Assembly (NCBI RefSeq): GCF_006440735.1
Contig: NZ_VFUA01000024.1
Location: forward strand, 1-64,000
Direction: 5' to 3'
From: Mesorhizobium sp. B2-7-1
GTDB lineage: Bacteria; Pseudomonadota; Alphaproteobacteria; Rhizobiales; Rhizobiaceae
Length of the DNA: 64,000 bases
Shown here piece after piece: positions 1-64,000 of the stretch; position 1 is the stretch's first letter, and each line of letters begins with the position of its first letter. The notes below the pieces were generated by a model that saw only the letters and a program-made list of their open reading frames with translations, did not search any database and was not told where the DNA came from. The translations under genes were made by a program, and so were the position numbers.

Positions 1-20
1 CATCTGTGTATAAGCGACAG
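1..20. other. Tn5/Nextera mosaic-end-like sequence at the window edge
   Basis: Bases 2-20 match the 19-bp Tn5 mosaic end (AGATGTGTATAAGAGACAG) at 16 of 19 positions, including the run TGTGTATAAG. The amidase reading frame is intact from base 23 onward but meets a TAA (11-13) inside this stretch. That is what leftover library adapter at a contig end would produce. A genuine transposon end is the alternative. The match is seen in the sequence; the adapter explanation is inference. Confidence 0.5.
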
Positions 21-22
21 GG

Positions 23-442
23 TTTCGGCCCGGTGCGACCGTTTGGTTTCCCGTTGCTGTGGAAGGTGCGCTCTTCTTCGCAGGCGATTGTCATGCGGCG
101 CAGGGCGATGGGGAGATTGTCGGGACCGGTATCGAAACCTGCTTTGAGGTTGAGCTTCGCTTGACGGTGGAGAAGAACAGGCAGCTGGTATGGCCTCGCG
201 GTGAGAACGACACCCACATTTTCTCTGTCGGCAACGCACGCCCGCTTGATCAGGCCCTGCAGCACGCGACCACGGATATGCTCAACTGGCTGACCAGCGA
301 CTATGGATTGTCCGCCACTGCTGCGTCGCATCTGTTGGGACAGGTCGTCCGGTATCACGTCGGAAACGTTTTTGACCCTGCCTACACGATGGTCTGCCTC
401 GTCGAAAAGCGATGGCTTCCAAAACCGGCCTCTGTCGGCTGA
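23..442 (+). CDS. Acetamidase/formamidase family protein, 3' part only
   Basis: C-terminal part (about 140 residues of a family usually near 300) of an enzyme that hydrolyses short amides such as formamide or acetamide to ammonia and the acid, in the cytoplasm. The family's central motif is present: PGATVWFPVAVEGALFFAGD, then HAAQGDGEI, with the GDCHAAQGDGE core typical of FmdA/AmdA. The frame can be read back to base 23 (FRPGATVWF...), where it meets the mosaic-end-like sequence and a TAA, so the true start lies outside the window. A GTG at 59 falls inside the conserved domain and is not a believable start. No partner gene lies downstream before the tRNA. The family call is good; the substrate is unknown. 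Confidence 0.75.
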   Translation, partial: FRPGATVWFPVAVEGALFFAGDCHAAQGDGEIVGTGIETCFEVELRLTVEKNRQLVWPRGENDTHIFSVGNARPLDQALQHATTDMLNWLTSDYGLSATAASHLLGQVVRYHVGNVFDPAYTMVCLVEKRWLPKPASVG

Positions 443-520
443 CAGAGCCTCGCCACGATCGCTCGCTTGCCCTTGCCAAGAGATGGGTAACCCGTGCCTC
501 CGGGACGACCTGCGATGGTG

Positions 521-595
521 TGGCTGGGGCGCCAGGATTCGAACCTGGGAATGTCGGTACCAAAAACCGATGCCTTACCACTTGGCGACGCCCCA
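521..595 (-). tRNA. tRNA-Gln (anticodon UUG)
   Basis: Read on the minus strand, this 75-base segment folds as a cloverleaf. The acceptor stem TGGGGCG pairs with CGCCCCA, followed by discriminator G and an encoded CCA (521-523). The anticodon stem TCGGT/ACCGA closes the 7-base loop TTTTGGT with anticodon TTG. The T arm carries GGTTCGAATCC. The anticodon fixes the identity as glutamine. It stands alone, 78 bases after the amidase stop and transcribed toward it. Confidence 0.95.
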
Positions 596-815
596 GCAAG
601 CGGGCCATGCCCGCTGCGCGCGGCCTTATAGGACGTGGCGGGGCAAAGCTCAATGCCGGGAGATCAACTAAAAGCGACAGCGACGCGGGCCGCCATTCCT
701 GGCCGTTTCGTTTCGCGATCGCCGGCGGTGGAGCGCAAGCACCGCACCCCGCGCGTCAGCTTCGCGCTTCTGCGGTTTAGCCCAGGCTTTCGGGAATCAG
801 GCGATGCATCCTTGC

Positions 816-1772
816 CTACGCCTGGGCCACGCGCGCGCGGCAATCCTCCAGGACCGCGGCGAGCGTATCTTCGAAGGGGTGCTCGGGCGCCCAGCCAAGC
901 AGGGTCCGGGCGCGAGTCGCATCGCCGACGATGCGTGGCAGATCGCTCGGTCGCAGCCGCAGGGGATCCTGCTCCGTAACGATCCTAGCGCTGCTTTGCG
1001 CCAGCAGCAGATCGAGAATGTCTCCCATCCGCCAGGACACGCCGGATGCAACGTTGAAAATGGTGTTTGGCGCAAGATCGCGGCTCCTCAGAACCGCGCG
1101 GGCATAAGCGTTGGCGATGTCGCGGGCATCCAGGAAATCGCGTCTCGCATCGAGATTGCCGACGCGGATCACCGGCGGAGCCAGGCCTGCTTCGATCCGC
1201 GCAATCTGCATGGCGAAGGCCGGCACGGCAAATGCCTCTGTCTGGCCCGGGCCCGTATGGTTGAAGGGACGCATCCGGATGCACTTCAACCCCTGGCGAG
1301 AAAGCGCGCCGAGCGCGAGGTCGGCCGCGGCCTTGGTCACGGCGTAGTCGTCGATCGGAGCAAGCAGCGTGCCTTCGTCGAGCGGCCGTCCGGTTTTCGC
1401 GCTTTCGCCATAGACCAGGCCCGACCCGACATGAATCAGCCAGCAGTCCGGAGCCTTGTCGAGGATGGCATTGGCAACGTTGAGTGCACCGCCCACGTGA
1501 ATGCGCCACGTGTTCCGGGGATCGGCCTGGGCGGCGCCCAGGGCCGCGACCGCCGCCAGGTGAATGACATGGCTGGGCCGGTGGCGGGCAACGGCGGCAT
1601 GGACGGCGGCCGCGTCTGTCACATCCAGCTCTTCGACCTGGCCGAAAGCGGCATGCGGACCGCCATCCTTGGAGGTTGCGACAATGGTAACGTCATCGCC
1701 GCAAATCCCGCGCAGCGCGTCGCGCACATAGGGGCCGACGAAACCGTTGGCGCCGGTTAGCAAAATCCGCAT
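816..1772 (-). CDS. NAD(P)-dependent SDR reductase/epimerase, likely GDP-4-keto-6-deoxymannose reductase type
   Basis: 318-residue extended short-chain dehydrogenase/reductase. The N-terminal Rossmann motif is TGANGFVG (residues 6-13) and the catalytic pair is Y143/K147 in DDYAVTKAA. It is the last gene of a leftward set with phosphomannomutase and GDP-mannose 4,6-dehydratase (95 bp gap to the latter). From this context I infer that it reduces or epimerises the GDP-4-keto-6-deoxymannose made by Gmd, giving GDP-D-rhamnose, GDP-6-deoxytalose or GDP-fucose; the sequence alone does not separate Rmd, Tld and Fcl activities. The frame is open up to 1826, but I chose the ATG at 1772 because it starts directly with the Rossmann strand (MRILLTGANG) and has GAGG about six bases upstream. 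Confidence 0.8.
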   Translation of the reverse strand: MRILLTGANGFVGPYVRDALRGICGDDVTIVATSKDGGPHAAFGQVEELDVTDAAAVHAAVARHRPSHVIHLAAVAALGAAQADPRNTWRIHVGGALNVANAILDKAPDCWLIHVGSGLVYGESAKTGRPLDEGTLLAPIDDYAVTKAAADLALGALSRQGLKCIRMRPFNHTGPGQTEAFAVPAFAMQIARIEAGLAPPVIRVGNLDARRDFLDARDIANAYARAVLRSRDLAPNTIFNVASGVSWRMGDILDLLLAQSSARIVTEQDPLRLRPSDLPRIVGDATRARTLLGWAPEHPFEDTLAAVLEDCRARVAQA

Positions 1773-1867
1773 GCCGGCCTCACGAACCATGACGCGCCGT
1801 CCACACGCGTAAGCGCGGCGGATCACGTTGCGTCAAGTCATTGGCTTGTAGAACCAAGGGTTTCCTT

Positions 1868-2950
<1,083 letters not shown>

Positions 2951-2962
2951 TTACACGGCCTC

Positions 2963-4375
2963 TCACTCATCTGCCAGTGTGGTGTCCCGCGCCCGTTCCA
3001 GCGCCATTGCGACAATTTCGCTCGCCCTGTCGTGACTGGCGGCCTCGGCATAGCAACGAAATTCGGGAGCGTTGCCGGAAGGCCGCAGATGGATGATCTC
3101 GCCGCTGGTCATCCGTGCTCTCAGGCCGTCGGTCTCGTCGACATCAGCGACGGCGCCGAAGGGGGCGAGGAATTGCCGCAACGCATCGCGGTCGGCGAGC
3201 CTGCGCATCAAGCCGCGCGATGCCTCTACGGGGAAATTCTCGAGCCGCTCGCTGGCGCAGACCGGAAGGTTCCAGCTTTCGCGCAGGCCCGACAGCGATT
3301 TGCCCGTCGATGCCGCCGTGCCCAGCACGGCCAGGATAGGCAAAAATGAATCCCGCGTCGGCAGCGCGGACAAAACCTTGCCGTTCACCAGGCAGTCCGA
3401 GCCCAGAAGAACCCCGCCATTGGCCTCGAACCCGACGACGATGCCGCCTGCCTGCCGCGCGGCGTCCATTCCCTCTATGACGAAGGGGGATCCCACCTTC
3501 GTTCTCACCACCTTGAAGCCGAAAGCGTCTGAAATGCCCGAATTGGACGTTACGGGCGTCACCACGGTGTCGGCCTTGAGGAAAAGCGCGGTGGCTAGTC
3601 CAATCAGGTCGCCGCGAAACAATTCGCCCTTGCCGTCGACCACGAGAGGACGATCGGCATCGGCGTCGGCGGAGAGCATGGCGTCGAATTTGAATTCGCG
3701 CACCCAGTCCTCCACCTTCGCCATCGTTTCCCTGCCGACGGCCTCCGTGTCGAGGGGCACGAAAATCTCCGTTTTGCCGACGGGGACCACATCCGCGCCA
3801 AAGGATCGCAGGACCTCGACCAGCAATTCGCCCGCGACGGTGCTGTGCTGGTAGACGCCGAGCTTCATTCCGGAAAGGGTGCCCGAGGGCAGGATGCCGT
3901 CGACACGGTCCCGAAAGGCCGCGAGCGCCTGTTCATGGCCGGCCTGCCGGTCCGCATGGGCGGGCGGCCAGGGATATTTATCCGACAGCTCCGTGACATA
4001 AGAGGTGATCGCGGCCTCGTCCGCCTTGTCGATCTCGCCCTTCGGCCCGTAGAACTTGATGCCGTTGCGGTCGGCGGGAATATGCGAGCCGGTCACCATC
4101 AGAGCCGGGGCGCCGTGCAGGCGGGCATAGAAGGCAAGCGCGGGTGTGGGGATGGGGCCGCAATCGAGCGGCTGGAAGCCGCTCGCAGCCAGCGCCGCCA
4201 TGCAGTCTTCGGCAATCGTTTGGCTGCTGTCGCGCAGGTCACGCCCTACGAAGACCTTGCCTTGCTGAAATCCGGTCGACCGCAGGCGCCGGGCGAAACC
4301 CTCAGTGTAAAGCCCGCTTGGCCTCCCAACCAATTCGGAAGCCAAACCCCGAACGCCGCTTGAGCCGAATTTCAT
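2963..4375 (-). CDS. manB: Phosphomannomutase (alpha-D-phosphohexomutase)
   Basis: Interconverts mannose-6-phosphate and mannose-1-phosphate, the step before GDP-mannose. The 470-residue protein has the four-domain phosphohexomutase layout: GSSGVRG near the N terminus, phosphoserine loop TGSHIPADRNG (S97), metal loop DADADRPL, sugar-recognition segment GFEANGG, and C-terminal phosphate-binding RPSGNAPEFRCYAEA. The last two fit the ManB/CpsG subgroup better than phosphoglucosamine mutase. It is first in the leftward manB-gmd-reductase set, which supports the mannose assignment. The ATG at 4375 begins with MKFGSSGVRG, so no N-terminal sequence is missing. Use of glucose-1-phosphate as well cannot be excluded; a dedicated pgm lies in the glycogen operon of this window. 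Confidence 0.92.
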   Translation of the reverse strand: MKFGSSGVRGLASELVGRPSGLYTEGFARRLRSTGFQQGKVFVGRDLRDSSQTIAEDCMAALAASGFQPLDCGPIPTPALAFYARLHGAPALMVTGSHIPADRNGIKFYGPKGEIDKADEAAITSYVTELSDKYPWPPAHADRQAGHEQALAAFRDRVDGILPSGTLSGMKLGVYQHSTVAGELLVEVLRSFGADVVPVGKTEIFVPLDTEAVGRETMAKVEDWVREFKFDAMLSADADADRPLVVDGKGELFRGDLIGLATALFLKADTVVTPVTSNSGISDAFGFKVVRTKVGSPFVIEGMDAARQAGGIVVGFEANGGVLLGSDCLVNGKVLSALPTRDSFLPILAVLGTAASTGKSLSGLRESWNLPVCASERLENFPVEASRGLMRRLADRDALRQFLAPFGAVADVDETDGLRARMTSGEIIHLRPSGNAPEFRCYAEAASHDRASEIVAMALERARDTTLADE

Positions 4376-4473
4376 CAGTCTGCTTTGCTGTTGGAAGATT
4401 GCCGCCGCTCATTGGAATGAGCCCGGCAACCCCTCGGCTGTCAACAGCAAACGCCTCGAAATCCGCGTCTTTC

Positions 4474-4818
4474 CTAATGTCCCCAAACGGCCAGTTCGTT
4501 GCCGGCCGGATCGGTGAAATGAAACCGCCTGCCGCCGGGGAAGGAAAAGATCGGCTTGACGATGGTGCCGCCGGCATTCTCGACCGCGTCCAGCGTTTCC
4601 TCGAGATTTTTGGAATAGATGACCGGAAGCGGCTTGGCCGGTGCCTCGCCGGCATCCGCCTGGAAGCCGCCGTCGAGGCCTTCGGCAAAGGCGGCGTAGG
4701 TCGGGCCGTAGTCGGTGAACGACCATGAAAAGGCGGCGCTGTAGAAGGACTTGACGCTGTCCAGCGTGCCGCCCGTCGCGGGCAGCTCCAGATAGTCGAG
4801 TTTTCCGTTGAGTTTCAT
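4474..4818 (-). CDS. VOC-family (glyoxalase/bleomycin-resistance fold) protein
   Basis: 114-residue single-domain vicinal-oxygen-chelate protein. The N-terminal half opens with LDYLELPATG and SFYSAAFSW (the usual '.FY...LG W' pattern). The C-terminal half ends with FHFTDPAGNELAVWGH, where the last glutamate of the metal site normally sits. Members bind a divalent metal and include lyases, dioxygenases and resistance proteins; the substrate here is unknown. I chose the ATG at 4818 over the adjacent GTG (4819-4821) because GGAG lies seven bases before the ATG. It is divergent from ppdK (217 bp apart) with no visible functional link to it. Confidence 0.85.
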   Translation of the reverse strand: MKLNGKLDYLELPATGGTLDSVKSFYSAAFSWSFTDYGPTYAAFAEGLDGGFQADAGEAPAKPLPVIYSKNLEETLDAVENAGGTIVKPIFSFPGGRRFHFTDPAGNELAVWGH

Positions 4819-5035
4819 CACGCTACTCCACTATGTTCCTGTTATGTTCTATATGGCGCCATCCTGGTCGGCAAGTCTTTTTGACGCAGCTTTTGCTTAA
4901 TCGATTTTAGCGGCGGTGCCTGCTTTGCCGGTGCCTTGCCTTTCGCACTGCAGCATCCTATCGCTCGGGTTCGGAAAAGGCGGGGAACCGGACAATCGTC
5001 CGGATGTTCTATCTTCCACGAACTGGAGGGCAAGC

Positions 5036-7720
<2,685 letters not shown>

Positions 7721-7780
7721 CGCGTGTCGCCCAGAAGTGCGCGGCGATTCCGGGACAACGACATACACCAAAACAGAGAC

Positions 7781-7824
7781 TTAAAGCGCGTTGCCTGAAT
7801 TCGTTTCGGCGCGACGCGCTTTAA
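7781..7824. repeat. Intergenic palindrome with 11-bp perfect arms
   Basis: TTAAAGCGCGT (7781-7791) and its exact complement ACGCGCTTTAA (7814-7824) enclose a 22-base loop containing TGAATTCGTTTCGG. It begins 61 bases after the ppdK stop. The element has the look of the short dispersed palindromes common between genes in rhizobial genomes; an RNA copy would form a strong hairpin that could end or protect the ppdK transcript. No uridine run follows it, so a classical terminator is less likely. Confidence 0.7.
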
Positions 7825-7911
7825 GGGACGTTCGGATACCTTACGATTTTGTATGCAATGTCACGCGAACGTGCGTGTGACGACCCTGAATCTCGACATC
7901 GTTTCAAGGGA

Positions 7912-7944
7912 GTTTCCAACACCGAATTTATTGGTGTCGGAAAC
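7912..7944 (+). promoter_or_regulatory. Hairpin immediately before a GT9 start codon
   Basis: GTTTCCAACACC (7912-7923) pairs with GGTGTCGGAAAC (7933-7944) with one mismatch, around a 9-base AT-rich loop. The right arm ends two bases before the ATG at 7947 and contains GGAAA, the only Shine-Dalgarno-like sequence there. In RNA the ribosome site would be folded away, so this may limit or regulate translation. Pairing is seen; regulation is inferred. Confidence 0.45.
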
Positions 7945-7946
7945 CC

Positions 7947-9050
7947 ATGTTGCAGATTTCCCCATCCACTTACCGCTCGATCCTGATCCTGCAGACCAAG
8001 TTCATCGGCGACATCGTGCTTGCCTCGGCGCTGGCGAAGAACCTGCAGCTTCAATATCCGGGTGTCAGGATCGTGTTCCTCTGCGAGACGCATTTCGCCG
8101 GCTTCCTGACGGCGCACGGCATTGCCACCGAGGTCGTCCCCTTCAGCCGCGCCAAGATGCGGGGCTCGCCGCTCGAACGCGGACGCGAGCTCTTCCGCAC
8201 GGTGCGCGCGTTGCGGCAGCACCGCTTCGACATGACCATCGACATCACCGACTCCAAGACCTCGCGGATCATTTCCGAACTGGTCAATGCCCCGGTCAGG
8301 GTCGGCTACTTTCCGACGGAGCGGCCTTTGCGCTGGCACGAGCGGCAGCCCGCCAATGTCAAGATGAAACCCTTCGGATTTGGCAAAAAGCACTACCTCT
8401 ATCGCTACTTGTCTCCACTGGAGGCGCTCGGCGTCGACCTGCGCGTCAGGGTGCCTGCCATTCGACCGCTGCCCTTTGAGACGACGCGCGCCCTGGCGCT
8501 GCTCGCCAGGCACCACATCCAGCCAAACGCTTTTGTCGCGGTCCATGCCGGGGCAAGCTTCGCGGGGCGCCGGTGGCAGCCGGAGCGCTTTGCCGAAGCG
8601 ATCGACAGGATCGTCCGCGAAACCGGCCTGCGCGTGGTTCTGGTCGGCGGATCGGACGAGAGCGAGGCAACCGACAGGATCATGGCCGCGGCGAAGACGC
8701 CGGTTGTCAACCTGGCTGGCACGTTGCGGCTGGAAACGCTGCTGGCGCTGCTCAAGGAAGCGCGGCTGTTCCTCGGCAACGAAAGCGGACCCATGCATAT
8801 GGCGGCCGCGGCCGGCACGCCGGTGGTCGGCCTGTTCGGCCTGACCAATCCGGTTCGCTGGGCGCCGGTCGGCGTGCCCAGCATCTCGTTGCGGCCATCG
8901 ATGCCTTGCGATTGCGTCGGCGGCGACCTGTGCCGCCGGACCGATCCGAGCAAGGCATGCTGCGTCTGGCGCCTGGAGGTCGATCCGGTCGTCGAGGCCG
9001 CGCTGGAACTCCTGGCGCGCACCGAGATTGTCCTGGAAGCCGCGGTCTGA
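7947..9050 (+). CDS. Glycosyltransferase family 9 protein (heptosyltransferase-like), copy 1
   Basis: 367 residues with the two-Rossmann GT-B layout of family 9. The N-terminal SILILQTKFIGDIVLASALAKNL is the usual 'R.L..r...iGDvvl..P.l..L' opening. The sugar-nucleotide site lies in VAVHAGAS (phosphate-binding loop) and FLGNESGPMHMAAAAGTPVVGLFG. Family members transfer heptose or related sugars from nucleotide donors onto lipid A-core at the inner face of the membrane. A cysteine cluster near the C terminus (MPCDCVGGDLC...KACC) is shared with the next gene. Copy 2 begins 193 bp downstream and is nearly collinear, so the pair arose by duplication. Donor and acceptor sugars are unknown. Confidence 0.88.
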   Translation: MLQISPSTYRSILILQTKFIGDIVLASALAKNLQLQYPGVRIVFLCETHFAGFLTAHGIATEVVPFSRAKMRGSPLERGRELFRTVRALRQHRFDMTIDITDSKTSRIISELVNAPVRVGYFPTERPLRWHERQPANVKMKPFGFGKKHYLYRYLSPLEALGVDLRVRVPAIRPLPFETTRALALLARHHIQPNAFVAVHAGASFAGRRWQPERFAEAIDRIVRETGLRVVLVGGSDESEATDRIMAAAKTPVVNLAGTLRLETLLALLKEARLFLGNESGPMHMAAAAGTPVVGLFGLTNPVRWAPVGVPSISLRPSMPCDCVGGDLCRRTDPSKACCVWRLEVDPVVEAALELLARTEIVLEAAV

Positions 9051-9090
9051 CATCTGCGGAAAAGCCGCCCGTCGGTCGCGTCGCGCCTCT

Positions 9091-9153
9091 TGGAGCAATT
9101 CCGGGAAAGATTTGAAATGTCAGGCTCGGCGCCTTTGCTTTTCCGTGAAACGG
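9091..9153. repeat. Degenerate copy of a dispersed rhizobial intergenic repeat
   Basis: Starts TGGAGCAATTCC and ends TTTTCCGTGAAACGGG, two blocks also found at the ends of the element at 11726-11816. The middle is diverged and shortened. It lies between the two GT9 genes and is best read as a decayed copy of the same repeat family. Confidence 0.5.
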
Positions 9154-9243
9154 GAAGCCCAATCGGTGCGCGAGTCACTCTGGTCCAAAATCCTGCCGTC
9201 TTGTATATGAGAGCCACGTGAAACACGCGCATGACGGATCCAC

Positions 9244-10404
9244 ATGTCTACGTCTCAACCCAGCTTCGTGGACTCCGATCCGTCCGGCGCCCGGACACGG
9301 ATATCGCAGCTTCGCTCCGACCCCCCCAGGTCGATCCTGATCCTGCAAACGAAGCACATTGGCGATCTCGTTCTTTCCTCCGCGTTGGCGAGGAATCTGC
9401 AGCTCGAATATCCCGGCGTCCGTATCGTCTTCCTCTGCGACGGCCGCTTCGCCAGCTTCCTCACGGCCAACGACATCGCCTCGGAAGTCGTGACATTCCG
9501 CCGTTCCTATATGCGCGGCACGCCGCTGCGGCGCACGCAGGAACTCGTTCTCACGCTCTTTAAATTGCGCCGCTACCATTTCGATATGGTCGTCGACATC
9601 ACCGATACGAAGACGTCGCGGTTCATCTCCGGACTGCTTGGTGCACGGGTTCGCGTCGGATATCACCCGTCCGAAAGGGCCCCACGTTGGCTCGAGCGCC
9701 AACCCGCCAATGTCAAGGCAAAGCCGTTCGGCTATGGCGGACGGCACTTTCTCCATCGCTATCTTTCGCCGCTGGAGGCGCTTGGCATAGAGCTGCGTGC
9801 GCCGAGCCCTGATATCCGGCCGATGCCGATCGAGACGACGAAAGCCTTGGCGCTGCTGGACAAGTTCCACCTTCGGCCGGGCGCCTTCGTCGCGGTGCAT
9901 GCCGGGGCAAGCTTCCCCGGGCGCCGCTGGCAGCCCGAGCGCTTTGCTGCCGCAATCGACCGGATATCGGCCGAAACCGGTCTGGACGTCGCCCTGGTCG
10001 GCAGTCCGGACGAGAACGAGGTGGTCGAAAAGGTTCTGGCGAACGCGAAGACCCGGATCGTCAACCTGGTCGGGGCGCTTCCGCTCGAGACCTTGCCGGC
10101 ATTGTTCAAGCAGGCGCGGCTGTTTCTCGGCAATGACAGCGGCCCCATGCATATGGCGGCTGCGGCCGGTATTCCTGTCGTCGGCTTGTTCGGCCTGCAG
10201 AGCCCGGTCCGCTGGGGGCCGGTCGGTGCGCCGAACATCCCGATGCGTCCGTCCATGCCTTGCGACTGCGTCGGCGGCGACCTGTGCGAACGGCCCGATC
10301 CCAACAAGGCCTGCTGCGTCTGGCGGCTGGAGGTTGCCCCGGTCGTCGAGGCTGTGCTCGAACTCCTGGCGCGGACGCACACTGCCCTGGAAGCCGAGAT
10401 GTAA
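9244..10404 (+). CDS. Glycosyltransferase family 9 protein (heptosyltransferase-like), copy 2
   Basis: 386 residues, collinear with the upstream GT9: SILILQTKHIGDLVLSSALARNL near residue 30, VDITDTKTSRFISGL, VAVHAGASFPGRRWQPERFA, FLGNDSGPMHMAAAAGIPVVG and the same C-terminal cysteine cluster (MPCDCVGGDLC, KACC). It carries about 25 extra N-terminal residues (MSTSQPSFVDSDPSG...), hydrophilic and without membrane character. The ATG at 9244 lacks a strong Shine-Dalgarno sequence, so a start slightly further in is possible. Role by family: sugar transfer to the LPS core at the cytoplasmic face. Divergence in the variable middle suggests the two copies use different acceptors rather than being redundant. 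Confidence 0.88.
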   Translation: MSTSQPSFVDSDPSGARTRISQLRSDPPRSILILQTKHIGDLVLSSALARNLQLEYPGVRIVFLCDGRFASFLTANDIASEVVTFRRSYMRGTPLRRTQELVLTLFKLRRYHFDMVVDITDTKTSRFISGLLGARVRVGYHPSERAPRWLERQPANVKAKPFGYGGRHFLHRYLSPLEALGIELRAPSPDIRPMPIETTKALALLDKFHLRPGAFVAVHAGASFPGRRWQPERFAAAIDRISAETGLDVALVGSPDENEVVEKVLANAKTRIVNLVGALPLETLPALFKQARLFLGNDSGPMHMAAAAGIPVVGLFGLQSPVRWGPVGAPNIPMRPSMPCDCVGGDLCERPDPNKACCVWRLEVAPVVEAVLELLARTHTALEAEM

Positions 10405-10410
10405 GGCGAA

Positions 10411-10436
10411 AGCAATTTTTCGCGATTGCTCCTTTT
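10411..10436 (+). terminator. Possible weak terminator after the second GT9 gene
   Basis: AGCAAT (10411-10416) pairs with ATTGCT (10425-10430) around an 8-base loop and is followed by CCTTTT. The stem is only six base pairs with half A-T, so this is a weak candidate. It lies seven bases after the stop codon. Confidence 0.35.
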
Positions 10437-10546
10437 GCGCTGTTGGACGTCCCCATTTTCGCCTAGATGCCAGTCTGTTGAGATAAGTAGGGGCAAGTTT
10501 TCTCGGCGTGATGCGGCGACTGACCGAGCGCGCCGGCTTGGAATGG

Positions 10547-11290
10547 ATGATGGGTCTGCTTCGAAACTCTCTTTGCGCGATGGCGTTGTCGCTGTTCGCG
10601 CCGTCGCTTGCCAATGCAGCCACGCTGCTCGAGCCGACGCTGCATGTGAAGCCGCAGGGTCTTGAAGGCCGCGGCGGGCGCGTCGCCTTGACGCTCGATG
10701 CGTGCGGCGGAAAGACCGACACAAGGATACTTTCGGCGCTTGTCGACAACAGGATACCGGCGACCATCTTCGTTACCGGCATCTGGCTGAAGCGCAATGC
10801 CGAAGCCATCGAGATCATGCGGGCACACCCTGATCTGTTCGAATTGGAAAACCATGGCGGCCGCCACATTCCGGCGGTCGATACGCCACGGAAGATCTAC
10901 GGCATCCGCAGCGCCGGCAGCCCGGGCGCTGTGCAGGCCGAGGTCGAATCCGGCGCCGCAGCCCTGGCCGGGGCGGGCGGGCCGGCGCCAAAATGGTTCC
11001 GCGGCGCCACCGCCGAATACAGCCCCTCGGCGATCGCCATGATCCGCAAGCTGGGCTTCAAGATCGCCGGTTTCTCGGTCAATGGCGACGGCGGCTCGCT
11101 GCTCGGCGCGAAGGAAACGGCACGCCGCATCGGCGCGGCCAAGGACGGCGACGTCATCATCGCCCACATCAACCAGCCGACCCACGCGGCCGGCGAGGGC
11201 GTGGTTCAGGGCCTGCTCGCCTTGAAGCAGAAGGGCATGACCTTCGTGCGCCTCGACGATGCCGAGGGCAACGACGGCACGACGGACTGA
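10547..11290 (+). CDS. Secreted polysaccharide deacetylase (NodB-homology domain)
   Basis: Exported protein of about 247 residues with a NodB-type deacetylase barrel. From the ATG at 10547 the N terminus MMGLLRNSLCAMALSLFAPS followed by LANA is a standard signal peptide, cleaved before ATLLEP. Metal and catalytic motifs are visible: TLDACGG (motif 1 Asp), ENHGGRHIP (motif 2 histidines) and KWFRGATAEYSP (motif 3 Arg). Such enzymes remove N- or O-acetyl groups from peptidoglycan or polysaccharide in the periplasm. The frame is open from GTG 10508/ATG 10511; I prefer 10547 because GGAATGG precedes it and the signal peptide then has a short n-region. The substrate cannot be told. It is unlikely to be the nodulation NodB, since no nod genes are near. 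Confidence 0.82.
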   Translation: MMGLLRNSLCAMALSLFAPSLANAATLLEPTLHVKPQGLEGRGGRVALTLDACGGKTDTRILSALVDNRIPATIFVTGIWLKRNAEAIEIMRAHPDLFELENHGGRHIPAVDTPRKIYGIRSAGSPGAVQAEVESGAAALAGAGGPAPKWFRGATAEYSPSAIAMIRKLGFKIAGFSVNGDGGSLLGAKETARRIGAAKDGDVIIAHINQPTHAAGEGVVQGLLALKQKGMTFVRLDDAEGNDGTTD

Positions 11291-11324
11291 CCGGATTTCA
11301 CGCGCCGCCAGGCTGTGTTGAGCC

Positions 11325-11714
11325 TCAGTCCGGCTTGGCTTCGACCGTTACCTTGCTCGTGTAGAACGCGCCGTGGTTGCGGATTTCGGCCATCTCGTCG
11401 AATGGCGCCTCATAAGCCCACATTGCATTCTCGCCGGCTTCGCCGGCCGGCTGGACGCTCCAGTAGCTGGCATCGCCCTTGTATGGACAATGCGTCGAGT
11501 GCTCGGTGCCGGAGAGCTTGCTGAAATCGATGTCGTCGAACGGGATGTAGAAGGCCGCCGGGTAGGGCGGCTCCGACAGCATCTTGGCCCGGGTCGACCG
11601 GGCGATGACGGTGTCGCCCGCGAGCACGGTGACGCTGCCGCGATAGGGTTCGACGGTGATTACCTTGTCGGGATTGCGCTGAAAGCCGGGGGCTGGATTG
11701 GCGAACTTGTCCAT
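11325..11714 (-). CDS. DUF427 domain protein
   Basis: 129-residue soluble protein that is almost entirely a DUF427 domain: VEPYRGSVTVLAGDTVIARST, then SEPPYPAAFYIPFDDI, then the conserved THCPYKGDASYWS and the C-terminal WAYEAPFDEMAEIRNH. The function of the family is not established. The ATG at 11714 has AGGAG eight bases upstream. It converges with the polysaccharide deacetylase (34 bp between stops). Upstream lies a palindromic repeat (11726-11816), so its promoter must be inside or beyond that repeat. Confidence 0.88.
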   Translation of the reverse strand: MDKFANPAPGFQRNPDKVITVEPYRGSVTVLAGDTVIARSTRAKMLSEPPYPAAFYIPFDDIDFSKLSGTEHSTHCPYKGDASYWSVQPAGEAGENAMWAYEAPFDEMAEIRNHGAFYTSKVTVEAKPD

Positions 11715-11725
11715 GAATGGTCTCC

Positions 11726-11816
11726 TGGAGCAATTCCAGCAAAAAGTGCGAAGCGGTTTTCCGTCCGGAATTGCGTCAAAACAAAGAGAAAGCGCTTCGC
11801 TGTTTCCGTGAAACGG
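11726..11816. repeat. Dispersed intergenic palindromic repeat
   Basis: Core palindrome GCAATTCC (11730-11737) / GGAATTGC (11767-11774) around AAAAAGTGCGAAGCGGTTTT. It is followed by CAAAACAAAGAGAAAGCGCTTCGC and TTTCCGTGAAACGG. Related blocks occur at 9091-9153 and 11966-12038. It lies upstream of the DUF427 gene. Together with 11966-12038 it fills most of the 327-base gene-free stretch 11715-12041, in which I see no further gene. Confidence 0.65.
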
Positions 11817-11965
11817 TGAACGCTCTCGGGGTAGACTTACATGTGTAGGGCAGGCGCATCGCGCAAGCGCGCGCGGCGCGAGCTGTCATCACCATTCATT
11901 GAAGTCTGGGTCCCGAGCGGTTCGGCGTTCGACGGGATCGCCGACCCGCTCCATTCTTGTTCCAG

Positions 11966-12038
11966 GCAATTCCGGACGGAGGGCTACGGCGAAGGCGCCG
12001 AGCCCGACCGCTGCGCGCTTTTCCTGGAACTGCTCCAG
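11966..12038. repeat. Inverted, diverged copy of the same intergenic repeat
   Basis: GGCAATTCCGGACGG at the left and CGCTTTTCCTGGAACTGCTCC at the right correspond, in reverse orientation, to the two ends of the core element at 11726-11774. The middle carries extra unrelated bases (GGCTACGGCGAAGGCGCC). It ends just after the stop codon of the small gene that follows on the minus strand and could act as its 3' hairpin. Confidence 0.45.
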
Positions 12039-12041
12039 CCG

Positions 12042-12398
12042 TCAGGCGGCCGTCTTGAAAGCATCCATGAGGCCGGCATAGGCGGCTGCAATGCCCGCGA
12101 CCGGATTGGTGCTCCTTGCCGCGGTTTCGACCTTCAGCGCGCCGCCGCTGGTCGGCAGCGTCAGCAGCAGAAACTGACGATTGTCGGCGTTGCCGATGCA
12201 AGCCGCGGCGACATGTTCGCCCTCGGCGCCGTTTTCGACGCGCATCTTGAACAGCAACGTTCCGCCGACGGCCTCCAGCGCGCCGCCGACGACTTCGGCA
12301 AATTCATCTTCGGAAACGATTTTGGTGTCCGGCGTCAGATCGTCCAGACTTTCGGCAAGCGTGCTTTCGAGGGCTTTATCGTCGAGCTGCGCGTCCAT
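12042..12398 (-). CDS. Small unrecognised soluble protein
   Basis: 118 residues, acidic, without signal peptide or membrane segment. It begins MDAQLDDKALESTLAESLDD, has an Ala/Gly-rich centre and a hydrophobic strand FLLLTLPTSGGALKVET. I do not recognise the family. The ATG at 12398 is supported by GGAG eight bases upstream; an upstream in-frame start at 12425 has no such signal. It is divergent from the acyl-CoA ligase gene. The coding pattern (strong third-position G/C, a sensible amphipathic sequence, a clear ribosome site) makes it a credible gene, but nothing around it indicates a role. Confidence 0.7.
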   Translation of the reverse strand: MDAQLDDKALESTLAESLDDLTPDTKIVSEDEFAEVVGGALEAVGGTLLFKMRVENGAEGEHVAAACIGNADNRQFLLLTLPTSGGALKVETAARSTNPVAGIAAAYAGLMDAFKTAA

Positions 12399-12589
12399 GC
12401 GAACCACTCCATTCGCCAATCTCACCCAGCCCGTTAATGAAACTTAACGGCGACGATGGCCGGATTATGGCGGTTTTTTCAGGTTCTTCGATCCATCCAC
12501 GGGCTTCGACTTATGACGGCTGGACAAACCGCCGGTTCGTTCCACAATGCGTGAAACAAACGACGCGAATGCGCAAAGGGGAGGAATAG

Positions 12590-14218
12590 ATGCTTGGATT
12601 GATGCAGGAATGGCCGCTGCTTTGCCACAAGCTGCTCGACCATGCCGAACGACAGCACGGCAGCCGGGAGATCGTGTCGCGTTCGATCGAGGGCCCGATC
12701 GTGCGCACGACCTTTGCCGAAATCCATCACCGGGCACTCAAGGTGGCGCAGCGGCTGGAGCACGACGGCTTCTGGCTCGGCGACCGCATCGCGACCCTTG
12801 CCTGGAACACGGCCCGGCATATCGAGGCCTGGTACGGCATCATGGGCATCGGCGGGATCTATCACACGCTCAACCCGAGGCTTTTTCCCGAGCAGATCGC
12901 CTGGATCATGAACAATGCCGAGGACAAGGCGATCTTCGTCGATCTTACCTTCGTGCCGCTCCTGGAAAAGATCGCCGGCGCGGTCCGATCGCTGAAAAAG
13001 GTGATCGTGCTGACCGACAGGGCGCATATGCCGCAAACGTCGCTGGCGAATGCCGTCGCCTATGAGGAATGGCTGGCCGAGGCCGACGGCGCCTTCGCCT
13101 GGAAGACCTTCGACGAGAACACCGCGGCCGGTATGTGCTACACCTCGGGCACGACGGGCGACCCGAAAGGCGTTCTCTACAGCCACCGCTCCAATGTCCT
13201 TCACGCCATGATGGCGGCCATGCCCGATGCCATGGGCATATCCACGCGGGATGTGATTCTGCCTGTCGTGCCGATGTTTCATGCCAACGCCTGGGGGCTC
13301 GGCCAGAGCGGGCCGATGATCGGCGCCAAGCTGGTGATGCCGGGCTGCAGGATGGATGGCGCCTCGATCTATGAACTGCTCGACACCGAAAAGGTGACGT
13401 TCAGCGCCGCCGTGCCCACCGTCTGGATGATGCTGCTGCAATATCTGGAGGAGACCGGCAAGACGCTGCCTTATCTGCAGAAGGTCGTGATCGGCGGGGC
13501 GTCCTGTCCGCGCGCGATCACCGCCAAGTTCCAGGACAATTACGATGTGCAGGTGGTGCATGCCTGGGGTATGACCGAGATGTCGCCGCTGGGCACCCTC
13601 TGCACGCTGAAGCCGCAATATGAGGCGCTGACCGGCGAGGCCCGGCTCGATGTCCAGGGCAAACAGGGTTTTTCGCCCTTCGGCGTCGAAATGAAAGTGA
13701 CCGACGACGAAGACAACGCGCTGCCCTGGGACGGCAAGACCTTCGGCCATCTCAAGGTGCGTGGCCCCGCGGTGGCACGCGCCTATTACGGTGGCGCCGG
13801 CGCCGAGCAATTCGACGCCGATGGCTGGTTCGACACCGGCGATGTCGCCCATATCGACGCCAACGGCTACATGCAGATCACCGACCGTGCCAAGGACGTC
13901 ATCAAGTCCGGCGGCGAATGGATATCGACCATCGATATCGAGAACCTCGCCGTCGGCCATCCGGACGTGGCGGAGGCGGCGGCCATCGGCATCCCGCATT
14001 CCAAATGGGGCGAGCGGCCTTTGCTCGTCATCGTGAGCAAGCCCGGCAGGGAGCCGAGCAAGGGCGACATTCTCACCTTCATGAGCGGCAAGGTGGCGAA
14101 GTGGTGGATGCCCGACGACGTCGCCTTCGTCGGCGAAATTCCGCACACCGCCACCGGCAAGATCCAGAAGACCAGTTTGCGCCACCAGTTCAAGGATTAC
14201 CGCCTGCCGACGGATTGA
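12590..14218 (+). CDS. Fatty-acid/acyl-CoA ligase (AMP-forming)
   Basis: 542-residue member of the ANL adenylating superfamily, which activates a carboxylic acid to acyl-AMP and then acyl-CoA. Motifs in order: [18 protein letters not shown] (A3 phosphate loop), [14 protein letters not shown] (A5), [12 protein letters not shown] (A7), [15 protein letters not shown] (A8 hinge) and [14 protein letters not shown] with the catalytic lysine (A10). The overall pattern resembles medium/long-chain ligases and DmdB-type methylmercaptopropionate CoA ligases, so the acid is not fixed by sequence. GGGGAGG lies seven bases before the ATG. The gene stands alone: the neighbour upstream is divergent and DUF1499 follows after 82 bp. 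Confidence 0.9.
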
Positions 14219-14300
14219 CGAAAAATCTTCGATCTTTCGGCTTCAAGCCCGCGCCAAAAACCGCTAACTCTCGGCCCGGGTTGGGACGACACGGCAAAGA

Positions 14301-15086
14301 ATGGCATCTATTCCTGAACGGCAGACGTCTAGGGCGGCCGGCTGGTCGCGGCGGATCGGGGCATTTTCTCTTGTCCTTTTGCTCACCGTCGTTGCCAGCT
14401 ATCGGCTCGATCTCGTCGAGACGCCGCCTTTCCTGTGGGTGCTGGCGGTCGTGGCGCTGCTGGCGGCGCTCGCCTTGTTGCTGGCAGGCCTCGGCCTGTC
14501 GCGGGTCTGGAGTTTTGGCGATCGCGGCGGCCGCGATCTCAGCGTCGGCGCGTTGCTGGCGCTTCTGGTGCTGGCGCCCTACGGCGTCGCCGCCTATTGG
14601 GCGACGATCTATCCGCCGCTGCGTGATATCTCGACCGATCTCGACGATCCGCCGGCGCTGGACACCAGCGATCGTACCGGTGACATGAACGAGCTGTCGC
14701 CGCCGACGCCTGGTGAACAGAGCCTGCAGGCGGACGCCTATCCGCTGGTCAGCGGGCGCAGCTACAATCTGCCCTTCGAAACCGTCGTCGACGCTGTCGA
14801 GACCGTGCTCGACCGCCGCGACTGGCAGTTGACGGCGCCCTATCCCGACATCAACGGCCAGAGCGAGGCAACGATCAACGCGCTGGCCAAGGGCTTCGTG
14901 CTCGGGCTGCCGGCCGACGTCGCCATCCGCGTCACCGACGATGGCGAGCAGGTCATCGTCGATATGCGCTCGGCCTCGCGCTATGGCCGCTACGACCTCG
15001 GCGACAATGCCGCCCGCATCACGAATTTCCTTGGCGAGCTCGACCAGGAAGTCGCCGGGCAGGTCGGCGCGGCGCCGGCCGAGTGA
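14301..15086 (+). CDS. Membrane protein with C-terminal DUF1499 domain
   Basis: 261 residues. Three hydrophobic segments occupy roughly residues 20-38, 43-66 and 80-100, with a basic N terminus (SRAAGWSRRIG). They are followed by a soluble part with the DUF1499 pattern: YNLPFETVVDAVETVLDRRDW, then ALAKGFVLGLPADVAIRV and MRSASRYGRYDLGDNAARI. The arrangement suggests a domain anchored at the inner membrane; the function of DUF1499 is not known to me. The stop codon directly abuts the stop of the convergent MBL-fold gene, so the two 3' ends share no spacer. Confidence 0.8.
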   Translation: MASIPERQTSRAAGWSRRIGAFSLVLLLTVVASYRLDLVETPPFLWVLAVVALLAALALLLAGLGLSRVWSFGDRGGRDLSVGALLALLVLAPYGVAAYWATIYPPLRDISTDLDDPPALDTSDRTGDMNELSPPTPGEQSLQADAYPLVSGRSYNLPFETVVDAVETVLDRRDWQLTAPYPDINGQSEATINALAKGFVLGLPADVAIRVTDDGEQVIVDMRSASRYGRYDLGDNAARITNFLGELDQEVAGQVGAAPAE

Positions 15087-15995
15087 TCAGCCGGCGGGAC
15101 TGAAAATGCCGTCGATGGCAGGCTCGCCGTCGGTGGCCACCAGGCGGCGGGCGACCAGATCCTCGAGATGGGCAAGTACCGAAAGCCCGGCGGCGCCGTG
15201 CAATCGCGGGTCGGTGTCGCGATAGATCGCCGCGACCATCTCCTTGATTGTCCGGTCTCCGGAGCGGATCCGCTCCAGGATCGCCCTTTCGCGCATCTTG
15301 CGATGCGTCTTCAGGCCGCGCATGAACCTTTGCGGCGCGATCACAGTTCCGCCATGGCCCGGCAGCAGCAGGCGATCGTCGCGCGCAAGCAGCCTGTCGA
15401 GGGAGCTCATATAGTCCGCCATGGCGCCGTCCGGCGGCGCGACGATCGAGGTCGACCACGCCATGACATGGTCGGCCGAAAACAGGGTTCCGGTGCCCTC
15501 GAGGGCAAACACGGCGTGGTTGGCGGTGTGGCCGGGCGTCAGCACGGCGCGGATTGCCCAGCCGTCGCCCTGGGTCAGCGCATCGTCGACCAGCGCGACA
15601 TCGGGAACGAAGCCAAGGTCGGCGCTGGCGTCGAGCGGGTTGACCTCGCCGATACGCAAAGGCCGCGCCGGCCGGTGCGGGCCTTCGGCAAGCGTCGGCG
15701 CGCCGGTCAGTTCCTTCAACCGCGCCGCGAGCGGCGAATGGTCGCGATGGGTGTGGCTGACGAAGATGTGGCTGACCGGCCGGCCGGCGATCGCCGCAAG
15801 CAGCGTTTCGAGATGGGCGTCGTCTTCCGGCCCCGGATCGATCACCGCCAGCGTGTCGCGGCCGACGAGATAGCTGTTGGTGCCGTGGAAGGTGAACGGG
15901 CTCGGGTTTCTGGCGGTGATGCGCAGCACATCCGACGCAACCGCAACCGCCCGGCCATAGGCGGGATCGAAACTGGTTTCGAATTCAAGGGCCAT
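15087..15995 (-). CDS. MBL-fold metallo-hydrolase
   Basis: 302 residues. Metallo-beta-lactamase fold with the metal motif SHTHRDHSPLA (HxHxDH), a further ligand histidine in LTPGHTANHAVF, an aspartate in FSADHVMAW and a last ligand in LLPGHGG. The C-terminal 70 residues (KTHRKMRERAILERIRSGDRT... LEDLVARRLVA) form the small winged-helix domain typical of the LACTB2/hydroxyacylglutathione-hydrolase-like branch. Members hydrolyse thioesters or nucleic acids; the substrate here is open. It is convergent with DUF1499 and divergent from bioY (101 bp). Confidence 0.88.
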   Translation of the reverse strand: MALEFETSFDPAYGRAVAVASDVLRITARNPSPFTFHGTNSYLVGRDTLAVIDPGPEDDAHLETLLAAIAGRPVSHIFVSHTHRDHSPLAARLKELTGAPTLAEGPHRPARPLRIGEVNPLDASADLGFVPDVALVDDALTQGDGWAIRAVLTPGHTANHAVFALEGTGTLFSADHVMAWSTSIVAPPDGAMADYMSSLDRLLARDDRLLLPGHGGTVIAPQRFMRGLKTHRKMRERAILERIRSGDRTIKEMVAAIYRDTDPRLHGAAGLSVLAHLEDLVARRLVATDGEPAIDGIFSPAG

Positions 15996-16096
15996 GCCGG
16001 CGGGCTCCGTTGCAATGCGGCAAAGTGATTGCCGCCCGATACGGAAGCCAATATAGGAAAATCAAAGCCAGCAAATCAGCCAGAATGGGGAAGACC

Positions 16097-16687
16097 ATGG
16101 CAATTGCAACCACGATGCGCCCGCTTGTTTCTCTCACCCTGCCGGATCGAGGCGCCGCCCGGCTTGCGACCCAGCTCTTCCTGGCGCTTGCCGGGACGCT
16201 GCTGCTCACGCTTTCGGCCAAGACCAAGGTGGTGCTCGGCCCGGTCGACATTTCGCTGCAGACGCTTGCCGTGCTGTTGATCGCCTCGGCGTTCGGCCTG
16301 CGGCTGGCCGTCGCGACGCTCCTTCTCTACCTCGCCGAGGGCGCTTTTGGTTGGCCGGTCTTCCAGGGCACGCCGGAAAAGGGCATCGGCATCGCCTATA
16401 TGCTGGGCTCGACGGGCGGCTATCTTGCCGGCTTCGTGGTCATGGCGGCGATCGCCGGCTGGGCCGCCGATCGCGGCTGGGACCGCAATCCGTTCAAGCT
16501 GTTCGGCGCCATGCTGACCGCCGAGGTCGTCATGATGGCCATGGGCTTTGCCTGGCTGGCGATGCTCATCGGACCGGAGAAGTCCTGGCAGTTCGGCGTC
16601 CTGCCCTTCATCGTCGGCGATCTGATCAAGGTGGCTCTGGCCGCCAGCCTCGTGCCGGCCGTGTGGGCATTGCTCAAGCGCGGCTGA
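16097..16687 (+). CDS. bioY: Biotin transporter substrate-binding subunit BioY
   Basis: 196-residue integral membrane S component that binds biotin for uptake, alone or with an ECF module. About six hydrophobic segments are visible. BioY hallmarks are present: LGPVDISLQTLAVLLIAS, LYLAEGAFGWPVF and GSTGGYLAGFVV. The frame is open from 16010, but the ATG at 16097 has GGGGAAG just upstream and leaves a short N terminus before the first helix. No bioM/bioN ATPase or T-component gene is adjacent, and I saw no BioR-type box upstream. A perfect hairpin terminator follows 15 bases after the stop. Confidence 0.92.
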   Translation: MAIATTMRPLVSLTLPDRGAARLATQLFLALAGTLLLTLSAKTKVVLGPVDISLQTLAVLLIASAFGLRLAVATLLLYLAEGAFGWPVFQGTPEKGIGIAYMLGSTGGYLAGFVVMAAIAGWAADRGWDRNPFKLFGAMLTAEVVMMAMGFAWLAMLIGPEKSWQFGVLPFIVGDLIKVALAASLVPAVWALLKRG

Positions 16688-16701
16688 TCGCGACCGAAAC
16701 G

Positions 16702-16742
16702 AAAAAGGGCCGGCGGGCGACAAGCGCCCGCCGGCCCTTTTT
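16702..16742 (+). terminator. Rho-independent terminator after bioY
   Basis: An 18-bp perfect inverted repeat (AAAAAGGGCCGGCGGGCG, 16702-16719, with its complement at 16725-16742) encloses the loop ACAAG. The right arm ends in TTTTT and the left begins with AAAAA, so it could work in both directions. It is the clearest terminator in the window and separates bioY from the polysaccharide region. Confidence 0.92.
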
Positions 16743-16830
16743 CGTGGCCCAGTCGGATTTCGCTCGAAACCATTGCATGCCGGATGGTAGAAAGGGCTGA
16801 AGTAGCGTCGGGAAGCAGTCAAAGCCAACA

Positions 16831-16859
16831 TTGACAAGCCTGCGCCTGAAACCTAAGCA
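16831..16859 (+). promoter_or_regulatory. Candidate promoter of the rfbACBD operon
   Basis: TTGACA (16831-16836) is a perfect -35 hexamer, followed after 17 bases by TAAGCA, within CTAAGC that partly fits the rhizobial CTATAT -10. It lies about 50 bases before the rfbA start, downstream of the bioY terminator. The -35 is good and the -10 weak. Confidence 0.4.
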
Positions 16860-16909
16860 CGGGCAACTTGGCGTCGAGGCGGGGGCCGCGGTAGTTCAAG
16901 GAGAGCTTG

Positions 16910-17800
16910 TTGAAAGGAATTATCCTTGCGGGTGGTAGCGGGACACGCCTTTATCCGCTTACGTTAGCAGTTTCTAAGCAAATACTGCCGATCTACGACA
17001 AGCCGATGATCTATTATCCGCTGAGCGTGCTGATGCTCGCGGGAATTCGCCAGATTCTGGTCATTTCAACTCCGCGCGACTTGCCGGTCTTTCAGGCTTT
17101 GCTAGGCGACGGTTCCGAATTTGGCGTTGAGCTTTCCTACGCCGAGCAGCCGCAGCCCAACGGCCTCGCGGAAGCCTTCATCATCGGCCGCGACTTCATC
17201 GGCAAGGACAACGTGTCGATGATTCTCGGCGACAACATCTATTTCGGCGATGGCCTGTCGCATCTGTGCCGCAGCGCGGCCGGCCGCGAAAGCGGCGCCT
17301 CGGTCTTTGCCTACTATGTCGACGATCCGGAGCGTTACGGCGTGGTTTCCTTCGACAAGGCCACCGGCAAGGCTCTGACGATCGAGGAGAAGCCGCAAAA
17401 GCCGAAGTCGAACTGGGCCGTGACCGGTCTTTATTTCTACGACAACAACGTGGTCGACATTGCCTCGACGATCCGCCCTTCGGCGCGCGGCGAGCTCGAG
17501 ATCACCGCGGTCAACAATGTCTATCTCGAGCGTGGCGAATTGCATGTCCACCGCCTCGGCCGCGGCTATGCCTGGCTGGATACCGGCACGCATGACAGCC
17601 TGCTCGAGGCGTCGTCCTTCGTGCGCACGATCGAGCATCGCCAAGGCATCAAGATAGCGTGCCCCGAGGAGATTGCGCTGGAGCAGGGTTGGCTCGGCGC
17701 CGACAAGGTTCTGGAGCGCGCCGCGCATCTCGGCAAGAATGAATATGCCGCCTATCTGCGCCGGCGGGTGGCCGATCTGATGGAGGATCAGGGTGCTTGA
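16910..17800 (+). CDS. rfbA: Glucose-1-phosphate thymidylyltransferase
   Basis: First step of dTDP-L-rhamnose synthesis: glucose-1-phosphate plus dTTP to dTDP-glucose. 296 residues with the nucleotide loop [17 protein letters not shown] at the N terminus, the sugar/metal segment [33 protein letters not shown] and [16 protein letters not shown], full length for RmlA. The start is a TTG: two TTG codons lie in tandem (16907, 16910), no ATG or GTG precedes the conserved LAGGSGTR, and AAGGAG ends six bases before the second, which gives the usual [10 protein letters not shown] terminus. The stop overlaps the rfbC start by eight bases, so translation is probably coupled. Confidence 0.95.
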
Positions 17801-18347
17801 GGTCAGGCCGCTCGGCCTCGACGGCCTGCTGGAGATCGTGCCGAAGCGCCATGGCGATGCACGCGGCTTTTTCAGCGAGACCTGGAATGCCGGACGCTTC
17901 GCCGAAGCCGGCATCGATCTCGTCTTCGTTCAGGACAACCATTCCTACTCCGCCGCCGCCGGCGTGCTGCGCGGCCTGCATTACCAGTTGCCGCCGCGCG
18001 CCCAGGACAAGCTGCTGCGCGTCATCAGGGGCAGCGTGCTCGATGTCGCGGTCGACATCCGCCGCGCCTCGCCGACTTTCGGCAAATGGGTGGCGCTGGA
18101 AATTTCCGCGGAAAAGGGCAACCAGGTCCTGGTGCCCAAAGGCTTCGCGCATGGTTTCGTCACGCTCGTGCCGGATACCGAGGTGCTCTACAAGGTGACC
18201 GACACCTACTCGCCCGAGCATGACCGGTCGATCCGTTTCGACGACCCCGCGATCGGCATCGACTGGCCGGCAATTGCCGGCGGCTTCCAGCTTTCGGACA
18301 AGGATCGCAACGCGCCCTTGCTCGGCCTGGCGGAGGTCTTCACGTGA
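17793..18347 (+). CDS. rfbC: dTDP-4-dehydrorhamnose 3,5-epimerase
   Basis: Epimerises dTDP-4-keto-6-deoxyglucose at C3 and C5. 184 residues, a single cupin-like RmlC domain: ARGFFSETW near the N terminus, the catalytic histidine in VLRGLHYQ (H63), [16 protein letters not shown], and the conserved [12 protein letters not shown] and [15 protein letters not shown]. It starts at GTG 17793 inside the end of rfbA, with GGAGG six bases upstream. Order rfbA-rfbC-rfbB-rfbD with overlaps or short gaps marks one operon. Confidence 0.95.
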
Positions 18348-18361
18348 GGGGGGACGGCGGC

Positions 18362-19527
<1,166 letters not shown>

Positions 19528-19531
<4 letters not shown>

Positions 19532-20505
19532 GGCTTGCCGTCACCGGACGCGAGGGCCAGGTTGCCGCAAGCCTGGTCGAGGCGGCGCGGGGCCGCGACG
19601 ACGTCGAGGTCGTCGCCGTCGGCCGGCCGGCGCTCGACCTGGCGCGGCCCGACACGGTGGTCGCGGCGCTGGAAGCTGCAAGGCCCGACATCGTCGTTTC
19701 CGCCGCCGCCTACACCGCCGTCGACCAGGCCGAGGACGAGAAGGACGTGGCCTTCGCCGTGAACGCAACCGGCGCCGGCAAGGTGGCCGAAGCGGCGGCA
19801 AGGCTCGGCGTTCCCGTCATCCATTTGTCGACCGACTATGTCTTCGACGGCACCAAGGACGGCGCCTATGTCGAGACCGACCCGACCGCGCCGCTCGGCG
19901 TCTACGGCGCCTCCAAGCTCGCCGGCGAGGAAGCGGTGGCGGCCGCCAACCCGCGCCATCTCATCCTGCGCACCGCCTGGGTCTACAGCCCCTTCGGCAA
20001 AAACTTCGTCAAGACGATTCTGAGGCTCGCCGCCGACCGCGACGAGATTTCGGTTGTAGCCGATCAATGGGGAAATCCGACATCCGCGCTCGACATCGCC
20101 GCTGCGATCCTGAATGCGGCGGCGAGGCTGCGCAACGACAGGAGTTTCGCCGCCTTCGGCGTCTATCACCTAGCGGGTGGCGGCGAGACCAACTGGAGCG
20201 GCTTTGCCCGTCACATCCTCGACACAAGCCGGGCGTTTGGTGGCCCGCATGCGACCGTGCGCGATATCGCGACGGCGGACTATCCGACCAAGGCCAGGCG
20301 CCCGGCCAATTCGCGGCTGTCGAGCGCGAAGTTCGCGGACGTATTCGGATGGCAGGCGGCGCAGTGGCGGGTAGCGGCGGAAAGCGTGGTTGCTCGCCTC
20401 ATGGAGAATGGGCGGAATTTCTATCCTCGCTTGGGAGACGGTAGCTCGAATCCGTTGCTGAGCCCGACGCCAAGCGGTTTGATGCCGCTCAAGGACAACA
20501 TCTAG
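19528..20505 (+). CDS. rfbD: dTDP-4-dehydrorhamnose reductase
   Basis: Last step to dTDP-L-rhamnose, the NAD(P)H reduction at C4. 325 residues. The N terminus [15 protein letters not shown] is the RmlD nucleotide loop. [12 protein letters not shown] (residues 64-75), STDYVFDG and Y/K in [10 protein letters not shown] are family signatures, as is the C-terminal [13 protein letters not shown]. It starts at GTG 19528, overlapping the rfbB stop by four bases (GTGA), with GGAAGG upstream. The C-terminal 25 residues ([19 protein letters not shown]) run past the usual end of the family. The next gene starts two bases after the stop. Confidence 0.95.
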
Positions 20506-20507
20506 CG

Positions 20508-23500
20508 ATGAATAAGCCGGCCAGCTTGCCGAAGAGTCATGTGTCCGAGGCGGACGCGAAATCGACGAATGCCGATAGGCGATCGCTTCGCCGGCTCTAC
20601 GACATGCACGAGGGTAAAGTTTCGGACAAATGGTCGATCTACCTGAACGAATACGGGCGGATTTTTTCGAAACATCGAAACAGGCCGGTTCGGATATTCG
20701 AGATTGGTATCCAGAACGGCGGGTCGCTTGAGATTTGGGCGAAATATTTCCCGCGGGCGAAGGTTATTATCGGTTGCGATATTGATCGGAATTGCGGTCT
20801 CCTGACTTTTGAGAGCAGTAAGATCAGCGTTGTCGTTGGTGACGCTAGCACCGAGGAGGTCGAAAGGAAAATTCTCGAGAGATCCGATCGGTTCGACATC
20901 ATCATAGACGACGGTTCGCACAGGTCGTCCGATGTTGTACGGACCTTCGCACGCTATTTTCCTCACCTGTCGGATGGCGGGATTTTCGTCGTGGAAGACC
21001 TGCATACAAGCTACCGGCAGAACTTCGAAGGTGGCCTCTATGATCCGTTGTCTTCGATGTCGTTCTTCAAGAGATTGCTTGATCTGGTCAATCACGAGCA
21101 TTGGGGCCTGGACCGTAGCCGAACGGATGCGCTGGCAGCATTCGCTGATCGGTATGGAATCGCGTTCGATGAACCTTCGCTGGCGTCGATTCACTCCATC
21201 GAGTTCCTGAACTCCCTTTGCGTCGTGACCAAACGCCCTTCCCGGGAGAATGTCCTCGGCCATCGCCATATAGCCGGCCGGGTCGCCGCCGTTGAGCAAA
21301 GCATGATTCATCTTGATGGCACGGATATGGATGCTCCCGATCAGGCTGAAAACCCTTGGTCGCTACGGTCGATGACAGTGGAGGAGGAGATTGTAGGCAA
21401 TCGAGAATTGGTCGAACGGCAAGCTGAGACCATCGAGACCCTCACCCGCGATCTTGCGGGATCGCACGAGCAAATTCAGGCCGGCGCGCATGCGTTGCAA
21501 ATGGCCAACGCGGACCTTCTGGCGACAGGCAGGGAACTGGAAAAAGCAAATGCGGAGCTCGTGGCAGGCTCTGAAAGTATCGCCTCGTTGAAGCACGAAA
21601 TCGAATTGATCCGCGGTAGCCGGACCTGGCGCTATGGATCGTTTCTGCAAAGACTTGCGTCAGTTCCGGGCACTGCAATGTTCTATGCTGGACAGACTGT
21701 TACGCTACGCGCAATGCATCATTTGGAAGGCGTGGCCCAAGGGAAGCGGGCAATAGAGTGGACAGCAACCGGCAACGATCCGCAATTCGAGCTGTTGTGG
21801 CCGGCTTCTCTGCCGCTATCTCCCGGGCACTACCGGCTCAGCGTGCGTGCGCTGGCTGATACAGGAACATTTGCCGACGCCCGTCTCTATGTCGACAGCG
21901 GCAGAGGATACAACGAAGTTGAACGGATCGATCTGCATTTTCGTTCGCACGGCAAAGGACGGGTCGCGGCGATTTTCCCGTTATATACGGGCGCCGCAAA
22001 ACTGCGTTTCGATCCGACCAGCAGTCCCGGCAAGATCACGATCCGCCATGTGCGGCTGCGCAGGATCGCCCGAATTGAATTTTATGCTCGGCTCATTAGC
22101 AGAATTATCGCCCGTCACATAAAAAATCCGAGATCCCTGCGACAGTCAGCCGGGCGTGCCGTAAAAATCTTGAAGGAACGTGGCTTGCTTGGACTGGCAG
22201 CCACGCTGCGGTCTGCCGAGGCGCGAGGTGCTCTGGGCAGCATTACCTACGACGGGTGGATTGCGCTCCACGACACCCAGACCGAACACGACATTGCGGA
22301 CTTGCGCCGGCAACTGACTCAGTCGGAGAACAAGCCGCTCATTTCGGTGCTCATGCCAGTCTACAATACGCCCGAGAAACTTCTGCGGGAAGCGATCGAG
22401 AGCGTCGTTGCTCAGATCTACGAGAACTGGGAACTGTGTATCGCCGACGACTGCTCGACAAAGCCGCATGTGCGGCGCGTCTTGAACGAATATGCAAAAC
22501 GCGATCCTCGTATCAAGATCGTCATGCGAGACGAGAACGGTCATATCTCTCGGGCATCCAATTCCGCTCTGGAACTCGTCACCGGTGAATGGGTCGCCTT
22601 GCTCGACCACGACGATGTTCTCCGCCCACATGCGCTGGCCGAAGTCGCGCTGGAAATCGATCGCCATCCTGACGCCGGACTGATCTACAGCGATGAAGAC
22701 AAGATCGATTCCGAGGGCCGGCGCTACGATCCCTGTTTCAAGCCGGATTTCTCGCGCGAGCTCTTCCGGTCGCAGAATTATCTGAACCATCTAACTATAC
22801 ATCGGGCGGAAAATATCCGCGCCGTTGGCGGCTGGCGCCCCGGGTTCGAGGGCAGCCAGGACTACGACCTCAATCTCCGCATCTTCGAACGTATCGGCTC
22901 GGAGAAAATCCGGCACATTCCGAAAGTGCTCTATCATTGGCGGGCGGTGGAAGGCTCGACAGCGCTTGATGGTTCGCAAAAGAACTACGCCTACACGGCT
23001 GGACTGCGTGCGCTGGAAGAGCATGTCGAGCGCATGAACGTTCCGGCAGCAGCTGAGGAAGCCCCCGGCGCGCCCTGTTACCGCCTTCGCTTCTTCGTAC
23101 CCGAGCCGCAGCCGCTTGTGAGCCTTATCATTCCAACGCGCGATAAGGTTGAACTCTTGCGCGGCTGCGTGGGGTCCATCCTCGAAAAGACCAGTTATGG
23201 AAATTATGAAATTCTCATCGTCGACAACGGTTCGGTTGAAGAGGAAACGCTCGCTTATTTCAGCGAGTTGGAAAAAGCGAAGAATGTCCGCGTGCTCCGC
23301 TACGACAAGCCGTTCAATTATTCGGCGATCAACAATTTTGCTGTCGGAGAAGCGAAGGGATCAATCATCGGTCTCGTCAACAACGACATCGAGGTGATCT
23401 CGCCCGACTGGCTGACGGAAATGGTTTCCTGGGCCATCCAGCCGGATGTGGGCTGCGTCGGCGCGAAGCTCTATTATGCCAATGATACGATCCAGCATGG

Positions 23501-23933
23501 CGGCGTGATTGTTGGACTGGGCGGGGTAGCATGTCATTCGCATAAGGATTTTCCGCGCGACCATCCAGGGTATTTTTTCAGGCTGAAGGTCCTGCAAAAT
23601 CTGTCGGCTGTCACGGCAGCCTGTCTCCTGATCCGCAAAAGTGTGTTTGAGGAAGTCGATGGTCTCAATGAGATCGACCTGACCGTCGCCTTCAACGATG
23701 TGGATCTCTGCCTGAAAGTCCGAGAGGCGGGTTACTCAAACGTCTGGACGCCCTATGCCGAGCTTTACCATCTCGAAAGCGTTTCTCGCGGCGTTGAGGA
23801 TGCTCCAGAAAAAATCGCACGGTTCAACAGTGAAATCGCGTATATGCAAAAAAGATGGAAGAAGGTCATTGAACGAGATCCCTTCTATTCGCCGAACTTG
23901 ACTAAGGGGCGCGAAGACTTCTCGCTCGGTTGA
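20508..23933 (+). CDS. Fusion protein: SAM methyltransferase - coiled coil - beta domain - two GT2 glycosyltransferases
   Basis: 1141 residues, cytosolic, no signal peptide. Residues 28-240: class I methyltransferase of the cephalosporin-hydroxylase/rhamnosyl-methyltransferase look, with RIFEIGIQNGGSLEIW (SAM loop) and IIIDDGSHRSSDVV. Residues 290-368: heptad-rich coiled coil. Residues about 405-520: beta-rich segment of unknown type. Residues 610-845: first GT2 domain (SVLMPVYNTPEK, metal motif LLDHDDVLRP, YSDEDKID). Residues 869-1120: second GT2 domain (SLIIPTRDKVEL, LVNNDIEVISP, AFNDVDLCLKVREAGY). It lies two bases after rfbD in the same operon, so I infer that it polymerises or caps a rhamnose-containing chain and methylates it. 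Processive chain-length-controlling polymerases with this logic are known (WbdD/WbdA-type), but this is not a recognisable orthologue. Confidence 0.85.
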   Translation: MNKPASLPKSHVSEADAKSTNADRRSLRRLYDMHEGKVSDKWSIYLNEYGRIFSKHRNRPVRIFEIGIQNGGSLEIWAKYFPRAKVIIGCDIDRNCGLLTFESSKISVVVGDASTEEVERKILERSDRFDIIIDDGSHRSSDVVRTFARYFPHLSDGGIFVVEDLHTSYRQNFEGGLYDPLSSMSFFKRLLDLVNHEHWGLDRSRTDALAAFADRYGIAFDEPSLASIHSIEFLNSLCVVTKRPSRENVLGHRHIAGRVAAVEQSMIHLDGTDMDAPDQAENPWSLRSMTVEEEIVGNRELVERQAETIETLTRDLAGSHEQIQAGAHALQMANADLLATGRELEKANAELVAGSESIASLKHEIELIRGSRTWRYGSFLQRLASVPGTAMFYAGQTVTLRAMHHLEGVAQGKRAIEWTATGNDPQFELLWPASLPLSPGHYRLSVRALADTGTFADARLYVDSGRGYNEVERIDLHFRSHGKGRVAAIFPLYTGAAKLRFDPTSSPGKITIRHVRLRRIARIEFYARLISRIIARHIKNPRSLRQSAGRAVKILKERGLLGLAATLRSAEARGALGSITYDGWIALHDTQTEHDIADLRRQLTQSENKPLISVLMPVYNTPEKLLREAIESVVAQIYENWELCIADDCSTKPHVRRVLNEYAKRDPRIKIVMRDENGHISRASNSALELVTGEWVALLDHDDVLRPHALAEVALEIDRHPDAGLIYSDEDKIDSEGRRYDPCFKPDFSRELFRSQNYLNHLTIHRAENIRAVGGWRPGFEGSQDYDLNLRIFERIGSEKIRHIPKVLYHWRAVEGSTALDGSQKNYAYTAGLRALEEHVERMNVPAAAEEAPGAPCYRLRFFVPEPQPLVSLIIPTRDKVELLRGCVGSILEKTSYGNYEILIVDNGSVEEETLAYFSELEKAKNVRVLRYDKPFNYSAINNFAVGEAKGSIIGLVNNDIEVISPDWLTEMVSWAIQPDVGCVGAKLYYANDTIQHGGVIVGLGGVACHSHKDFPRDHPGYFFRLKVLQNLSAVTAACLLIRKSVFEEVDGLNEIDLTVAFNDVDLCLKVREAGYSNVWTPYAELYHLESVSRGVEDAPEKIARFNSEIAYMQKRWKKVIERDPFYSPNLTKGREDFSLG

Positions 23934-23949
23934 CATCGGAAATATAGCA

Positions 23950-24633
23950 ATGGCCGAATTCCATTTCATCGAAGACTATGAGAAACATGTCGCGCAGCTC
24001 ATGCGCGATCATCCGATTGATGAGGCAATGTCGCTCGCGGTGGGCGGCGCCTATGACATTATCGGGCGCATCGAAGCCGAAGTCCTTATAAAAAACGGTT
24101 TGAGCGACGGGATGCGTCTTGCCGACATCGGTTGCGGGTCTGGGCGCACAGCGGTGGCGCTCGCTAGACGACTACGCATCGACTATGACGGATACGACAT
24201 TATTCAGGCTTTGCTCGATTATGCCGAGAGCAAGACCCCTCACAGCTACAAATTTCACATGAATCGAGCGGTGAAACTCCCAGCGCCGAATGCAGCGTTC
24301 GACTACATATGTGCCTTCAGCCTTTTTACCCACCTGCTGCACGAAGAGACGTTCATCTACATGCGCGATTGTCATCGTGTGCTGAAGACGGGGGGCAAAC
24401 TGCTCTTCTCGTTTCTGGAGTTTCGAATGCCCTCACTCTGGAATGTTTTTGAAGCGACCGTGAAACAATACGAGGCCAGTACACGGCCGCACCTCAACAT
24501 GTTCCTTGAGCGCGGGGCTATTGAAGTCTTTTCGGCTAGGATCGGCTTCAGGGTGGAGAAATTCATCGACGCCGACGCTCCGGTTCTCGATGAACATGCG
24601 CTCGGTCAATCAATATGCGTGATGGTGAAGTAA
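23950..24633 (+). CDS. Class I SAM-dependent methyltransferase
   Basis: 227 residues. SAM loop LADIGCGSGRTAVALARRL (about residues 57-75), acidic YDGYDII, then the Methyltransf_11 pattern FDYICAFSLFTHLLHEETFIYMRDCHRVLKTGGKLLFSF. It starts 16 bases after the stop of the large fusion gene with GGAA upstream, as part of the rfb operon. In this setting a sugar O-methyltransferase acting on the nascent glycan is the natural reading, but acceptor and position are unknown. The C-terminal third has no recognised domain. Confidence 0.82.
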   Translation: MAEFHFIEDYEKHVAQLMRDHPIDEAMSLAVGGAYDIIGRIEAEVLIKNGLSDGMRLADIGCGSGRTAVALARRLRIDYDGYDIIQALLDYAESKTPHSYKFHMNRAVKLPAPNAAFDYICAFSLFTHLLHEETFIYMRDCHRVLKTGGKLLFSFLEFRMPSLWNVFEATVKQYEASTRPHLNMFLERGAIEVFSARIGFRVEKFIDADAPVLDEHALGQSICVMVK

Positions 24634-24638
24634 ATCGG

Positions 24639-25427
24639 ATGCGATTCTTCCGGAAGTCTCCCCCAGCGTTAGAGCCGCGTACGAAGATGATAACCTCGGC
24701 GTTGAACCTTGCCGGAAAGGGCATCGAATATGGCCCGTTGCATGCTGCACTTTTGCGGAAGCCGCATTACGACGTTTCCTATGTGGACTATGCTGATCGG
24801 ATCTCGTTAGCCGAACATTATGCCAATGATCCTAACGTCGATGTCAGCCTGATCCCGGAAATTGACATCGTGACCGGTGGCAAGCTTATTTCTGAATTTC
24901 TTCCGAAGGAGTCCGTGGACTACATCGTGGCTTCGCACGTTATGGAGCATGTGCCTGACCTGCTGGGCTGGCTCGAGGCGAATCTGTATGTGCTCAAGCC
25001 CGGCGGCGGGATTGCCGTTGCATTTCCTGACAAACGCTACTGCTTCGACTTGAAACGAAAAAGCAGCATGGTTTCAGATCTCGTGGCGGCCTACATCGAG
25101 AAGCGGACGATGCCAAGCTTTCAGCAGATTTGCGACCATTTCTGGAATGTCAGTAACGCTAATGCCGTGGATTGTTGGAACAGTACTATTACAGCCGAAA
25201 ATGCTGAATACGTAATAGATAGAGAAAATATTTTAGATGCCCTTATAGATTTGAAAAGTAAAGGTGGGTATGTCGACTCTCATTGTTGGGTTTTTGCAGA
25301 CTTTGAGTTTATAGAATGTATAAATTCAATAAGAAGTATAATAAAAAGATATGATTTTGAAGTCGCATCATTCTATCCAACGCAGCCAAACACGCTAGAA
25401 TTCTATACGACTCTCAAAAGAATATAG
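24639..25427 (+). CDS. Methyltransferase-like protein with a compositionally mosaic gene
   Basis: About 262 residues. The middle carries a Methyltransf_11-type core (DYIVASHVMEHVPDLLGWL, then YVLKPGGGIAVAFPDKRYCF), but the N-terminal SAM loop is poorly formed (KGIEYGPLHAAL instead of GxGxG), so activity is uncertain. The ATG at 24639 has GGTGAAG upstream; an earlier ATG (24615) would overlap the preceding gene without a ribosome site. DNA composition changes inside the gene: 24901-24960 is about 57% G+C by hand count, 25201-25380 only about 29%. That points to a recombinant gene or a recent import. It is the last gene of the rfb operon, and its 3' end faces a convergent methyltransferase 71 bp away. 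Confidence 0.7.
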   Translation: MRFFRKSPPALEPRTKMITSALNLAGKGIEYGPLHAALLRKPHYDVSYVDYADRISLAEHYANDPNVDVSLIPEIDIVTGGKLISEFLPKESVDYIVASHVMEHVPDLLGWLEANLYVLKPGGGIAVAFPDKRYCFDLKRKSSMVSDLVAAYIEKRTMPSFQQICDHFWNVSNANAVDCWNSTITAENAEYVIDRENILDALIDLKSKGGYVDSHCWVFADFEFIECINSIRSIIKRYDFEVASFYPTQPNTLEFYTTLKRI

Positions 25428-25498
25428 ATAAATCGAGGGGCGAAAAGCGATGGTTTTGCGAAAGGCTTGGTTTGAACCTTAGTCTTGATTTGGCTATC

Positions 25499-26281
25499 TC
25501 ATAATACCTTGCCCGCTACAAGAGCCAATGCAGGCCCGTTCGGATGTCCAGGATGGTCAAATTCGATCGCCTCCACGGTGAAGCCGAAATCGGCGATCGC
25601 CCGCATCAGGGAGTCACGGGTAAGCCAAAACGCCCATGGCTTAGCGCCGCCGCAAAAGCCAGCCCATTTGAGTGCTTCCTGATAATTGCGCTTGCATACC
25701 GTATATGGCTTACCGTCGACCTCGATCTTGTACGGCTTCTCGAACTGCTTAGCGAGATTTCCCCGGGTGCGCAGCGACTCATCGTAGTAGTGCGTCCAAA
25801 GGAAAAATTTATCGGACACGCGCGCAATGTTGCCAAGAAATTCAATAGGGTGGGTCATATGGTAGAGTATGCCTGACGCTAGGCATATATCGAAGCGTTC
25901 GCTGTTTTCCGACAGATACTTCATCGCGTCGCCGTAGAGAAATCGAGCACGGCTGAGATCGAAGATCTCCTTGACGCAGAGGCATTTCAGGTAGGATCGC
26001 GAATTGGCCTCGACAGCGAGTATCGATTCCGCGCCCGCTTCATGCATCATGTAAGTGTGTCCTGCCTCCAGCGGTCCGAGCTCCAGAATACGCTTGCCGG
26101 CGAATCCGCCGGTGGTTTTTGAAAGCCAGTCGATGCGGGCGTCTTCAAACAGGGCGGCGCTGCCGGGAGTCGTCGTCGCTCCGCCCGTTGCCGGAAATTT
26201 GGACGACCATTCGTCTTTGAAGATATCAACCACATTCTGGGCGCTTGGTGCAGTCGCGACATACGCGTCTAGAATGTCCAT
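25499..26281 (-). CDS. Class I SAM-dependent methyltransferase
   Basis: 260 residues. The SAM-binding stretch is KRILELGPLEAGHTYMMHEAG, with acidic VEANSRSYLKCL, followed by FDICLASGILYHMTHPIEFLGNIARVSDKFFLWTHYY. This resembles the DUF1698/CmoB-like and glycan-associated methyltransferases found in O-antigen clusters. GGAGG sits just before the ATG at 26281. It is transcribed alone on the minus strand, converging with the rfb operon; 242 bases separate it from the YfhO-like gene upstream in transcription order, and I see no other gene in that gap. The substrate is probably a glycan sugar, by context only. Confidence 0.8.
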   Translation of the reverse strand: MDILDAYVATAPSAQNVVDIFKDEWSSKFPATGGATTTPGSAALFEDARIDWLSKTTGGFAGKRILELGPLEAGHTYMMHEAGAESILAVEANSRSYLKCLCVKEIFDLSRARFLYGDAMKYLSENSERFDICLASGILYHMTHPIEFLGNIARVSDKFFLWTHYYDESLRTRGNLAKQFEKPYKIEVDGKPYTVCKRNYQEALKWAGFCGGAKPWAFWLTRDSLMRAIADFGFTVEAIEFDHPGHPNGPALALVAGKVL

Positions 26282-26523
26282 CGTTCCTCCAAAATCAATG
26301 CTGAATGGTCTTTAGCAGCGCGCGAGGCCTCTGTCGTGCGGCTTATCGCCCAGGCAGCGTTCGGCGTACTCTTTAGATATCTAAGGCCATACTGCTGCCA
26401 ATTCGTCGACGGCTTTGAAGCACATTCGATCGCCTCTGTCTCAGCACTTTATTGTATGTCCAATTCAACAAAGCGTGGTCCCGGCTAACGAGTTCCATGG
26501 GCGCGAGCGACTAGATGGTGTCT

Positions 26524-29037
26524 TTAAGCAGCTGCGGCTCTATTGCTGGTTCGAGGCGTGGACATTCCGCCATTCAAAATGACTAGAAGCACAACCGCAG
26601 CTACAAAGCCAGCGATGCAGAGTTCCAGCGTTCTCAATAATTGACTACTGTCATAGTAGAAGCGAATTCTGCCTGGCCCGTTCACCTCCACCGCGGGAAA
26701 AAAATCCAGGAACTTTTTGAGCTCTACAGGTTTTTCATCCAGCATCGCTCGCCAATGCCGATTGGTCCGAATGGGGAAAACGACCCATCCGCGCGCTGCG
26801 CCCAGATATTCCACCGTTAGGTCATCCGGTCGATACGCCGCAAGGCGCACTGCGCTAAAATCTGCCTCCGGTTGTCCGCTTAGTCCATTCACATAATAGC
26901 CGGAACCTGAGATTGTGCGATTTTCGATGACATCAATGCCCGGCTCTATCGATGTGATCGAGAAATTCGGGGGGAGACGATTTTTTCCGACAATCTTGAT
27001 TTTGGGGGCGCCCGGGAATGTATTCGACCCGATTTGATACGTTGCTCCTCCAGCGGTTTCGAAAGCCCAGGCGCTGAGCATCTTCTGGCTGCCGGGTTTG
27101 GTCATTGAAATAACGTACTGGTAAGTTCCAGGCGAAAGAGGTACGTCTCGATTGAAATCGAATGTGGCGAACCGGTTGTTGCGTATTGCTTCCGGTGGCA
27201 ATTCAGCACGGGCTACGAGTTGGCCATTTTGGTACAGTTCCAATATGGACGCCGACGGTGCGTAGTCCTGATCGTATGTTGCAAATAGTACCTGAAACTT
27301 AGTGGCAATGATCGGTTTATTGATTGTCAAGTTACCTTTGAGCGCGCCCGAATTTAGGAGGGCAGTAGGTCTATGACCTGCTCCGGAACTTTCATAGGCT
27401 ATTTCAGTGCAGCTGTCTCTCACAAGTAAGAAGCGGACAGCAGTATAGATAATACCCAAGCTGGAAAAATTGATGTCGGAGCATTGAATGATGGAGGCCG
27501 TATACGTTGTCTGATACGAAGGTGCTATGTCCGTAGCTATCTTGTTTTGCGCATCGGTACGGAAACCATGAGCAAATAGCTCTGGCAATCGATAATTTGA
27601 CAAAACTCCAGACGTGACGAAGCTATCGTCAGCAATGACGCTTTGGCCCGGAAGAATCTTAGATAAAACATAGGACAGTGATGGCGTTTCTGGAAAAAAG
27701 GTTTCAATATCGGGGCGCGCATTAAATTCCCTGAACCAATACCCAAGATTGGTTGCTTGGAATGTGAACATAAGTAAAAGAAAAAATAACTTATAGTTGT
27801 ATTTAAGATTTAACCGTGACAAGAAAGTTATGGAATAAGCTGACAATATAGCCATGGATAGGCCAACCAATACCGAGGCCCTGCTCCACGGATTGATGCC
27901 AAATCCCGGAATTAATTTTATGATCTCGGCTGGTGCCGCGCCGAATGCGGTCGCGAACGTGAATACTGCCAAAATTAAGCCAAAAATAGAAAACCGATTT
28001 GGTAACCTAATCAGTAGAAATAACGCAATGATCGTCAGAATAGCGGCAGGAATGCCAGCCGAAAAGGTACGCTCAACACCCAAATTGTTAACAAAATCAA
28101 ACCCAAAAACGTTAACGATGTCATACGGAGTGAATATCGTTCCGCCGGATCGGATCGATAAATCTGTTGAATTGAGAATGTCTCTAATTTGTAGAAGGCC
28201 GGGAAGAGTGAGGAGTGTGCCTGCAACACCTGCGCACCCTAGTGCAAGAACTCGTCTCATGGCTGGTCGACTGACGCCGATGTCCCGAAATTCGGCAATA
28301 AGGACTATGGTTCCAAGCATCAGGGATGAGATAACTCCGAGGACGGCTACAAATGGAAAGCCGCCTAGACCTATCAAGGCCACACTGAAAATAAATCCGA
28401 ACGCCCATCCTAAGTGGCCTGTTTGCCAATACCGAAGCTGACTAGCGAGAACCCATGGAATAAGGGCGCTTGCTGTCAGGTGCGGCCAATGGGCCCAAGC
28501 GATGTTAAAACCGCAAAAGGCGAACACCATAGCGCCAAAAACTGCCGCCCAACGATTGCTGAACATGAAGAACAGCAGAAAATAGGTGCCGAAGGCAGCG
28601 AGCAAATAGTTAGCCAGAATTGAAAATGTGTAACCCATAGCCTCGTTCGGCGTGAGGGCGTAAATTAGAAAGGGTATGGAAAGGCCTTCGTAGATCGGAG
28701 ACTGAATACCTGCTGCGCCCAATTGATGAACCGGGTTCCACAGTGGGATATGTCCTTCCCACAGCTCTCGCCTAAACTCTCGCCAGTTTGGTAGGCGGTG
28801 ATCCAATGCGTCAGAACGCTCTGCATTGATCAGCGGAGTGTCAACGCCGGCATTGTCCCACCCTGGATAGGCCAGCAAGAGATCCATAGGCGCCAGCGTT
28901 TGCCGAAAAGGGTTCACGCCCACGATGCCCAAGACAAGCACGAGAAGAAGCATTGTAGAAGTAAGGTGCCGCAAAAACGGAGTCTGTTCCGGCTGGTTGT
29001 CACCTTGCGCGAGTGCTTTGCCGATCTGCGTGTTCAT
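26524..29037 (-). CDS. Large YfhO-like (GT-C type) membrane protein
   Basis: 837 residues. The N-terminal 460 residues contain about eleven to twelve hydrophobic helices. The first periplasmic loop carries PMDLLLAYPGWDN and HIPLWNPVHQLGAAG, which match the PLWNP loop of YfhO-family membrane glycosyltransferases, and FNIAWAHWPHLTASALIPW follows. Residues about 465-800 form a periplasmic beta-rich region, closed by one last helix (about 803-823) and a short Ala-rich tail. YfhO proteins are GT-C enzymes that use polyprenyl-phosphate sugars to decorate cell-wall polymers. The start overlaps the preceding flippase-like gene by four bases (ATGA). The coding sequence is unusually A+T-rich, particularly 27400-28200. 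The family call is moderate and the function inferred. Confidence 0.75.
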   Translation of the reverse strand: MNTQIGKALAQGDNQPEQTPFLRHLTSTMLLLVLVLGIVGVNPFRQTLAPMDLLLAYPGWDNAGVDTPLINAERSDALDHRLPNWREFRRELWEGHIPLWNPVHQLGAAGIQSPIYEGLSIPFLIYALTPNEAMGYTFSILANYLLAAFGTYFLLFFMFSNRWAAVFGAMVFAFCGFNIAWAHWPHLTASALIPWVLASQLRYWQTGHLGWAFGFIFSVALIGLGGFPFVAVLGVISSLMLGTIVLIAEFRDIGVSRPAMRRVLALGCAGVAGTLLTLPGLLQIRDILNSTDLSIRSGGTIFTPYDIVNVFGFDFVNNLGVERTFSAGIPAAILTIIALFLLIRLPNRFSIFGLILAVFTFATAFGAAPAEIIKLIPGFGINPWSRASVLVGLSMAILSAYSITFLSRLNLKYNYKLFFLLLMFTFQATNLGYWFREFNARPDIETFFPETPSLSYVLSKILPGQSVIADDSFVTSGVLSNYRLPELFAHGFRTDAQNKIATDIAPSYQTTYTASIIQCSDINFSSLGIIYTAVRFLLVRDSCTEIAYESSGAGHRPTALLNSGALKGNLTINKPIIATKFQVLFATYDQDYAPSASILELYQNGQLVARAELPPEAIRNNRFATFDFNRDVPLSPGTYQYVISMTKPGSQKMLSAWAFETAGGATYQIGSNTFPGAPKIKIVGKNRLPPNFSITSIEPGIDVIENRTISGSGYYVNGLSGQPEADFSAVRLAAYRPDDLTVEYLGAARGWVVFPIRTNRHWRAMLDEKPVELKKFLDFFPAVEVNGPGRIRFYYDSSQLLRTLELCIAGFVAAVVLLVILNGGMSTPRTSNRAAAA

Positions 29038-29996
29038 GCACTCTTCCCCCTTCGCAATATCAACTCCGCCAATGCGACCAGGCAGTCACCAAGAACGGTG
29101 ACTAGCCGATTACCGAGAGCCACCGTGGTCGCCGCTGGAGCCGGCAGGCCCGCGGCGGTGAGGCCCATGATCAAGACGGCCTCGCGCACACCAAGTCCCC
29201 CTGGTGCTCCCGGAACTACGAAGCCAATGAGCCAGGCGGCTGCACCTATGCCGATCAACTCCGGAACGTGGCCCGCATCGCTCAAAGTTCTCAAAAGCGC
29301 AACGATCAGCAACCCGTTGCCGATGAAAAACAGTGCATAGAGAAGAAAAGCTTCGACCGAGACGATAAGTGCTCCGCCGCCGATGCCGGCGGTTCTCAAC
29401 CGGAACAAAAGCATCGTCCCGATCGCAAGCACCAAAAGGCCGGCGGCGATAAATCCCTCAATCAATACTGGATTATCGGGCAATACGGGGCTGCCGGGGG
29501 CATACTGCGCATACGCATCCCGGAAAACCGGCCACGCCAGCGAGGCTCCCAAAACCCCAGCGGTAAGAACAATGACGGACAATTCCCCTATCTGCGCAAA
29601 GGTAAGTGCCTTGTTCGATGTCCCGAGATTACGGGCGAGGGCGAAGCGACCAACCATATGGAGCACGTTGCTCGGCAGGTATTTGTAGATTTGCGTCCTT
29701 CCGAAAATGGCAAGCGCAGGACTCAATCCAAGCGATGGTCCGTCGATGGCAACCAGGAACCGGTACCAGGCGATGCCGACCAACTGCAGGATGACGGCAT
29801 AAGCGCCAGCGCATCCCAATACGACGATCAAAAAAAGCGAGGAGATGAGCTGTCGTTGCAGATCGCCGAACGAGCGATGGATCGCCATCCCCACGAAGAC
29901 AAGCGCTGCGAGACTGATGGCCAGGCCCCCGAGGCGAACGATGGACTTAAGCTTGCTGCCTTTGGCTGGCTGTGCCGTTAGCATTGTCTCAGTCAC
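29034..29996 (-). CDS. Flippase-like membrane protein (lysylphosphatidylglycerol synthase TM-domain family)
   Basis: 320 residues with about eight transmembrane helices and no soluble domain. Family signatures: FGRTQIYKYLPSNVLHMVGRFALAR and the C-terminal GFVVPGAPGGLGVREAVL, the hallmark of the LPG_synthase_TM/UPF0104 family. Members are found in MprF (lipid flipping) and next to polyprenyl-linked glycosylation genes such as AglD-type proteins. It overlaps the methyltransferase before it by eight bases and the YfhO-like gene after it by four, so the three are translated as a unit. I infer that it moves a polyprenyl-phosphate sugar across the inner membrane; this is not proven for the family. 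Confidence 0.82.
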   Translation of the reverse strand: MTETMLTAQPAKGSKLKSIVRLGGLAISLAALVFVGMAIHRSFGDLQRQLISSLFLIVVLGCAGAYAVILQLVGIAWYRFLVAIDGPSLGLSPALAIFGRTQIYKYLPSNVLHMVGRFALARNLGTSNKALTFAQIGELSVIVLTAGVLGASLAWPVFRDAYAQYAPGSPVLPDNPVLIEGFIAAGLLVLAIGTMLLFRLRTAGIGGGALIVSVEAFLLYALFFIGNGLLIVALLRTLSDAGHVPELIGIGAAAWLIGFVVPGAPGGLGVREAVLIMGLTAAGLPAPAATTVALGNRLVTVLGDCLVALAELILRRGKSA

Positions 29997-30612
29997 TGCG
30001 GCAGAGGACCATGGTCCAGGGAAGTGGTTTACGGACTGTCACGATCTTCAGCGACTTGGACAGCAAATCAATGAAGGATGTGGACGACCAATGCTGAATG
30101 TGGCCAGGCGTGTTTCCGAAGTCTGAAATGTATTTGCCTCTTGCAACGTTAAGTGCGCGCCAGACCGGCTCTCGTGGCACGCTGACAAGAAGGTAGGGTT
30201 TGGCGAGCGATTTCAGCACCGCTAGCGCTCGTTCCGTATCGGGAACATGCTCGAGAACTTCGCAGCATATCACCAATTCGGCGGAAGCCGCTTCCGCGGT
30301 CAGGTCGAAAAGCGAGCGTGTCTCGAACATCGGTTCCAGGCCACGCTTGGCGCATTGCTCGTTAGCCTCCGAGACGCTGACGGATTCTAGGTCGCTGCCG
30401 CGGACGTTCCACCCTCGATCATGAAGGCGCATGGAGAGATTTCCTTCGCCGCAGCCGACCTCGTAGGCGTTGCGAACGCCTGTTTCTGACGTCAGCATAT
30501 CGAAGCTGCTCAGAAAGCCATCCATGAGGTAGCGTGCGATCGGGTTCCGGGTATTGTACTTGTCGTAGTAATTGCCTGGAACGTTGTCATAGGCTGCAGG
30601 TGCTTCGGTCAT
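29989..30612 (-). CDS. Class I SAM-dependent methyltransferase
   Basis: 207 residues, compact UbiG-like core: AYEVGCGEGNLSMRLHDRGWNVRGSDLE (SAM loop and acidic residue), then ELVICCEVLEHVPDTERALAVLKSL and YLLVSVPREPVWRALN. The start codon directly follows the stop of the GT2 gene (TAA then ATG) and the 3' end overlaps the flippase-like gene by eight bases, so it belongs to the same tightly packed operon. A methyltransferase in this position would modify the sugar on its polyprenyl carrier or a precursor of it. That role is inferred from context. Confidence 0.85.
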   Translation of the reverse strand: MTEAPAAYDNVPGNYYDKYNTRNPIARYLMDGFLSSFDMLTSETGVRNAYEVGCGEGNLSMRLHDRGWNVRGSDLESVSVSEANEQCAKRGLEPMFETRSLFDLTAEAASAELVICCEVLEHVPDTERALAVLKSLAKPYLLVSVPREPVWRALNVARGKYISDFGNTPGHIQHWSSTSFIDLLSKSLKIVTVRKPLPWTMVLCRSD

Positions 30613-31632
30613 TTATGCGGTTCCGCTTATCTTGCCCGTCTTGATTTCAGATGCTTCGCGGTCGACCGTGAACGAGCGGAGCAATGCGCCTCCGCCATGC
30701 TCCTGTTGTAATTGCCTGATCCTGATTTCCTCGAGAAGTTGGCGATTGACCGCGATCAGTTCGGATAGGATGCCGCCCATGGCCAGGATGCCGGCAAGCG
30801 CAAGCAAGGCGCTGGAAAGAACAAGCGACTGGATATTGCCATTGCCTTCGCCTTCCAGGTACCGGAAAAGGAACCGGATGATCATGATCAGCCCCGGTGT
30901 CGCGACAATAGCCGCGCATACCGAGAAGAAGCGCAACGGGCTGTAGACGACAAAAATCCTCACGACCGTTATCAGGGAGCGCCGCACATAGCTCGGTATG
31001 CTCTTGACCAGCCGCGAGGGTCGAAGATCGCTGTTTACACGAATGGGCACGGAGGTGATCGGAATATCCCTACGTCCCGCCTGGATGATCGTTTCGAGCG
31101 TGTAGGTGTAGCGGTTGAAGACGTTTAGCTGTATCGCCGCGTCGCGGTGAATGGCACGGAAACCGCTCGGCGCGTCGGGAACCGTCGTGCCGCTGGCAAG
31201 TTTGACGACCAGACTGCCAAGCTTCTGCAGGAATTTCTTGGTGGGTGAAAAATGCTCTATCTCGCTGATCGGCCTTGCGCCGACGACGATTTGAGCCTTT
31301 TTCTCCAAGATCGGACGCACGAGGTCAGGAATGCAGGAGGCGTCGTACTGGTTGTCCGCGTCGGTGTTTACGATAACATCGGCGCCGAGTTTCAACGCGG
31401 TTTGAATGCCTGTCATGAACGCCTTGGCAAGCCCCTCATTGTGGGGCAGCGAGACCACGTGATCCACACCGTTTTGCGAAGCAACCTCGCCGGTCCGGTC
31501 CGTGGAGCGATCGTCGATCACGAGCCACTCTACCGTATCGAATCCCTCGACTTGACGTGGGAGATCGGCAAGCGCGACCGCAAGCGTACTCTCCTCATTC
31601 AAGCATGGGATCTGAATAATAAGCTTTGACAA
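30613..31632 (-). CDS. GT2 glycosyltransferase with two C-terminal membrane helices (polyprenyl-phosphate sugar synthase type)
   Basis: 339 residues. GT2 domain: KLIIQIPCLNEESTLAVAL, VIDDRSTDRTGEVA, VNTDADNQYDASCIP (DxD), with PDAPSGFRAIHRDAA typical of dolichol/polyprenyl-phosphate sugar synthases. Two hydrophobic helices follow (about residues 228-252 and 270-295), as in GtrB/ArnC-like enzymes, which make polyprenyl-phosphate-linked sugars at the inner membrane. The frame is open to 31728, but the extra N terminus is not domain-like. I chose the TTG at 31632 (reading MSKLIIQIPCLNEE), preceded by GAGGGCGG. First gene of the GT2-methyltransferase-flippase-YfhO operon. The 268 bases upstream (to the Wzt stop) hold no gene I can see. 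Confidence 0.85.
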   Translation of the reverse strand: MSKLIIQIPCLNEESTLAVALADLPRQVEGFDTVEWLVIDDRSTDRTGEVASQNGVDHVVSLPHNEGLAKAFMTGIQTALKLGADVIVNTDADNQYDASCIPDLVRPILEKKAQIVVGARPISEIEHFSPTKKFLQKLGSLVVKLASGTTVPDAPSGFRAIHRDAAIQLNVFNRYTYTLETIIQAGRRDIPITSVPIRVNSDLRPSRLVKSIPSYVRRSLITVVRIFVVYSPLRFFSVCAAIVATPGLIMIIRFLFRYLEGEGNGNIQSLVLSSALLALAGILAMGGILSELIAVNRQLLEEIRIRQLQQEHGGGALLRSFTVDREASEIKTGKISGTA

Positions 31633-31900
31633 TCCGCCCTCTCTCTCAAGATCGTCGCCCACCGCTTTCCGGCACCGACCTAAAGAACTTTGAGCCCCTG
31701 CGCTACCCGCTTTGCCAAAATAACGCACTTTGAGACAGTCAACGGGCGAGCAGGATCTATGCTCCGAGAAGACTACTCTACTGGTTGAAGAGTAGCCGGC
31801 AGCATTGCCCCGGGTGAGAGGGACCTCAACAGAAAAGTGTCTGCTGGCAAGCCATCCGGCAGGATATCTCTTTGCCTCCCAACGGATTTGGGTGGGGCTG

Positions 31901-32623
31901 TCAGGCGGCTTCCATTGGCGTCATGGCTATCGACTCCACCCGGCCATGGCGAAGCGTCAACGTCTTCGTGCAGACGCGTTCGATCAGGCTCTGGTCGTGG
32001 CTTGCCAGCACGATAATGCCGGCCTTCTCCGCCAGTTCGTCCATGCGCCGTTTGGCCTTTTCCTGGAAGGAAGCGTCGCCGGCGCTGATCCACTCGTCCA
32101 TCAGAAGGATTTCTGGCTCAAGTGCGGTTGACGCAGCGAAAGCCAGTCTTGCAGCCATACCCTGGCTGTATGCTTTGAAGGGCAGGTCGATGAAATCGCC
32201 GAGTTCGCTGAACGCGATGATCTCTTCCATCTTCTCTTCGATTTCGGCTTCCGTCCAACCGCTGATCAATCCTCTCAATACGATGTTCCGCCGGCCTGTG
32301 GCTTCAGGACGAAATCCTATGTTGATGTTGAAGAGGGCATCGACCTTGCCATCTATAGTGATGTTTCCCTCAGAAGGTTCATAGATCCCGTAGAGCACTT
32401 TCAGCAGGGTTGTCTTGCCGGCTCCATTCGGACCGACAAGGCCCAACCGATCGCCTGCCTTCAACTCGAAACTGACACCGTCCAGAGCTTGGACGAACTG
32501 CTTCCTTCCCGAACTGGCAATTCTGCCGCCCGTATCGTTCATGCGCCGGTCTGGCGCGGAAAGGGTTAGCTTTTCGTGCAGCTTATAAACCAGGCTGACG
32601 TTATCCAGCTTGACGGAAACCAT
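31901..32623 (-). CDS. wzt: Polysaccharide ABC exporter, ATP-binding subunit
   Basis: 240 residues, a single nucleotide-binding domain: Walker A GPNGAGKTTLL (about 64-74), a degenerate signature YSQGMAARLAFAAST, Walker B ILLMDEWISAGDASF and H-loop VLASHDQ. DEWIxAGD and SxGMxxRL are characteristic of the Wzt/KpsT/TagH branch that exports O-antigens, capsules or teichoic acids. There is no C-terminal carbohydrate-binding domain (Wzt proteins with one reach about 400 residues), so chain-end recognition is not built in. It pairs with the permease seven bases upstream and energises transfer of the finished glycan-lipid to the periplasm. Confidence 0.93.
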   Translation of the reverse strand: MVSVKLDNVSLVYKLHEKLTLSAPDRRMNDTGGRIASSGRKQFVQALDGVSFELKAGDRLGLVGPNGAGKTTLLKVLYGIYEPSEGNITIDGKVDALFNINIGFRPEATGRRNIVLRGLISGWTEAEIEEKMEEIIAFSELGDFIDLPFKAYSQGMAARLAFAASTALEPEILLMDEWISAGDASFQEKAKRRMDELAEKAGIIVLASHDQSLIERVCTKTLTLRHGRVESIAMTPMEAA

Positions 32624-32630
32624 TGAACAC

Positions 32631-33422
32631 TCAGATCATGAAGACGACCTGCCGGCGATATCTGCCAAGCAGCATCAATGCAATAACCCATGCGGCCACC
32701 GTAAAGGCGCCGGTTAAAGCAAAATCATGTCCCGGAAACTCGTCGCTAAGGATGGGATGGCGTACAACCTCCAGGAAGCTCGTAAACGGATTCCAGTTGT
32801 ATGCGTATGTTTGTATGGGGTCTTGCCCGTTGTTTACCCAGAAGACGGGCGTAAAGAACATCCCGACCCTCATCAGGTTGCCGACGATGAATTCGCTGTC
32901 AGGGAAAAATGCGCCGGTGAATGCGAAAATTGCAATGATGGCTGGGGTGGCCAGCAGGATCAGAAGCAGTCCCGCGAGCGACCAGAGCCATGCCGTCGTC
33001 AGCGCCGGTCCGCTGATCAGCAGAATGACTATGCATCCGGCAATGGCATAGCCCGCGCGAATCGCCGACTGCACCGTCAAACGCATCACATAGACGAACA
33101 AGGGCAGCGTCGTGCCTTCGATGAAGCTCTGCTCACGTTTGAACAGCGACACGCTCACGGTTATGACCTCCATGAGGTAGAACCACACCATGAGACCAAT
33201 TGCGACATAGGCGGAATACCCGGCCGCATCCTTGCCTGCGGGCTGGAACACGAAGACGAAAGTGCCGACGAAGGCAAGGTAGTTCACCAGCAGCCAGAGC
33301 GGTCCGAGCGTGGTTCGCCGGTGCTGGTCACCGATATCTTCGTGAGCGAGGGCAATCCATACCCTTCGCAGCTTCATCGCCCCGAAGATATCGTCGAGAG
33401 CGCCGTTCAGTGTCGAAATCAT
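32631..33422 (-). CDS. wzm: Polysaccharide ABC exporter, permease subunit
   Basis: 263 residues, ABC2-type membrane domain with six hydrophobic segments. The N-terminal amphipathic stretch IALAHEDIGDQHRRTTLGPLW is the Wzm/KpsM signature preceding the first helix, and NLMRVGMFFTPVFWVNN and NWNPFTSFLEVVRHPIL are also typical. The gene ends eight bases before wzt, one transcription unit. With Wzt it forms the exporter for polyprenyl-diphosphate-linked glycan. It is divergent from the CapD-like gene across a 388-base gap. Confidence 0.92.
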   Translation of the reverse strand: MISTLNGALDDIFGAMKLRRVWIALAHEDIGDQHRRTTLGPLWLLVNYLAFVGTFVFVFQPAGKDAAGYSAYVAIGLMVWFYLMEVITVSVSLFKREQSFIEGTTLPLFVYVMRLTVQSAIRAGYAIAGCIVILLISGPALTTAWLWSLAGLLLILLATPAIIAIFAFTGAFFPDSEFIVGNLMRVGMFFTPVFWVNNGQDPIQTYAYNWNPFTSFLEVVRHPILSDEFPGHDFALTGAFTVAAWVIALMLLGRYRRQVVFMI

Positions 33423-33810
33423 CGCTGTCGTGCCGCAGTTATTGTTCTGGTGCCTCGTTTGTTGCCCACACGACCGCCAAGCTCCTCTTTCATAGTCATT
33501 GCGACAAGCTTATGGCAACGCGGTGCGGCTTAGTGAAGCCGGATCGTCATCCATTGACATTTATTAGCAGAGTCTATTGGAGGTCCGACGGTTTTTCGAT
33601 GTGACCAACGGCCTGAGTTGTTGCCGTTTCGAGACAAATCGTTGGTACGATCACGCACATCCAAAAAAACTCTGGCTCTCCCGCCCGCTCCGCGCTAAGG
33701 CCATAACCGGGTAACGGGGGTAGGGGATTTGCAATCCAGGGTGGTGCCGGTGGCTGGTCCGGTGACGTTCTGGTGCCAATCTCTCCACGCCTGGAGTCCA
33801 GTACTACCCA
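33423..33810. other. Divergent intergenic region between wzm and the CapD-like gene
   Basis: 388 bases without a convincing gene. It should hold the promoters of both the leftward exporter operon and the rightward epimerase gene. TTGACA at 33554-33559, with TATTGG 15 bases later, is the best promoter-like pair on the plus strand but is short-spaced. A small GGCTT-AGTG-AAGCC hairpin lies just upstream of it. I see no repeat of the kinds found elsewhere in the window. Confidence 0.5.
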
Positions 33811-35844
33811 ATGACCGCCTATGTAGAAGCCGTATCGGAACTTCGACCGAGGATGCGGCGCGCCATCATCATGGCCCAGGACCTCGTCATGGTTCTGGTC
33901 GCGGTCGCTCTTAGCCTCATCCTGTCGCAGTCGCGGCTGTCCTTCGACGCGTTCTCCGCCAGTGGGCTGGCCTGCTGGGTGCTCATCGTGCTCGTCGCCC
34001 ATCTGTTGTTCCGCACTTGCGGTCTCTACAACACCGTCTGGCGCTTTGCCTCCACGCCCGATTTCTTCAACATCCTCAAGGGCTGCGGCAGCCTGACGGT
34101 GGTGCTCTATCTGGCCTCGCTTGCCTTCCGCTTCTTTTTCCAGCCGGTCGCCGGCCTCAACGAGCGCCAGTTCATCGTCTTCTTCCTGGTCTCCTTCACC
34201 ATCATCTCGGCGCCCAGGCTCTATTATCGCTTCCTGCGTGATGGCGCGAGCTGGCGCATCCTGCGCCGTGCTGCCGGCGATGCCTCGACCAAGCAGGCGC
34301 TGTTCATTGGCCGGCTGAGCGAGGCCGACGTGATCGTCCGCTTCATCCGCACGGCCCAGCCGTCCGAATATGCCATCTCTGGCATCATGGCCACCGAGAG
34401 CGATGCGCCGCTCGGCACGCAGATCCAGGGCGTCCCGGTCGTTGCGCTGCGGCCGCGGCTGGTCGAAGTGCTGGAAGACTATGTCAAGGGCACGGAAAGC
34501 CTCGACCTCCTGATCTTCGGCCAGGGGGTCGAGCGCGAGATCGAGGACTATGCCGAGCTTGTGCGCGTCGCCCGCCATAGCGGCATCGGCGTTGTCCAGT
34601 TTTCCGGCCTGTCGGAACTGGGGCAGGGCGGCAAGCTGGTTCTCGATGCCGTCGAGATGGAAACCATCATGCGCCGTTCGGCGGTTGCCACCGATACCAC
34701 GCGCATCGGCGCTTTCGTGGGCGGCAAGCGTGTGATGGTCACTGGCGGCGCCGGCTCGATCGGCCGTGTGCTCGTCAAGCGCGCGCTGGAGCTGGGCGCC
34801 GAGGCGGTGCTGGTGGCCGACAATTCCGAGTTCGGCATTTTCCAGCTCGATCAGCTGATCGACGACGGCGACCGCGACCGGCTGACCAGCCGCATCGTCG
34901 ACGTCACCGACCGGCCCCACATGACGCGCCTCGTCAACGAGTTCAAACCCGCCATCATCTTTCACGCCGCGGCGCTGAAGCATGTGCCGCTGCTCGAGGA
35001 GAACTGGGAAGCGGCAATCGAGACGAATGTCTTCGGCACGCTCGCCTGCGCCGAGATCGCCGCCGAATGCGGGGTGCCGCAGTTCCTGCTGATTTCCAGC
35101 GACAAGGCCGTCGACCCGACTTCGGTGCTGGGCGTCACCAAGCGGGCGGCCGAGCAGGTCGTCTCCTCGCTGCATGAAGCCCAGGCAGCGGCGTCGCCGC
35201 CGCGTGCCGGCGCGGCGAACGGCCATGCCGGCGCTCCCGGTCTACGTCATTCAGGCACGAAATTCATCGCCGTGCGCTTCGGCAACGTCTTCGGCTCCAA
35301 CGGCTCGGTGGCGACCATCTTCCAGGCGCAGATCGAGGCCGGCGGCCCGGTCACCATCACCGACCGGCGCATGACCCGCTATTTCATGACCGTGGCCGAG
35401 GCCGTCGATCTCGTCATCATGTCGGCAGCCGACGCCGAGCAGCGCCAGGGCGCGGACGACTACGCCATCTACATGCTCGACATGGGCAAGCCCGTGCCGA
35501 TCCTCGAAGTCGCCGAAACCATGATCCGCATGGCTGGCAAAAGCCCTTACACCGACATCCCGATCCGCTTCACCGGCATCAGGCCTGGCGAGAAGCTGCA
35601 CGAGACGCTGCACGCCGAGAACGAGGACGTGGTCAAGCTCGACATCGCCAAGATCTTCGGCCTCAGGACCGGCGTCATCGAATGGCCGAGGATCGAGGCG
35701 GCCCTGCCGGCGCTGGTGGCCGCCATGCACGATCGCGACAAGGCGGCGGCGCTTGCCATCCTGGGCGGGCTCTACGGGGCGGAAGAAGACATTGGCGGCG
35801 CGCGCGAAGAGGCGGCGCCGAAAACAGCCGGACAGGTCGGCTAG
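33811..35844 (+). CDS. CapD/WbpM/FlaA1-like nucleotide-sugar 4,6-dehydratase/epimerase
   Basis: 677 residues. Four N-terminal membrane helices (about 18-145), then a first Rossmann-like domain (about 160-295), then the catalytic SDR domain (305-620) with the NAD loop TGGAGSIG (311-318). The family's SSDKA (429-433), NVFGSNGSV and RPGEKLHE are present. WbpM-type enzymes convert UDP-GlcNAc to UDP-4-keto-6-deoxy-GlcNAc. The residue four before the catalytic lysine K444, normally Tyr or Met, is Leu440 here (SVLGVTK). An Ala/Gly/Pro-rich insertion of about 24 residues (459-482) follows. No strong Shine-Dalgarno sequence precedes 33811, so a start at a later ATG (33853) is possible. Confidence 0.88.
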   Translation: MTAYVEAVSELRPRMRRAIIMAQDLVMVLVAVALSLILSQSRLSFDAFSASGLACWVLIVLVAHLLFRTCGLYNTVWRFASTPDFFNILKGCGSLTVVLYLASLAFRFFFQPVAGLNERQFIVFFLVSFTIISAPRLYYRFLRDGASWRILRRAAGDASTKQALFIGRLSEADVIVRFIRTAQPSEYAISGIMATESDAPLGTQIQGVPVVALRPRLVEVLEDYVKGTESLDLLIFGQGVEREIEDYAELVRVARHSGIGVVQFSGLSELGQGGKLVLDAVEMETIMRRSAVATDTTRIGAFVGGKRVMVTGGAGSIGRVLVKRALELGAEAVLVADNSEFGIFQLDQLIDDGDRDRLTSRIVDVTDRPHMTRLVNEFKPAIIFHAAALKHVPLLEENWEAAIETNVFGTLACAEIAAECGVPQFLLISSDKAVDPTSVLGVTKRAAEQVVSSLHEAQAAASPPRAGAANGHAGAPGLRHSGTKFIAVRFGNVFGSNGSVATIFQAQIEAGGPVTITDRRMTRYFMTVAEAVDLVIMSAADAEQRQGADDYAIYMLDMGKPVPILEVAETMIRMAGKSPYTDIPIRFTGIRPGEKLHETLHAENEDVVKLDIAKIFGLRTGVIEWPRIEAALPALVAAMHDRDKAAALAILGGLYGAEEDIGGAREEAAPKTAGQVG

Positions 35845-35908
35845 GCATGTCTCCCGAAAGTGGAAACCGGTTTCGGGATAAAGACATGCAAAGCGCACTA
35901 TGCGCTTT
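35845..35908. repeat. Double-hairpin intergenic repeat after the CapD-like gene
   Basis: GCATGTCT (35845-35852) pairs with AGACATGC (35882-35889), and inside them CCCGAAA (35853-35859) pairs with TTTCGGG (35871-35877). A second perfect hairpin AAAGCGCA-CTA-TGCGCTTT follows (35890-35908). It starts at the base after the stop codon. The pattern matches dispersed rhizobial palindromes and the core CCGAAA..GGAAACCGG..TTTCGGG is shared with 49241-49293. It may act as a 3' stabiliser or terminator. Confidence 0.7.
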
Positions 35909-35982
35909 AAACCTGTGCCGCGCGCCCGCAATTGGCTATCGAAACCTGTTCAAACACCCCGCGGGCGAGTGATTCCAGAGCC

Positions 35983-36915
35983 GTGACCAGAAAAGATCAG
36001 CGCGTGGCCGTTCTCATGGGCACGAAGGACGGCGCGGCCTATATCGGCGAACAATTGGAATCCCTGCTTGCGCAGTCCTGGCCGCTCGTCGATCTCTGGG
36101 TCTCCGACGACGGCTCGTCGGACGCCACGACCGCAACCGTCGAGGCGTGGCGATCCCGCTGGGACAAGGGTTCCCTTACGCTGGTGGAAGGCCCGCGAAA
36201 GGGTTTCGCCGCCAATTTCCGCTCGATGATCATCGATCCGCGCATCGATGCCGACTACTATGCCTTTTGCGACCAGGACGATGTCTGGGAGCCGGATCGG
36301 CTGGAGAGCGCCATCCGCTGGATGGAGGGAGAGGATATGGAAACGCCGCTCCTGTTCTGCTCGCGCACGGCGACCGTTTCGCAGACCGGCGTTCCGGCCG
36401 GCTACTCGCCGCTCTTTCGTCGCCCCCCGTCCTTCCGCAATGCGCTGGTGCAAAGCATCGCCGGCGGCAACACCATGCTCTTCAACCGCAAGGCGCGCGA
36501 CCTTCTGGCGAGAGCATCGGCCAGAACCGAGTTCGTCAGCCATGACTGGTGGGCCTATCTCATCGTCACCGCCGCCGGCGGCAAGGTCCGCTACGAGCCG
36601 CGGCCGCTTGTCAGATACCGCCAGCACGATGCAAATCTCGTCGGCGCCAATGTCTCGTGGAGAGCGAGGTTTTCAAGGTTGGGACGCCTGGCCCAGGGCC
36701 AGTTCGCCACCTGGACGGACACCAACCTGCGCGGCCTCGCCGTCAACCGCGACCTCGTCGCGCGCGATGCAGCACTTTGCCTTCGCCTGTTCATCAGGGC
36801 GCGCAAGGGCAACATCTTCAAGCGCTTCAGCCTGCTCGGCAAAAGCGGCGTCTACCGGCAGACATTCATGGGGACGCTCGGGCTCTATGTCGCTTTCCTT
36901 TGGCGCCGGATCTGA
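35983..36915 (+). CDS. GT2 glycosyltransferase (rhamnosyltransferase-like)
   Basis: 310 residues, single GT2 domain: RVAVLMGTKDGAAYIGEQLESLLAQ, WVSDDGSSDATTATVEAW, GFAANFRSM, metal motif YAFCDQDDVWEPDRLE, and HDWWAYLIVTAAGG. The DQDDVW pattern with a late HDWW is common in rhamnosyl- and fucosyltransferases of O-antigen clusters. I start it at GTG 35983 (MTRKDQRVAVLMG); the frame is open to a TTG at 35932, inside repeat-flanking DNA, which is less likely. The gene ends three bases before the sugar-phosphate transferase gene, so the two are coupled. Confidence 0.85.
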   Translation: MTRKDQRVAVLMGTKDGAAYIGEQLESLLAQSWPLVDLWVSDDGSSDATTATVEAWRSRWDKGSLTLVEGPRKGFAANFRSMIIDPRIDADYYAFCDQDDVWEPDRLESAIRWMEGEDMETPLLFCSRTATVSQTGVPAGYSPLFRRPPSFRNALVQSIAGGNTMLFNRKARDLLARASARTEFVSHDWWAYLIVTAAGGKVRYEPRPLVRYRQHDANLVGANVSWRARFSRLGRLAQGQFATWTDTNLRGLAVNRDLVARDAALCLRLFIRARKGNIFKRFSLLGKSGVYRQTFMGTLGLYVAFLWRRI

Positions 36916-36918
36916 GCC

Positions 36919-37464
36919 ATGACCGCGAAGCGCGCGCTCGACCTAGCGGTCGCCGTTCCGATGCTGGTGGTGGCAGCTCCCGTCCTGCTTGTCGCGATGC
37001 TGGCAATCCGGGCAACGTCGGCCGGCCCCGCCATCTTCTCGCAGGTCCGCGTCGGTCAGGGAGGCGCCCTCTTTGCCTGCCGCAAATTGCGCACCATGTA
37101 TCGCGCAACGCCTTCCTTGCCCACGCACGAGGCGCCGGCCGGTTCGGTCACCGCGGTCGGCAAGGTGCTGCGGGCAACCAAGATCGACGAATTGCCGCAG
37201 CTCTGGAACGTGCTCAGGGGCGAGATGAGCCTTGTCGGGCCGCGCCCATGCCTGCCGACCCAGGCGGAACTGATCGAACGCCGAAAGGAACTGGGCGTGC
37301 TCGCCACACTTCCAGGCATCACAGGGCTCGCGCAGATCAGGGGCATCGACATGTCCGATCCAAGACTTTGCGCGGAAACCGATGCGGCCTACATCAAGGT
37401 CGCCTCGGCAGGCCTCGACTTCAAGATATTGCTGGGCACGTTCTTTCGCGCACGGAGCATTTGA
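36919..37464 (+). CDS. Short (PglC-type) polyprenyl-phosphate sugar-1-phosphate transferase
   Basis: 181 residues, the minimal monotopic phosphoglycosyl transferase: one N-terminal re-entrant hydrophobic segment (ALDLAVAVPMLVVAAPVLLV), then QVRVGQGGALFACRKLRTM, the catalytic Asp-Glu in TKIDELPQLWNVLRGEMSLVGPRP, and PGITGLAQIRG. It transfers a sugar-1-phosphate from a UDP-sugar to undecaprenyl phosphate, starting a lipid-linked glycan. The 4,6-dehydratase upstream suggests a UDP-6-deoxy-HexNAc-derived donor such as QuiNAc. Four bases after its stop, the convergent SDR gene ends. Confidence 0.92.
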   Translation: MTAKRALDLAVAVPMLVVAAPVLLVAMLAIRATSAGPAIFSQVRVGQGGALFACRKLRTMYRATPSLPTHEAPAGSVTAVGKVLRATKIDELPQLWNVLRGEMSLVGPRPCLPTQAELIERRKELGVLATLPGITGLAQIRGIDMSDPRLCAETDAAYIKVASAGLDFKILLGTFFRARSI

Positions 37465-37468
37465 CCGT

Positions 37469-38413
37469 TTACGGATACGGCGAATCGCTCCTCTGCCGCG
37501 CCAGCTCCTCGAGTCGGCCGAGCGTATCGGTTTCCGGCACCCAGCCTTCCGAGATCAGCAGCGATGGGTCACAGATCTGCGTCGCCAAAAAGGCTTGCCA
37601 TGATGCCTGTCTGCCAACCAGCGTGGCCGCCAGTCGCAACGGCCAGGCCGGCATGGGGAGAAGCCGGATGGGCCGGCTGTATCCGAGCCGGAACGCTCTG
37701 ATGATTTCGGACATCGCAACCGGCGAAGCGTCGCTGAGCACATAGGTCGGGCGCGGCGGCAGGCGACGGGTCAAGAGATGCGTCACGGCGCCGGCCACGG
37801 CGTCATGCGAGACGAGCGAGCGAACCGCCGTCAGGGCGGCTTTCGGCAGCGGCAGGCCGGTGTCCGCGAGCCGCATCAGCCCGCGCAGGTTTCCCTTCAT
37901 GCCTTCGCCATAGACCGGCGGCAGCCGAAGCGCCGTCGCGCCGTCATGTCCGGCCTTTGCAAAAGCCTCCAGCATTTTGATCTCGCCTTCGCGCTTGGAG
38001 CGCCCGTAGGCGCATTGCGGGGCAGGGGGCGTGGCCTCGTCGATGGTGCCGCTGAAACCGGCGCCCGCCACGGCGCGGATCGAGGAGAGATAGATGAAGC
38101 GCCCGTCGATGCGCGTGGCCGCCGCCTTGGCGAGCCGCCCGGTCAAGGTTGCGTTGACGGTTTGGAAGTCGGCCGCGCCGGCGCTGCGGTCATTGTTGAG
38201 CGCCGCGCAGTGGACGACATGCGTCACGTCGCGCATCAGCGCCAGAAAGGCTTCCCGCGGCGCATCGGCGGTGGGCAGCGCGACGGCGTCGTCCGCGCCT
38301 GCCAGCCGTTGCGGCAGGCGGGAGGCGATCCGTATGTCGAATCCGGCCTCGCGCAACCGGCTGACGACCCGGCGTCCAATGAAGCCTGTCGCGCCGGTAA
38401 CCAGAACCTTCAT
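37469..38413 (-). CDS. NAD-dependent epimerase/dehydratase (WbpV/UDP-hexose reductase-like SDR)
   Basis: 314 residues. Rossmann loop TGATGFIGRRVV (residues 6-17), SSIRAV active-site serine, Y/K in CAYGRSKREGE, and LRLPPVYGEGMKGNLRGLMRLA. This is the pattern of the small SDRs paired with WbpM/WbpL-type genes, which reduce UDP-4-keto-6-deoxy-GlcNAc to UDP-QuiNAc or epimerise it. With the CapD-like dehydratase and the sugar-phosphate transferase nearby it completes a plausible initiator-sugar pathway, though on the opposite strand. Its start overlaps the end of the O-antigen ligase gene by four bases. Confidence 0.82.
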   Translation of the reverse strand: MKVLVTGATGFIGRRVVSRLREAGFDIRIASRLPQRLAGADDAVALPTADAPREAFLALMRDVTHVVHCAALNNDRSAGAADFQTVNATLTGRLAKAAATRIDGRFIYLSSIRAVAGAGFSGTIDEATPPAPQCAYGRSKREGEIKMLEAFAKAGHDGATALRLPPVYGEGMKGNLRGLMRLADTGLPLPKAALTAVRSLVSHDAVAGAVTHLLTRRLPPRPTYVLSDASPVAMSEIIRAFRLGYSRPIRLLPMPAWPLRLAATLVGRQASWQAFLATQICDPSLLISEGWVPETDTLGRLEELARQRSDSPYP

Positions 38414-39717
38414 GGTTGCGGGCTGGCGCCCGGCGCCATCGCAGGCGCGCTTTTCCCGGTCGGGGCAATCGTGCGCCCGGACGCAATGTATGTCCCCACA
38501 ATCAGAAACACCATCAGCGTCGCGTCGAGGATGTCGTGGCCGACGAGGATGCCGGCCATTCCGCCGGTGAGAAAGGTGATGACCGCGACAAGCACCATCG
38601 TCGCGCCGAATCGCTCCACCGGATCGGCGCTGAGGCGCAGCGTCCGTGCCGCGTTCCAGGCGGCAACGATGAAGATCGCCGCCAGGGCCAGCGCCCCCAC
38701 CAGGCCGGCCTCGACCATCGCCGTCAGGAAGCCGTTATGAAAATGGCTGAAGCCCGCGCTTAGGCCGAACTGGTCGTGAAAACCCTGCTTCATCAGCGCA
38801 CGGCTGGCCGTGATGCCATGGCCGAAAATCGGCATCTCGCGAAACGCGGCAAAGCCGATTTCCCACATCGCCACGCGCAGGCCGAGCGCCGTCGAATGGT
38901 CGCCATTGGCGTTCAGCGCATCCCAGTCGCTGACCAGGAAGTCGGTTCTATCCATCACGGCGCGGGAGCCGATGGCGGCGATCACCAGGGCGACCACGAT
39001 GCCGATCGCCACGAAGCGCGCCAGGCTGGCGCCGGTGAACCGGCGGCGGTTGATGAGAAGCACGACGATGCTGGCAATCGGCACGGCCACCCAGATCATG
39101 CGCGACCCCGAATAGACAATCGCAATGGCTCCGGCCATCGCCGGCAGGACCAGCAGCTTCCAGCGCTTCTCGATACCCGACAGCACGCCGGCAAGGCATG
39201 TCATGACGGCAAGGCAGGTAACGGTCGCGAAGACGATCGGATTGCCGGCGCCGCCCTCCGCCCTGACACCGAGCCGATAGTACTGAAACACGGCCATCGC
39301 CAGCGCGCCGAAGCAGGCCGCGGTGCTGGCCAGAATGGCGATGCGTGCCAGCGCGCCCTTCTCGGTGATGCTCCAGGTCGAATAGGATATGGGGAACAGC
39401 AGGAAGGTGATCAGCGGCAGGAAAAACCGCAGATCGGCGGCCAGCGTGCCGTTGACGATCGAAGCCAGGACCATCGCCGCGCAATAGGCATAGATCGCCA
39501 CCGTCAAGGCGAGCATCGGCCGGTCGATGTTGAAGCGTCGCCGTTTCGCGGCCAGCAGCATCGCGGACCACACACCACCGGCATTAAAAGCGATGCTGAC
39601 CAGCGATCCAAGCACCGGTGGCGAAAAAAAGCAGATGATCGAGAAATAGATGTTGATCTGTGCGGGGGTGAGGTGGCGCCGGAGCGTTGTGAACGGGTTC
39701 AAATGCTTGCTTCGCAA
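38410..39717 (-). CDS. O-antigen ligase/polymerase family membrane protein (WaaL/Wzy-like)
   Basis: 435 residues with about eleven to twelve transmembrane helices. The large periplasmic loop before the last helices carries LGLRVAMWEIGFAAF, PIFGHGITAS and SHFHNGFLTAMVEAG. The R.....G..G.....H.. layout belongs to the Wzy_C/WaaL superfamily, which either ligates O-chain to lipid A-core or polymerises repeat units. Which of the two cannot be decided by sequence; an ABC exporter in the cluster favours the ligase. The only in-frame start is TTG 39717, with GGAAA just upstream; no ATG or GTG is available before the first helix. The 3' end overlaps the SDR gene by four bases. Confidence 0.85.
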   Translation of the reverse strand: MRSKHLNPFTTLRRHLTPAQINIYFSIICFFSPPVLGSLVSIAFNAGGVWSAMLLAAKRRRFNIDRPMLALTVAIYAYCAAMVLASIVNGTLAADLRFFLPLITFLLFPISYSTWSITEKGALARIAILASTAACFGALAMAVFQYYRLGVRAEGGAGNPIVFATVTCLAVMTCLAGVLSGIEKRWKLLVLPAMAGAIAIVYSGSRMIWVAVPIASIVVLLINRRRFTGASLARFVAIGIVVALVIAAIGSRAVMDRTDFLVSDWDALNANGDHSTALGLRVAMWEIGFAAFREMPIFGHGITASRALMKQGFHDQFGLSAGFSHFHNGFLTAMVEAGLVGALALAAIFIVAAWNAARTLRLSADPVERFGATMVLVAVITFLTGGMAGILVGHDILDATLMVFLIVGTYIASGRTIAPTGKSAPAMAPGASPQP

Positions 39718-40158
39718 TTTCCAGCTTGCGCCCGGATCCTTGGAGCCAGCTGAAGGCCGCCTCGCCGATCTCCGTTTGCCGCACCTTGCCCGTTCCCCGA
39801 GCCCGTATAGTGGCTGGCGCCGCCCTGCGATAGTGCGGTCGACGATGTTGCGGCAGAAATCCCCCTATCCGGCGAGGATCGGGAGACCCTGGAATGCTCC
39901 CAGACGCCGCCGCCTTTCCCCGCTTCCGGCTTTTCAATGGCTCTGGCAGGATTTTCCGCTTTGCCGCCCATGCTTGGAAAATTCGTTCTCCAATGACCTC
40001 GCGCCGCGCCGGTCTTGCATTGTTATCGGCGGCGCCGATCTGGTAGAACGCCCGCACGAAACAGTTTGTCCGAAGTGAAATTTGCGCCGGGGCGGCATGG
40101 AATTGCGCCTCCAATGCAAGATTTCCGCTCGACGGCACGAGAGAACGCTCGACAGTCC
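39718..40158. other. Gene-free leader region of cysD
   Basis: 441 bases divergent between the ligase (minus) and cysD (plus). No convincing coding sequence is present; minus-strand open frames here lack a ribosome site and recognisable content. A 10-bp inverted repeat TCTTGCATTG (40013-40022) / CAATGCAAGA (40112-40121) could fold an 89-base loop in the cysD leader RNA. I see no clear -35/-10 pair and no known riboswitch core. Confidence 0.5.
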
Positions 40159-41064
40159 ATGAATATCGCGCTCACGCATCTGCAGCGGCTCGAGGCCGAA
40201 TCCATCCACATCTTCCGCGAGGTCGCGGCCTCTTTCTCCAAGCCGGTGATGCTCTATTCGGTCGGCAAGGATTCTTCCGTGCTGATGCATCTGGCGATGA
40301 AGGCCTTCTACCCGGCCAAGCCGCCTTTCCCGTTCCTGCATGTCGACACCACCTGGAAGTTCCGCGAGATGATCGCCTTTCGCGATCAGATGGCGCAGAA
40401 GCTCGGCTTCGACCTTTTGGTCCATGTCAACGAGGATGGCGTGCGCGAGGGCATCAACCCCTTCGATCATGGCTCCAACACCCACACCCATGTGATGAAG
40501 ACGGTGGGGCTGCGCCAGGCGCTCGACAAATACGGCTTCGACGCCGCATTCGGCGGCGCCCGCCGCGACGAGGAGAAGTCGCGCGCCAAGGAGCGCATCT
40601 TCTCTTTCCGCAACGCCCAGCATTCCTGGGACCCGAAGAACCAGCGTCCGGAAATGTGGAAGATCTTCAACACCCGCATCGCGCCGGGCGAGTCGATCCG
40701 CGTCTTCCCGCTGTCGAACTGGACCGAGCTCGACATCTGGCAGTACATCCTGCAGGAAAACATCCCGATCGTGCCGCTCTATTTCGCCAAGGAGCGGCCC
40801 GTGGTCGAGCGCGACGGCATGCTGATCATGAAGGATGACGATCGCATGCAATTGCGTCCGGGCGAGACGATCGAGAACCGCCTGGTGCGCTTCCGCACGC
40901 TGGGCTGCTACCCGCTGACCGGCGCGATCGAATCGGAAGCCGACACGCTGGAGGCCATCGTCGGCGAGATGCTGACCGCCCGCACCTCCGAGCGCCAGGG
41001 CCGCCTCATCGACCGCGACGAGGCAGGCTCGATGGAAAAGAAGAAGCGCGAGGGTTATTTCTGA
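40159..41064 (+). CDS. cysD: Sulfate adenylyltransferase small subunit
   Basis: With CysN it forms adenosine 5'-phosphosulfate from sulfate and ATP, driven by GTP hydrolysis. 301 residues (302 in E. coli). PP-loop [18 protein letters not shown] near residue 35, [38 protein letters not shown], and the C-terminal [12 protein letters not shown] are all standard. I chose the ATG at 40159 ([17 protein letters not shown]) by comparison with the family N terminus; an ATG at 40114 would add 15 residues, and neither has a strong Shine-Dalgarno sequence. The cysNC start is two bases after the stop. Confidence 0.95.
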
Positions 41065-41066
41065 TA

Positions 41067-43004
41067 ATGCGCCACATCATGGCAAAGAGCCTCGCCCCGA
41101 CCGACGGCATCCGCGACTACATGGCCGCGCAGGAGAAGAAGTCGCTGCTGCGCTTCCTCACCTGCGGCTCCGTTGACGATGGCAAGTCGACGCTGATCGG
41201 CCGTCTGCTCTCCGACACCAAGCAGATTTTCGAGGACCAGCTTGCCGCGCTCGAGAAGGATTCGCGCAAGCACGGCACCACCGGCGACGACATCGACTTC
41301 GCGCTGCTGGTCGACGGGCTGGAGGCGGAGCGCGAGCAGGGCATCACCATCGACGTCGCCTATCGCTTCTTCGCCACACCGAAGCGCAAGTTCATCGTCG
41401 CCGACACGCCCGGCCATGAGCAGTACACGCGCAATATGGCGACGGGCGCCTCGACCGCCGATCTCGCCATTGTGTTGATCGATGCGCGCCAGGGCGTGCT
41501 GCGCCAGACCAGGCGTCATTCGATCATCGCCTCGCTGCTCGGCATCCGTCACATCGTGCTTGCGGTTAACAAGATCGACCTCGTCGGCTTCGACGAGATC
41601 GCGTTCGACCAGATCGTCGCCGACTATGGCGAGTTCGCGAAAGACCTCGGCTTCGTTAGCGTCGTGCCGATCCCGATGTCGGCGCGCTTCGGCGACAACG
41701 TCACCAGCCGCTCCGAGCGCACGCCCTGGTATTCCGGGCCATCGCTGATCGAGCATCTCGAAACCGTGTCGGTCGACGAAGCCGCCGTCGAGCTGCCGTT
41801 CCGCTTCCCCGTCCAGTATGTGAACCGCCCGAACCTCGATTTCCGCGGTTTCGCCGGCACCATCGCCTCGGGCACTGTCTCGGAAGGAGACGAGGTCGTC
41901 GTCGCCAAGTCGGGCAAGGCGTCCCGGGTCAAGCGCATCGTCGCCCAGGGCGGCGATCTCGAGCATGCGGTCGCTGGCCAGGCGATCACGCTCGTCCTCG
42001 AGGACGAGGTCGAGGTGTCGCGCGGCAACCTGCTGGTGTCGCCGGCCGCGCGCCCGCAGGTCGCCGATCAGTTCGCCGCCAACATCGTCTGGTTCGACGA
42101 GCAGGCGCTGCTACCGGGCCGCTCCTACGTATTGCGCACCGAGACCGACCAAGTCAGCGCCACCGTCACCGAGCTGAAATACCGGGTCAACGTCAACGAC
42201 TTCGCGCATGAGGCGGCGAAGTCGCTCGACATCAACGAGGTCGGCGTCTGCAACCTCTCGACCCGCGCGCCGATCGCTTTCGATCCGTTCGCCGAGAACC
42301 GCACCACCGGCGCCTTCATCCTGATCGACCGCATCACCAACGCCACGGTCGGCGCCGGCATGATCCTGCATTCGCTTCGCCGCGCCGAAAACATCCACTG
42401 GCAGTCGCTCGATGTCGGCAAGCGCGGCCGCTCCGACCTGAAGAACCAGCGTCCGGCCGTGTTCTGGTTCACCGGCCTGTCCGGCTCCGGCAAGTCGACC
42501 ATCGCCAACCTCTTCGAGAAGAAGCTGTTCGCGTCCGGCCGCCACACCTATATTCTAGACGGCGACAATGTTCGCCATGGCTTGAACCGCGACCTTGGCT
42601 TCACCGACGCCGACCGCGTGGAGAACATCCGCCGCGTCGCCGAGGTGGCGAAGCTGATGGCCGATGCCGGCCTGATCGTCATCGTCTCCTTCATCTCGCC
42701 CTTCAGTGCCGAACGGCGCATGGCGCGCGAGCTGATGGCCGAGGGCGAGTTCGTCGAGGTCTTCGTCGACACGCCGTTCGAGGAATGCGCGCGCCGCGAC
42801 CCGAAGGGCCTCTACGCGCGGGCTCTGAGCGGCGAGATCAAGAATTTCACCGGCGTGGATTCTCCTTATGAGGCGCCGCAGAATCCGGAAATTCATCTGA
42901 AGACCCTCGGCAGGAGCCCGCAGGAAATGGCGGAAGCGCTGGAACACTGGCTGACCGAGCGCGACATTGCCGAGGAGCAGTACGACAATGGCGGCGGTAT
43001 CTGA
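41067..43004 (+). CDS. cysNC: Bifunctional sulfate adenylyltransferase large subunit / APS kinase
   Basis: 645 residues. N-terminal GTPase of CysN: G1 [15 protein letters not shown], the long insert [21 protein letters not shown]3 [18 protein letters not shown]4 NKIDL, followed by two beta-barrel domains. From about residue 462 there is an APS kinase domain with P-loop [30 protein letters not shown] and [16 protein letters not shown]. Together with CysD it makes APS and then PAPS; this fusion is the NodQ arrangement of rhizobia. PAPS is the donor for sulfotransferases as well as for assimilation. No nod genes are nearby, so a housekeeping or LPS/EPS-sulfation role is likelier than Nod-factor sulfation. 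Confidence 0.96.
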
Positions 43005-43794
43005 CGACGAGGCGATGCTGGGCGTGTTCGAGCGCCTGGCGCTCGAGGCCGGGCGCGAGGTGATGCGCGTCTTCCATGAGGGCTGCGCCGTCGACAGCAA
43101 GGCCGACTCCTCGCCGGTGACCGAAGCCGACCGCGAAAGCGAGAAGATCATCCTGGCCGGCCTGCGCGCCGCCTATCCGGACATTCCCTGCGTGGCCGAG
43201 GAAGAGGTGGCGGCGGGCATCGCGACGCCCGATCTCGACGGCGCCTTCTTCCTGATCGATCCGCTCGACGGCACTAAGGAATTCGTCAACCGCCGCACCG
43301 ATTTCACCGTCAACATCGCGCTGGTCCGCCGCGGCGTGCCGGAAGTCGGCGTCGTTTTCGCGCCGTGCACGGGACGCTTTTTCTCCGGCCGGCCCGGCAA
43401 GGCCGAAGCGCTGGAGGTCGACGCCGACTATCGGGTTGTGGGCCGCCGGCCGATCACGGTGCGGGCGGGGGGCACGCCGCTCGCCGTCGTCGCCAGCCGC
43501 TCGCACAACACGCCTGAAACCGACGCCTTCATTCGCGACCTCGGCGCCGCCCAGATCGTCTCGATCGGCTCGTCGCTGAAATTCTGCCTGCTCGCTGCGG
43601 CGGAAGCCGACATCTATCCGCGCTTCGGCCGCACGATGGAATGGGACACGGCGGCGGGTGACGCGGTGCTGCGCGCCGCCGGCGGCATGACGCGCACCCT
43701 GGACGGCGCGCCGCTGGTCTACGGCAAGCGCAACCAGGCGAGCGACAGCGATTTCGCCAACCCGCATTTTATTGCGACGGGGAAGGGCGCGTAG
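42988..43794 (+). CDS. cysQ: 3'(2'),5'-bisphosphate nucleotidase
   Basis: 268 residues of the inositol-monophosphatase fold. Metal site: [20 protein letters not shown], then [12 protein letters not shown] (DPLDGT) and the late [17 protein letters not shown]. It removes the 3' phosphate of PAP, the by-product of PAPS-using enzymes, and so relieves product inhibition. The ATG at 42988 lies inside the end of cysNC (17-base overlap) with GAGGAG about ten bases upstream; the earlier in-frame ATG at 42967 lacks one. It closes the cysD-cysNC-cysQ operon and is followed by a long inverted repeat. Confidence 0.93.
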
Positions 43795-43820
43795 TCGCAC
43801 GTCGCCAATCTGTAGATCTT

Positions 43821-43998
43821 GGCGCGAAGCCCCCCTCTCTGTCCTGCCGGACATCTCTCCCTCAAGGGGGGAGATTGGTAGTTTCAGCGCGTCGCTCACT
43901 CTTTCAACGTTGAAAGTTGGCGAAAGCCTGCGTGACATCTGATCTCCCCCCCCTTGAGGGAGAGATGCCCGGCAGGGCAGAGAGGGGGGCTTCGCGCC
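43821..43998. repeat. 178-bp inverted-repeat element between convergent cysQ and aminotransferase genes
   Basis: The left arm 43821-43875, beginning GGCGCGAAGCCCCCCTCTCT, is matched almost perfectly by the complement of 43942-43998 (differences: TCCTG/CCCTG, GGACA/GGGCA and two extra Cs). The centre contains the perfect 16-bp palindrome CTTTCAACGTTGAAAG (43901-43916). It fills the gap between two convergent genes and ends six bases before the aminotransferase stop codon. It has the structure of a MITE-like dispersed element and would form a very long hairpin in RNA from either strand, likely serving as a bidirectional transcription end. Confidence 0.85.
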
Positions 43999-44004
43999 GA
44001 CCTT

Positions 44005-45147
44005 TCAGGCCGCCGCCACATGCGCTGAGTTCGAGCCGATGTAATTTCTGATCGTCTCGATGATGCGGTCCTGGTCGGCCTCGCTCAAATACGCGTGCAT
44101 CGGCAGGCAAAGAATCTGCTTCGGCAGCGCTTCCGAGACGGCGAGGCCGGTCGGCGTGCGCGGGTAGTCCTTGTAGGCCACCTGCTCGTGCAGCGGCTTC
44201 ACGTAGTAGATCACCGATGGGATGCCCTTTTCGCCGAGATGCGCCTTGAGCCCATCGCGCTTCGGCGTCTCGATGGCGTACTGCGCCCAGGCCGAGCGGC
44301 CATGGCCAAGATTGCGCGACGCCTTGACGATGTCGCCGAGGCCCTTGGCGTAACGGTCGGCCACGACTTGCCGCGCCACCATCTCGTCCTCGAGGATCGC
44401 GAGCTTTTCGATCAGGATCGCCGCCTGCAGCGTGTCGAGGCGCGAATTGATGCCGACGCGGACATTGTCGTATTGCGTCTCGCCCTTGCCGTGGAAGGCG
44501 AAGGAACGGAGCTTGTCGGCCAGAGCGCCGTCATTGGTGAACATCGCGCCGCCGTCGCCGTAGCAGCCAAGCGGCTTGGCCGGGTAAAAACTGGTCGAGC
44601 CGACATGGCCGAAGGCGCCGCACATCTTGGCGTCGGCGGAACCGCCCATCGACTGGGCGGCGTCCTCGATCACCAGGAGGTTCTCGCGATTGGCGATCGT
44701 CATGATCGCGTCGTAGTCGGCGGAGAGCCCGAACAGGTCGACGGGGATGATCGCCTTCGGCTTCAGCCTTCCTTCCTTCTTGATCATCTCGATCGCCGCC
44801 TCGAGGCTGGCGATGTCGATGTTGTAGGTGTCGCGGTCGACGTCGACGAAGACCGGCTCGGCCTTGGCCAGCGCCACCACTTCGGCCGTCGCGGCAAAGG
44901 TGAAGCTCGGCACGAACACCGCGTCGCCCGGGCCGATGCCGGCGGCAAACAGCGGCAGCAGCAGCGCGTCGGTGCCGTTGGCGCAGGCCACCACATGCTT
45001 GACGCCGATATAGGCGGCCAGCTTGTTCTCGAATTCTGTGACCTGGGGTCCCAGGATATAGCGGCCTTCCTCGACAACCTTGTCGATGGCGACCTTCAGC
45101 CGGTCGCGGATACGTTCGCGCTGCGCGCCAAGATCGATGAACTGCAT
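44005..45147 (-). CDS. DegT/DnrJ/EryC1/StrS-family sugar aminotransferase
   Basis: 380 residues, PLP-dependent fold type I. ANGTDALLLPLFAAG, VPSFTFAATAEVVALAKAEPVFVDVD, VIEDAAQSMGG, the PLP lysine K191 in TSFYPAKPLGCYGDGG, and VGINSRLDTLQAAIL are diagnostic. Such enzymes transfer an amino group from glutamate to a 3- or 4-keto nucleotide sugar; the sequence resembles WbpE/WlbC/FdtB-type 3-keto-sugar aminotransferases more than 4-keto ones, a weak distinction. It stands alone on the minus strand, 254 bases after the sugar-kinase stop, a gap in which I see no gene. It could supply an amino sugar to the surface glycan encoded to its left. Confidence 0.9.
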   Translation of the reverse strand: MQFIDLGAQRERIRDRLKVAIDKVVEEGRYILGPQVTEFENKLAAYIGVKHVVACANGTDALLLPLFAAGIGPGDAVFVPSFTFAATAEVVALAKAEPVFVDVDRDTYNIDIASLEAAIEMIKKEGRLKPKAIIPVDLFGLSADYDAIMTIANRENLLVIEDAAQSMGGSADAKMCGAFGHVGSTSFYPAKPLGCYGDGGAMFTNDGALADKLRSFAFHGKGETQYDNVRVGINSRLDTLQAAILIEKLAILEDEMVARQVVADRYAKGLGDIVKASRNLGHGRSAWAQYAIETPKRDGLKAHLGEKGIPSVIYYVKPLHEQVAYKDYPRTPTGLAVSEALPKQILCLPMHAYLSEADQDRIIETIRNYIGSNSAHVAAA

Positions 45148-45401
45148 GTCGGCCTCGAAACTGCTTGTAAAACCGGCCCGCTGGTAACAGACTTGAACCG
45201 GCTGAGAAAGCCGGTGGCGGCGGGCACGAATTGCCGATGTGTCTCAGCCTTTTACCGATTTTGCCGGCGCAATGCCTGAAAAAGCCGGAAATCCGAGCTT
45301 TGAGAAGCGTTTTCCGGCCTCTCTTATCGCGCCGTTCCGTCGTCGGGAAACATAAAGTGATCGGCCGGGGAGGGCGGTTTCACGCCCATCCCGCCGCCGG
45401 A

Positions 45402-46325
45402 TCAGGCGATCTCGTGCCGCCAGGGCGGATTGGCGCCGGCCCGCGAAACCGTCACCGCCGCCGCCTTGGCGCCGAGCTCCAGCGCCTTGCGGATCGCGTC
45501 TTGCGGCAGGTCGCCGATCGCCGCCTTGGTGAGCAGGCCCTGCTCATGCAGCGAGGCCAGAATGCCGGCATTGAAGGTGTCGCCGGCGCCGACCGTGTCG
45601 ATGACCTTCACCTTCCGCGGCATGACCGTGACCTTGTGCGCCTTGCTGTAGCCGACGGCGCCTTCGCTGCCATGCGTGACGACGATCAGCTTTGGCCCGC
45701 GATCCAGCCAGTTGCGCACCACGTCCTCGTGCGAGCCGGCCTCGTCGAACCATTTGAGGTCCTCGTCCGAGAGTTTCACGATGTCGGCCATCGCCATCAT
45801 CTCGCGGATGCGCCGCAGATGCTTGGCCTTGTCCGGGATGAAGTTCGGCCGGATGTTGGGGTCGAGCATCATCACCCGGCTCCCGTGCTCGCGCCGCATG
45901 AACTCCTCATAGGCCGATCCGGCAGGTTCGGAGATCAGGCTGATGGCGCCGAACAGCATCGCCTCGATCTCGGTCCCGAGCTTCGGCAGGTCCTCGATGG
46001 TCAGCATGCGCCCGGCGGTGTTCTCGTCATAGAAGGTGTAGGTCGCCTGGCCGTTGGTGAGCCGAACGAAAGCGAGCGTCGTCGGGCGAGGGGACGTGTG
46101 CGCATAGGTGGAACTCACCTTGCTTGCCCCCAGTGCGTCGCGGAACTGGCCGCCGAACAGGTCGGAGGAGAGGCCGGAAAAGAAGCCTGCCGGCGCGCCG
46201 AGCCGGCCGAGCGCGATCGCCGAGTTGAACACCGCGCCGCCGACATAGGGCGCGAAGGCCGCTTCGCCTTCCGTGGTGGTGCGCGGCAGCATGTCGATCA
46301 GGGCTTCGCCACAGCAAAGGATCAT
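45402..46325 (-). CDS. frcK: PfkB-family sugar kinase, probable fructokinase
   Basis: 307 residues. Ribokinase fold: N-terminal CCGEALIDMLPR, the first glycine motif GGAVFNSAIALGRLG, and the C-terminal catalytic and anion-hole motif DTVGAGDTFNAGIL. It phosphorylates a hexose, fructose by context, since the divergent transporter matches the rhizobial FrcBCA system, in which FrcK is the kinase. Its start overlaps the end of the FucU gene by four bases (46322-46325), and the ROK gene is just beyond, so kinase, mutarotase and regulator form one leftward operon. Confidence 0.88.
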   Translation of the reverse strand: MILCCGEALIDMLPRTTTEGEAAFAPYVGGAVFNSAIALGRLGAPAGFFSGLSSDLFGGQFRDALGASKVSSTYAHTSPRPTTLAFVRLTNGQATYTFYDENTAGRMLTIEDLPKLGTEIEAMLFGAISLISEPAGSAYEEFMRREHGSRVMMLDPNIRPNFIPDKAKHLRRIREMMAMADIVKLSDEDLKWFDEAGSHEDVVRNWLDRGPKLIVVTHGSEGAVGYSKAHKVTVMPRKVKVIDTVGAGDTFNAGILASLHEQGLLTKAAIGDLPQDAIRKALELGAKAAAVTVSRAGANPPWRHEIA

Positions 46326-46768
46326 GTCGTCTTGGTCTCCGGCGGATGGATCACGCCCTTGCGGATGATGATGTTGGCAAAGAGCCTGGGTTCGCTGGTC
46401 GCCACGATCGCGTGCGCGGCCTTGACGCGTGCATAAAAGTCGGGCCCGGCCAGCGCAACCACCTTGTGGCCCGGCGCGCGCCTGGCGCAGACCGCTTCCA
46501 TCTCGCGGTGCACCGGGTCGGCGAGCGCCGGGTCGCCCTGCACCGAGGCCCGGAACAGCGCCTCCGGCACCGCTTCATCCACCGGCAGCACGCTGAGCAC
46601 GGCGTCGAGGACGGCAATGACCTGGTGGCCGTCCGCGCGGATCAGCCGCCGCGCCTGTTCCTCGGCCGGATAATTGCCGTCGACGATGGCGATCTCGTCG
46701 CCATGGCCCATTGCCCTGAGCGTCGCCAGGAACTGTGGCCCGAGCAGCGACGGGATGCCGATCAGCAT
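46322..46768 (-). CDS. RbsD/FucU-family sugar mutarotase
   Basis: 148 residues, single RbsD/FucU domain: MLIGIPSLLGPQFLATLRAMGHGDEIAIVDGNYP carries the catalytic histidine in GHGDE, and VATSEPRLFANIIIRKGVI is the typical C-terminal block. Members speed up anomer or pyranose/furanose exchange of free sugars such as fucose or ribose. Placed between regulator and kinase, it probably supplies the anomer the kinase needs. It starts one base after the ROK stop (46770) and overlaps the kinase start by four bases. The FucU branch fits better than RbsD by length and motif; the actual sugar is open. Confidence 0.88.
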   Translation of the reverse strand: MLIGIPSLLGPQFLATLRAMGHGDEIAIVDGNYPAEEQARRLIRADGHQVIAVLDAVLSVLPVDEAVPEALFRASVQGDPALADPVHREMEAVCARRAPGHKVVALAGPDFYARVKAAHAIVATSEPRLFANIIIRKGVIHPPETKTT

Positions 46769-46769
46769 G

Positions 46770-47993
46770 TCAGGCGCCCCCGGACGTGTTCGGTCCGATC
46801 AGGAAGCGCTCGGAGAGCGGCAGGCTGGCGCCGCCCATGGCGCGAGCGTGGATGCCGACCGTTCCCTCGCGCACGATGGGCAGCTTCAGTCCTTCGGCAT
46901 CGATGCGGGCAATCGCTTCCGTCACGGCATCGACCAGCCGGCGCCGCACGTCGAGCGGCATCCAGCCATCGATGACCGCCGCTTCGAAATCGATGACCGA
47001 CGAGGCCGCGACGATGGCATAGGCAAGCGCCCGCGAGGCGCTGGCGATCCATTCGTCAAGATCGGCGCCGATCTCGCCCCATTCCTGCGGCGAGGTCCAA
47101 AGATAGGAGCCGTCGATGCCCTTGGCCGAGAGCGCCCTTTCCAGCATCGCGATCGAGGCGACGTCGATGAGCTGCGTCGGCTTGCCGTCCGGCCCCGGCA
47201 CCGGCATCGAGCCCAGCGCGCCGGCGTTGCCTTTCGGCCCGCTGTAGAGGCGGCCGTTGAGCACGATGCCGCCGCCGGCGAAGGCGCCGATGTAGAAATA
47301 GACGAAATCGCGCGCTCCGCCCGCCCGCCCGAAGACCAGCTCCGCGCCACAGGCCGACGTCGCGTCGTTCTGCAGGTAGACAGGAAACTCGCACTGACCC
47401 TGGATGTCGGCGCGGATGTCGCGATGGCGCCATTCGTCCATGATCTCGCGCGGCGCGCCGGCGGTGTCGACCCAGTTCCATAGCTCGAACGGCATGGCGA
47501 TGCCGAGCCCGGCGATGCGCTTGTCCTGAGCCGGCGTAAGCGCGCCACGCATCGTCTTGATGCCGGCGGTGACGAACTCGACGGTCTCGCGCGGTGCGGG
47601 ATAGCGGTAGGAATGCTGCAGCATGGCGCGCACATTGCCGAGGAAGTCGATCAGAACGAGCTCGGCGCTGCGGCGGCCGATCTTGAGCCCGATGAAGAAG
47701 GCGCCTTCCGGGTTGAGCGCCATCGGGATCGAAGGTTGGCCGATCTTGCCGCGCAGCGGCGCCTGGCGCACGAGCAGCTTGTCTTCCTCGAGCTCGCGCA
47801 TGATGACCGACACCGTTTGGGCCGACAGGCCCGTCATGCGCGCGATGTCGGATTTAGCCAGGCTGCCATGCTGGCGCACCAGGGACAGCACGAGCCGCTC
47901 ATTGTGGTCGCGCATGCCGCTCTGGTTGGTGCCGCGATGCAGCCGGCTTTCCAAAGCCTCGGGCGAACCGTGCCTCGCAATGCCGGTCTCCAC
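46770..47993 (-). CDS. ROK-family transcriptional regulator of the Frc sugar region
   Basis: 407 residues. N-terminal winged helix (about residues 27-75: NERLVLSLVRQHGSLAKSDI, GLSAQTVSVIMRELEEDKLL), then a sugar-kinase-like ROK domain (LVFGRAGGARDFVYFYIGAFAGGGIVLNG). The usual zinc and active-site segment is altered: GALGSMPV replaces the GExGH motif and no CxCGxxGCxE follows, so kinase activity is improbable and it is a pure sensor-repressor. I start it at GTG 47993, which has GGGAGG six bases upstream; the open frame to 48062 would run into the operator. Divergent from frcB with a palindromic operator candidate between them. Confidence 0.88.
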   Translation of the reverse strand: METGIARHGSPEALESRLHRGTNQSGMRDHNERLVLSLVRQHGSLAKSDIARMTGLSAQTVSVIMRELEEDKLLVRQAPLRGKIGQPSIPMALNPEGAFFIGLKIGRRSAELVLIDFLGNVRAMLQHSYRYPAPRETVEFVTAGIKTMRGALTPAQDKRIAGLGIAMPFELWNWVDTAGAPREIMDEWRHRDIRADIQGQCEFPVYLQNDATSACGAELVFGRAGGARDFVYFYIGAFAGGGIVLNGRLYSGPKGNAGALGSMPVPGPDGKPTQLIDVASIAMLERALSAKGIDGSYLWTSPQEWGEIGADLDEWIASASRALAYAIVAASSVIDFEAAVIDGWMPLDVRRRLVDAVTEAIARIDAEGLKLPIVREGTVGIHARAMGGASLPLSERFLIGPNTSGGA

Positions 47994-48056
47994 CCTGTTC
48001 CTCCCGTCTGTTTCCCCTCGATGCTTTTCGTTCAGAATGAGTGAACAGCGCAAGAG

Positions 48057-48092
48057 TGTCAATAATAAATAAGAGTGATTTAATTATTGACA
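48057..48092. promoter_or_regulatory. Palindromic operator with divergent -35 elements, ROK/frcB intergenic region
   Basis: TGTCAATAAT (48057-48066) and its exact complement ATTATTGACA (48083-48092) flank a 16-base AT-rich spacer. Each arm contains a TTGACA reading outward: on the plus strand 48087-48092, on the minus strand 48062-48057. A minus-strand -10 candidate CATTCT follows after 17 bases; on the plus strand only TCTTTT is found at 17 bases. The 210-base gap holds no other gene. It is a natural binding site for the adjacent ROK repressor; that link is inferred. Confidence 0.65.
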
Positions 48093-48203
48093 GCGGTTGC
48101 GGACTGGTGTCTTTTTGACATCGCGCCCACGCTGGGAGAACTTCGGTGGGCGCTCCGCAGGCGCCGGTTGGCCGGCGCCGGAGTGGTTCACTGGGAGGAA
48201 ATC

Positions 48204-49232
48204 ATGCGTAAATGGACTATCCTGAAGGCGGCCGTTGCCGGCCTCGCCTTTTATGGCGCGATGGCCACGGCCTCGTATGCCGCCGACATCGTCGGCCTGA
48301 TCACCAAGACCGAGGGCAATCCGTTCTTCGTCAAGATGCGTGAAGGCGCGCAGGCCAAGGCCAAGGAGCTCGGCCTGACGCTGCAGACTTTCGCCGGCAA
48401 GTTCGACGGCGACAATGACAGCCAGGTCGCGGCCATCGAGAACCTGATCTCGGCCGGCGCCAAGGGCTTCGCCATTGTGCCGAGCGATTCGAGCGCCATC
48501 GTGCCGACCATCAAGAAGGCGCGCGACGCCGGCCTTCTGGTCATCGTGCTCGACACGCCGCTCGATCCGATCGATGCCGCCGACGCGACTTTCGCCACCG
48601 ACAATTTCAAGGCCGGCGAGCTGATCGGCGAGTGGGCCAAGGGCACGCTGGGCGACAAGGCCTCGGCCGCCAAGATCGCCTTCCTCGATCTCGCCACCAA
48701 CCAGCCGACCGTCGACTATCTGCGCGACCAGGGCTTCATGAAGGGCTTCGGCATCGACATCAAGGATCCGAAGAAATACGGCGACGAGGACGATGCGCGC
48801 ATCTGTGGCCATGAGATGACCGGCGGCGCCGAGGATGGCGGCCGCACCGCCATGGAGACGCTGCTGCAGAAATGCCCGGACGTGAACGTGATGTACACGA
48901 TCAACGAACCGGCGGCGGCCGGCGGCTACCAGGCGCTCAAGGCGGCCGGCAAGGATGACGGCTCGGTGCTGGTGGTTTCGATCGACGGCGGTTGCCCGGG
49001 CGTCAAGAACGTCGCGGCCGGCGTCATCGGCGCGACCTCGCAGCAATATCCGCTGAAGATGGCCGCCATGGCCATGGAAGCGATCGAGAAGTTCGCCAAG
49101 ACCGGCGAGAAGCCGAAGCCGACCCCCGGCAAGGAGTTCTTCGACACCGGCGCCACGCTGATCACCGACAAGCCCGTCAACGGCGTCGAGTCGATCGACA
49201 GCAAGAAGGGCGCGGAACTTTGCTGGGGCTGA
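48204..49232 (+). CDS. frcB: Periplasmic sugar-binding protein, fructose ABC transporter
   Basis: 342 residues. Signal peptide in the first 27 residues ([16 protein letters not shown], ending ATASYAA before DIVG). The mature protein has the type I sugar-binding fold: [72 protein letters not shown], all close to Sinorhizobium FrcB as I recall it. GGGAGG precedes the ATG at 48204; the frame is open further upstream but reaches into the operator region. It delivers sugar to FrcC/FrcA. A stem-loop follows nine bases after the stop, which may keep frcB mRNA more abundant than the membrane-protein genes. Confidence 0.93.
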
Positions 49233-49240
49233 TGCCTTCC

Positions 49241-49293
49241 TGGAGCATGATCCCGAAAAGCGGGAACCGGTTTTCGGGAAAGATCATGCTCCA
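49241..49293 (+). repeat. REP-like stem-loop between frcB and frcC
   Basis: TGGAGCATGAT (49241-49251) pairs perfectly with ATCATGCTCCA (49283-49293), and inside it CCCGAAAA (49252-49259) pairs with TTTTCGGG (49271-49278). It begins nine bases after the frcB stop, within an otherwise uniform operon (192 bases to frcC). The core resembles the element at 35845. By analogy with REP elements after binding-protein genes, it may block 3' exonucleases and raise frcB expression over frcC. Confidence 0.75.
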
Positions 49294-49424
49294 ACAAAGA
49301 GTTGGATCAGGATGGCATTCGACCGAATGTCGTACTGATTTACCCGCAAATACGGATTAAACTCACTGAAAGGGCGGCTCCGGCCGCCCTTTCCCGAAAC
49401 ACGGGATCCTGGGAGGGGATAAAG

Positions 49425-50501
49425 ATGAGCGACGACGCAACCGGCTCGGTCTCGGCCGAGCGCGGCCTTAAGGGCCATGACCAGTCCGTGGCCAGCTTCG
49501 ACGAAGACCGGGGCTCGGCCCTGAAGAGCGTCCAGCGCTTCCTGCATGAATATCCTACGGCCGTCCCGTTCATTGTCCTGGTCATCGGCGTTTTGATTTT
49601 TTCCGTCGCCGCCGGCGGTCGCTTCTTTGCGCCATTCAATCTTTCGCTGGTGCTGCAGCAGGTCACCATCATCGCCTTTCTGGGCATCGCCCAGACGCTG
49701 GTCATCCTGACCGCCGGCATCGATCTTTCGGTCGGCGCGATGATGGTGCTGTCGTCTATCGTCATGGGCAGGCTGACCGTCACCTACGGCGTGCCCGTCG
49801 AATTGAGCTTCGTGCTGGGCCTGCTGACCGGCCTTGTCTGCGGCCTGATCAACGGTGTTCTGGTGGCGGTGATCAAGCTGCCCCCCTTCATCGTCACGCT
49901 CGGCACCTGGAGCGTCTACGGCGCGATGGTCATCTACGTCTCCCATTCCGAGACCGTGCGCGCCCAGGATATCGAGGCGGCCGGACCGCTGCTGCAGTGG
50001 CTGGGACATACGATCAGATTGGGTGGCGGTGCCGTGCTGACTTACGGCGCGATCGCCATGATCCTGACGGCAATCATCATCTGGTACGTGCTGAACCGCA
50101 CCGCGTTCGGCCGCCACGTCTACGCTACCGGCGATGACGACGAGGCTGCGCGCCTTGCCGGTATCAACACGCGCGGTGTGTTCATCGCCGTCTACACGCT
50201 GGCCGGCTTCATCTGCGCCGTTGCCGCCTGGGCGCTGATCGGCCGTATCGGCGCGGCGAGCCCGCTCGGCAACCAGACCGCCAATCTCGATGCCATCACC
50301 GCCGTGGTGATCGGCGGCACCTCGCTGTTCGGCGGCCGCGGCTCGATCGTCGGCACGCTGTTCGGGGCGTTGATCGTCGGCGTCTTCCGCAATGGTCTGG
50401 CGCTCGCCGGCGTCGATTCGCTCTGGCAGGAGTTCACCGTCGGTATCCTCATCATCCTCGCCGTCACCATCGATCAGTGGATCAGGAAGATTTCGGCATG
50501 A
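49425..50501 (+). CDS. frcC: Fructose ABC transporter permease
   Basis: 358 residues, BPD_transp_2-type inner-membrane permease with about nine to ten helices after a charged cytosolic N terminus (MSDDATGSVSAERGLKGHDQ). Family signatures: AQTLVILTAGIDLSVGAMMVLSS, LGTWSVYGAMVIYVS, GDDDEAARLAGINTRG (the ATPase-contact loop) and VVIGGTSLFGGRGSIVGTLFGAL. GGGAGGGG lies just before the ATG at 49425. It overlaps frcA by four bases (ATGA), so the two subunits are translationally coupled. Confidence 0.93.
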   Translation: MSDDATGSVSAERGLKGHDQSVASFDEDRGSALKSVQRFLHEYPTAVPFIVLVIGVLIFSVAAGGRFFAPFNLSLVLQQVTIIAFLGIAQTLVILTAGIDLSVGAMMVLSSIVMGRLTVTYGVPVELSFVLGLLTGLVCGLINGVLVAVIKLPPFIVTLGTWSVYGAMVIYVSHSETVRAQDIEAAGPLLQWLGHTIRLGGGAVLTYGAIAMILTAIIIWYVLNRTAFGRHVYATGDDDEAARLAGINTRGVFIAVYTLAGFICAVAAWALIGRIGAASPLGNQTANLDAITAVVIGGTSLFGGRGSIVGTLFGALIVGVFRNGLALAGVDSLWQEFTVGILIILAVTIDQWIRKISA

Positions 50502-51277
50502 GCACGCAGCCCATTCTTCAAGGAAAAGGCCTCAACAAGCGCTACGGCCGGGTTGTTGCGCTCGACAATGCCGATTTCGACCTGATGCCGGGCGAGATCC
50601 TTGCCGTCATCGGCGACAACGGCGCCGGCAAGTCGACGCTGGTCAAGGCGCTGTGCGGCGCGGTCATTCCGGACTCCGGCACGATCGAGCTCAACGGCCA
50701 GCCGGTGCATTTCCGCTCGCCGATCGAGGCGCGCATGGCCGGCATCGAGACCGTCTACCAGAACCTGGCGCTGTCGCCGGCGCTGTCGATCGCCGACAAC
50801 ATGTTCCTCGGCCGCGAGCTGCGCAAGCCAGGCTTTGCCGGACAGTGGCTGCGCCGGCTCGACCGCTCCGCCATGGCGCGTATCGCCCGCGAGAAATTGT
50901 CCGAGCTCGGGCTGATGACCATCCAGAACATCAACCAGTCGGTCGAAACGCTCTCGGGCGGCCAGCGCCAGGGTGTCGCTGTGGCTCGCGCGGCGGCCTT
51001 CGGCAGCCGCGTCGTCATCATGGACGAGCCGACGGCGGCGCTCGGCGTCAAGGAAAGCCGCCGCGTGCTGGAGCTGATGCTCGACGTCAAGAAGCGCGGC
51101 CTGCCGATCGTGCTCATCTCGCACAACATGCCGCATGTCTTCGAGGTGGCCGATCGCATCCACATCCATCGCCTGGGCCGTCGCCTCGCCGTCATCGATC
51201 CGAAACAATATACAATGTCCGACGCCGTCGCCTTCATGACCGGAGCCAAGGCTCCGCCAGAGGTGTTGGCGGCCTGA
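50498..51277 (+). CDS. frcA: Fructose ABC transporter ATP-binding protein
   Basis: 259 residues, a single nucleotide-binding domain: Walker A GDNGAGKSTLVKAL, Q-loop YQNLALSPALSIADN, signature LSGGQRQGVAVARAA, Walker B VVIMDEPTAALGVKESRRV and the H-loop ISHNM. Most sugar importers of this class use a double-domain ATPase of about 500 residues; the single-domain form is characteristic of the Frc system and implies a homodimer. It starts at ATG 50498 within the frcC stop and ends the frcBCA operon. A candidate promoter for glgP follows 49 bases after the stop. Confidence 0.93.
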   Translation: MSTQPILQGKGLNKRYGRVVALDNADFDLMPGEILAVIGDNGAGKSTLVKALCGAVIPDSGTIELNGQPVHFRSPIEARMAGIETVYQNLALSPALSIADNMFLGRELRKPGFAGQWLRRLDRSAMARIAREKLSELGLMTIQNINQSVETLSGGQRQGVAVARAAAFGSRVVIMDEPTAALGVKESRRVLELMLDVKKRGLPIVLISHNMPHVFEVADRIHIHRLGRRLAVIDPKQYTMSDAVAFMTGAKAPPEVLAA

Positions 51278-51326
51278 TCCCCGCCGCATTGTCGTGGGAA
51301 TGGTGAGCGCGGCCTGCTTAAATCGA

Positions 51327-51354
51327 TTGAACCTATGCTGCAACGCACTAAGAT
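51327..51354 (+). promoter_or_regulatory. Candidate promoter of the glycogen operon
   Basis: TTGAAC (51327-51332) and TAAGAT (51349-51354), 16 bases apart, lie 57 bases before glgP in the gap after frcA. Both hexamers match the sigma-70 consensus at four or five positions. It is the only reasonable pair in the 133-base gap. Confidence 0.4.
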
Positions 51355-51410
51355 AGGCTGGGAGGAACGGTGAAAGCCGCTATGATCAGGCCAGTTGAAC
51401 GAGAGGCGAA

Positions 51411-53873
<2,463 letters not shown>

Positions 53874-53977
53874 TATGATTGCATGAGGCTACAAACAATG
53901 TGGCCCAGGTGTATTCTGTCCAACTGTGCTGGGCGGGTGCACCCAAAACAAAGGTGCCCGGGGAGGGCGACCGCTTG

Positions 53978-56191
53978 ATGAGGAAGCCGCGCGCGACCGC
54001 TGCGACAAGCGGGCCGGACGGACTGGCGCCAGCCGGTGATGTCGCGGCGATTGTCGCCGGAACGCATGGCAATCCTTTCGCGGTCCTGGGCGTGCAGGAA
54101 GCCGGCAAGGGTTTCGTCGCGCGCTGCTTCGTGCCCAACGCTGAATTCGTCTCCGCCTATACGCTGACCGGCAAGGACGTCGGCGAGCTCTCCCGCCGCG
54201 ACGATGCCGGCTTCTTCGAGGGCAAGGTCTCGATCCGCAAGCGCCAGCCGCTGCGCTATCACGCCAGGAACGCCGGCGGCGACTGGTGGCTGACCGATCC
54301 TTATTCCTTCGGTCCGGTGCTCGGCCCGATGGACGATTACTATATGGCCGAGGGTTCGCACTTGAGGCTCTTCGACAAGCTCGGAGCCCACATCATCGAA
54401 CATGAAGGCGCCACCGGCGTGCATTTCGCCGTCTGGGCGCCCAATGCCAGGCGCGTCTCCGTGGTCGGCGCCTTCAACGACTGGGACGGCCGCCGCCACA
54501 CCATGCGCGACCGCAGGGACACCGGCATCTGGGAATTGTTCATTCCCGATCTCGGCGCGGGCCAGCCCTACAAGTTCGAGATCATCGCGCCCGACGGGGT
54601 GCGCCTGCCGCTCAAGGCCGATCCGTTCGCATTCGAGTCGGAACTGCGCCCGGCGACCGCCTCGGTGACGGCGCCGCCCATGGCGCATCAATGGGGCGAC
54701 GAGTCGCATCGCAATTATTGGCAGAAAGCCGACCCCAGGCGCGAGGCGATCTCGATTTACGAGGTCCATGCCGGTTCCTGGCAGCGCCGCGACGACGGCA
54801 CGTTCCTCTCCTGGGACGAGCTCGCCGCGCGGTTGATCCCCTACGTGGTGGACACCGGTTTCACCCATATCGAGTTCCTGCCGATCTCGGAGCACCCCTA
54901 CGACCCATCCTGGGGCTACCAGACCACCGGCCTTTATGCGCCGACGGCCCGCTTCGGCGATCGCGACGGCTTCGCCCGCTTCGTCGACGGCGCGCATCGC
55001 GCCGGCGTCGGCGTCATCCTCGACTGGGTGCCGGCGCATTTTCCGGTCGACGAGCACGGACTGGTGAAATTCGATGGCACCGCGCTCTACGAGCATGCCG
55101 ATCCGCGCCAGGGTTTCCATCCCGACTGGAACACCGCCATCTACAATTTCGGCCGCCGCGAGGTGGTGTCGTTCCTCGTCAACAACGCGCTGTTCTGGGC
55201 GGAAAAGTACCATGTCGACGGCCTGCGCGTCGACGCGGTCGCCTCGATGCTCTACCTCGATTATTCGCGCAAGGCGGGCGAGTGGATTCCGAACGAGAAG
55301 GGCGGGCGCGAGAACCTGCAGGCCGTCAGCTTCCTGCAGAAGATGAACAAGGAGCTCTACGGCCACCACCCCGGCGTCGTGACGATCGCCGAGGAATCGA
55401 CCTCATGGCCGAAAGTGTCGCGTCCCGTGCACGAAGGCGGGCTCGGCTTCGGCTTCAAGTGGAACATGGGCTTCATGCATGACACGCTGGAGTACCTCTC
55501 CAAGGAGCCGATCTTCCGCAAGCACCACCACAACGACATCACCTTCGGCCTGACCTACGCCTTCTCGGAAAATTTCGTGCTGCCGCTCTCGCATGACGAG
55601 GTCGTGCACGGCAAAGGCACGCTGCTCAACAAGATGGCGGGCGACGACTGGCAGAAGTTCGCCACGCTGCGCGCCTACTACGCCTTCATGTGGGGCTATC
55701 CCGGCAAGAAGCTGCTGTTCATGGGCCAGGAATTCGCCCAGCGCCGCGAGTGGAGCGAAGAGCGCGCGCTCGACTGGAACCTGCTCGAATTCGCGCCGCA
55801 TCGCGGCGTCTGGCAGACGGTGCGCGACCTGAACTATCTCTACCGCTCGCGCCCGGCGCTGCATGCGCGCGACTGCGAGCCGGAGGGCTTCTCCTGGCTG
55901 ACCGTAGACGACCGCGACAATTCGGTCTTCGCCTGGCTGCGCAGCGCGCCGGACGGCAACCCGATCGCCGTCGTCTCCAATTTCACGCCGGTGCCGCGCG
56001 AGAACTATCGCGTGCCGCTGCCGAAGGCAGGAAAGTGGCGCGAAATCATCAATACGGATGCCACCGACTATGGCGGCTCCGGCATGGGCAATGGCAGCAT
56101 GGTCGAGGCGGGCGGCGAAGGGGGCGGCGTCTCGGCGACGATGCTTCTGCCGCCGCTGTCGACGATCATGCTGGAATTCGTCACGGATTGA
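53978..56191 (+). CDS. glgB: 1,4-alpha-glucan branching enzyme
   Basis: Forms alpha-1,6 branches in glycogen. About 737 residues: an N-terminal extension, CBM48 (FAVWAPNARRVSVVGAFNDWDGRRH), then a GH13 barrel with EVHAGSW, DWVPAHFPVDEHGL, nucleophile aspartate in GLRVDAVASMLYLDYSR, acid glutamate in VVTIAEESTSWP and LPLSHDEVVHGKGTL. The C-terminal all-beta domain is present, with a Gly-rich stretch (GGSGMGNGSMVEAGGEGGG). The frame is open from 53879, but GGGGAGGG at 53959-53966 points to the ATG at 53978 or the adjacent TTG at 53975. It lies 104 bp after glgP. Confidence 0.96.
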   Translation: MRKPRATAATSGPDGLAPAGDVAAIVAGTHGNPFAVLGVQEAGKGFVARCFVPNAEFVSAYTLTGKDVGELSRRDDAGFFEGKVSIRKRQPLRYHARNAGGDWWLTDPYSFGPVLGPMDDYYMAEGSHLRLFDKLGAHIIEHEGATGVHFAVWAPNARRVSVVGAFNDWDGRRHTMRDRRDTGIWELFIPDLGAGQPYKFEIIAPDGVRLPLKADPFAFESELRPATASVTAPPMAHQWGDESHRNYWQKADPRREAISIYEVHAGSWQRRDDGTFLSWDELAARLIPYVVDTGFTHIEFLPISEHPYDPSWGYQTTGLYAPTARFGDRDGFARFVDGAHRAGVGVILDWVPAHFPVDEHGLVKFDGTALYEHADPRQGFHPDWNTAIYNFGRREVVSFLVNNALFWAEKYHVDGLRVDAVASMLYLDYSRKAGEWIPNEKGGRENLQAVSFLQKMNKELYGHHPGVVTIAEESTSWPKVSRPVHEGGLGFGFKWNMGFMHDTLEYLSKEPIFRKHHHNDITFGLTYAFSENFVLPLSHDEVVHGKGTLLNKMAGDDWQKFATLRAYYAFMWGYPGKKLLFMGQEFAQRREWSEERALDWNLLEFAPHRGVWQTVRDLNYLYRSRPALHARDCEPEGFSWLTVDDRDNSVFAWLRSAPDGNPIAVVSNFTPVPRENYRVPLPKAGKWREIINTDATDYGGSGMGNGSMVEAGGEGGGVSATMLLPPLSTIMLEFVTD

Positions 56192-56254
56192 AGCAGATGA
56201 TGTCTCATCCTGCTCTTGCAACAGTCCGGGCAGCTTGTTTGGGAGGGTAACAAA

Positions 56255-57523
56255 ATGGCAGAGATCAAAAGAACCCAGCCGCTGGCACGCGATGCCATGG
56301 CCTATGTGCTGGCCGGCGGCCGCGGCAGCCGTCTCAGGGAACTGACCGACCGGCGCGCCAAGCCGGCCGTCTATTTCGGCGGCAAGACGCGCATCATCGA
56401 TTTCGCCCTCTCCAATGCGCTCAACTCCGGCATTCGCCGCCTCGGCGTCGCCACCCAGTACAAGGCGCATTCGCTGATCCGCCACCTGCAGCGCGGCTGG
56501 AACTTCCTGCGGCCGGAGCGAAACGAAAGCTTCGACATCCTGCCTGCCTCGCAGCGCGTCTCGGAAACGCAGTGGTATGAAGGTACGGCCGACGCCGTCT
56601 ACCAGAACATCGACATCATCGAGGCCTACGGGCCCGAATACATGGTCATCCTCGCCGGCGACCACATCTACAAGATGGATTACGAGCTGATGCTGCGCCA
56701 GCACGTCGACGCCGGCGCCGATGTCACCGTCGGTTGCCTGGAAGTGCCGCGCATGGAGGCGACCGGCTTCGGCGTCATGCATGTCGACAAGAAGGACAAC
56801 ATCATCGCCTTCGTCGAAAAGCCGGCCGATCCACCGGGCATTCCGGACAAACCGGAATTCGCCCTGGCCTCGATGGGCATCTATGTCTTCAGGACCAAGT
56901 TCCTGATGGAACAGCTGCGCCGCGACGCCGCCGAGCCCGGCTCCAGCCGCGACTTCGGCAAGGACATCATCCCCTATATCGTCCAGCACGGTAAGGCGAT
57001 CGCCCACCGCTTCGCCAAATCCTGCGTGCGCTCCTCGCATGAGTCCGAGCCCTATTGGCGCGACGTCGGAACGGTGGACGCCTATTGGGAAGCCAATATC
57101 GACCTCACCGACGTCACGCCCGAGCTCGACCTCTACGACCGCGACTGGCCGATCTGGACCTATGCCGAATTGAAGCCGCCGGCAAAGTTCGTGCATGACG
57201 AGGACGGCCGCCGCGGCGAGGCGATCTCCTCGCTCGTGTCGGGCGACTGCATCGTCTCCGGAGCCTCGCTGCGCCGCAGCCTGATCTTCACCGGCGCCCG
57301 TATCAATTCCTATTCCAAGCTCGAGGAAGTGGTGATGCTGCCCGACGTCCAGGTCGGCCGCAACGCGCGCCTCAAGCGCGTCGTCATCGACCATGGCGTG
57401 CAGATTCCGGAAGGGTTGGTGGTGGGCGAGGACCCGGTGCTGGACGCCAAGCGTTTTCGGGTGTCGGAAAAGGGCATCTGCCTGATCACCCAGGACATGA
57501 TCAATAAGTTGTCGACCCCGTAG
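56255..57523 (+). CDS. glgC: Glucose-1-phosphate adenylyltransferase
   Basis: Makes ADP-glucose, the committed step of glycogen synthesis. 422 residues. Nucleotide loop [58 protein letters not shown], and the C-terminal left-handed beta-helix ([34 protein letters not shown]). The basic N-terminal region where allosteric effectors bind is intact. GGGAGGG lies upstream of the ATG at 56255. The last codons (MINKLSTP then TAG) form the first copy of a 29-bp tandem repeat that runs into the glgA leader. Confidence 0.97.
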
Positions 57524-57580
57524 GGCCGATCAATAAGTTGTCGACCCCCGTAGGTCGATCAATAAGTTGTCACTTTGACC
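57499..57580 (+). repeat. 29-bp tandem repeat spanning the glgC stop codon
   Basis: GATCAATAAGTTGTCGACCC-type units at 57499-57527 and 57528-57556 (29 bases each, differing only by a one-C and one-G shift), then a third partial unit at 57557 (15 identical bases). Unit 1 encodes the last residues of GlgC and its TAG. The extra units lie between the stop and glgA. Looks like recent slippage or unequal duplication. Confidence 0.9.
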
Positions 57581-57609
57581 TGTCACTTAAAGATCGGAAT
57601 GTGAGGCCC

Positions 57610-59055
57610 ATGCAGGTTCTGTCGGTCACGCCCGAGATCTTCCCGCTGATCAAGACCGGCGGCCTTGCCGACGTGACCGGCGCCCTGCCGATCGCGCTGG
57701 CGGGGAAGGGCGTGGCGATGCGCACACTGGTCCCCGGCTATCCTGTGGTGATGGCGGCTTTCACCAAGAAGAAACCCGTCTACCAGTACCCTCTGCTGCA
57801 GGGCGGCAAGGCTTCGATCCATGCCGTCAAGATCGGCGATCTCGATCTCTTCGTGCTTGATGCGCCGCATCTCTTCGATCGCCAGGGCGGCCCTTACGGC
57901 ACCGCTTCCGGCGCCGACTGGCCGGATAACTGGCGTCGTTTCGCGGCGCTCAGCCAGGTCGGCGGTGACATAGCCGGCGGCGCCATTTCCGGCTACCAGC
58001 CCGACCTTGTGCATGCCCATGACTGGCAGTCGGCGATGACGCTTGCCTATATGCGCTACGGCAAGGCGGTCGGCGTGCCGTCACTGATCACCGTGCACAA
58101 CCTGGCCTTCCAGGGCCAGTTCGGCGCCGGCATCTTCGGCGAGCTCGGCCTGCCGGCCGTGGCGATGCAGCTCGACGGCGTCGAATATTATGGCGGCGTC
58201 GGCTTTCTCAAGGCCGGCCTGCAAGCCGCCTGGGCGATCACAACGGTAAGCCCGACCTATGCGCAGGAAATCCGCGCGCCGGAATTCGGCATGGGCCTCG
58301 ACGGGCTGATCAACATGCGCGCCACCGATCTCTACGGCATCGTCAACGGCATCGATGTCGACATCTGGAATCCCGAGACGGACAAGCATCTGGTCGCCAA
58401 TTATTCGGCCGAGACGCTCGCAGCGCGCGCCAAGAACCGCAAAGCCGTTGAGGAGCGTTTCGGCCTGGAGGCGGACGGCAGCCCGATCGTCTGCGTCATC
58501 AGCCGGCTGACCTGGCAGAAGGGCATGGATATCCTCGCCGCGGTCGTCGACGGCATCGTCGCCGCCGGCGCCCGCCTCGCCATCCTCGGTTCGGGCGATG
58601 CCGGCCTCGAAGGCACACTGCTCGCCGCGGCCGCCCGCCATCGCGGCCGCGTCGGCGTCGTCGTCGGTTACGACGAAGGGCTTTCGCACACCATGCAGGG
58701 CGGCTGCGACGCCATCGTCATTCCGTCGCGCTTCGAGCCCTGCGGCCTCACCCAGCTCTACGGCCTGCGCTATGGCTGCGTGCCGATCGTCGCCAGGACG
58801 GGCGGTTTGGCCGACACCATCATCGACGCCAACGAGGCCGCCTTGTCGGCAGGTGTCGCCACCGGCTTCCAATTCGCGCCCAACAATGGCGGCGCGATGC
58901 TGCATGCCATCCAGCGGCTGGTCGAGCAGCATGCGCGGCTGGCGGTCTGGGCCTCGATCCAGCGCCAGGGCATGAAGGCCGATGTCTCCTGGGACAAGAG
59001 CGCCGAAAAATACGTCGAACTCTATCGCTTGCTGCTTTCGAAAAGGGCTGCCTGA
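57610..59055 (+). CDS. glgA: Glycogen synthase (ADP-glucose)
   Basis: GT5 enzyme that extends glycogen chains from ADP-glucose. 481 residues. N-terminal [27 protein letters not shown] has the KxGGLADV site; [51 protein letters not shown] and the C-terminal [31 protein letters not shown] (E of the retaining GT-B motif) follow. GAGG lies close before the ATG at 57610; an in-frame ATG at 57538 would start inside the tandem repeat and is not credible. The pgm start is three bases after the stop. Confidence 0.96.
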
Positions 59056-60687
<1,632 letters not shown>

Positions 60688-60705
60688 GGGTGGCGCGGCG
60701 CGACT

Positions 60706-60872
60706 CCCCCTTCTCCCCTTGTGGGACAAGGTGTCGCCGAAGGCGACGGATGAGGGGTGCTCCAGCTTGGCGCAAACCGGCGCCCAGGACATCGACGCCT
60801 CATTCCTTCCAACACCCCTCGTCCGTCTCAGCGCTTCGCGCCGATCCACCTTCTCCCACAAGGGGAGAAGGG
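60706..60872 (+). repeat. Inverted-repeat element between pgm and glgX
   Basis: The left end CCCCCTTCTCCCCTTGTGGG (60706-60725) and the right end (60850-60872, TTCTCCCACAAGGGGAGAAG) are complementary. Inner blocks GGATGAGGGGTG and ACACCCCTCGTCC also pair. The element is about 167 bp with diverged centre and resembles other dispersed rhizobial elements. Its right end supplies the purine-rich sequence before the glgX start codon. Confidence 0.8.
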
Positions 60873-60883
60873 AAGGCGCTTGC

Positions 60884-62884
60884 ATGACCCAGCTCGGTGC
60901 CGCCATCACTCCCGAAGGCATCCGCTTCGCCGTCTGGTCCTCACCGGCTCGGCGTCTCTGGGTCTCGCTTTTCGACGGCAGCGGCAACCGTGAAACCGAT
61001 CGCCTGGATCTGAAGCCGGAAGGCGAGGGCGTGCATGGGCTCCTTGTCCCCGGCCTTGGCGACGGGACCCGTTACGGCTTCCGCGCCGACGGCGACTATG
61101 CGCCGGAACGCGGTCTGTGGTTCGACCCGAACAAGTTGCTCACCGACCCCTATGCCATCGAGGTCGATCGTCCGTACCAGTATCACTGGCGGCTCGCCGC
61201 CAAACGCAATGAAAGCGCCGACACCGCCGCGCTGATGCCGAAGGCGGTAGCGCGGTCCCTGCCCAAACCGGTGCCGGCCAATCCGCCGCTGTTCCAGCCC
61301 GGCGGGCTGATCTACGAGCTCAATGTCCGTTCCTTCACCAGGCTGCATCCGGACGTGCCGGAGGCTGAGCGCGGCACGATCGCGGCGCTCGCCCATCCGG
61401 CCGTCGTCGAGCACCTGGAGCGTCTCGGCGTCTCCGCTGTCGAGCTGATGCCGATCACCGCGTCGATCGACGAGCGGCACCTGCCGCCATTGCGTTTGAG
61501 CAACGCCTGGGGCTACAACCCAGTCACCTTCATGGCGCTCGATCCGCGCCTGGCGCCCGGCGGCCTCAAGGAACTGCGCGAGACGGTCGCCGCGCTGCGC
61601 AAGGCGGGCATCGGCACGATCCTCGACCTGGTTTTCAACCATACCGGGGAGAGCGACCGGCTCGGGCCGACGCTGTCGCTGCGCGGGCTCGATGCGATGG
61701 CCTACTACCGGCATCAGCCGGACGGCAGGCTGGTCAACGACACCGGTACCGGCAACACCGTCGCCTGCGACCATCCCGTCGTGCGCGAGATGGTGCTCGA
61801 CACGCTCCGCCATTTCGTCCGCCTCGCCGGCGTCGACGGCTTCCGCTTCGATCTGGCGCCGGTGCTCGGCCGCGTCGAGGGCGTCTTCGATCCGGAGACG
61901 CCGCTGCTCCAGGCCATCGCCGGCGACCCTGTGCTCGCCGACCGCGTGCTGATCGCCGAGCCCTGGGATATCGGTCCGAACGGCTATCAGCTCGGCAATT
62001 TCCGGCCGCCCTATCTGGAATGGAACGACCGCTACCGCGACGATGTCAGGCGCTTCTGGCGCGGCGATACCGGCGCGATCGGCTCGCTCGCAACCCGGCT
62101 CGCCGGTTCCTCCGATGTCTTCGGCAGGGACGGCCAACCGACGAGCCGTACCGTCAACTTTATCGCCGCGCATGACGGCATGACGCTGGCCGACATCGTT
62201 GCCTATGAGCGCAAGCACAACGAAGCCAATGGCGAGCAGAACCGCGACGGCCATAACGACAATCTGTCCTGGAACAACGGCACCGAAGGCGAGACGCACG
62301 ACACCGAAATCGCCAGGGCCCGCTTCGGTGACCAGCGCGCGCTGCTGGCCACGCTCTTTGCCTCGCGCGGCACCATCATGCTGACCGCCGGCGACGAGTT
62401 CGGCCGTACGCAGAATGGCAACAACAATGCCTATGCGCAGGACAACGCCATCACCTGGCTCGACTGGGCTGGGCGCGATGAGGCGATCGAGCAATACGCC
62501 GCCTCGCTCGCCTCGCTGCGCCGGGCCTTTCCTGCGCTGGCGGATGCACGCTTCCTGACTGGCGAGCCCGCCGACGGATCTGCAATTCCCGACGTGGCCT
62601 GGCTGACCGAGATCGGCGAGCCGCTCGGCGATACGGACTGGAACGATCCTGGCCGGCACCGCCTCGTCATGATCCTGGGTGATACAAAAGGCAACCGCCT
62701 GGCCGTCATGGTCAACGGCGACCGCCGCCAATGTGTCTTCTCCTTGCCGGCACGGGACGGATTTGAATGGCGCCCGGCAATCGAGACGCAAGCAGTGGAC
62801 CTCTCGCGGCCGCTGCCCAGCCGCAGCGTCAATTTCATGATCGAGCGGCGAGCCGCTAAATCGGGCGGCAGGAAAGGCTCGTGA
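60884..62884 (+). CDS. glgX: Glycogen debranching enzyme
   Basis: Hydrolyses alpha-1,6 branches left by phosphorylase. 666 residues. CBM48-like N terminus (GIRFAVWSSPARRLWVSLFDG), GH13 barrel with ELNVRSFTRLHPDVP, ILDLVFNHTGESD, nucleophile aspartate in GVDGFRFDLAPVLGR, acid glutamate in VLIAEPWDIGPNGYQLGNF, and NFIAAHDGMTLADIVAYERKHN. GDEFGRTQNGNNNAY is also typical of GlgX/TreX. The ATG at 60884 follows GGAAGG, which is the junction of the preceding repeat element; the frame stays open back to 60719 through that repeat. Its stop overlaps the next start by one base (TGATG). Confidence 0.95.
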   Translation: MTQLGAAITPEGIRFAVWSSPARRLWVSLFDGSGNRETDRLDLKPEGEGVHGLLVPGLGDGTRYGFRADGDYAPERGLWFDPNKLLTDPYAIEVDRPYQYHWRLAAKRNESADTAALMPKAVARSLPKPVPANPPLFQPGGLIYELNVRSFTRLHPDVPEAERGTIAALAHPAVVEHLERLGVSAVELMPITASIDERHLPPLRLSNAWGYNPVTFMALDPRLAPGGLKELRETVAALRKAGIGTILDLVFNHTGESDRLGPTLSLRGLDAMAYYRHQPDGRLVNDTGTGNTVACDHPVVREMVLDTLRHFVRLAGVDGFRFDLAPVLGRVEGVFDPETPLLQAIAGDPVLADRVLIAEPWDIGPNGYQLGNFRPPYLEWNDRYRDDVRRFWRGDTGAIGSLATRLAGSSDVFGRDGQPTSRTVNFIAAHDGMTLADIVAYERKHNEANGEQNRDGHNDNLSWNNGTEGETHDTEIARARFGDQRALLATLFASRGTIMLTAGDEFGRTQNGNNNAYAQDNAITWLDWAGRDEAIEQYAASLASLRRAFPALADARFLTGEPADGSAIPDVAWLTEIGEPLGDTDWNDPGRHRLVMILGDTKGNRLAVMVNGDRRQCVFSLPARDGFEWRPAIETQAVDLSRPLPSRSVNFMIERRAAKSGGRKGS

Positions 62885-64000
62885 TGACTGGCCAGAACCC
62901 GTATCAGGGAACCGAATGGTGGCGCGGCTGCGTCATCTACCAGGTCTATCCGCGTTCCTTCCAGGATACGACCGGCGACGGCAGCGGCGACTTGAAGGGC
63001 ATCACAGCGCGGCTCGCCCATATCGCGTCGCTGGGCGTCGACGCGGTCTGGCTGTCGCCCTTCTTCAGGTCGCCGATGGCCGACATGGGCTACGATGTGT
63101 CCGACTATCGCGACGTCGATCCGATGTTCGGGACGCTGGAGGATTTCGACGCACTGGTCGCCGAGGCGCATCGGTTCGGCCTGAAGCTCATCATCGACCA
63201 GGTGATCTCGCATTCTTCCGACAAGCATGAATGGTTCGTCGAAAGCCGCGCCAGCCGCGACAATGCCAAGGCCGATTGGTATGTCTGGGCGGACGCCAGG
63301 CCGGACGGCAATGCCCCCAACAACTGGCTGTCCGTCTTTGGCGGCCCGTCCTGGGAATGGGACGCCACCCGCCGGCAATACTACATGCACAATTTTCTGG
63401 CCGCTCAGCCGGATTTGAACTTCCACAATCCGCAGGTCCAGGACGCGCTGCTCGACACCGTGCGCTTCTGGCTGGAGCGCGGCGTCGACGGCTTCCGGCT
63501 GGATACCGTCAACTACTATGTCCATGACCGCTGGCTGCGCGACAACCCGCCCTTGGCGTCGAGCGTCGCCGGCACCAACGGCTCGACCAGCACCTACGGC
63601 TTCCAGGAGCATCTTTTCGACAAGACGCGGCCCGAGAATCTCGACTTCCTGAAACGCTTCCGCGCGCTGCTTAATGAATATCCGGGCCGCGCCGCGGTCG
63701 GTGAGGTCGGCGACGAGGAGCGTTCGCTGCAGACGCTCGCCGCCTATGTGTCCGGCGGCGACAAATTGCAGATGTGCTACACGTTCGATCTGCTCAGCCC
63801 GCAATTTTCCGCCGCCCATGTGCGCGGCTGCGTCGAGGCTTTCGAGAACGCCGTCGCCGACGGCTGGGTCTGCTGGGCCTTCTCCAACCACGACGTGGTG
63901 CGCCACGTTAGCCGCTGGACGCGCCCCGGAGGAAATCCGGACGCGGTGGCGAAGTTCTCGATCGTGCTGCTTGCCTGCCTGCGCGGCTCGATCTGCCTGT
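62884..64000 (+). CDS. aglA: GH13 alpha-glucosidase, 5' part (cut by the window edge)
   Basis: First 372 codons of an oligo-1,6/alpha-glucosidase-type GH13 enzyme. WWRGCVIYQVYPRSFQDTTG, GDGSGDLKGI, VDAVWLSPFFRSPMADMGYDVSDYRDVDP, DQVISHSSDKHEWF, PDLNFHNPQVQDALL, nucleophile aspartate in GVDGFRLDTVNYYV, VGEVGDEERSLQ with the likely acid glutamate, and FSNHDVVRHVSRW are all in order. The pattern resembles rhizobial AglA, which hydrolyses maltose, sucrose or trehalose-type substrates in the cytoplasm. The start overlaps the glgX stop by one base, so it is translated with the glycogen operon and probably deals with short maltodextrins released by GlgX. The symbol is by resemblance. Confidence 0.88.
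   Translation, partial: MTGQNPYQGTEWWRGCVIYQVYPRSFQDTTGDGSGDLKGITARLAHIASLGVDAVWLSPFFRSPMADMGYDVSDYRDVDPMFGTLEDFDALVAEAHRFGLKLIIDQVISHSSDKHEWFVESRASRDNAKADWYVWADARPDGNAPNNWLSVFGGPSWEWDATRRQYYMHNFLAAQPDLNFHNPQVQDALLDTVRFWLERGVDGFRLDTVNYYVHDRWLRDNPPLASSVAGTNGSTSTYGFQEHLFDKTRPENLDFLKRFRALLNEYPGRAAVGEVGDEERSLQTLAAYVSGGDKLQMCYTFDLLSPQFSAAHVRGCVEAFENAVADGWVCWAFSNHDVVRHVSRWTRPGGNPDAVAKFSIVLLACLRGSICL

Follow-up and report, generated by a model that had tools for sequence, protein, structure and literature searches.

A methyltransferase-containing GT2-flippase-GT-C cassette in a Mesorhizobium O-antigen locus as a candidate system for periplasmic glycan modification

Results

We describe a four-gene cassette in the O-antigen locus of Mesorhizobium sp. 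B2-7-1 that belongs to a conserved unit, formed by a GT2 glycosyltransferase, a methyltransferase, a flippase candidate and a variable large membrane protein, the last of these slots being exchangeable. The cassette is probably a periplasmic glycosylation system of the three-component type with a fourth, methylating step, acting on O-polysaccharide. The stretch analysed, hereafter the window, comprises 64,000 nt (assembly GCF_006440735.1, contig NZ_VFUA01000024.1, positions 1-64,000, forward strand); gene order, families, folds, co-conservation and the exchange of the fourth slot were computed, loci being numbered with the prefix L. Papers are cited by PMC number.

Gene content of the cassette

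16907..20505, plus strand: rmlA, rmlC, rmlB and rmlD, dTDP-L-rhamnose genes (TIGR01207, TIGR01221, TIGR01181, TIGR01214, all above cut-offs)
26524..29037, minus strand: GT-C-fold transferase candidate with YfhO-like layout, 837 aa, start ATG (fold comparison)
26653..27432, minus strand: beta-rich, probably periplasmic domain of the GT-C-like protein, residues 536-795, preceding the last membrane helix (model)
27718..28980, minus strand: multi-pass membrane section of the GT-C-like protein, roughly residues 20-440 (model and fold comparison)
29034..29996, minus strand: MprF-type flippase candidate, 320 aa, start GTG (PF03706 below cut-off; fold)
29989..30612, minus strand: class I SAM-dependent methyltransferase of the kind MTq, 207 aa, start ATG (PF13649)
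30613..31632, minus strand: polyprenyl-phosphate sugar synthase-like GT2 with C-terminal membrane helices, 339 aa (PF00535, GtrB-like phrog_841, DPMS/ArnC profile)
31901..32623, minus strand: Wzt, ATPase of the O-antigen exporter (NF050108, E 1.7e-66, below cut-off)
32631..33422, minus strand: Wzm, permease of the O-antigen exporter (NF050109, E 8.2e-31, below cut-off)

The cassette runs from 31632 to 26524 on the minus strand, every gene being an open frame, and these frames bear out the close packing described in an earlier note on this DNA: the GT2 and methyltransferase genes abut (0 bases), the methyltransferase and flippase genes overlap by 8 bases, and the flippase and large-protein genes by 4. 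The GT2 gene starts with TTG, with GAGAGAGAGGGCGGA upstream of the start. The cassette is set in a rhamnose/Wzm-Wzt O-antigen locus, and adjoins wzt in the window and in L002 and rmlD in L003 and L005; its neighbours change as those of a mobile unit would.

Conservation and spread

Co-conservation of the four genes, proposed in the earlier note as a check, was found. All four occur in the same order, at 70-90% identity, in L002, L003 and L005, and in another order, with the YfhO-like gene first, in L006 from Limoniibacter; in L045 the YfhO-like gene is convergent. GT2, methyltransferase and flippase genes are successive in 17 loci (window and L006 included), and are accompanied by an intervening GT4 in L004, L030 and L035. 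Loci found twice were counted once (L064 coincides with L006; by their contig coordinates, L002 to L005 are those of genomes G280, G218, G270 and G216), and L046 and L047, whose GT2 proteins are at paralogue level (26-27%), were excluded before counting. A GT2 of at least 48% identity was present in 22 of 144 Mesorhizobium genomes, in one of which the contig ends at the gene; the methyltransferase gene lay directly beside that of an LPG_TM flippase near the GT2 in 18 of the 21 assessable genomes. Wherever a locus had such a flippase, the methyltransferase was directly upstream of it (21/21).

The GT2 subfamily is also found outside such cassettes, as in L040-L042 of the same genus, where methyltransferase and LPG_TM flippase are absent. 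Outside the family, the GT2 was found in 8 of 289 class genomes (own genome included, E at most 1e-40), and eight loci, L056-L063, were fetched from six of the seven other genomes (G921 left out). Only L061 carries both methyltransferase and LPG_TM flippase; the remaining seven do not, although L062 ends too near the gene for judgement, and L058 has an MTd-like methyltransferase elsewhere in the locus. The YfhO-like gene is rare (own genome counted throughout): 5/146 genus genomes, 2/199 in the family, 2/385 in the class and 4/398 in the phylum, with one weak match in each of the last two; the weak loci, L053 and L054, lack a GT2 or flippase of the cassette kind.

As a control we used 30 loci of other PF03706 genes of relatives among the 35 matches listed; they represent 29 genes, since L069 and L085 are fragments of a single gene. 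A strict methyltransferase motif was present in none of the 30, and in 9/21 cassettes, which makes it a weak test. A relaxed motif occurred within 1.5 kb upstream of the flippase gene in 19/21 cassettes vs 1/28 controls, L070 and L092, which gave no flippase frame, having been dropped. The single control match, ALEIGPGD in L067, a string typical of an rRNA methyltransferase, was 918 bases away, so that none of the 28 had the motif as near as the cassettes do. When the control loci were scanned in full length on both strands, 12/30 contained the relaxed motif; the string was ALDLGTNN, which we take to be a Ppx/GppA motif, in eleven, one with a second string. Pfam detected no methyltransferase in ten upstream control frames, which gave MerR, GT21, PMT_2 (twice), GT2, a peptidase and four frames without a family. 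In view of the co-conservation and of these control loci, a chance grouping of the four genes is rejected.

GT2 synthase and methyltransferase

The window GT2 matches PF00535 (E 1.8e-22) and phrog_841, GtrB-like and linked to O-antigen conversion (E 4.9e-18), and its family profile recovers the solved structures of DPMS (5mlz, E 2.1e-15) and ArnC (8vxh, E 3.4e-8). Residues D40, D41 and D91-A-D93, which we take to be those of the catalytic motif, are invariant in an alignment of 12 rows. These features suggest a DPMS/ArnC-like polyprenyl-phosphate sugar synthase with membrane helices. The earlier note gave it two helices, and a simple hydropathy count agrees for most relatives but finds three hydrophobic stretches in the window copy.

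The second gene does encode a methyltransferase, as had been claimed (PF13649, E 5.4e-13; UbiG TIGR01983, E 3.4e-12, under that model's cut-off), with a SAM motif, EVGCGEG, that is invariant over 13 rows. Its putative substrate is a polyprenyl-linked sugar. About five kinds of methyltransferase stand upstream of the flippases, MTq, MTb, MTc, MTd and an FkbM-type among them, the number being approximate because the tree gives no firm placement to the L061 enzyme (it scores nearest MTd, 82 bits, vs 40 for MTb); L044 is outside the identity matrices, and its flippase and FkbM-type methyltransferase were assigned by similarity to L043. According to the matrices and tree, the kind of methyltransferase does not predict that of the flippase: MTq is found with flippases sharing 24-39% identity across groups, and the flippases of the three MTd-like loci are mutually only 19-25% identical. 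Loci with a GT4 in or adjoining the cassette (L004, L030, L035, L045 and L061) have MTc or MTd and the 14 cassettes without GT4 have MTq or MTb, a link based on few lineages. O-antigen loci are rich in methyltransferases, and Pfam finds four further such domains in the window, at 20508-26281.

Flippase candidate

The labels PF03706 for the flippase candidate and PF09586 for the large protein rest, in the window copies, on fold and not on the Pfam threshold. The former was called an LPG-synthase-TM-type flippase in the earlier note; the window copy stays under the cut-off of that family (E 1.5e-4, 21.8 bits vs 33.4), and what supports the name is its predicted fold. Among six cassette relatives scanned, L030 (53.8 bits), L045 (53.3), L061 (49.5) and L004 (37.0) pass, L043 (30.3) is under the cut-off and L036 gave no match. 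A PDB profile search with the family found nothing, but comparison of the model (pLDDT 77, pTM 0.78) retrieved six MprF entries, including Rhizobium etli MprF, at Z 20.3-22.8, the next row being at 6.7. The protein is therefore modelled with the fold of the MprF flippase domain, and transport of a polyprenyl-phosphate sugar is its putative role. Neither Pfam nor NCBIfam found GtrA in the four genes, which upholds the claim that the flippase class is another one. GtrA is not universal in three-component systems, for which MATE and Wzx flippase types are described (PMC11127046, PMC8035078).

Large protein and the variable fourth slot

The large protein showed nothing above Pfam cut-offs and no NCBIfam match; PF09586 (YfhO) reached E 0.028 and 13.2 bits (cut-off 28.5) over residues 731-795 alone. 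Phmmer found no relative among solved structures, and the family profile gave six weak rows, none below E 0.8, so that a fold comparison was needed for its assignment. The model is of moderate quality (pLDDT 59, pTM 0.51), with pLDDT below 50 at residues 35-86, the expected region of the catalytic acid; the acids D52, D76 and D79 are invariant among the aligned relatives. GT-C structures head the list of neighbours over about 350 residues: STT3 (8agc, Z 18.9), AftD (6w98, Z 18.2), AglB and DPY19, then Pmt4, ArnT and PglB. The AftD alignment reaches the C-terminal half (514 residues over 20-823, rmsd 9.1). The beta-rich domain partly resembles carbohydrate-binding modules (CBM6 chain 2cdo_B, E 0.026), structural rows being mixed. 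The model thus suggests a GT-C fold, as expected of a final transferase, and a layout of many membrane helices, an extracytoplasmic beta domain and a last helix, which we take to be that of YfhO. The description of a YfhO-like GT-C protein with a periplasmic domain consequently stands for the fold and for the beta-rich domain before the last helix, but PF09586 itself remains below its cut-off. AftD is a GT-C enzyme that acts on polysaccharide and has carbohydrate-binding domains (PMC8035078).

Across loci the fourth slot holds differing large membrane proteins, some of them 741-763 aa long. That they form one family was rejected, since the YfhO-like set (A3) and a family with a core of 580-600 aa (A5) gave an hhalign probability of only 3%. 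A5 had no solved relative (one row at E 0.27), and no member scanned exceeded a Pfam cut-off (L029 and L036 without rows, L031 with a marginal one); the same was true of the 762-aa protein of L030 (two marginal rows), the 716-aa protein of L033 and the 562-aa protein of L043. As these proteins have no family assignment, we term them large membrane proteins and not GT-C enzymes.

Discussion

Comparison with known systems

Gtr systems have constant donor makers and a variable final transferase, and in this they resemble the cassette. GtrA-GtrB-GtrC O-antigen conversion has the same logic of make, flip and transfer, and the cassette GT2 matches the GtrB-like phrog_841; the cassette, however, has no GtrA and carries an MprF-type flippase, a methyltransferase and another GT-C class. 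CsbB-GtcA-YfhO of Bacillus, Listeria and Staphylococcus, which glycosylates LTA or WTA, likewise pairs a synthase of undecaprenyl-phosphate sugar with a flippase and a large GT-C protein of the YfhO type (PMC8035078, PMC7389260). Its flippase is of the small GtrA/GtcA type, whereas the cassette has an MprF-fold protein and an added methyltransferase; moreover, the YfhO-like protein of the cassette is under the Pfam cut-off and the putative acceptor differs (Gram-negative O-antigen locus). The GT136 pentofuranose system of Citrobacter O1/O2 resembles the cassette as proposed here, in that a polyprenyl-linked donor, a flippase and a GT-C protein serve to decorate an ABC-transporter-dependent O-antigen after polymerisation; the flippase of that system is of the MATE family, so flippase class can vary (PMC11127046). 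It differs in its synthase, in that flippase and in a donor path without methyltransferase. In Haloferax N-glycosylation, AglD is a glycosyltransferase fused to a UPF0104 domain, a predicted MprF-like flippase (PMC5898192), the methyltransferase AglP contributes to the glycan carried on dolichol and AglS transfers mannose from the flipped dolichol carrier (PMC4335974), but these proteins are archaeal, modify a protein acceptor and do not form a single four-gene unit. Finally, the gpgSDF operon of P. aeruginosa unites a glycosyltransferase, a sugar-modifying enzyme and a UPF0104 flippase candidate (PMC12713373); there a GT4 acts on phosphatidylglycerol, a deacetylase takes the place of the methyltransferase and a GT-C protein is absent.

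The cassette, presented as a new candidate in the earlier note, is new only as a variant, with another flippase and a travelling methyltransferase; Firmicutes are known to have systems built from a GT2, a flippase and YfhO (PMC8035078). Our literature search, with most subscription journals outside its coverage, did not find YfhO combined with methyltransferase, flippase and glycosyltransferase. MprF-like flippases in glycosylation were predicted for archaea in 2015 (PMC5898192), and such proteins have so far been proposed for this role mainly through genome context; according to PMC11127046, the flippases of three-component glycosylation are without direct proof of activity. The cassette brings an MprF-type candidate, a methyltransferase and a GT-C transferase candidate together in one small rhizobial operon, with natural swaps between strains. 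It could explain the origin of some O-methylated sugars of rhizobial LPS, whose methyl groups have been linked with adaptation (PMC6274867).

Proposed mechanism and alternatives

The sugar, the methylation site, the flipped lipid, the acceptor and the sequence of events are what we infer from these data, with which the make-methylate-flip-transfer model of the earlier note is consistent. On the cytoplasmic side of the membrane, the GT2 would load a sugar onto undecaprenyl phosphate. The methyltransferase would methylate this sugar while it is lipid-linked and not yet flipped, and the MprF-fold protein would carry the methylated sugar, still on its polyprenyl phosphate, across to the periplasmic side. 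Transfer to the O-polysaccharide exported by the Wzm/Wzt of the same locus would then fall to the GT-C-fold protein, its periplasmic domain possibly binding the acceptor.

It is conceivable, if rather unlikely, that the same make, flip and transfer steps operate while the methyltransferase acts elsewhere, on an NDP-sugar, the O-polysaccharide backbone or a non-reducing-end cap, and shares the operon through the clustering of O-antigen genes. The abundance of methyltransferases in such loci, with the four other domains of the window, the presence of two methyltransferases between GT2 and flippase in L032 and the lack of correspondence between flippase and methyltransferase kinds are in its favour, and there are known cases, of the WbdD type, in which the exporter ATPase reads a methyl end cap through an additional domain (PMC11127046). 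Against it, the methyltransferase, of whatever kind, directly precedes the flippase in every cassette, with a motif that near in 0/28 controls. Cap-binding domains are of a size for which the window Wzt, of only 240 aa, leaves little space.

A stricter version of methylation before flipping, which we regard as doubtful, is that methylation licenses flipping, the MprF-type protein recognising a methyl-capped polyprenyl-linked sugar and forming one exchangeable cartridge with the methyltransferase. An added GT4 would lengthen the lipid-linked glycan, and the cartridge would be swapped for another methyltransferase with its own flippase; L004 fits this pattern, for compared with L003 and L005 it keeps the GT2 and the GT-C protein and has the pair between them exchanged. 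Against it, the kinds of flippase and methyltransferase do not go together when all loci are considered. If this reading is true, methylation would be a quality-control step, and the decoration of a polymer with the help of MprF-type flippases would have an example in bacteria.

We consider it improbable that GT2 and methyltransferase make a free methylated glycolipid or glycosyl polyprenyl phosphate, flipped by the MprF-like protein for the membrane itself, the large protein acting on lipid A, core or lipid. UPF0104/LPG_TM proteins do accompany glycolipid synthesis, as in gpgSDF (PMC12713373), MprF flips phospholipids (PMC5898192), and PF03706 genes of relatives adjoin a GT21-like or GT2 gene (L068, L084), but the GT-C fold with its carbohydrate-binding-like domain and the rml/wzm/wzt location argue for a polysaccharide acceptor. 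Transfer of the PMT/STT3 type to a secreted protein instead of O-antigen is very improbable, since, although STT3, AglB, PglB, DPY19 and Pmt4 are among the structures that match the large protein best, the cassette lies in an O-antigen locus, its fourth slot is exchanged from strain to strain, and the match that extends over the C-terminal half as well is AftD, a GT-C enzyme acting on polysaccharide.

A four-gene cassette in an O-antigen locus

The cassette lies in a genome of 7.03 Mb, whose closest named relatives among those found belong to Mesorhizobium, and its genes follow one another with junctions of 0, -8 and -4 bases, in gene order:

31632-30613, minus strand: GT2, first gene
30612-29989, minus strand: class I methyltransferase (MT), second gene
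29996-29034, minus strand: flippase candidate, third gene
29037-26524, minus strand: large membrane protein, fourth gene

The G+C content of these genes is 49-58%, whereas that of the window is 62%. The cassette starts 268 bases downstream of wzt, which is preceded by wzm, and the same locus holds rmlA, rmlC, rmlB, rmlD and further sugar genes; by its gene content, this is an ABC-transporter-dependent O-antigen locus with rhamnose. The earlier note proposed a parallel with GtrB/GtrA/GtrC (make, flip, transfer), in which the methyltransferase could tag the sugar on its lipid carrier. Outside the cassette, the window also encodes a 1141-aa protein with MT-GT2-GT2 domains (20508-23933) and three more methyltransferases (23950-26281); in the close relative L002, two counterparts of the genes at 20508-26281 appear broken or mosaic.

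CsbB, GtcA and YfhO systems decorate teichoic acids (PMC8035078, PMC7389260), and an ABC-dependent O-antigen is decorated by a system with a MATE flippase and GT136 (PMC11127046). A prediction of 2015 gave MprF-like UPF0104 proteins the role of flippases in archaeal glycosylation, AglD being a glycosyltransferase fused with such a domain (PMC5898192), and the methyltransferase AglP of Haloferax contributes to a dolichol-linked glycan (PMC4335974). The bacterial operon gpgSDF, which joins a glycosyltransferase, a sugar-modifying enzyme and a UPF0104 protein, acts on phosphatidylglycerol (PMC12713373), and M. loti O-chains bear 2-O-methyl-6-deoxytalose (PMC6274867), a residue not tied to the cassette. 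Every part of the cassette has a precedent; in the literature searched, no paper joined YfhO, methyltransferase, flippase and glycosyltransferase, and no description of the whole arrangement turned up.

Predicted properties of the four proteins

The window GT2 matched PF00535 and phrog_841 ('GtrB-like O-antigen conversion'), and its family profile matched the solved structures of dolichol-phosphate mannose synthase (E 2.1e-15) and ArnC (E 3.4e-8). Residues D40, D41, D91 and D93 showed no variation across 12 aligned rows, and a simple hydropathy count gave three hydrophobic stretches in the window copy and two in most relatives. The methyltransferase is of class I, with an invariant EVGCGEG motif, and its nearest curated family was UbiG (score below cut-off).

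The flippase candidate scored 21.8 bits against PF03706 (LPG_TM), under the 33.4 cut-off. With its predicted structure (pLDDT 77, pTM 0.78), the first five Foldseek rows were all MprF, and a second comparison placed six MprF entries at Z 20.3-22.8 before dropping to 6.7 in the following row; the top MprF alignment covered 281 residues at rmsd 3.8. Positions unchanged in 18 rows include Q102, K105, Y106, P108, G258, P265, G267, G269, R271, E272, R297 and D304.

The large protein reached 13.2 bits against PF09586 (YfhO), under the 28.5 cut-off and at the C-terminal end only. Its moderate model (pLDDT 59, pTM 0.51) is helical up to roughly residue 440 and of poor quality from there to roughly 535; a beta-rich part follows, ending at 795, and then one last helix. 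The best structural neighbour was STT3 (8agc, Z 18.9, 349 residues, rmsd 4.7), followed by AftD (6w98, Z 18.2, 514 residues spanning 20-823, rmsd 9.1), AglB (3waj, 17.2), DPY19 (7zlh, 16.3), Pmt4 (9i5k, 14.9), ArnT (5f15, 14.8), PglB (3rce, 14.4) and EmbB (6x0o, 11.3). Because the top rows were uniform in kind and the scores exceeded the values for unmatched helical proteins, we consider this protein a candidate GT-C fold, as far as a moderate model indicates. The beta part gave mixed matches: a CBM6 chain (2cdo_B, E 0.026) in Foldseek, and carbohydrate esterase domains, phage and other beta-sandwich proteins in the second comparison.

Conservation of the cassette

The YfhO-like gene was present in four close relatives. 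Three of them (L002, L003, L005) carry all four genes in the window order, with identities of 87-90% (GT2), 81-89% (MT), 74-80% (flippase) and 70-75% (large protein, whose gene is cut by the contig end in L005). The fourth, L004, retains the GT2 (87%) and the large protein (72%), and between them has a GT4-like gene (299 bits against the GT4 of L045), another MT (25% identity) and another flippase (30%). In Limoniibacter (L006), the four genes are in a changed order (large protein 41%, GT2 59%, MT 49%, flippase 31%). The cassette adjoins wzt in the window and L002, and rmlD in L003 and L005.

A GT2 copy at 48-100% identity occurs in 22 of the 144 genomes of the genus Mesorhizobium, the remaining matches listed all being at 33% or below. 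L028, whose contig stops at the GT2 gene, was left out, and 21 loci were assessed. GT2, MT and LPG_TM flippase were consecutive in 16 (five being the window and L002-L005), with a GT4 gene interposed in three. In two loci (L043, L044), the GT2 was accompanied by a 563-aa membrane protein and by a gene that looks GT4-like by eye, and an FkbM-type MT and a flippase lay nearby on the opposite strand; three (L040-L042) had no MT or flippase of the searched kinds around the GT2. Two results count against the proposed system. Outside the family, the neighbours of this GT2 subfamily are mostly different: among eight GT2 loci fetched in the class search, only L061 has MT and flippase (L062 was too short to judge). 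The YfhO-like gene is rare: own genome included, it occurred in 5/146 genus, 2/199 family, 4/398 phylum and 2/385 class genomes.

In related loci of two other class genomes of family f13 (L060, L061), the GT2 is paired with relatives of the 563-aa protein of L043, and L061 also has MT, flippase and GT4. L058 carries an MTd-like methyltransferase (3186-4040) in the GT2 locus but apart from the GT2, and no LPG_TM flippase of the searched kinds.

A methyltransferase gene precedes the flippase gene

Wherever an LPG_TM flippase gene lay near the GT2, the gene immediately preceding the flippase, in the same orientation, encoded an MT (21/21 loci: window, L002-L006, L029-L039, L043-L045, L061). Per the frames listed, whose start codons are uncertain, the two overlap or are separated by about 10 bases at most. 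As a control we took, from relatives, 30 loci around other PF03706 genes, of which 28 have a recognisable frame. A relaxed MT motif recovered 19/21 cassettes and was found upstream in 1/28 controls, 918 bases off; Pfam detected no MT in ten upstream frames of control loci. A strict motif (9/21 cassettes, 0/30 controls) is insensitive and therefore adds little.

The methyltransferases are of about five kinds: MTq, that of the window (13 loci), MTb (one, plus a second copy in L032), MTc (two), MTd (three, L061 only loosely) and FkbM (two). Identity among the first four is 18-31%, and 29-39% within MTd. When a GT4 is inside the cassette (L004, L030, L035, L045) or adjoins it on the other strand (L061), the MT is MTc or MTd; in the 14 cassettes without GT4, it is MTq or MTb. 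Read simply, this would mean that the MT acts before flipping, while the glycan is lipid-linked, its target being the first sugar when there is only one and another residue when a GT4 adds one. The pattern comes from few independent lineages, and block exchange among O-antigen loci would give the same. MTq is found with flippases 24-39% identical across groups, and the flippases of MTd-like loci are 19-25% identical mutually; judged by these identities, flippase kind does not follow MT kind, which counts against a strict pairing.

In L032 (10465-11685), two different methyltransferases stand in tandem between GT2 and flippase, possibly yielding a doubly methylated sugar; L033 retains the first kind only. 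In L084 (genome G1073), a GT2 gene immediately precedes an LPG_TM flippase gene, with no intervening methyltransferase, a possible minimal pair of GT2 and flippase. Other Mesorhizobium PF03706 genes (L071, L076) sit behind a PMT_2 (GT-C-type) gene, a further hint that such flippases serve glycosylation.

An exchangeable fourth slot

In the window, L002-L006 and L045, the fourth slot is taken by the YfhO-like protein. In L029, L031, L032, L034 and L036-L039, it is taken by a membrane protein family with a 580-600-aa core, some members being non-adjacent and on the opposite strand; proteins of 741-763 aa occupy it in L030 and L035, and one of 716 aa in L033. We call them large membrane proteins, of one family or more, the YfhO-like group being the GT-C candidate. 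By analogy, the arrangement resembles Gtr systems, in which the enzymes that make the donor are constant and the final enzyme varies.

Just upstream of the cassette, L033 (9808-14105), L036 (10133-14446) and L039 (3521-7807) carry a second, paralogous set, with a GT2 28% identical, a neighbouring 228-aa MT-like gene and, encoded on the opposite strand, a membrane protein of 702-707 aa. In L047 (6154-9371), a GT2 paralogue (26%) adjoins a 734-aa membrane protein whose N-terminus shows, by eye, what we take to be a GtrA-like pattern; this protein is a possible flippase-transferase fusion.
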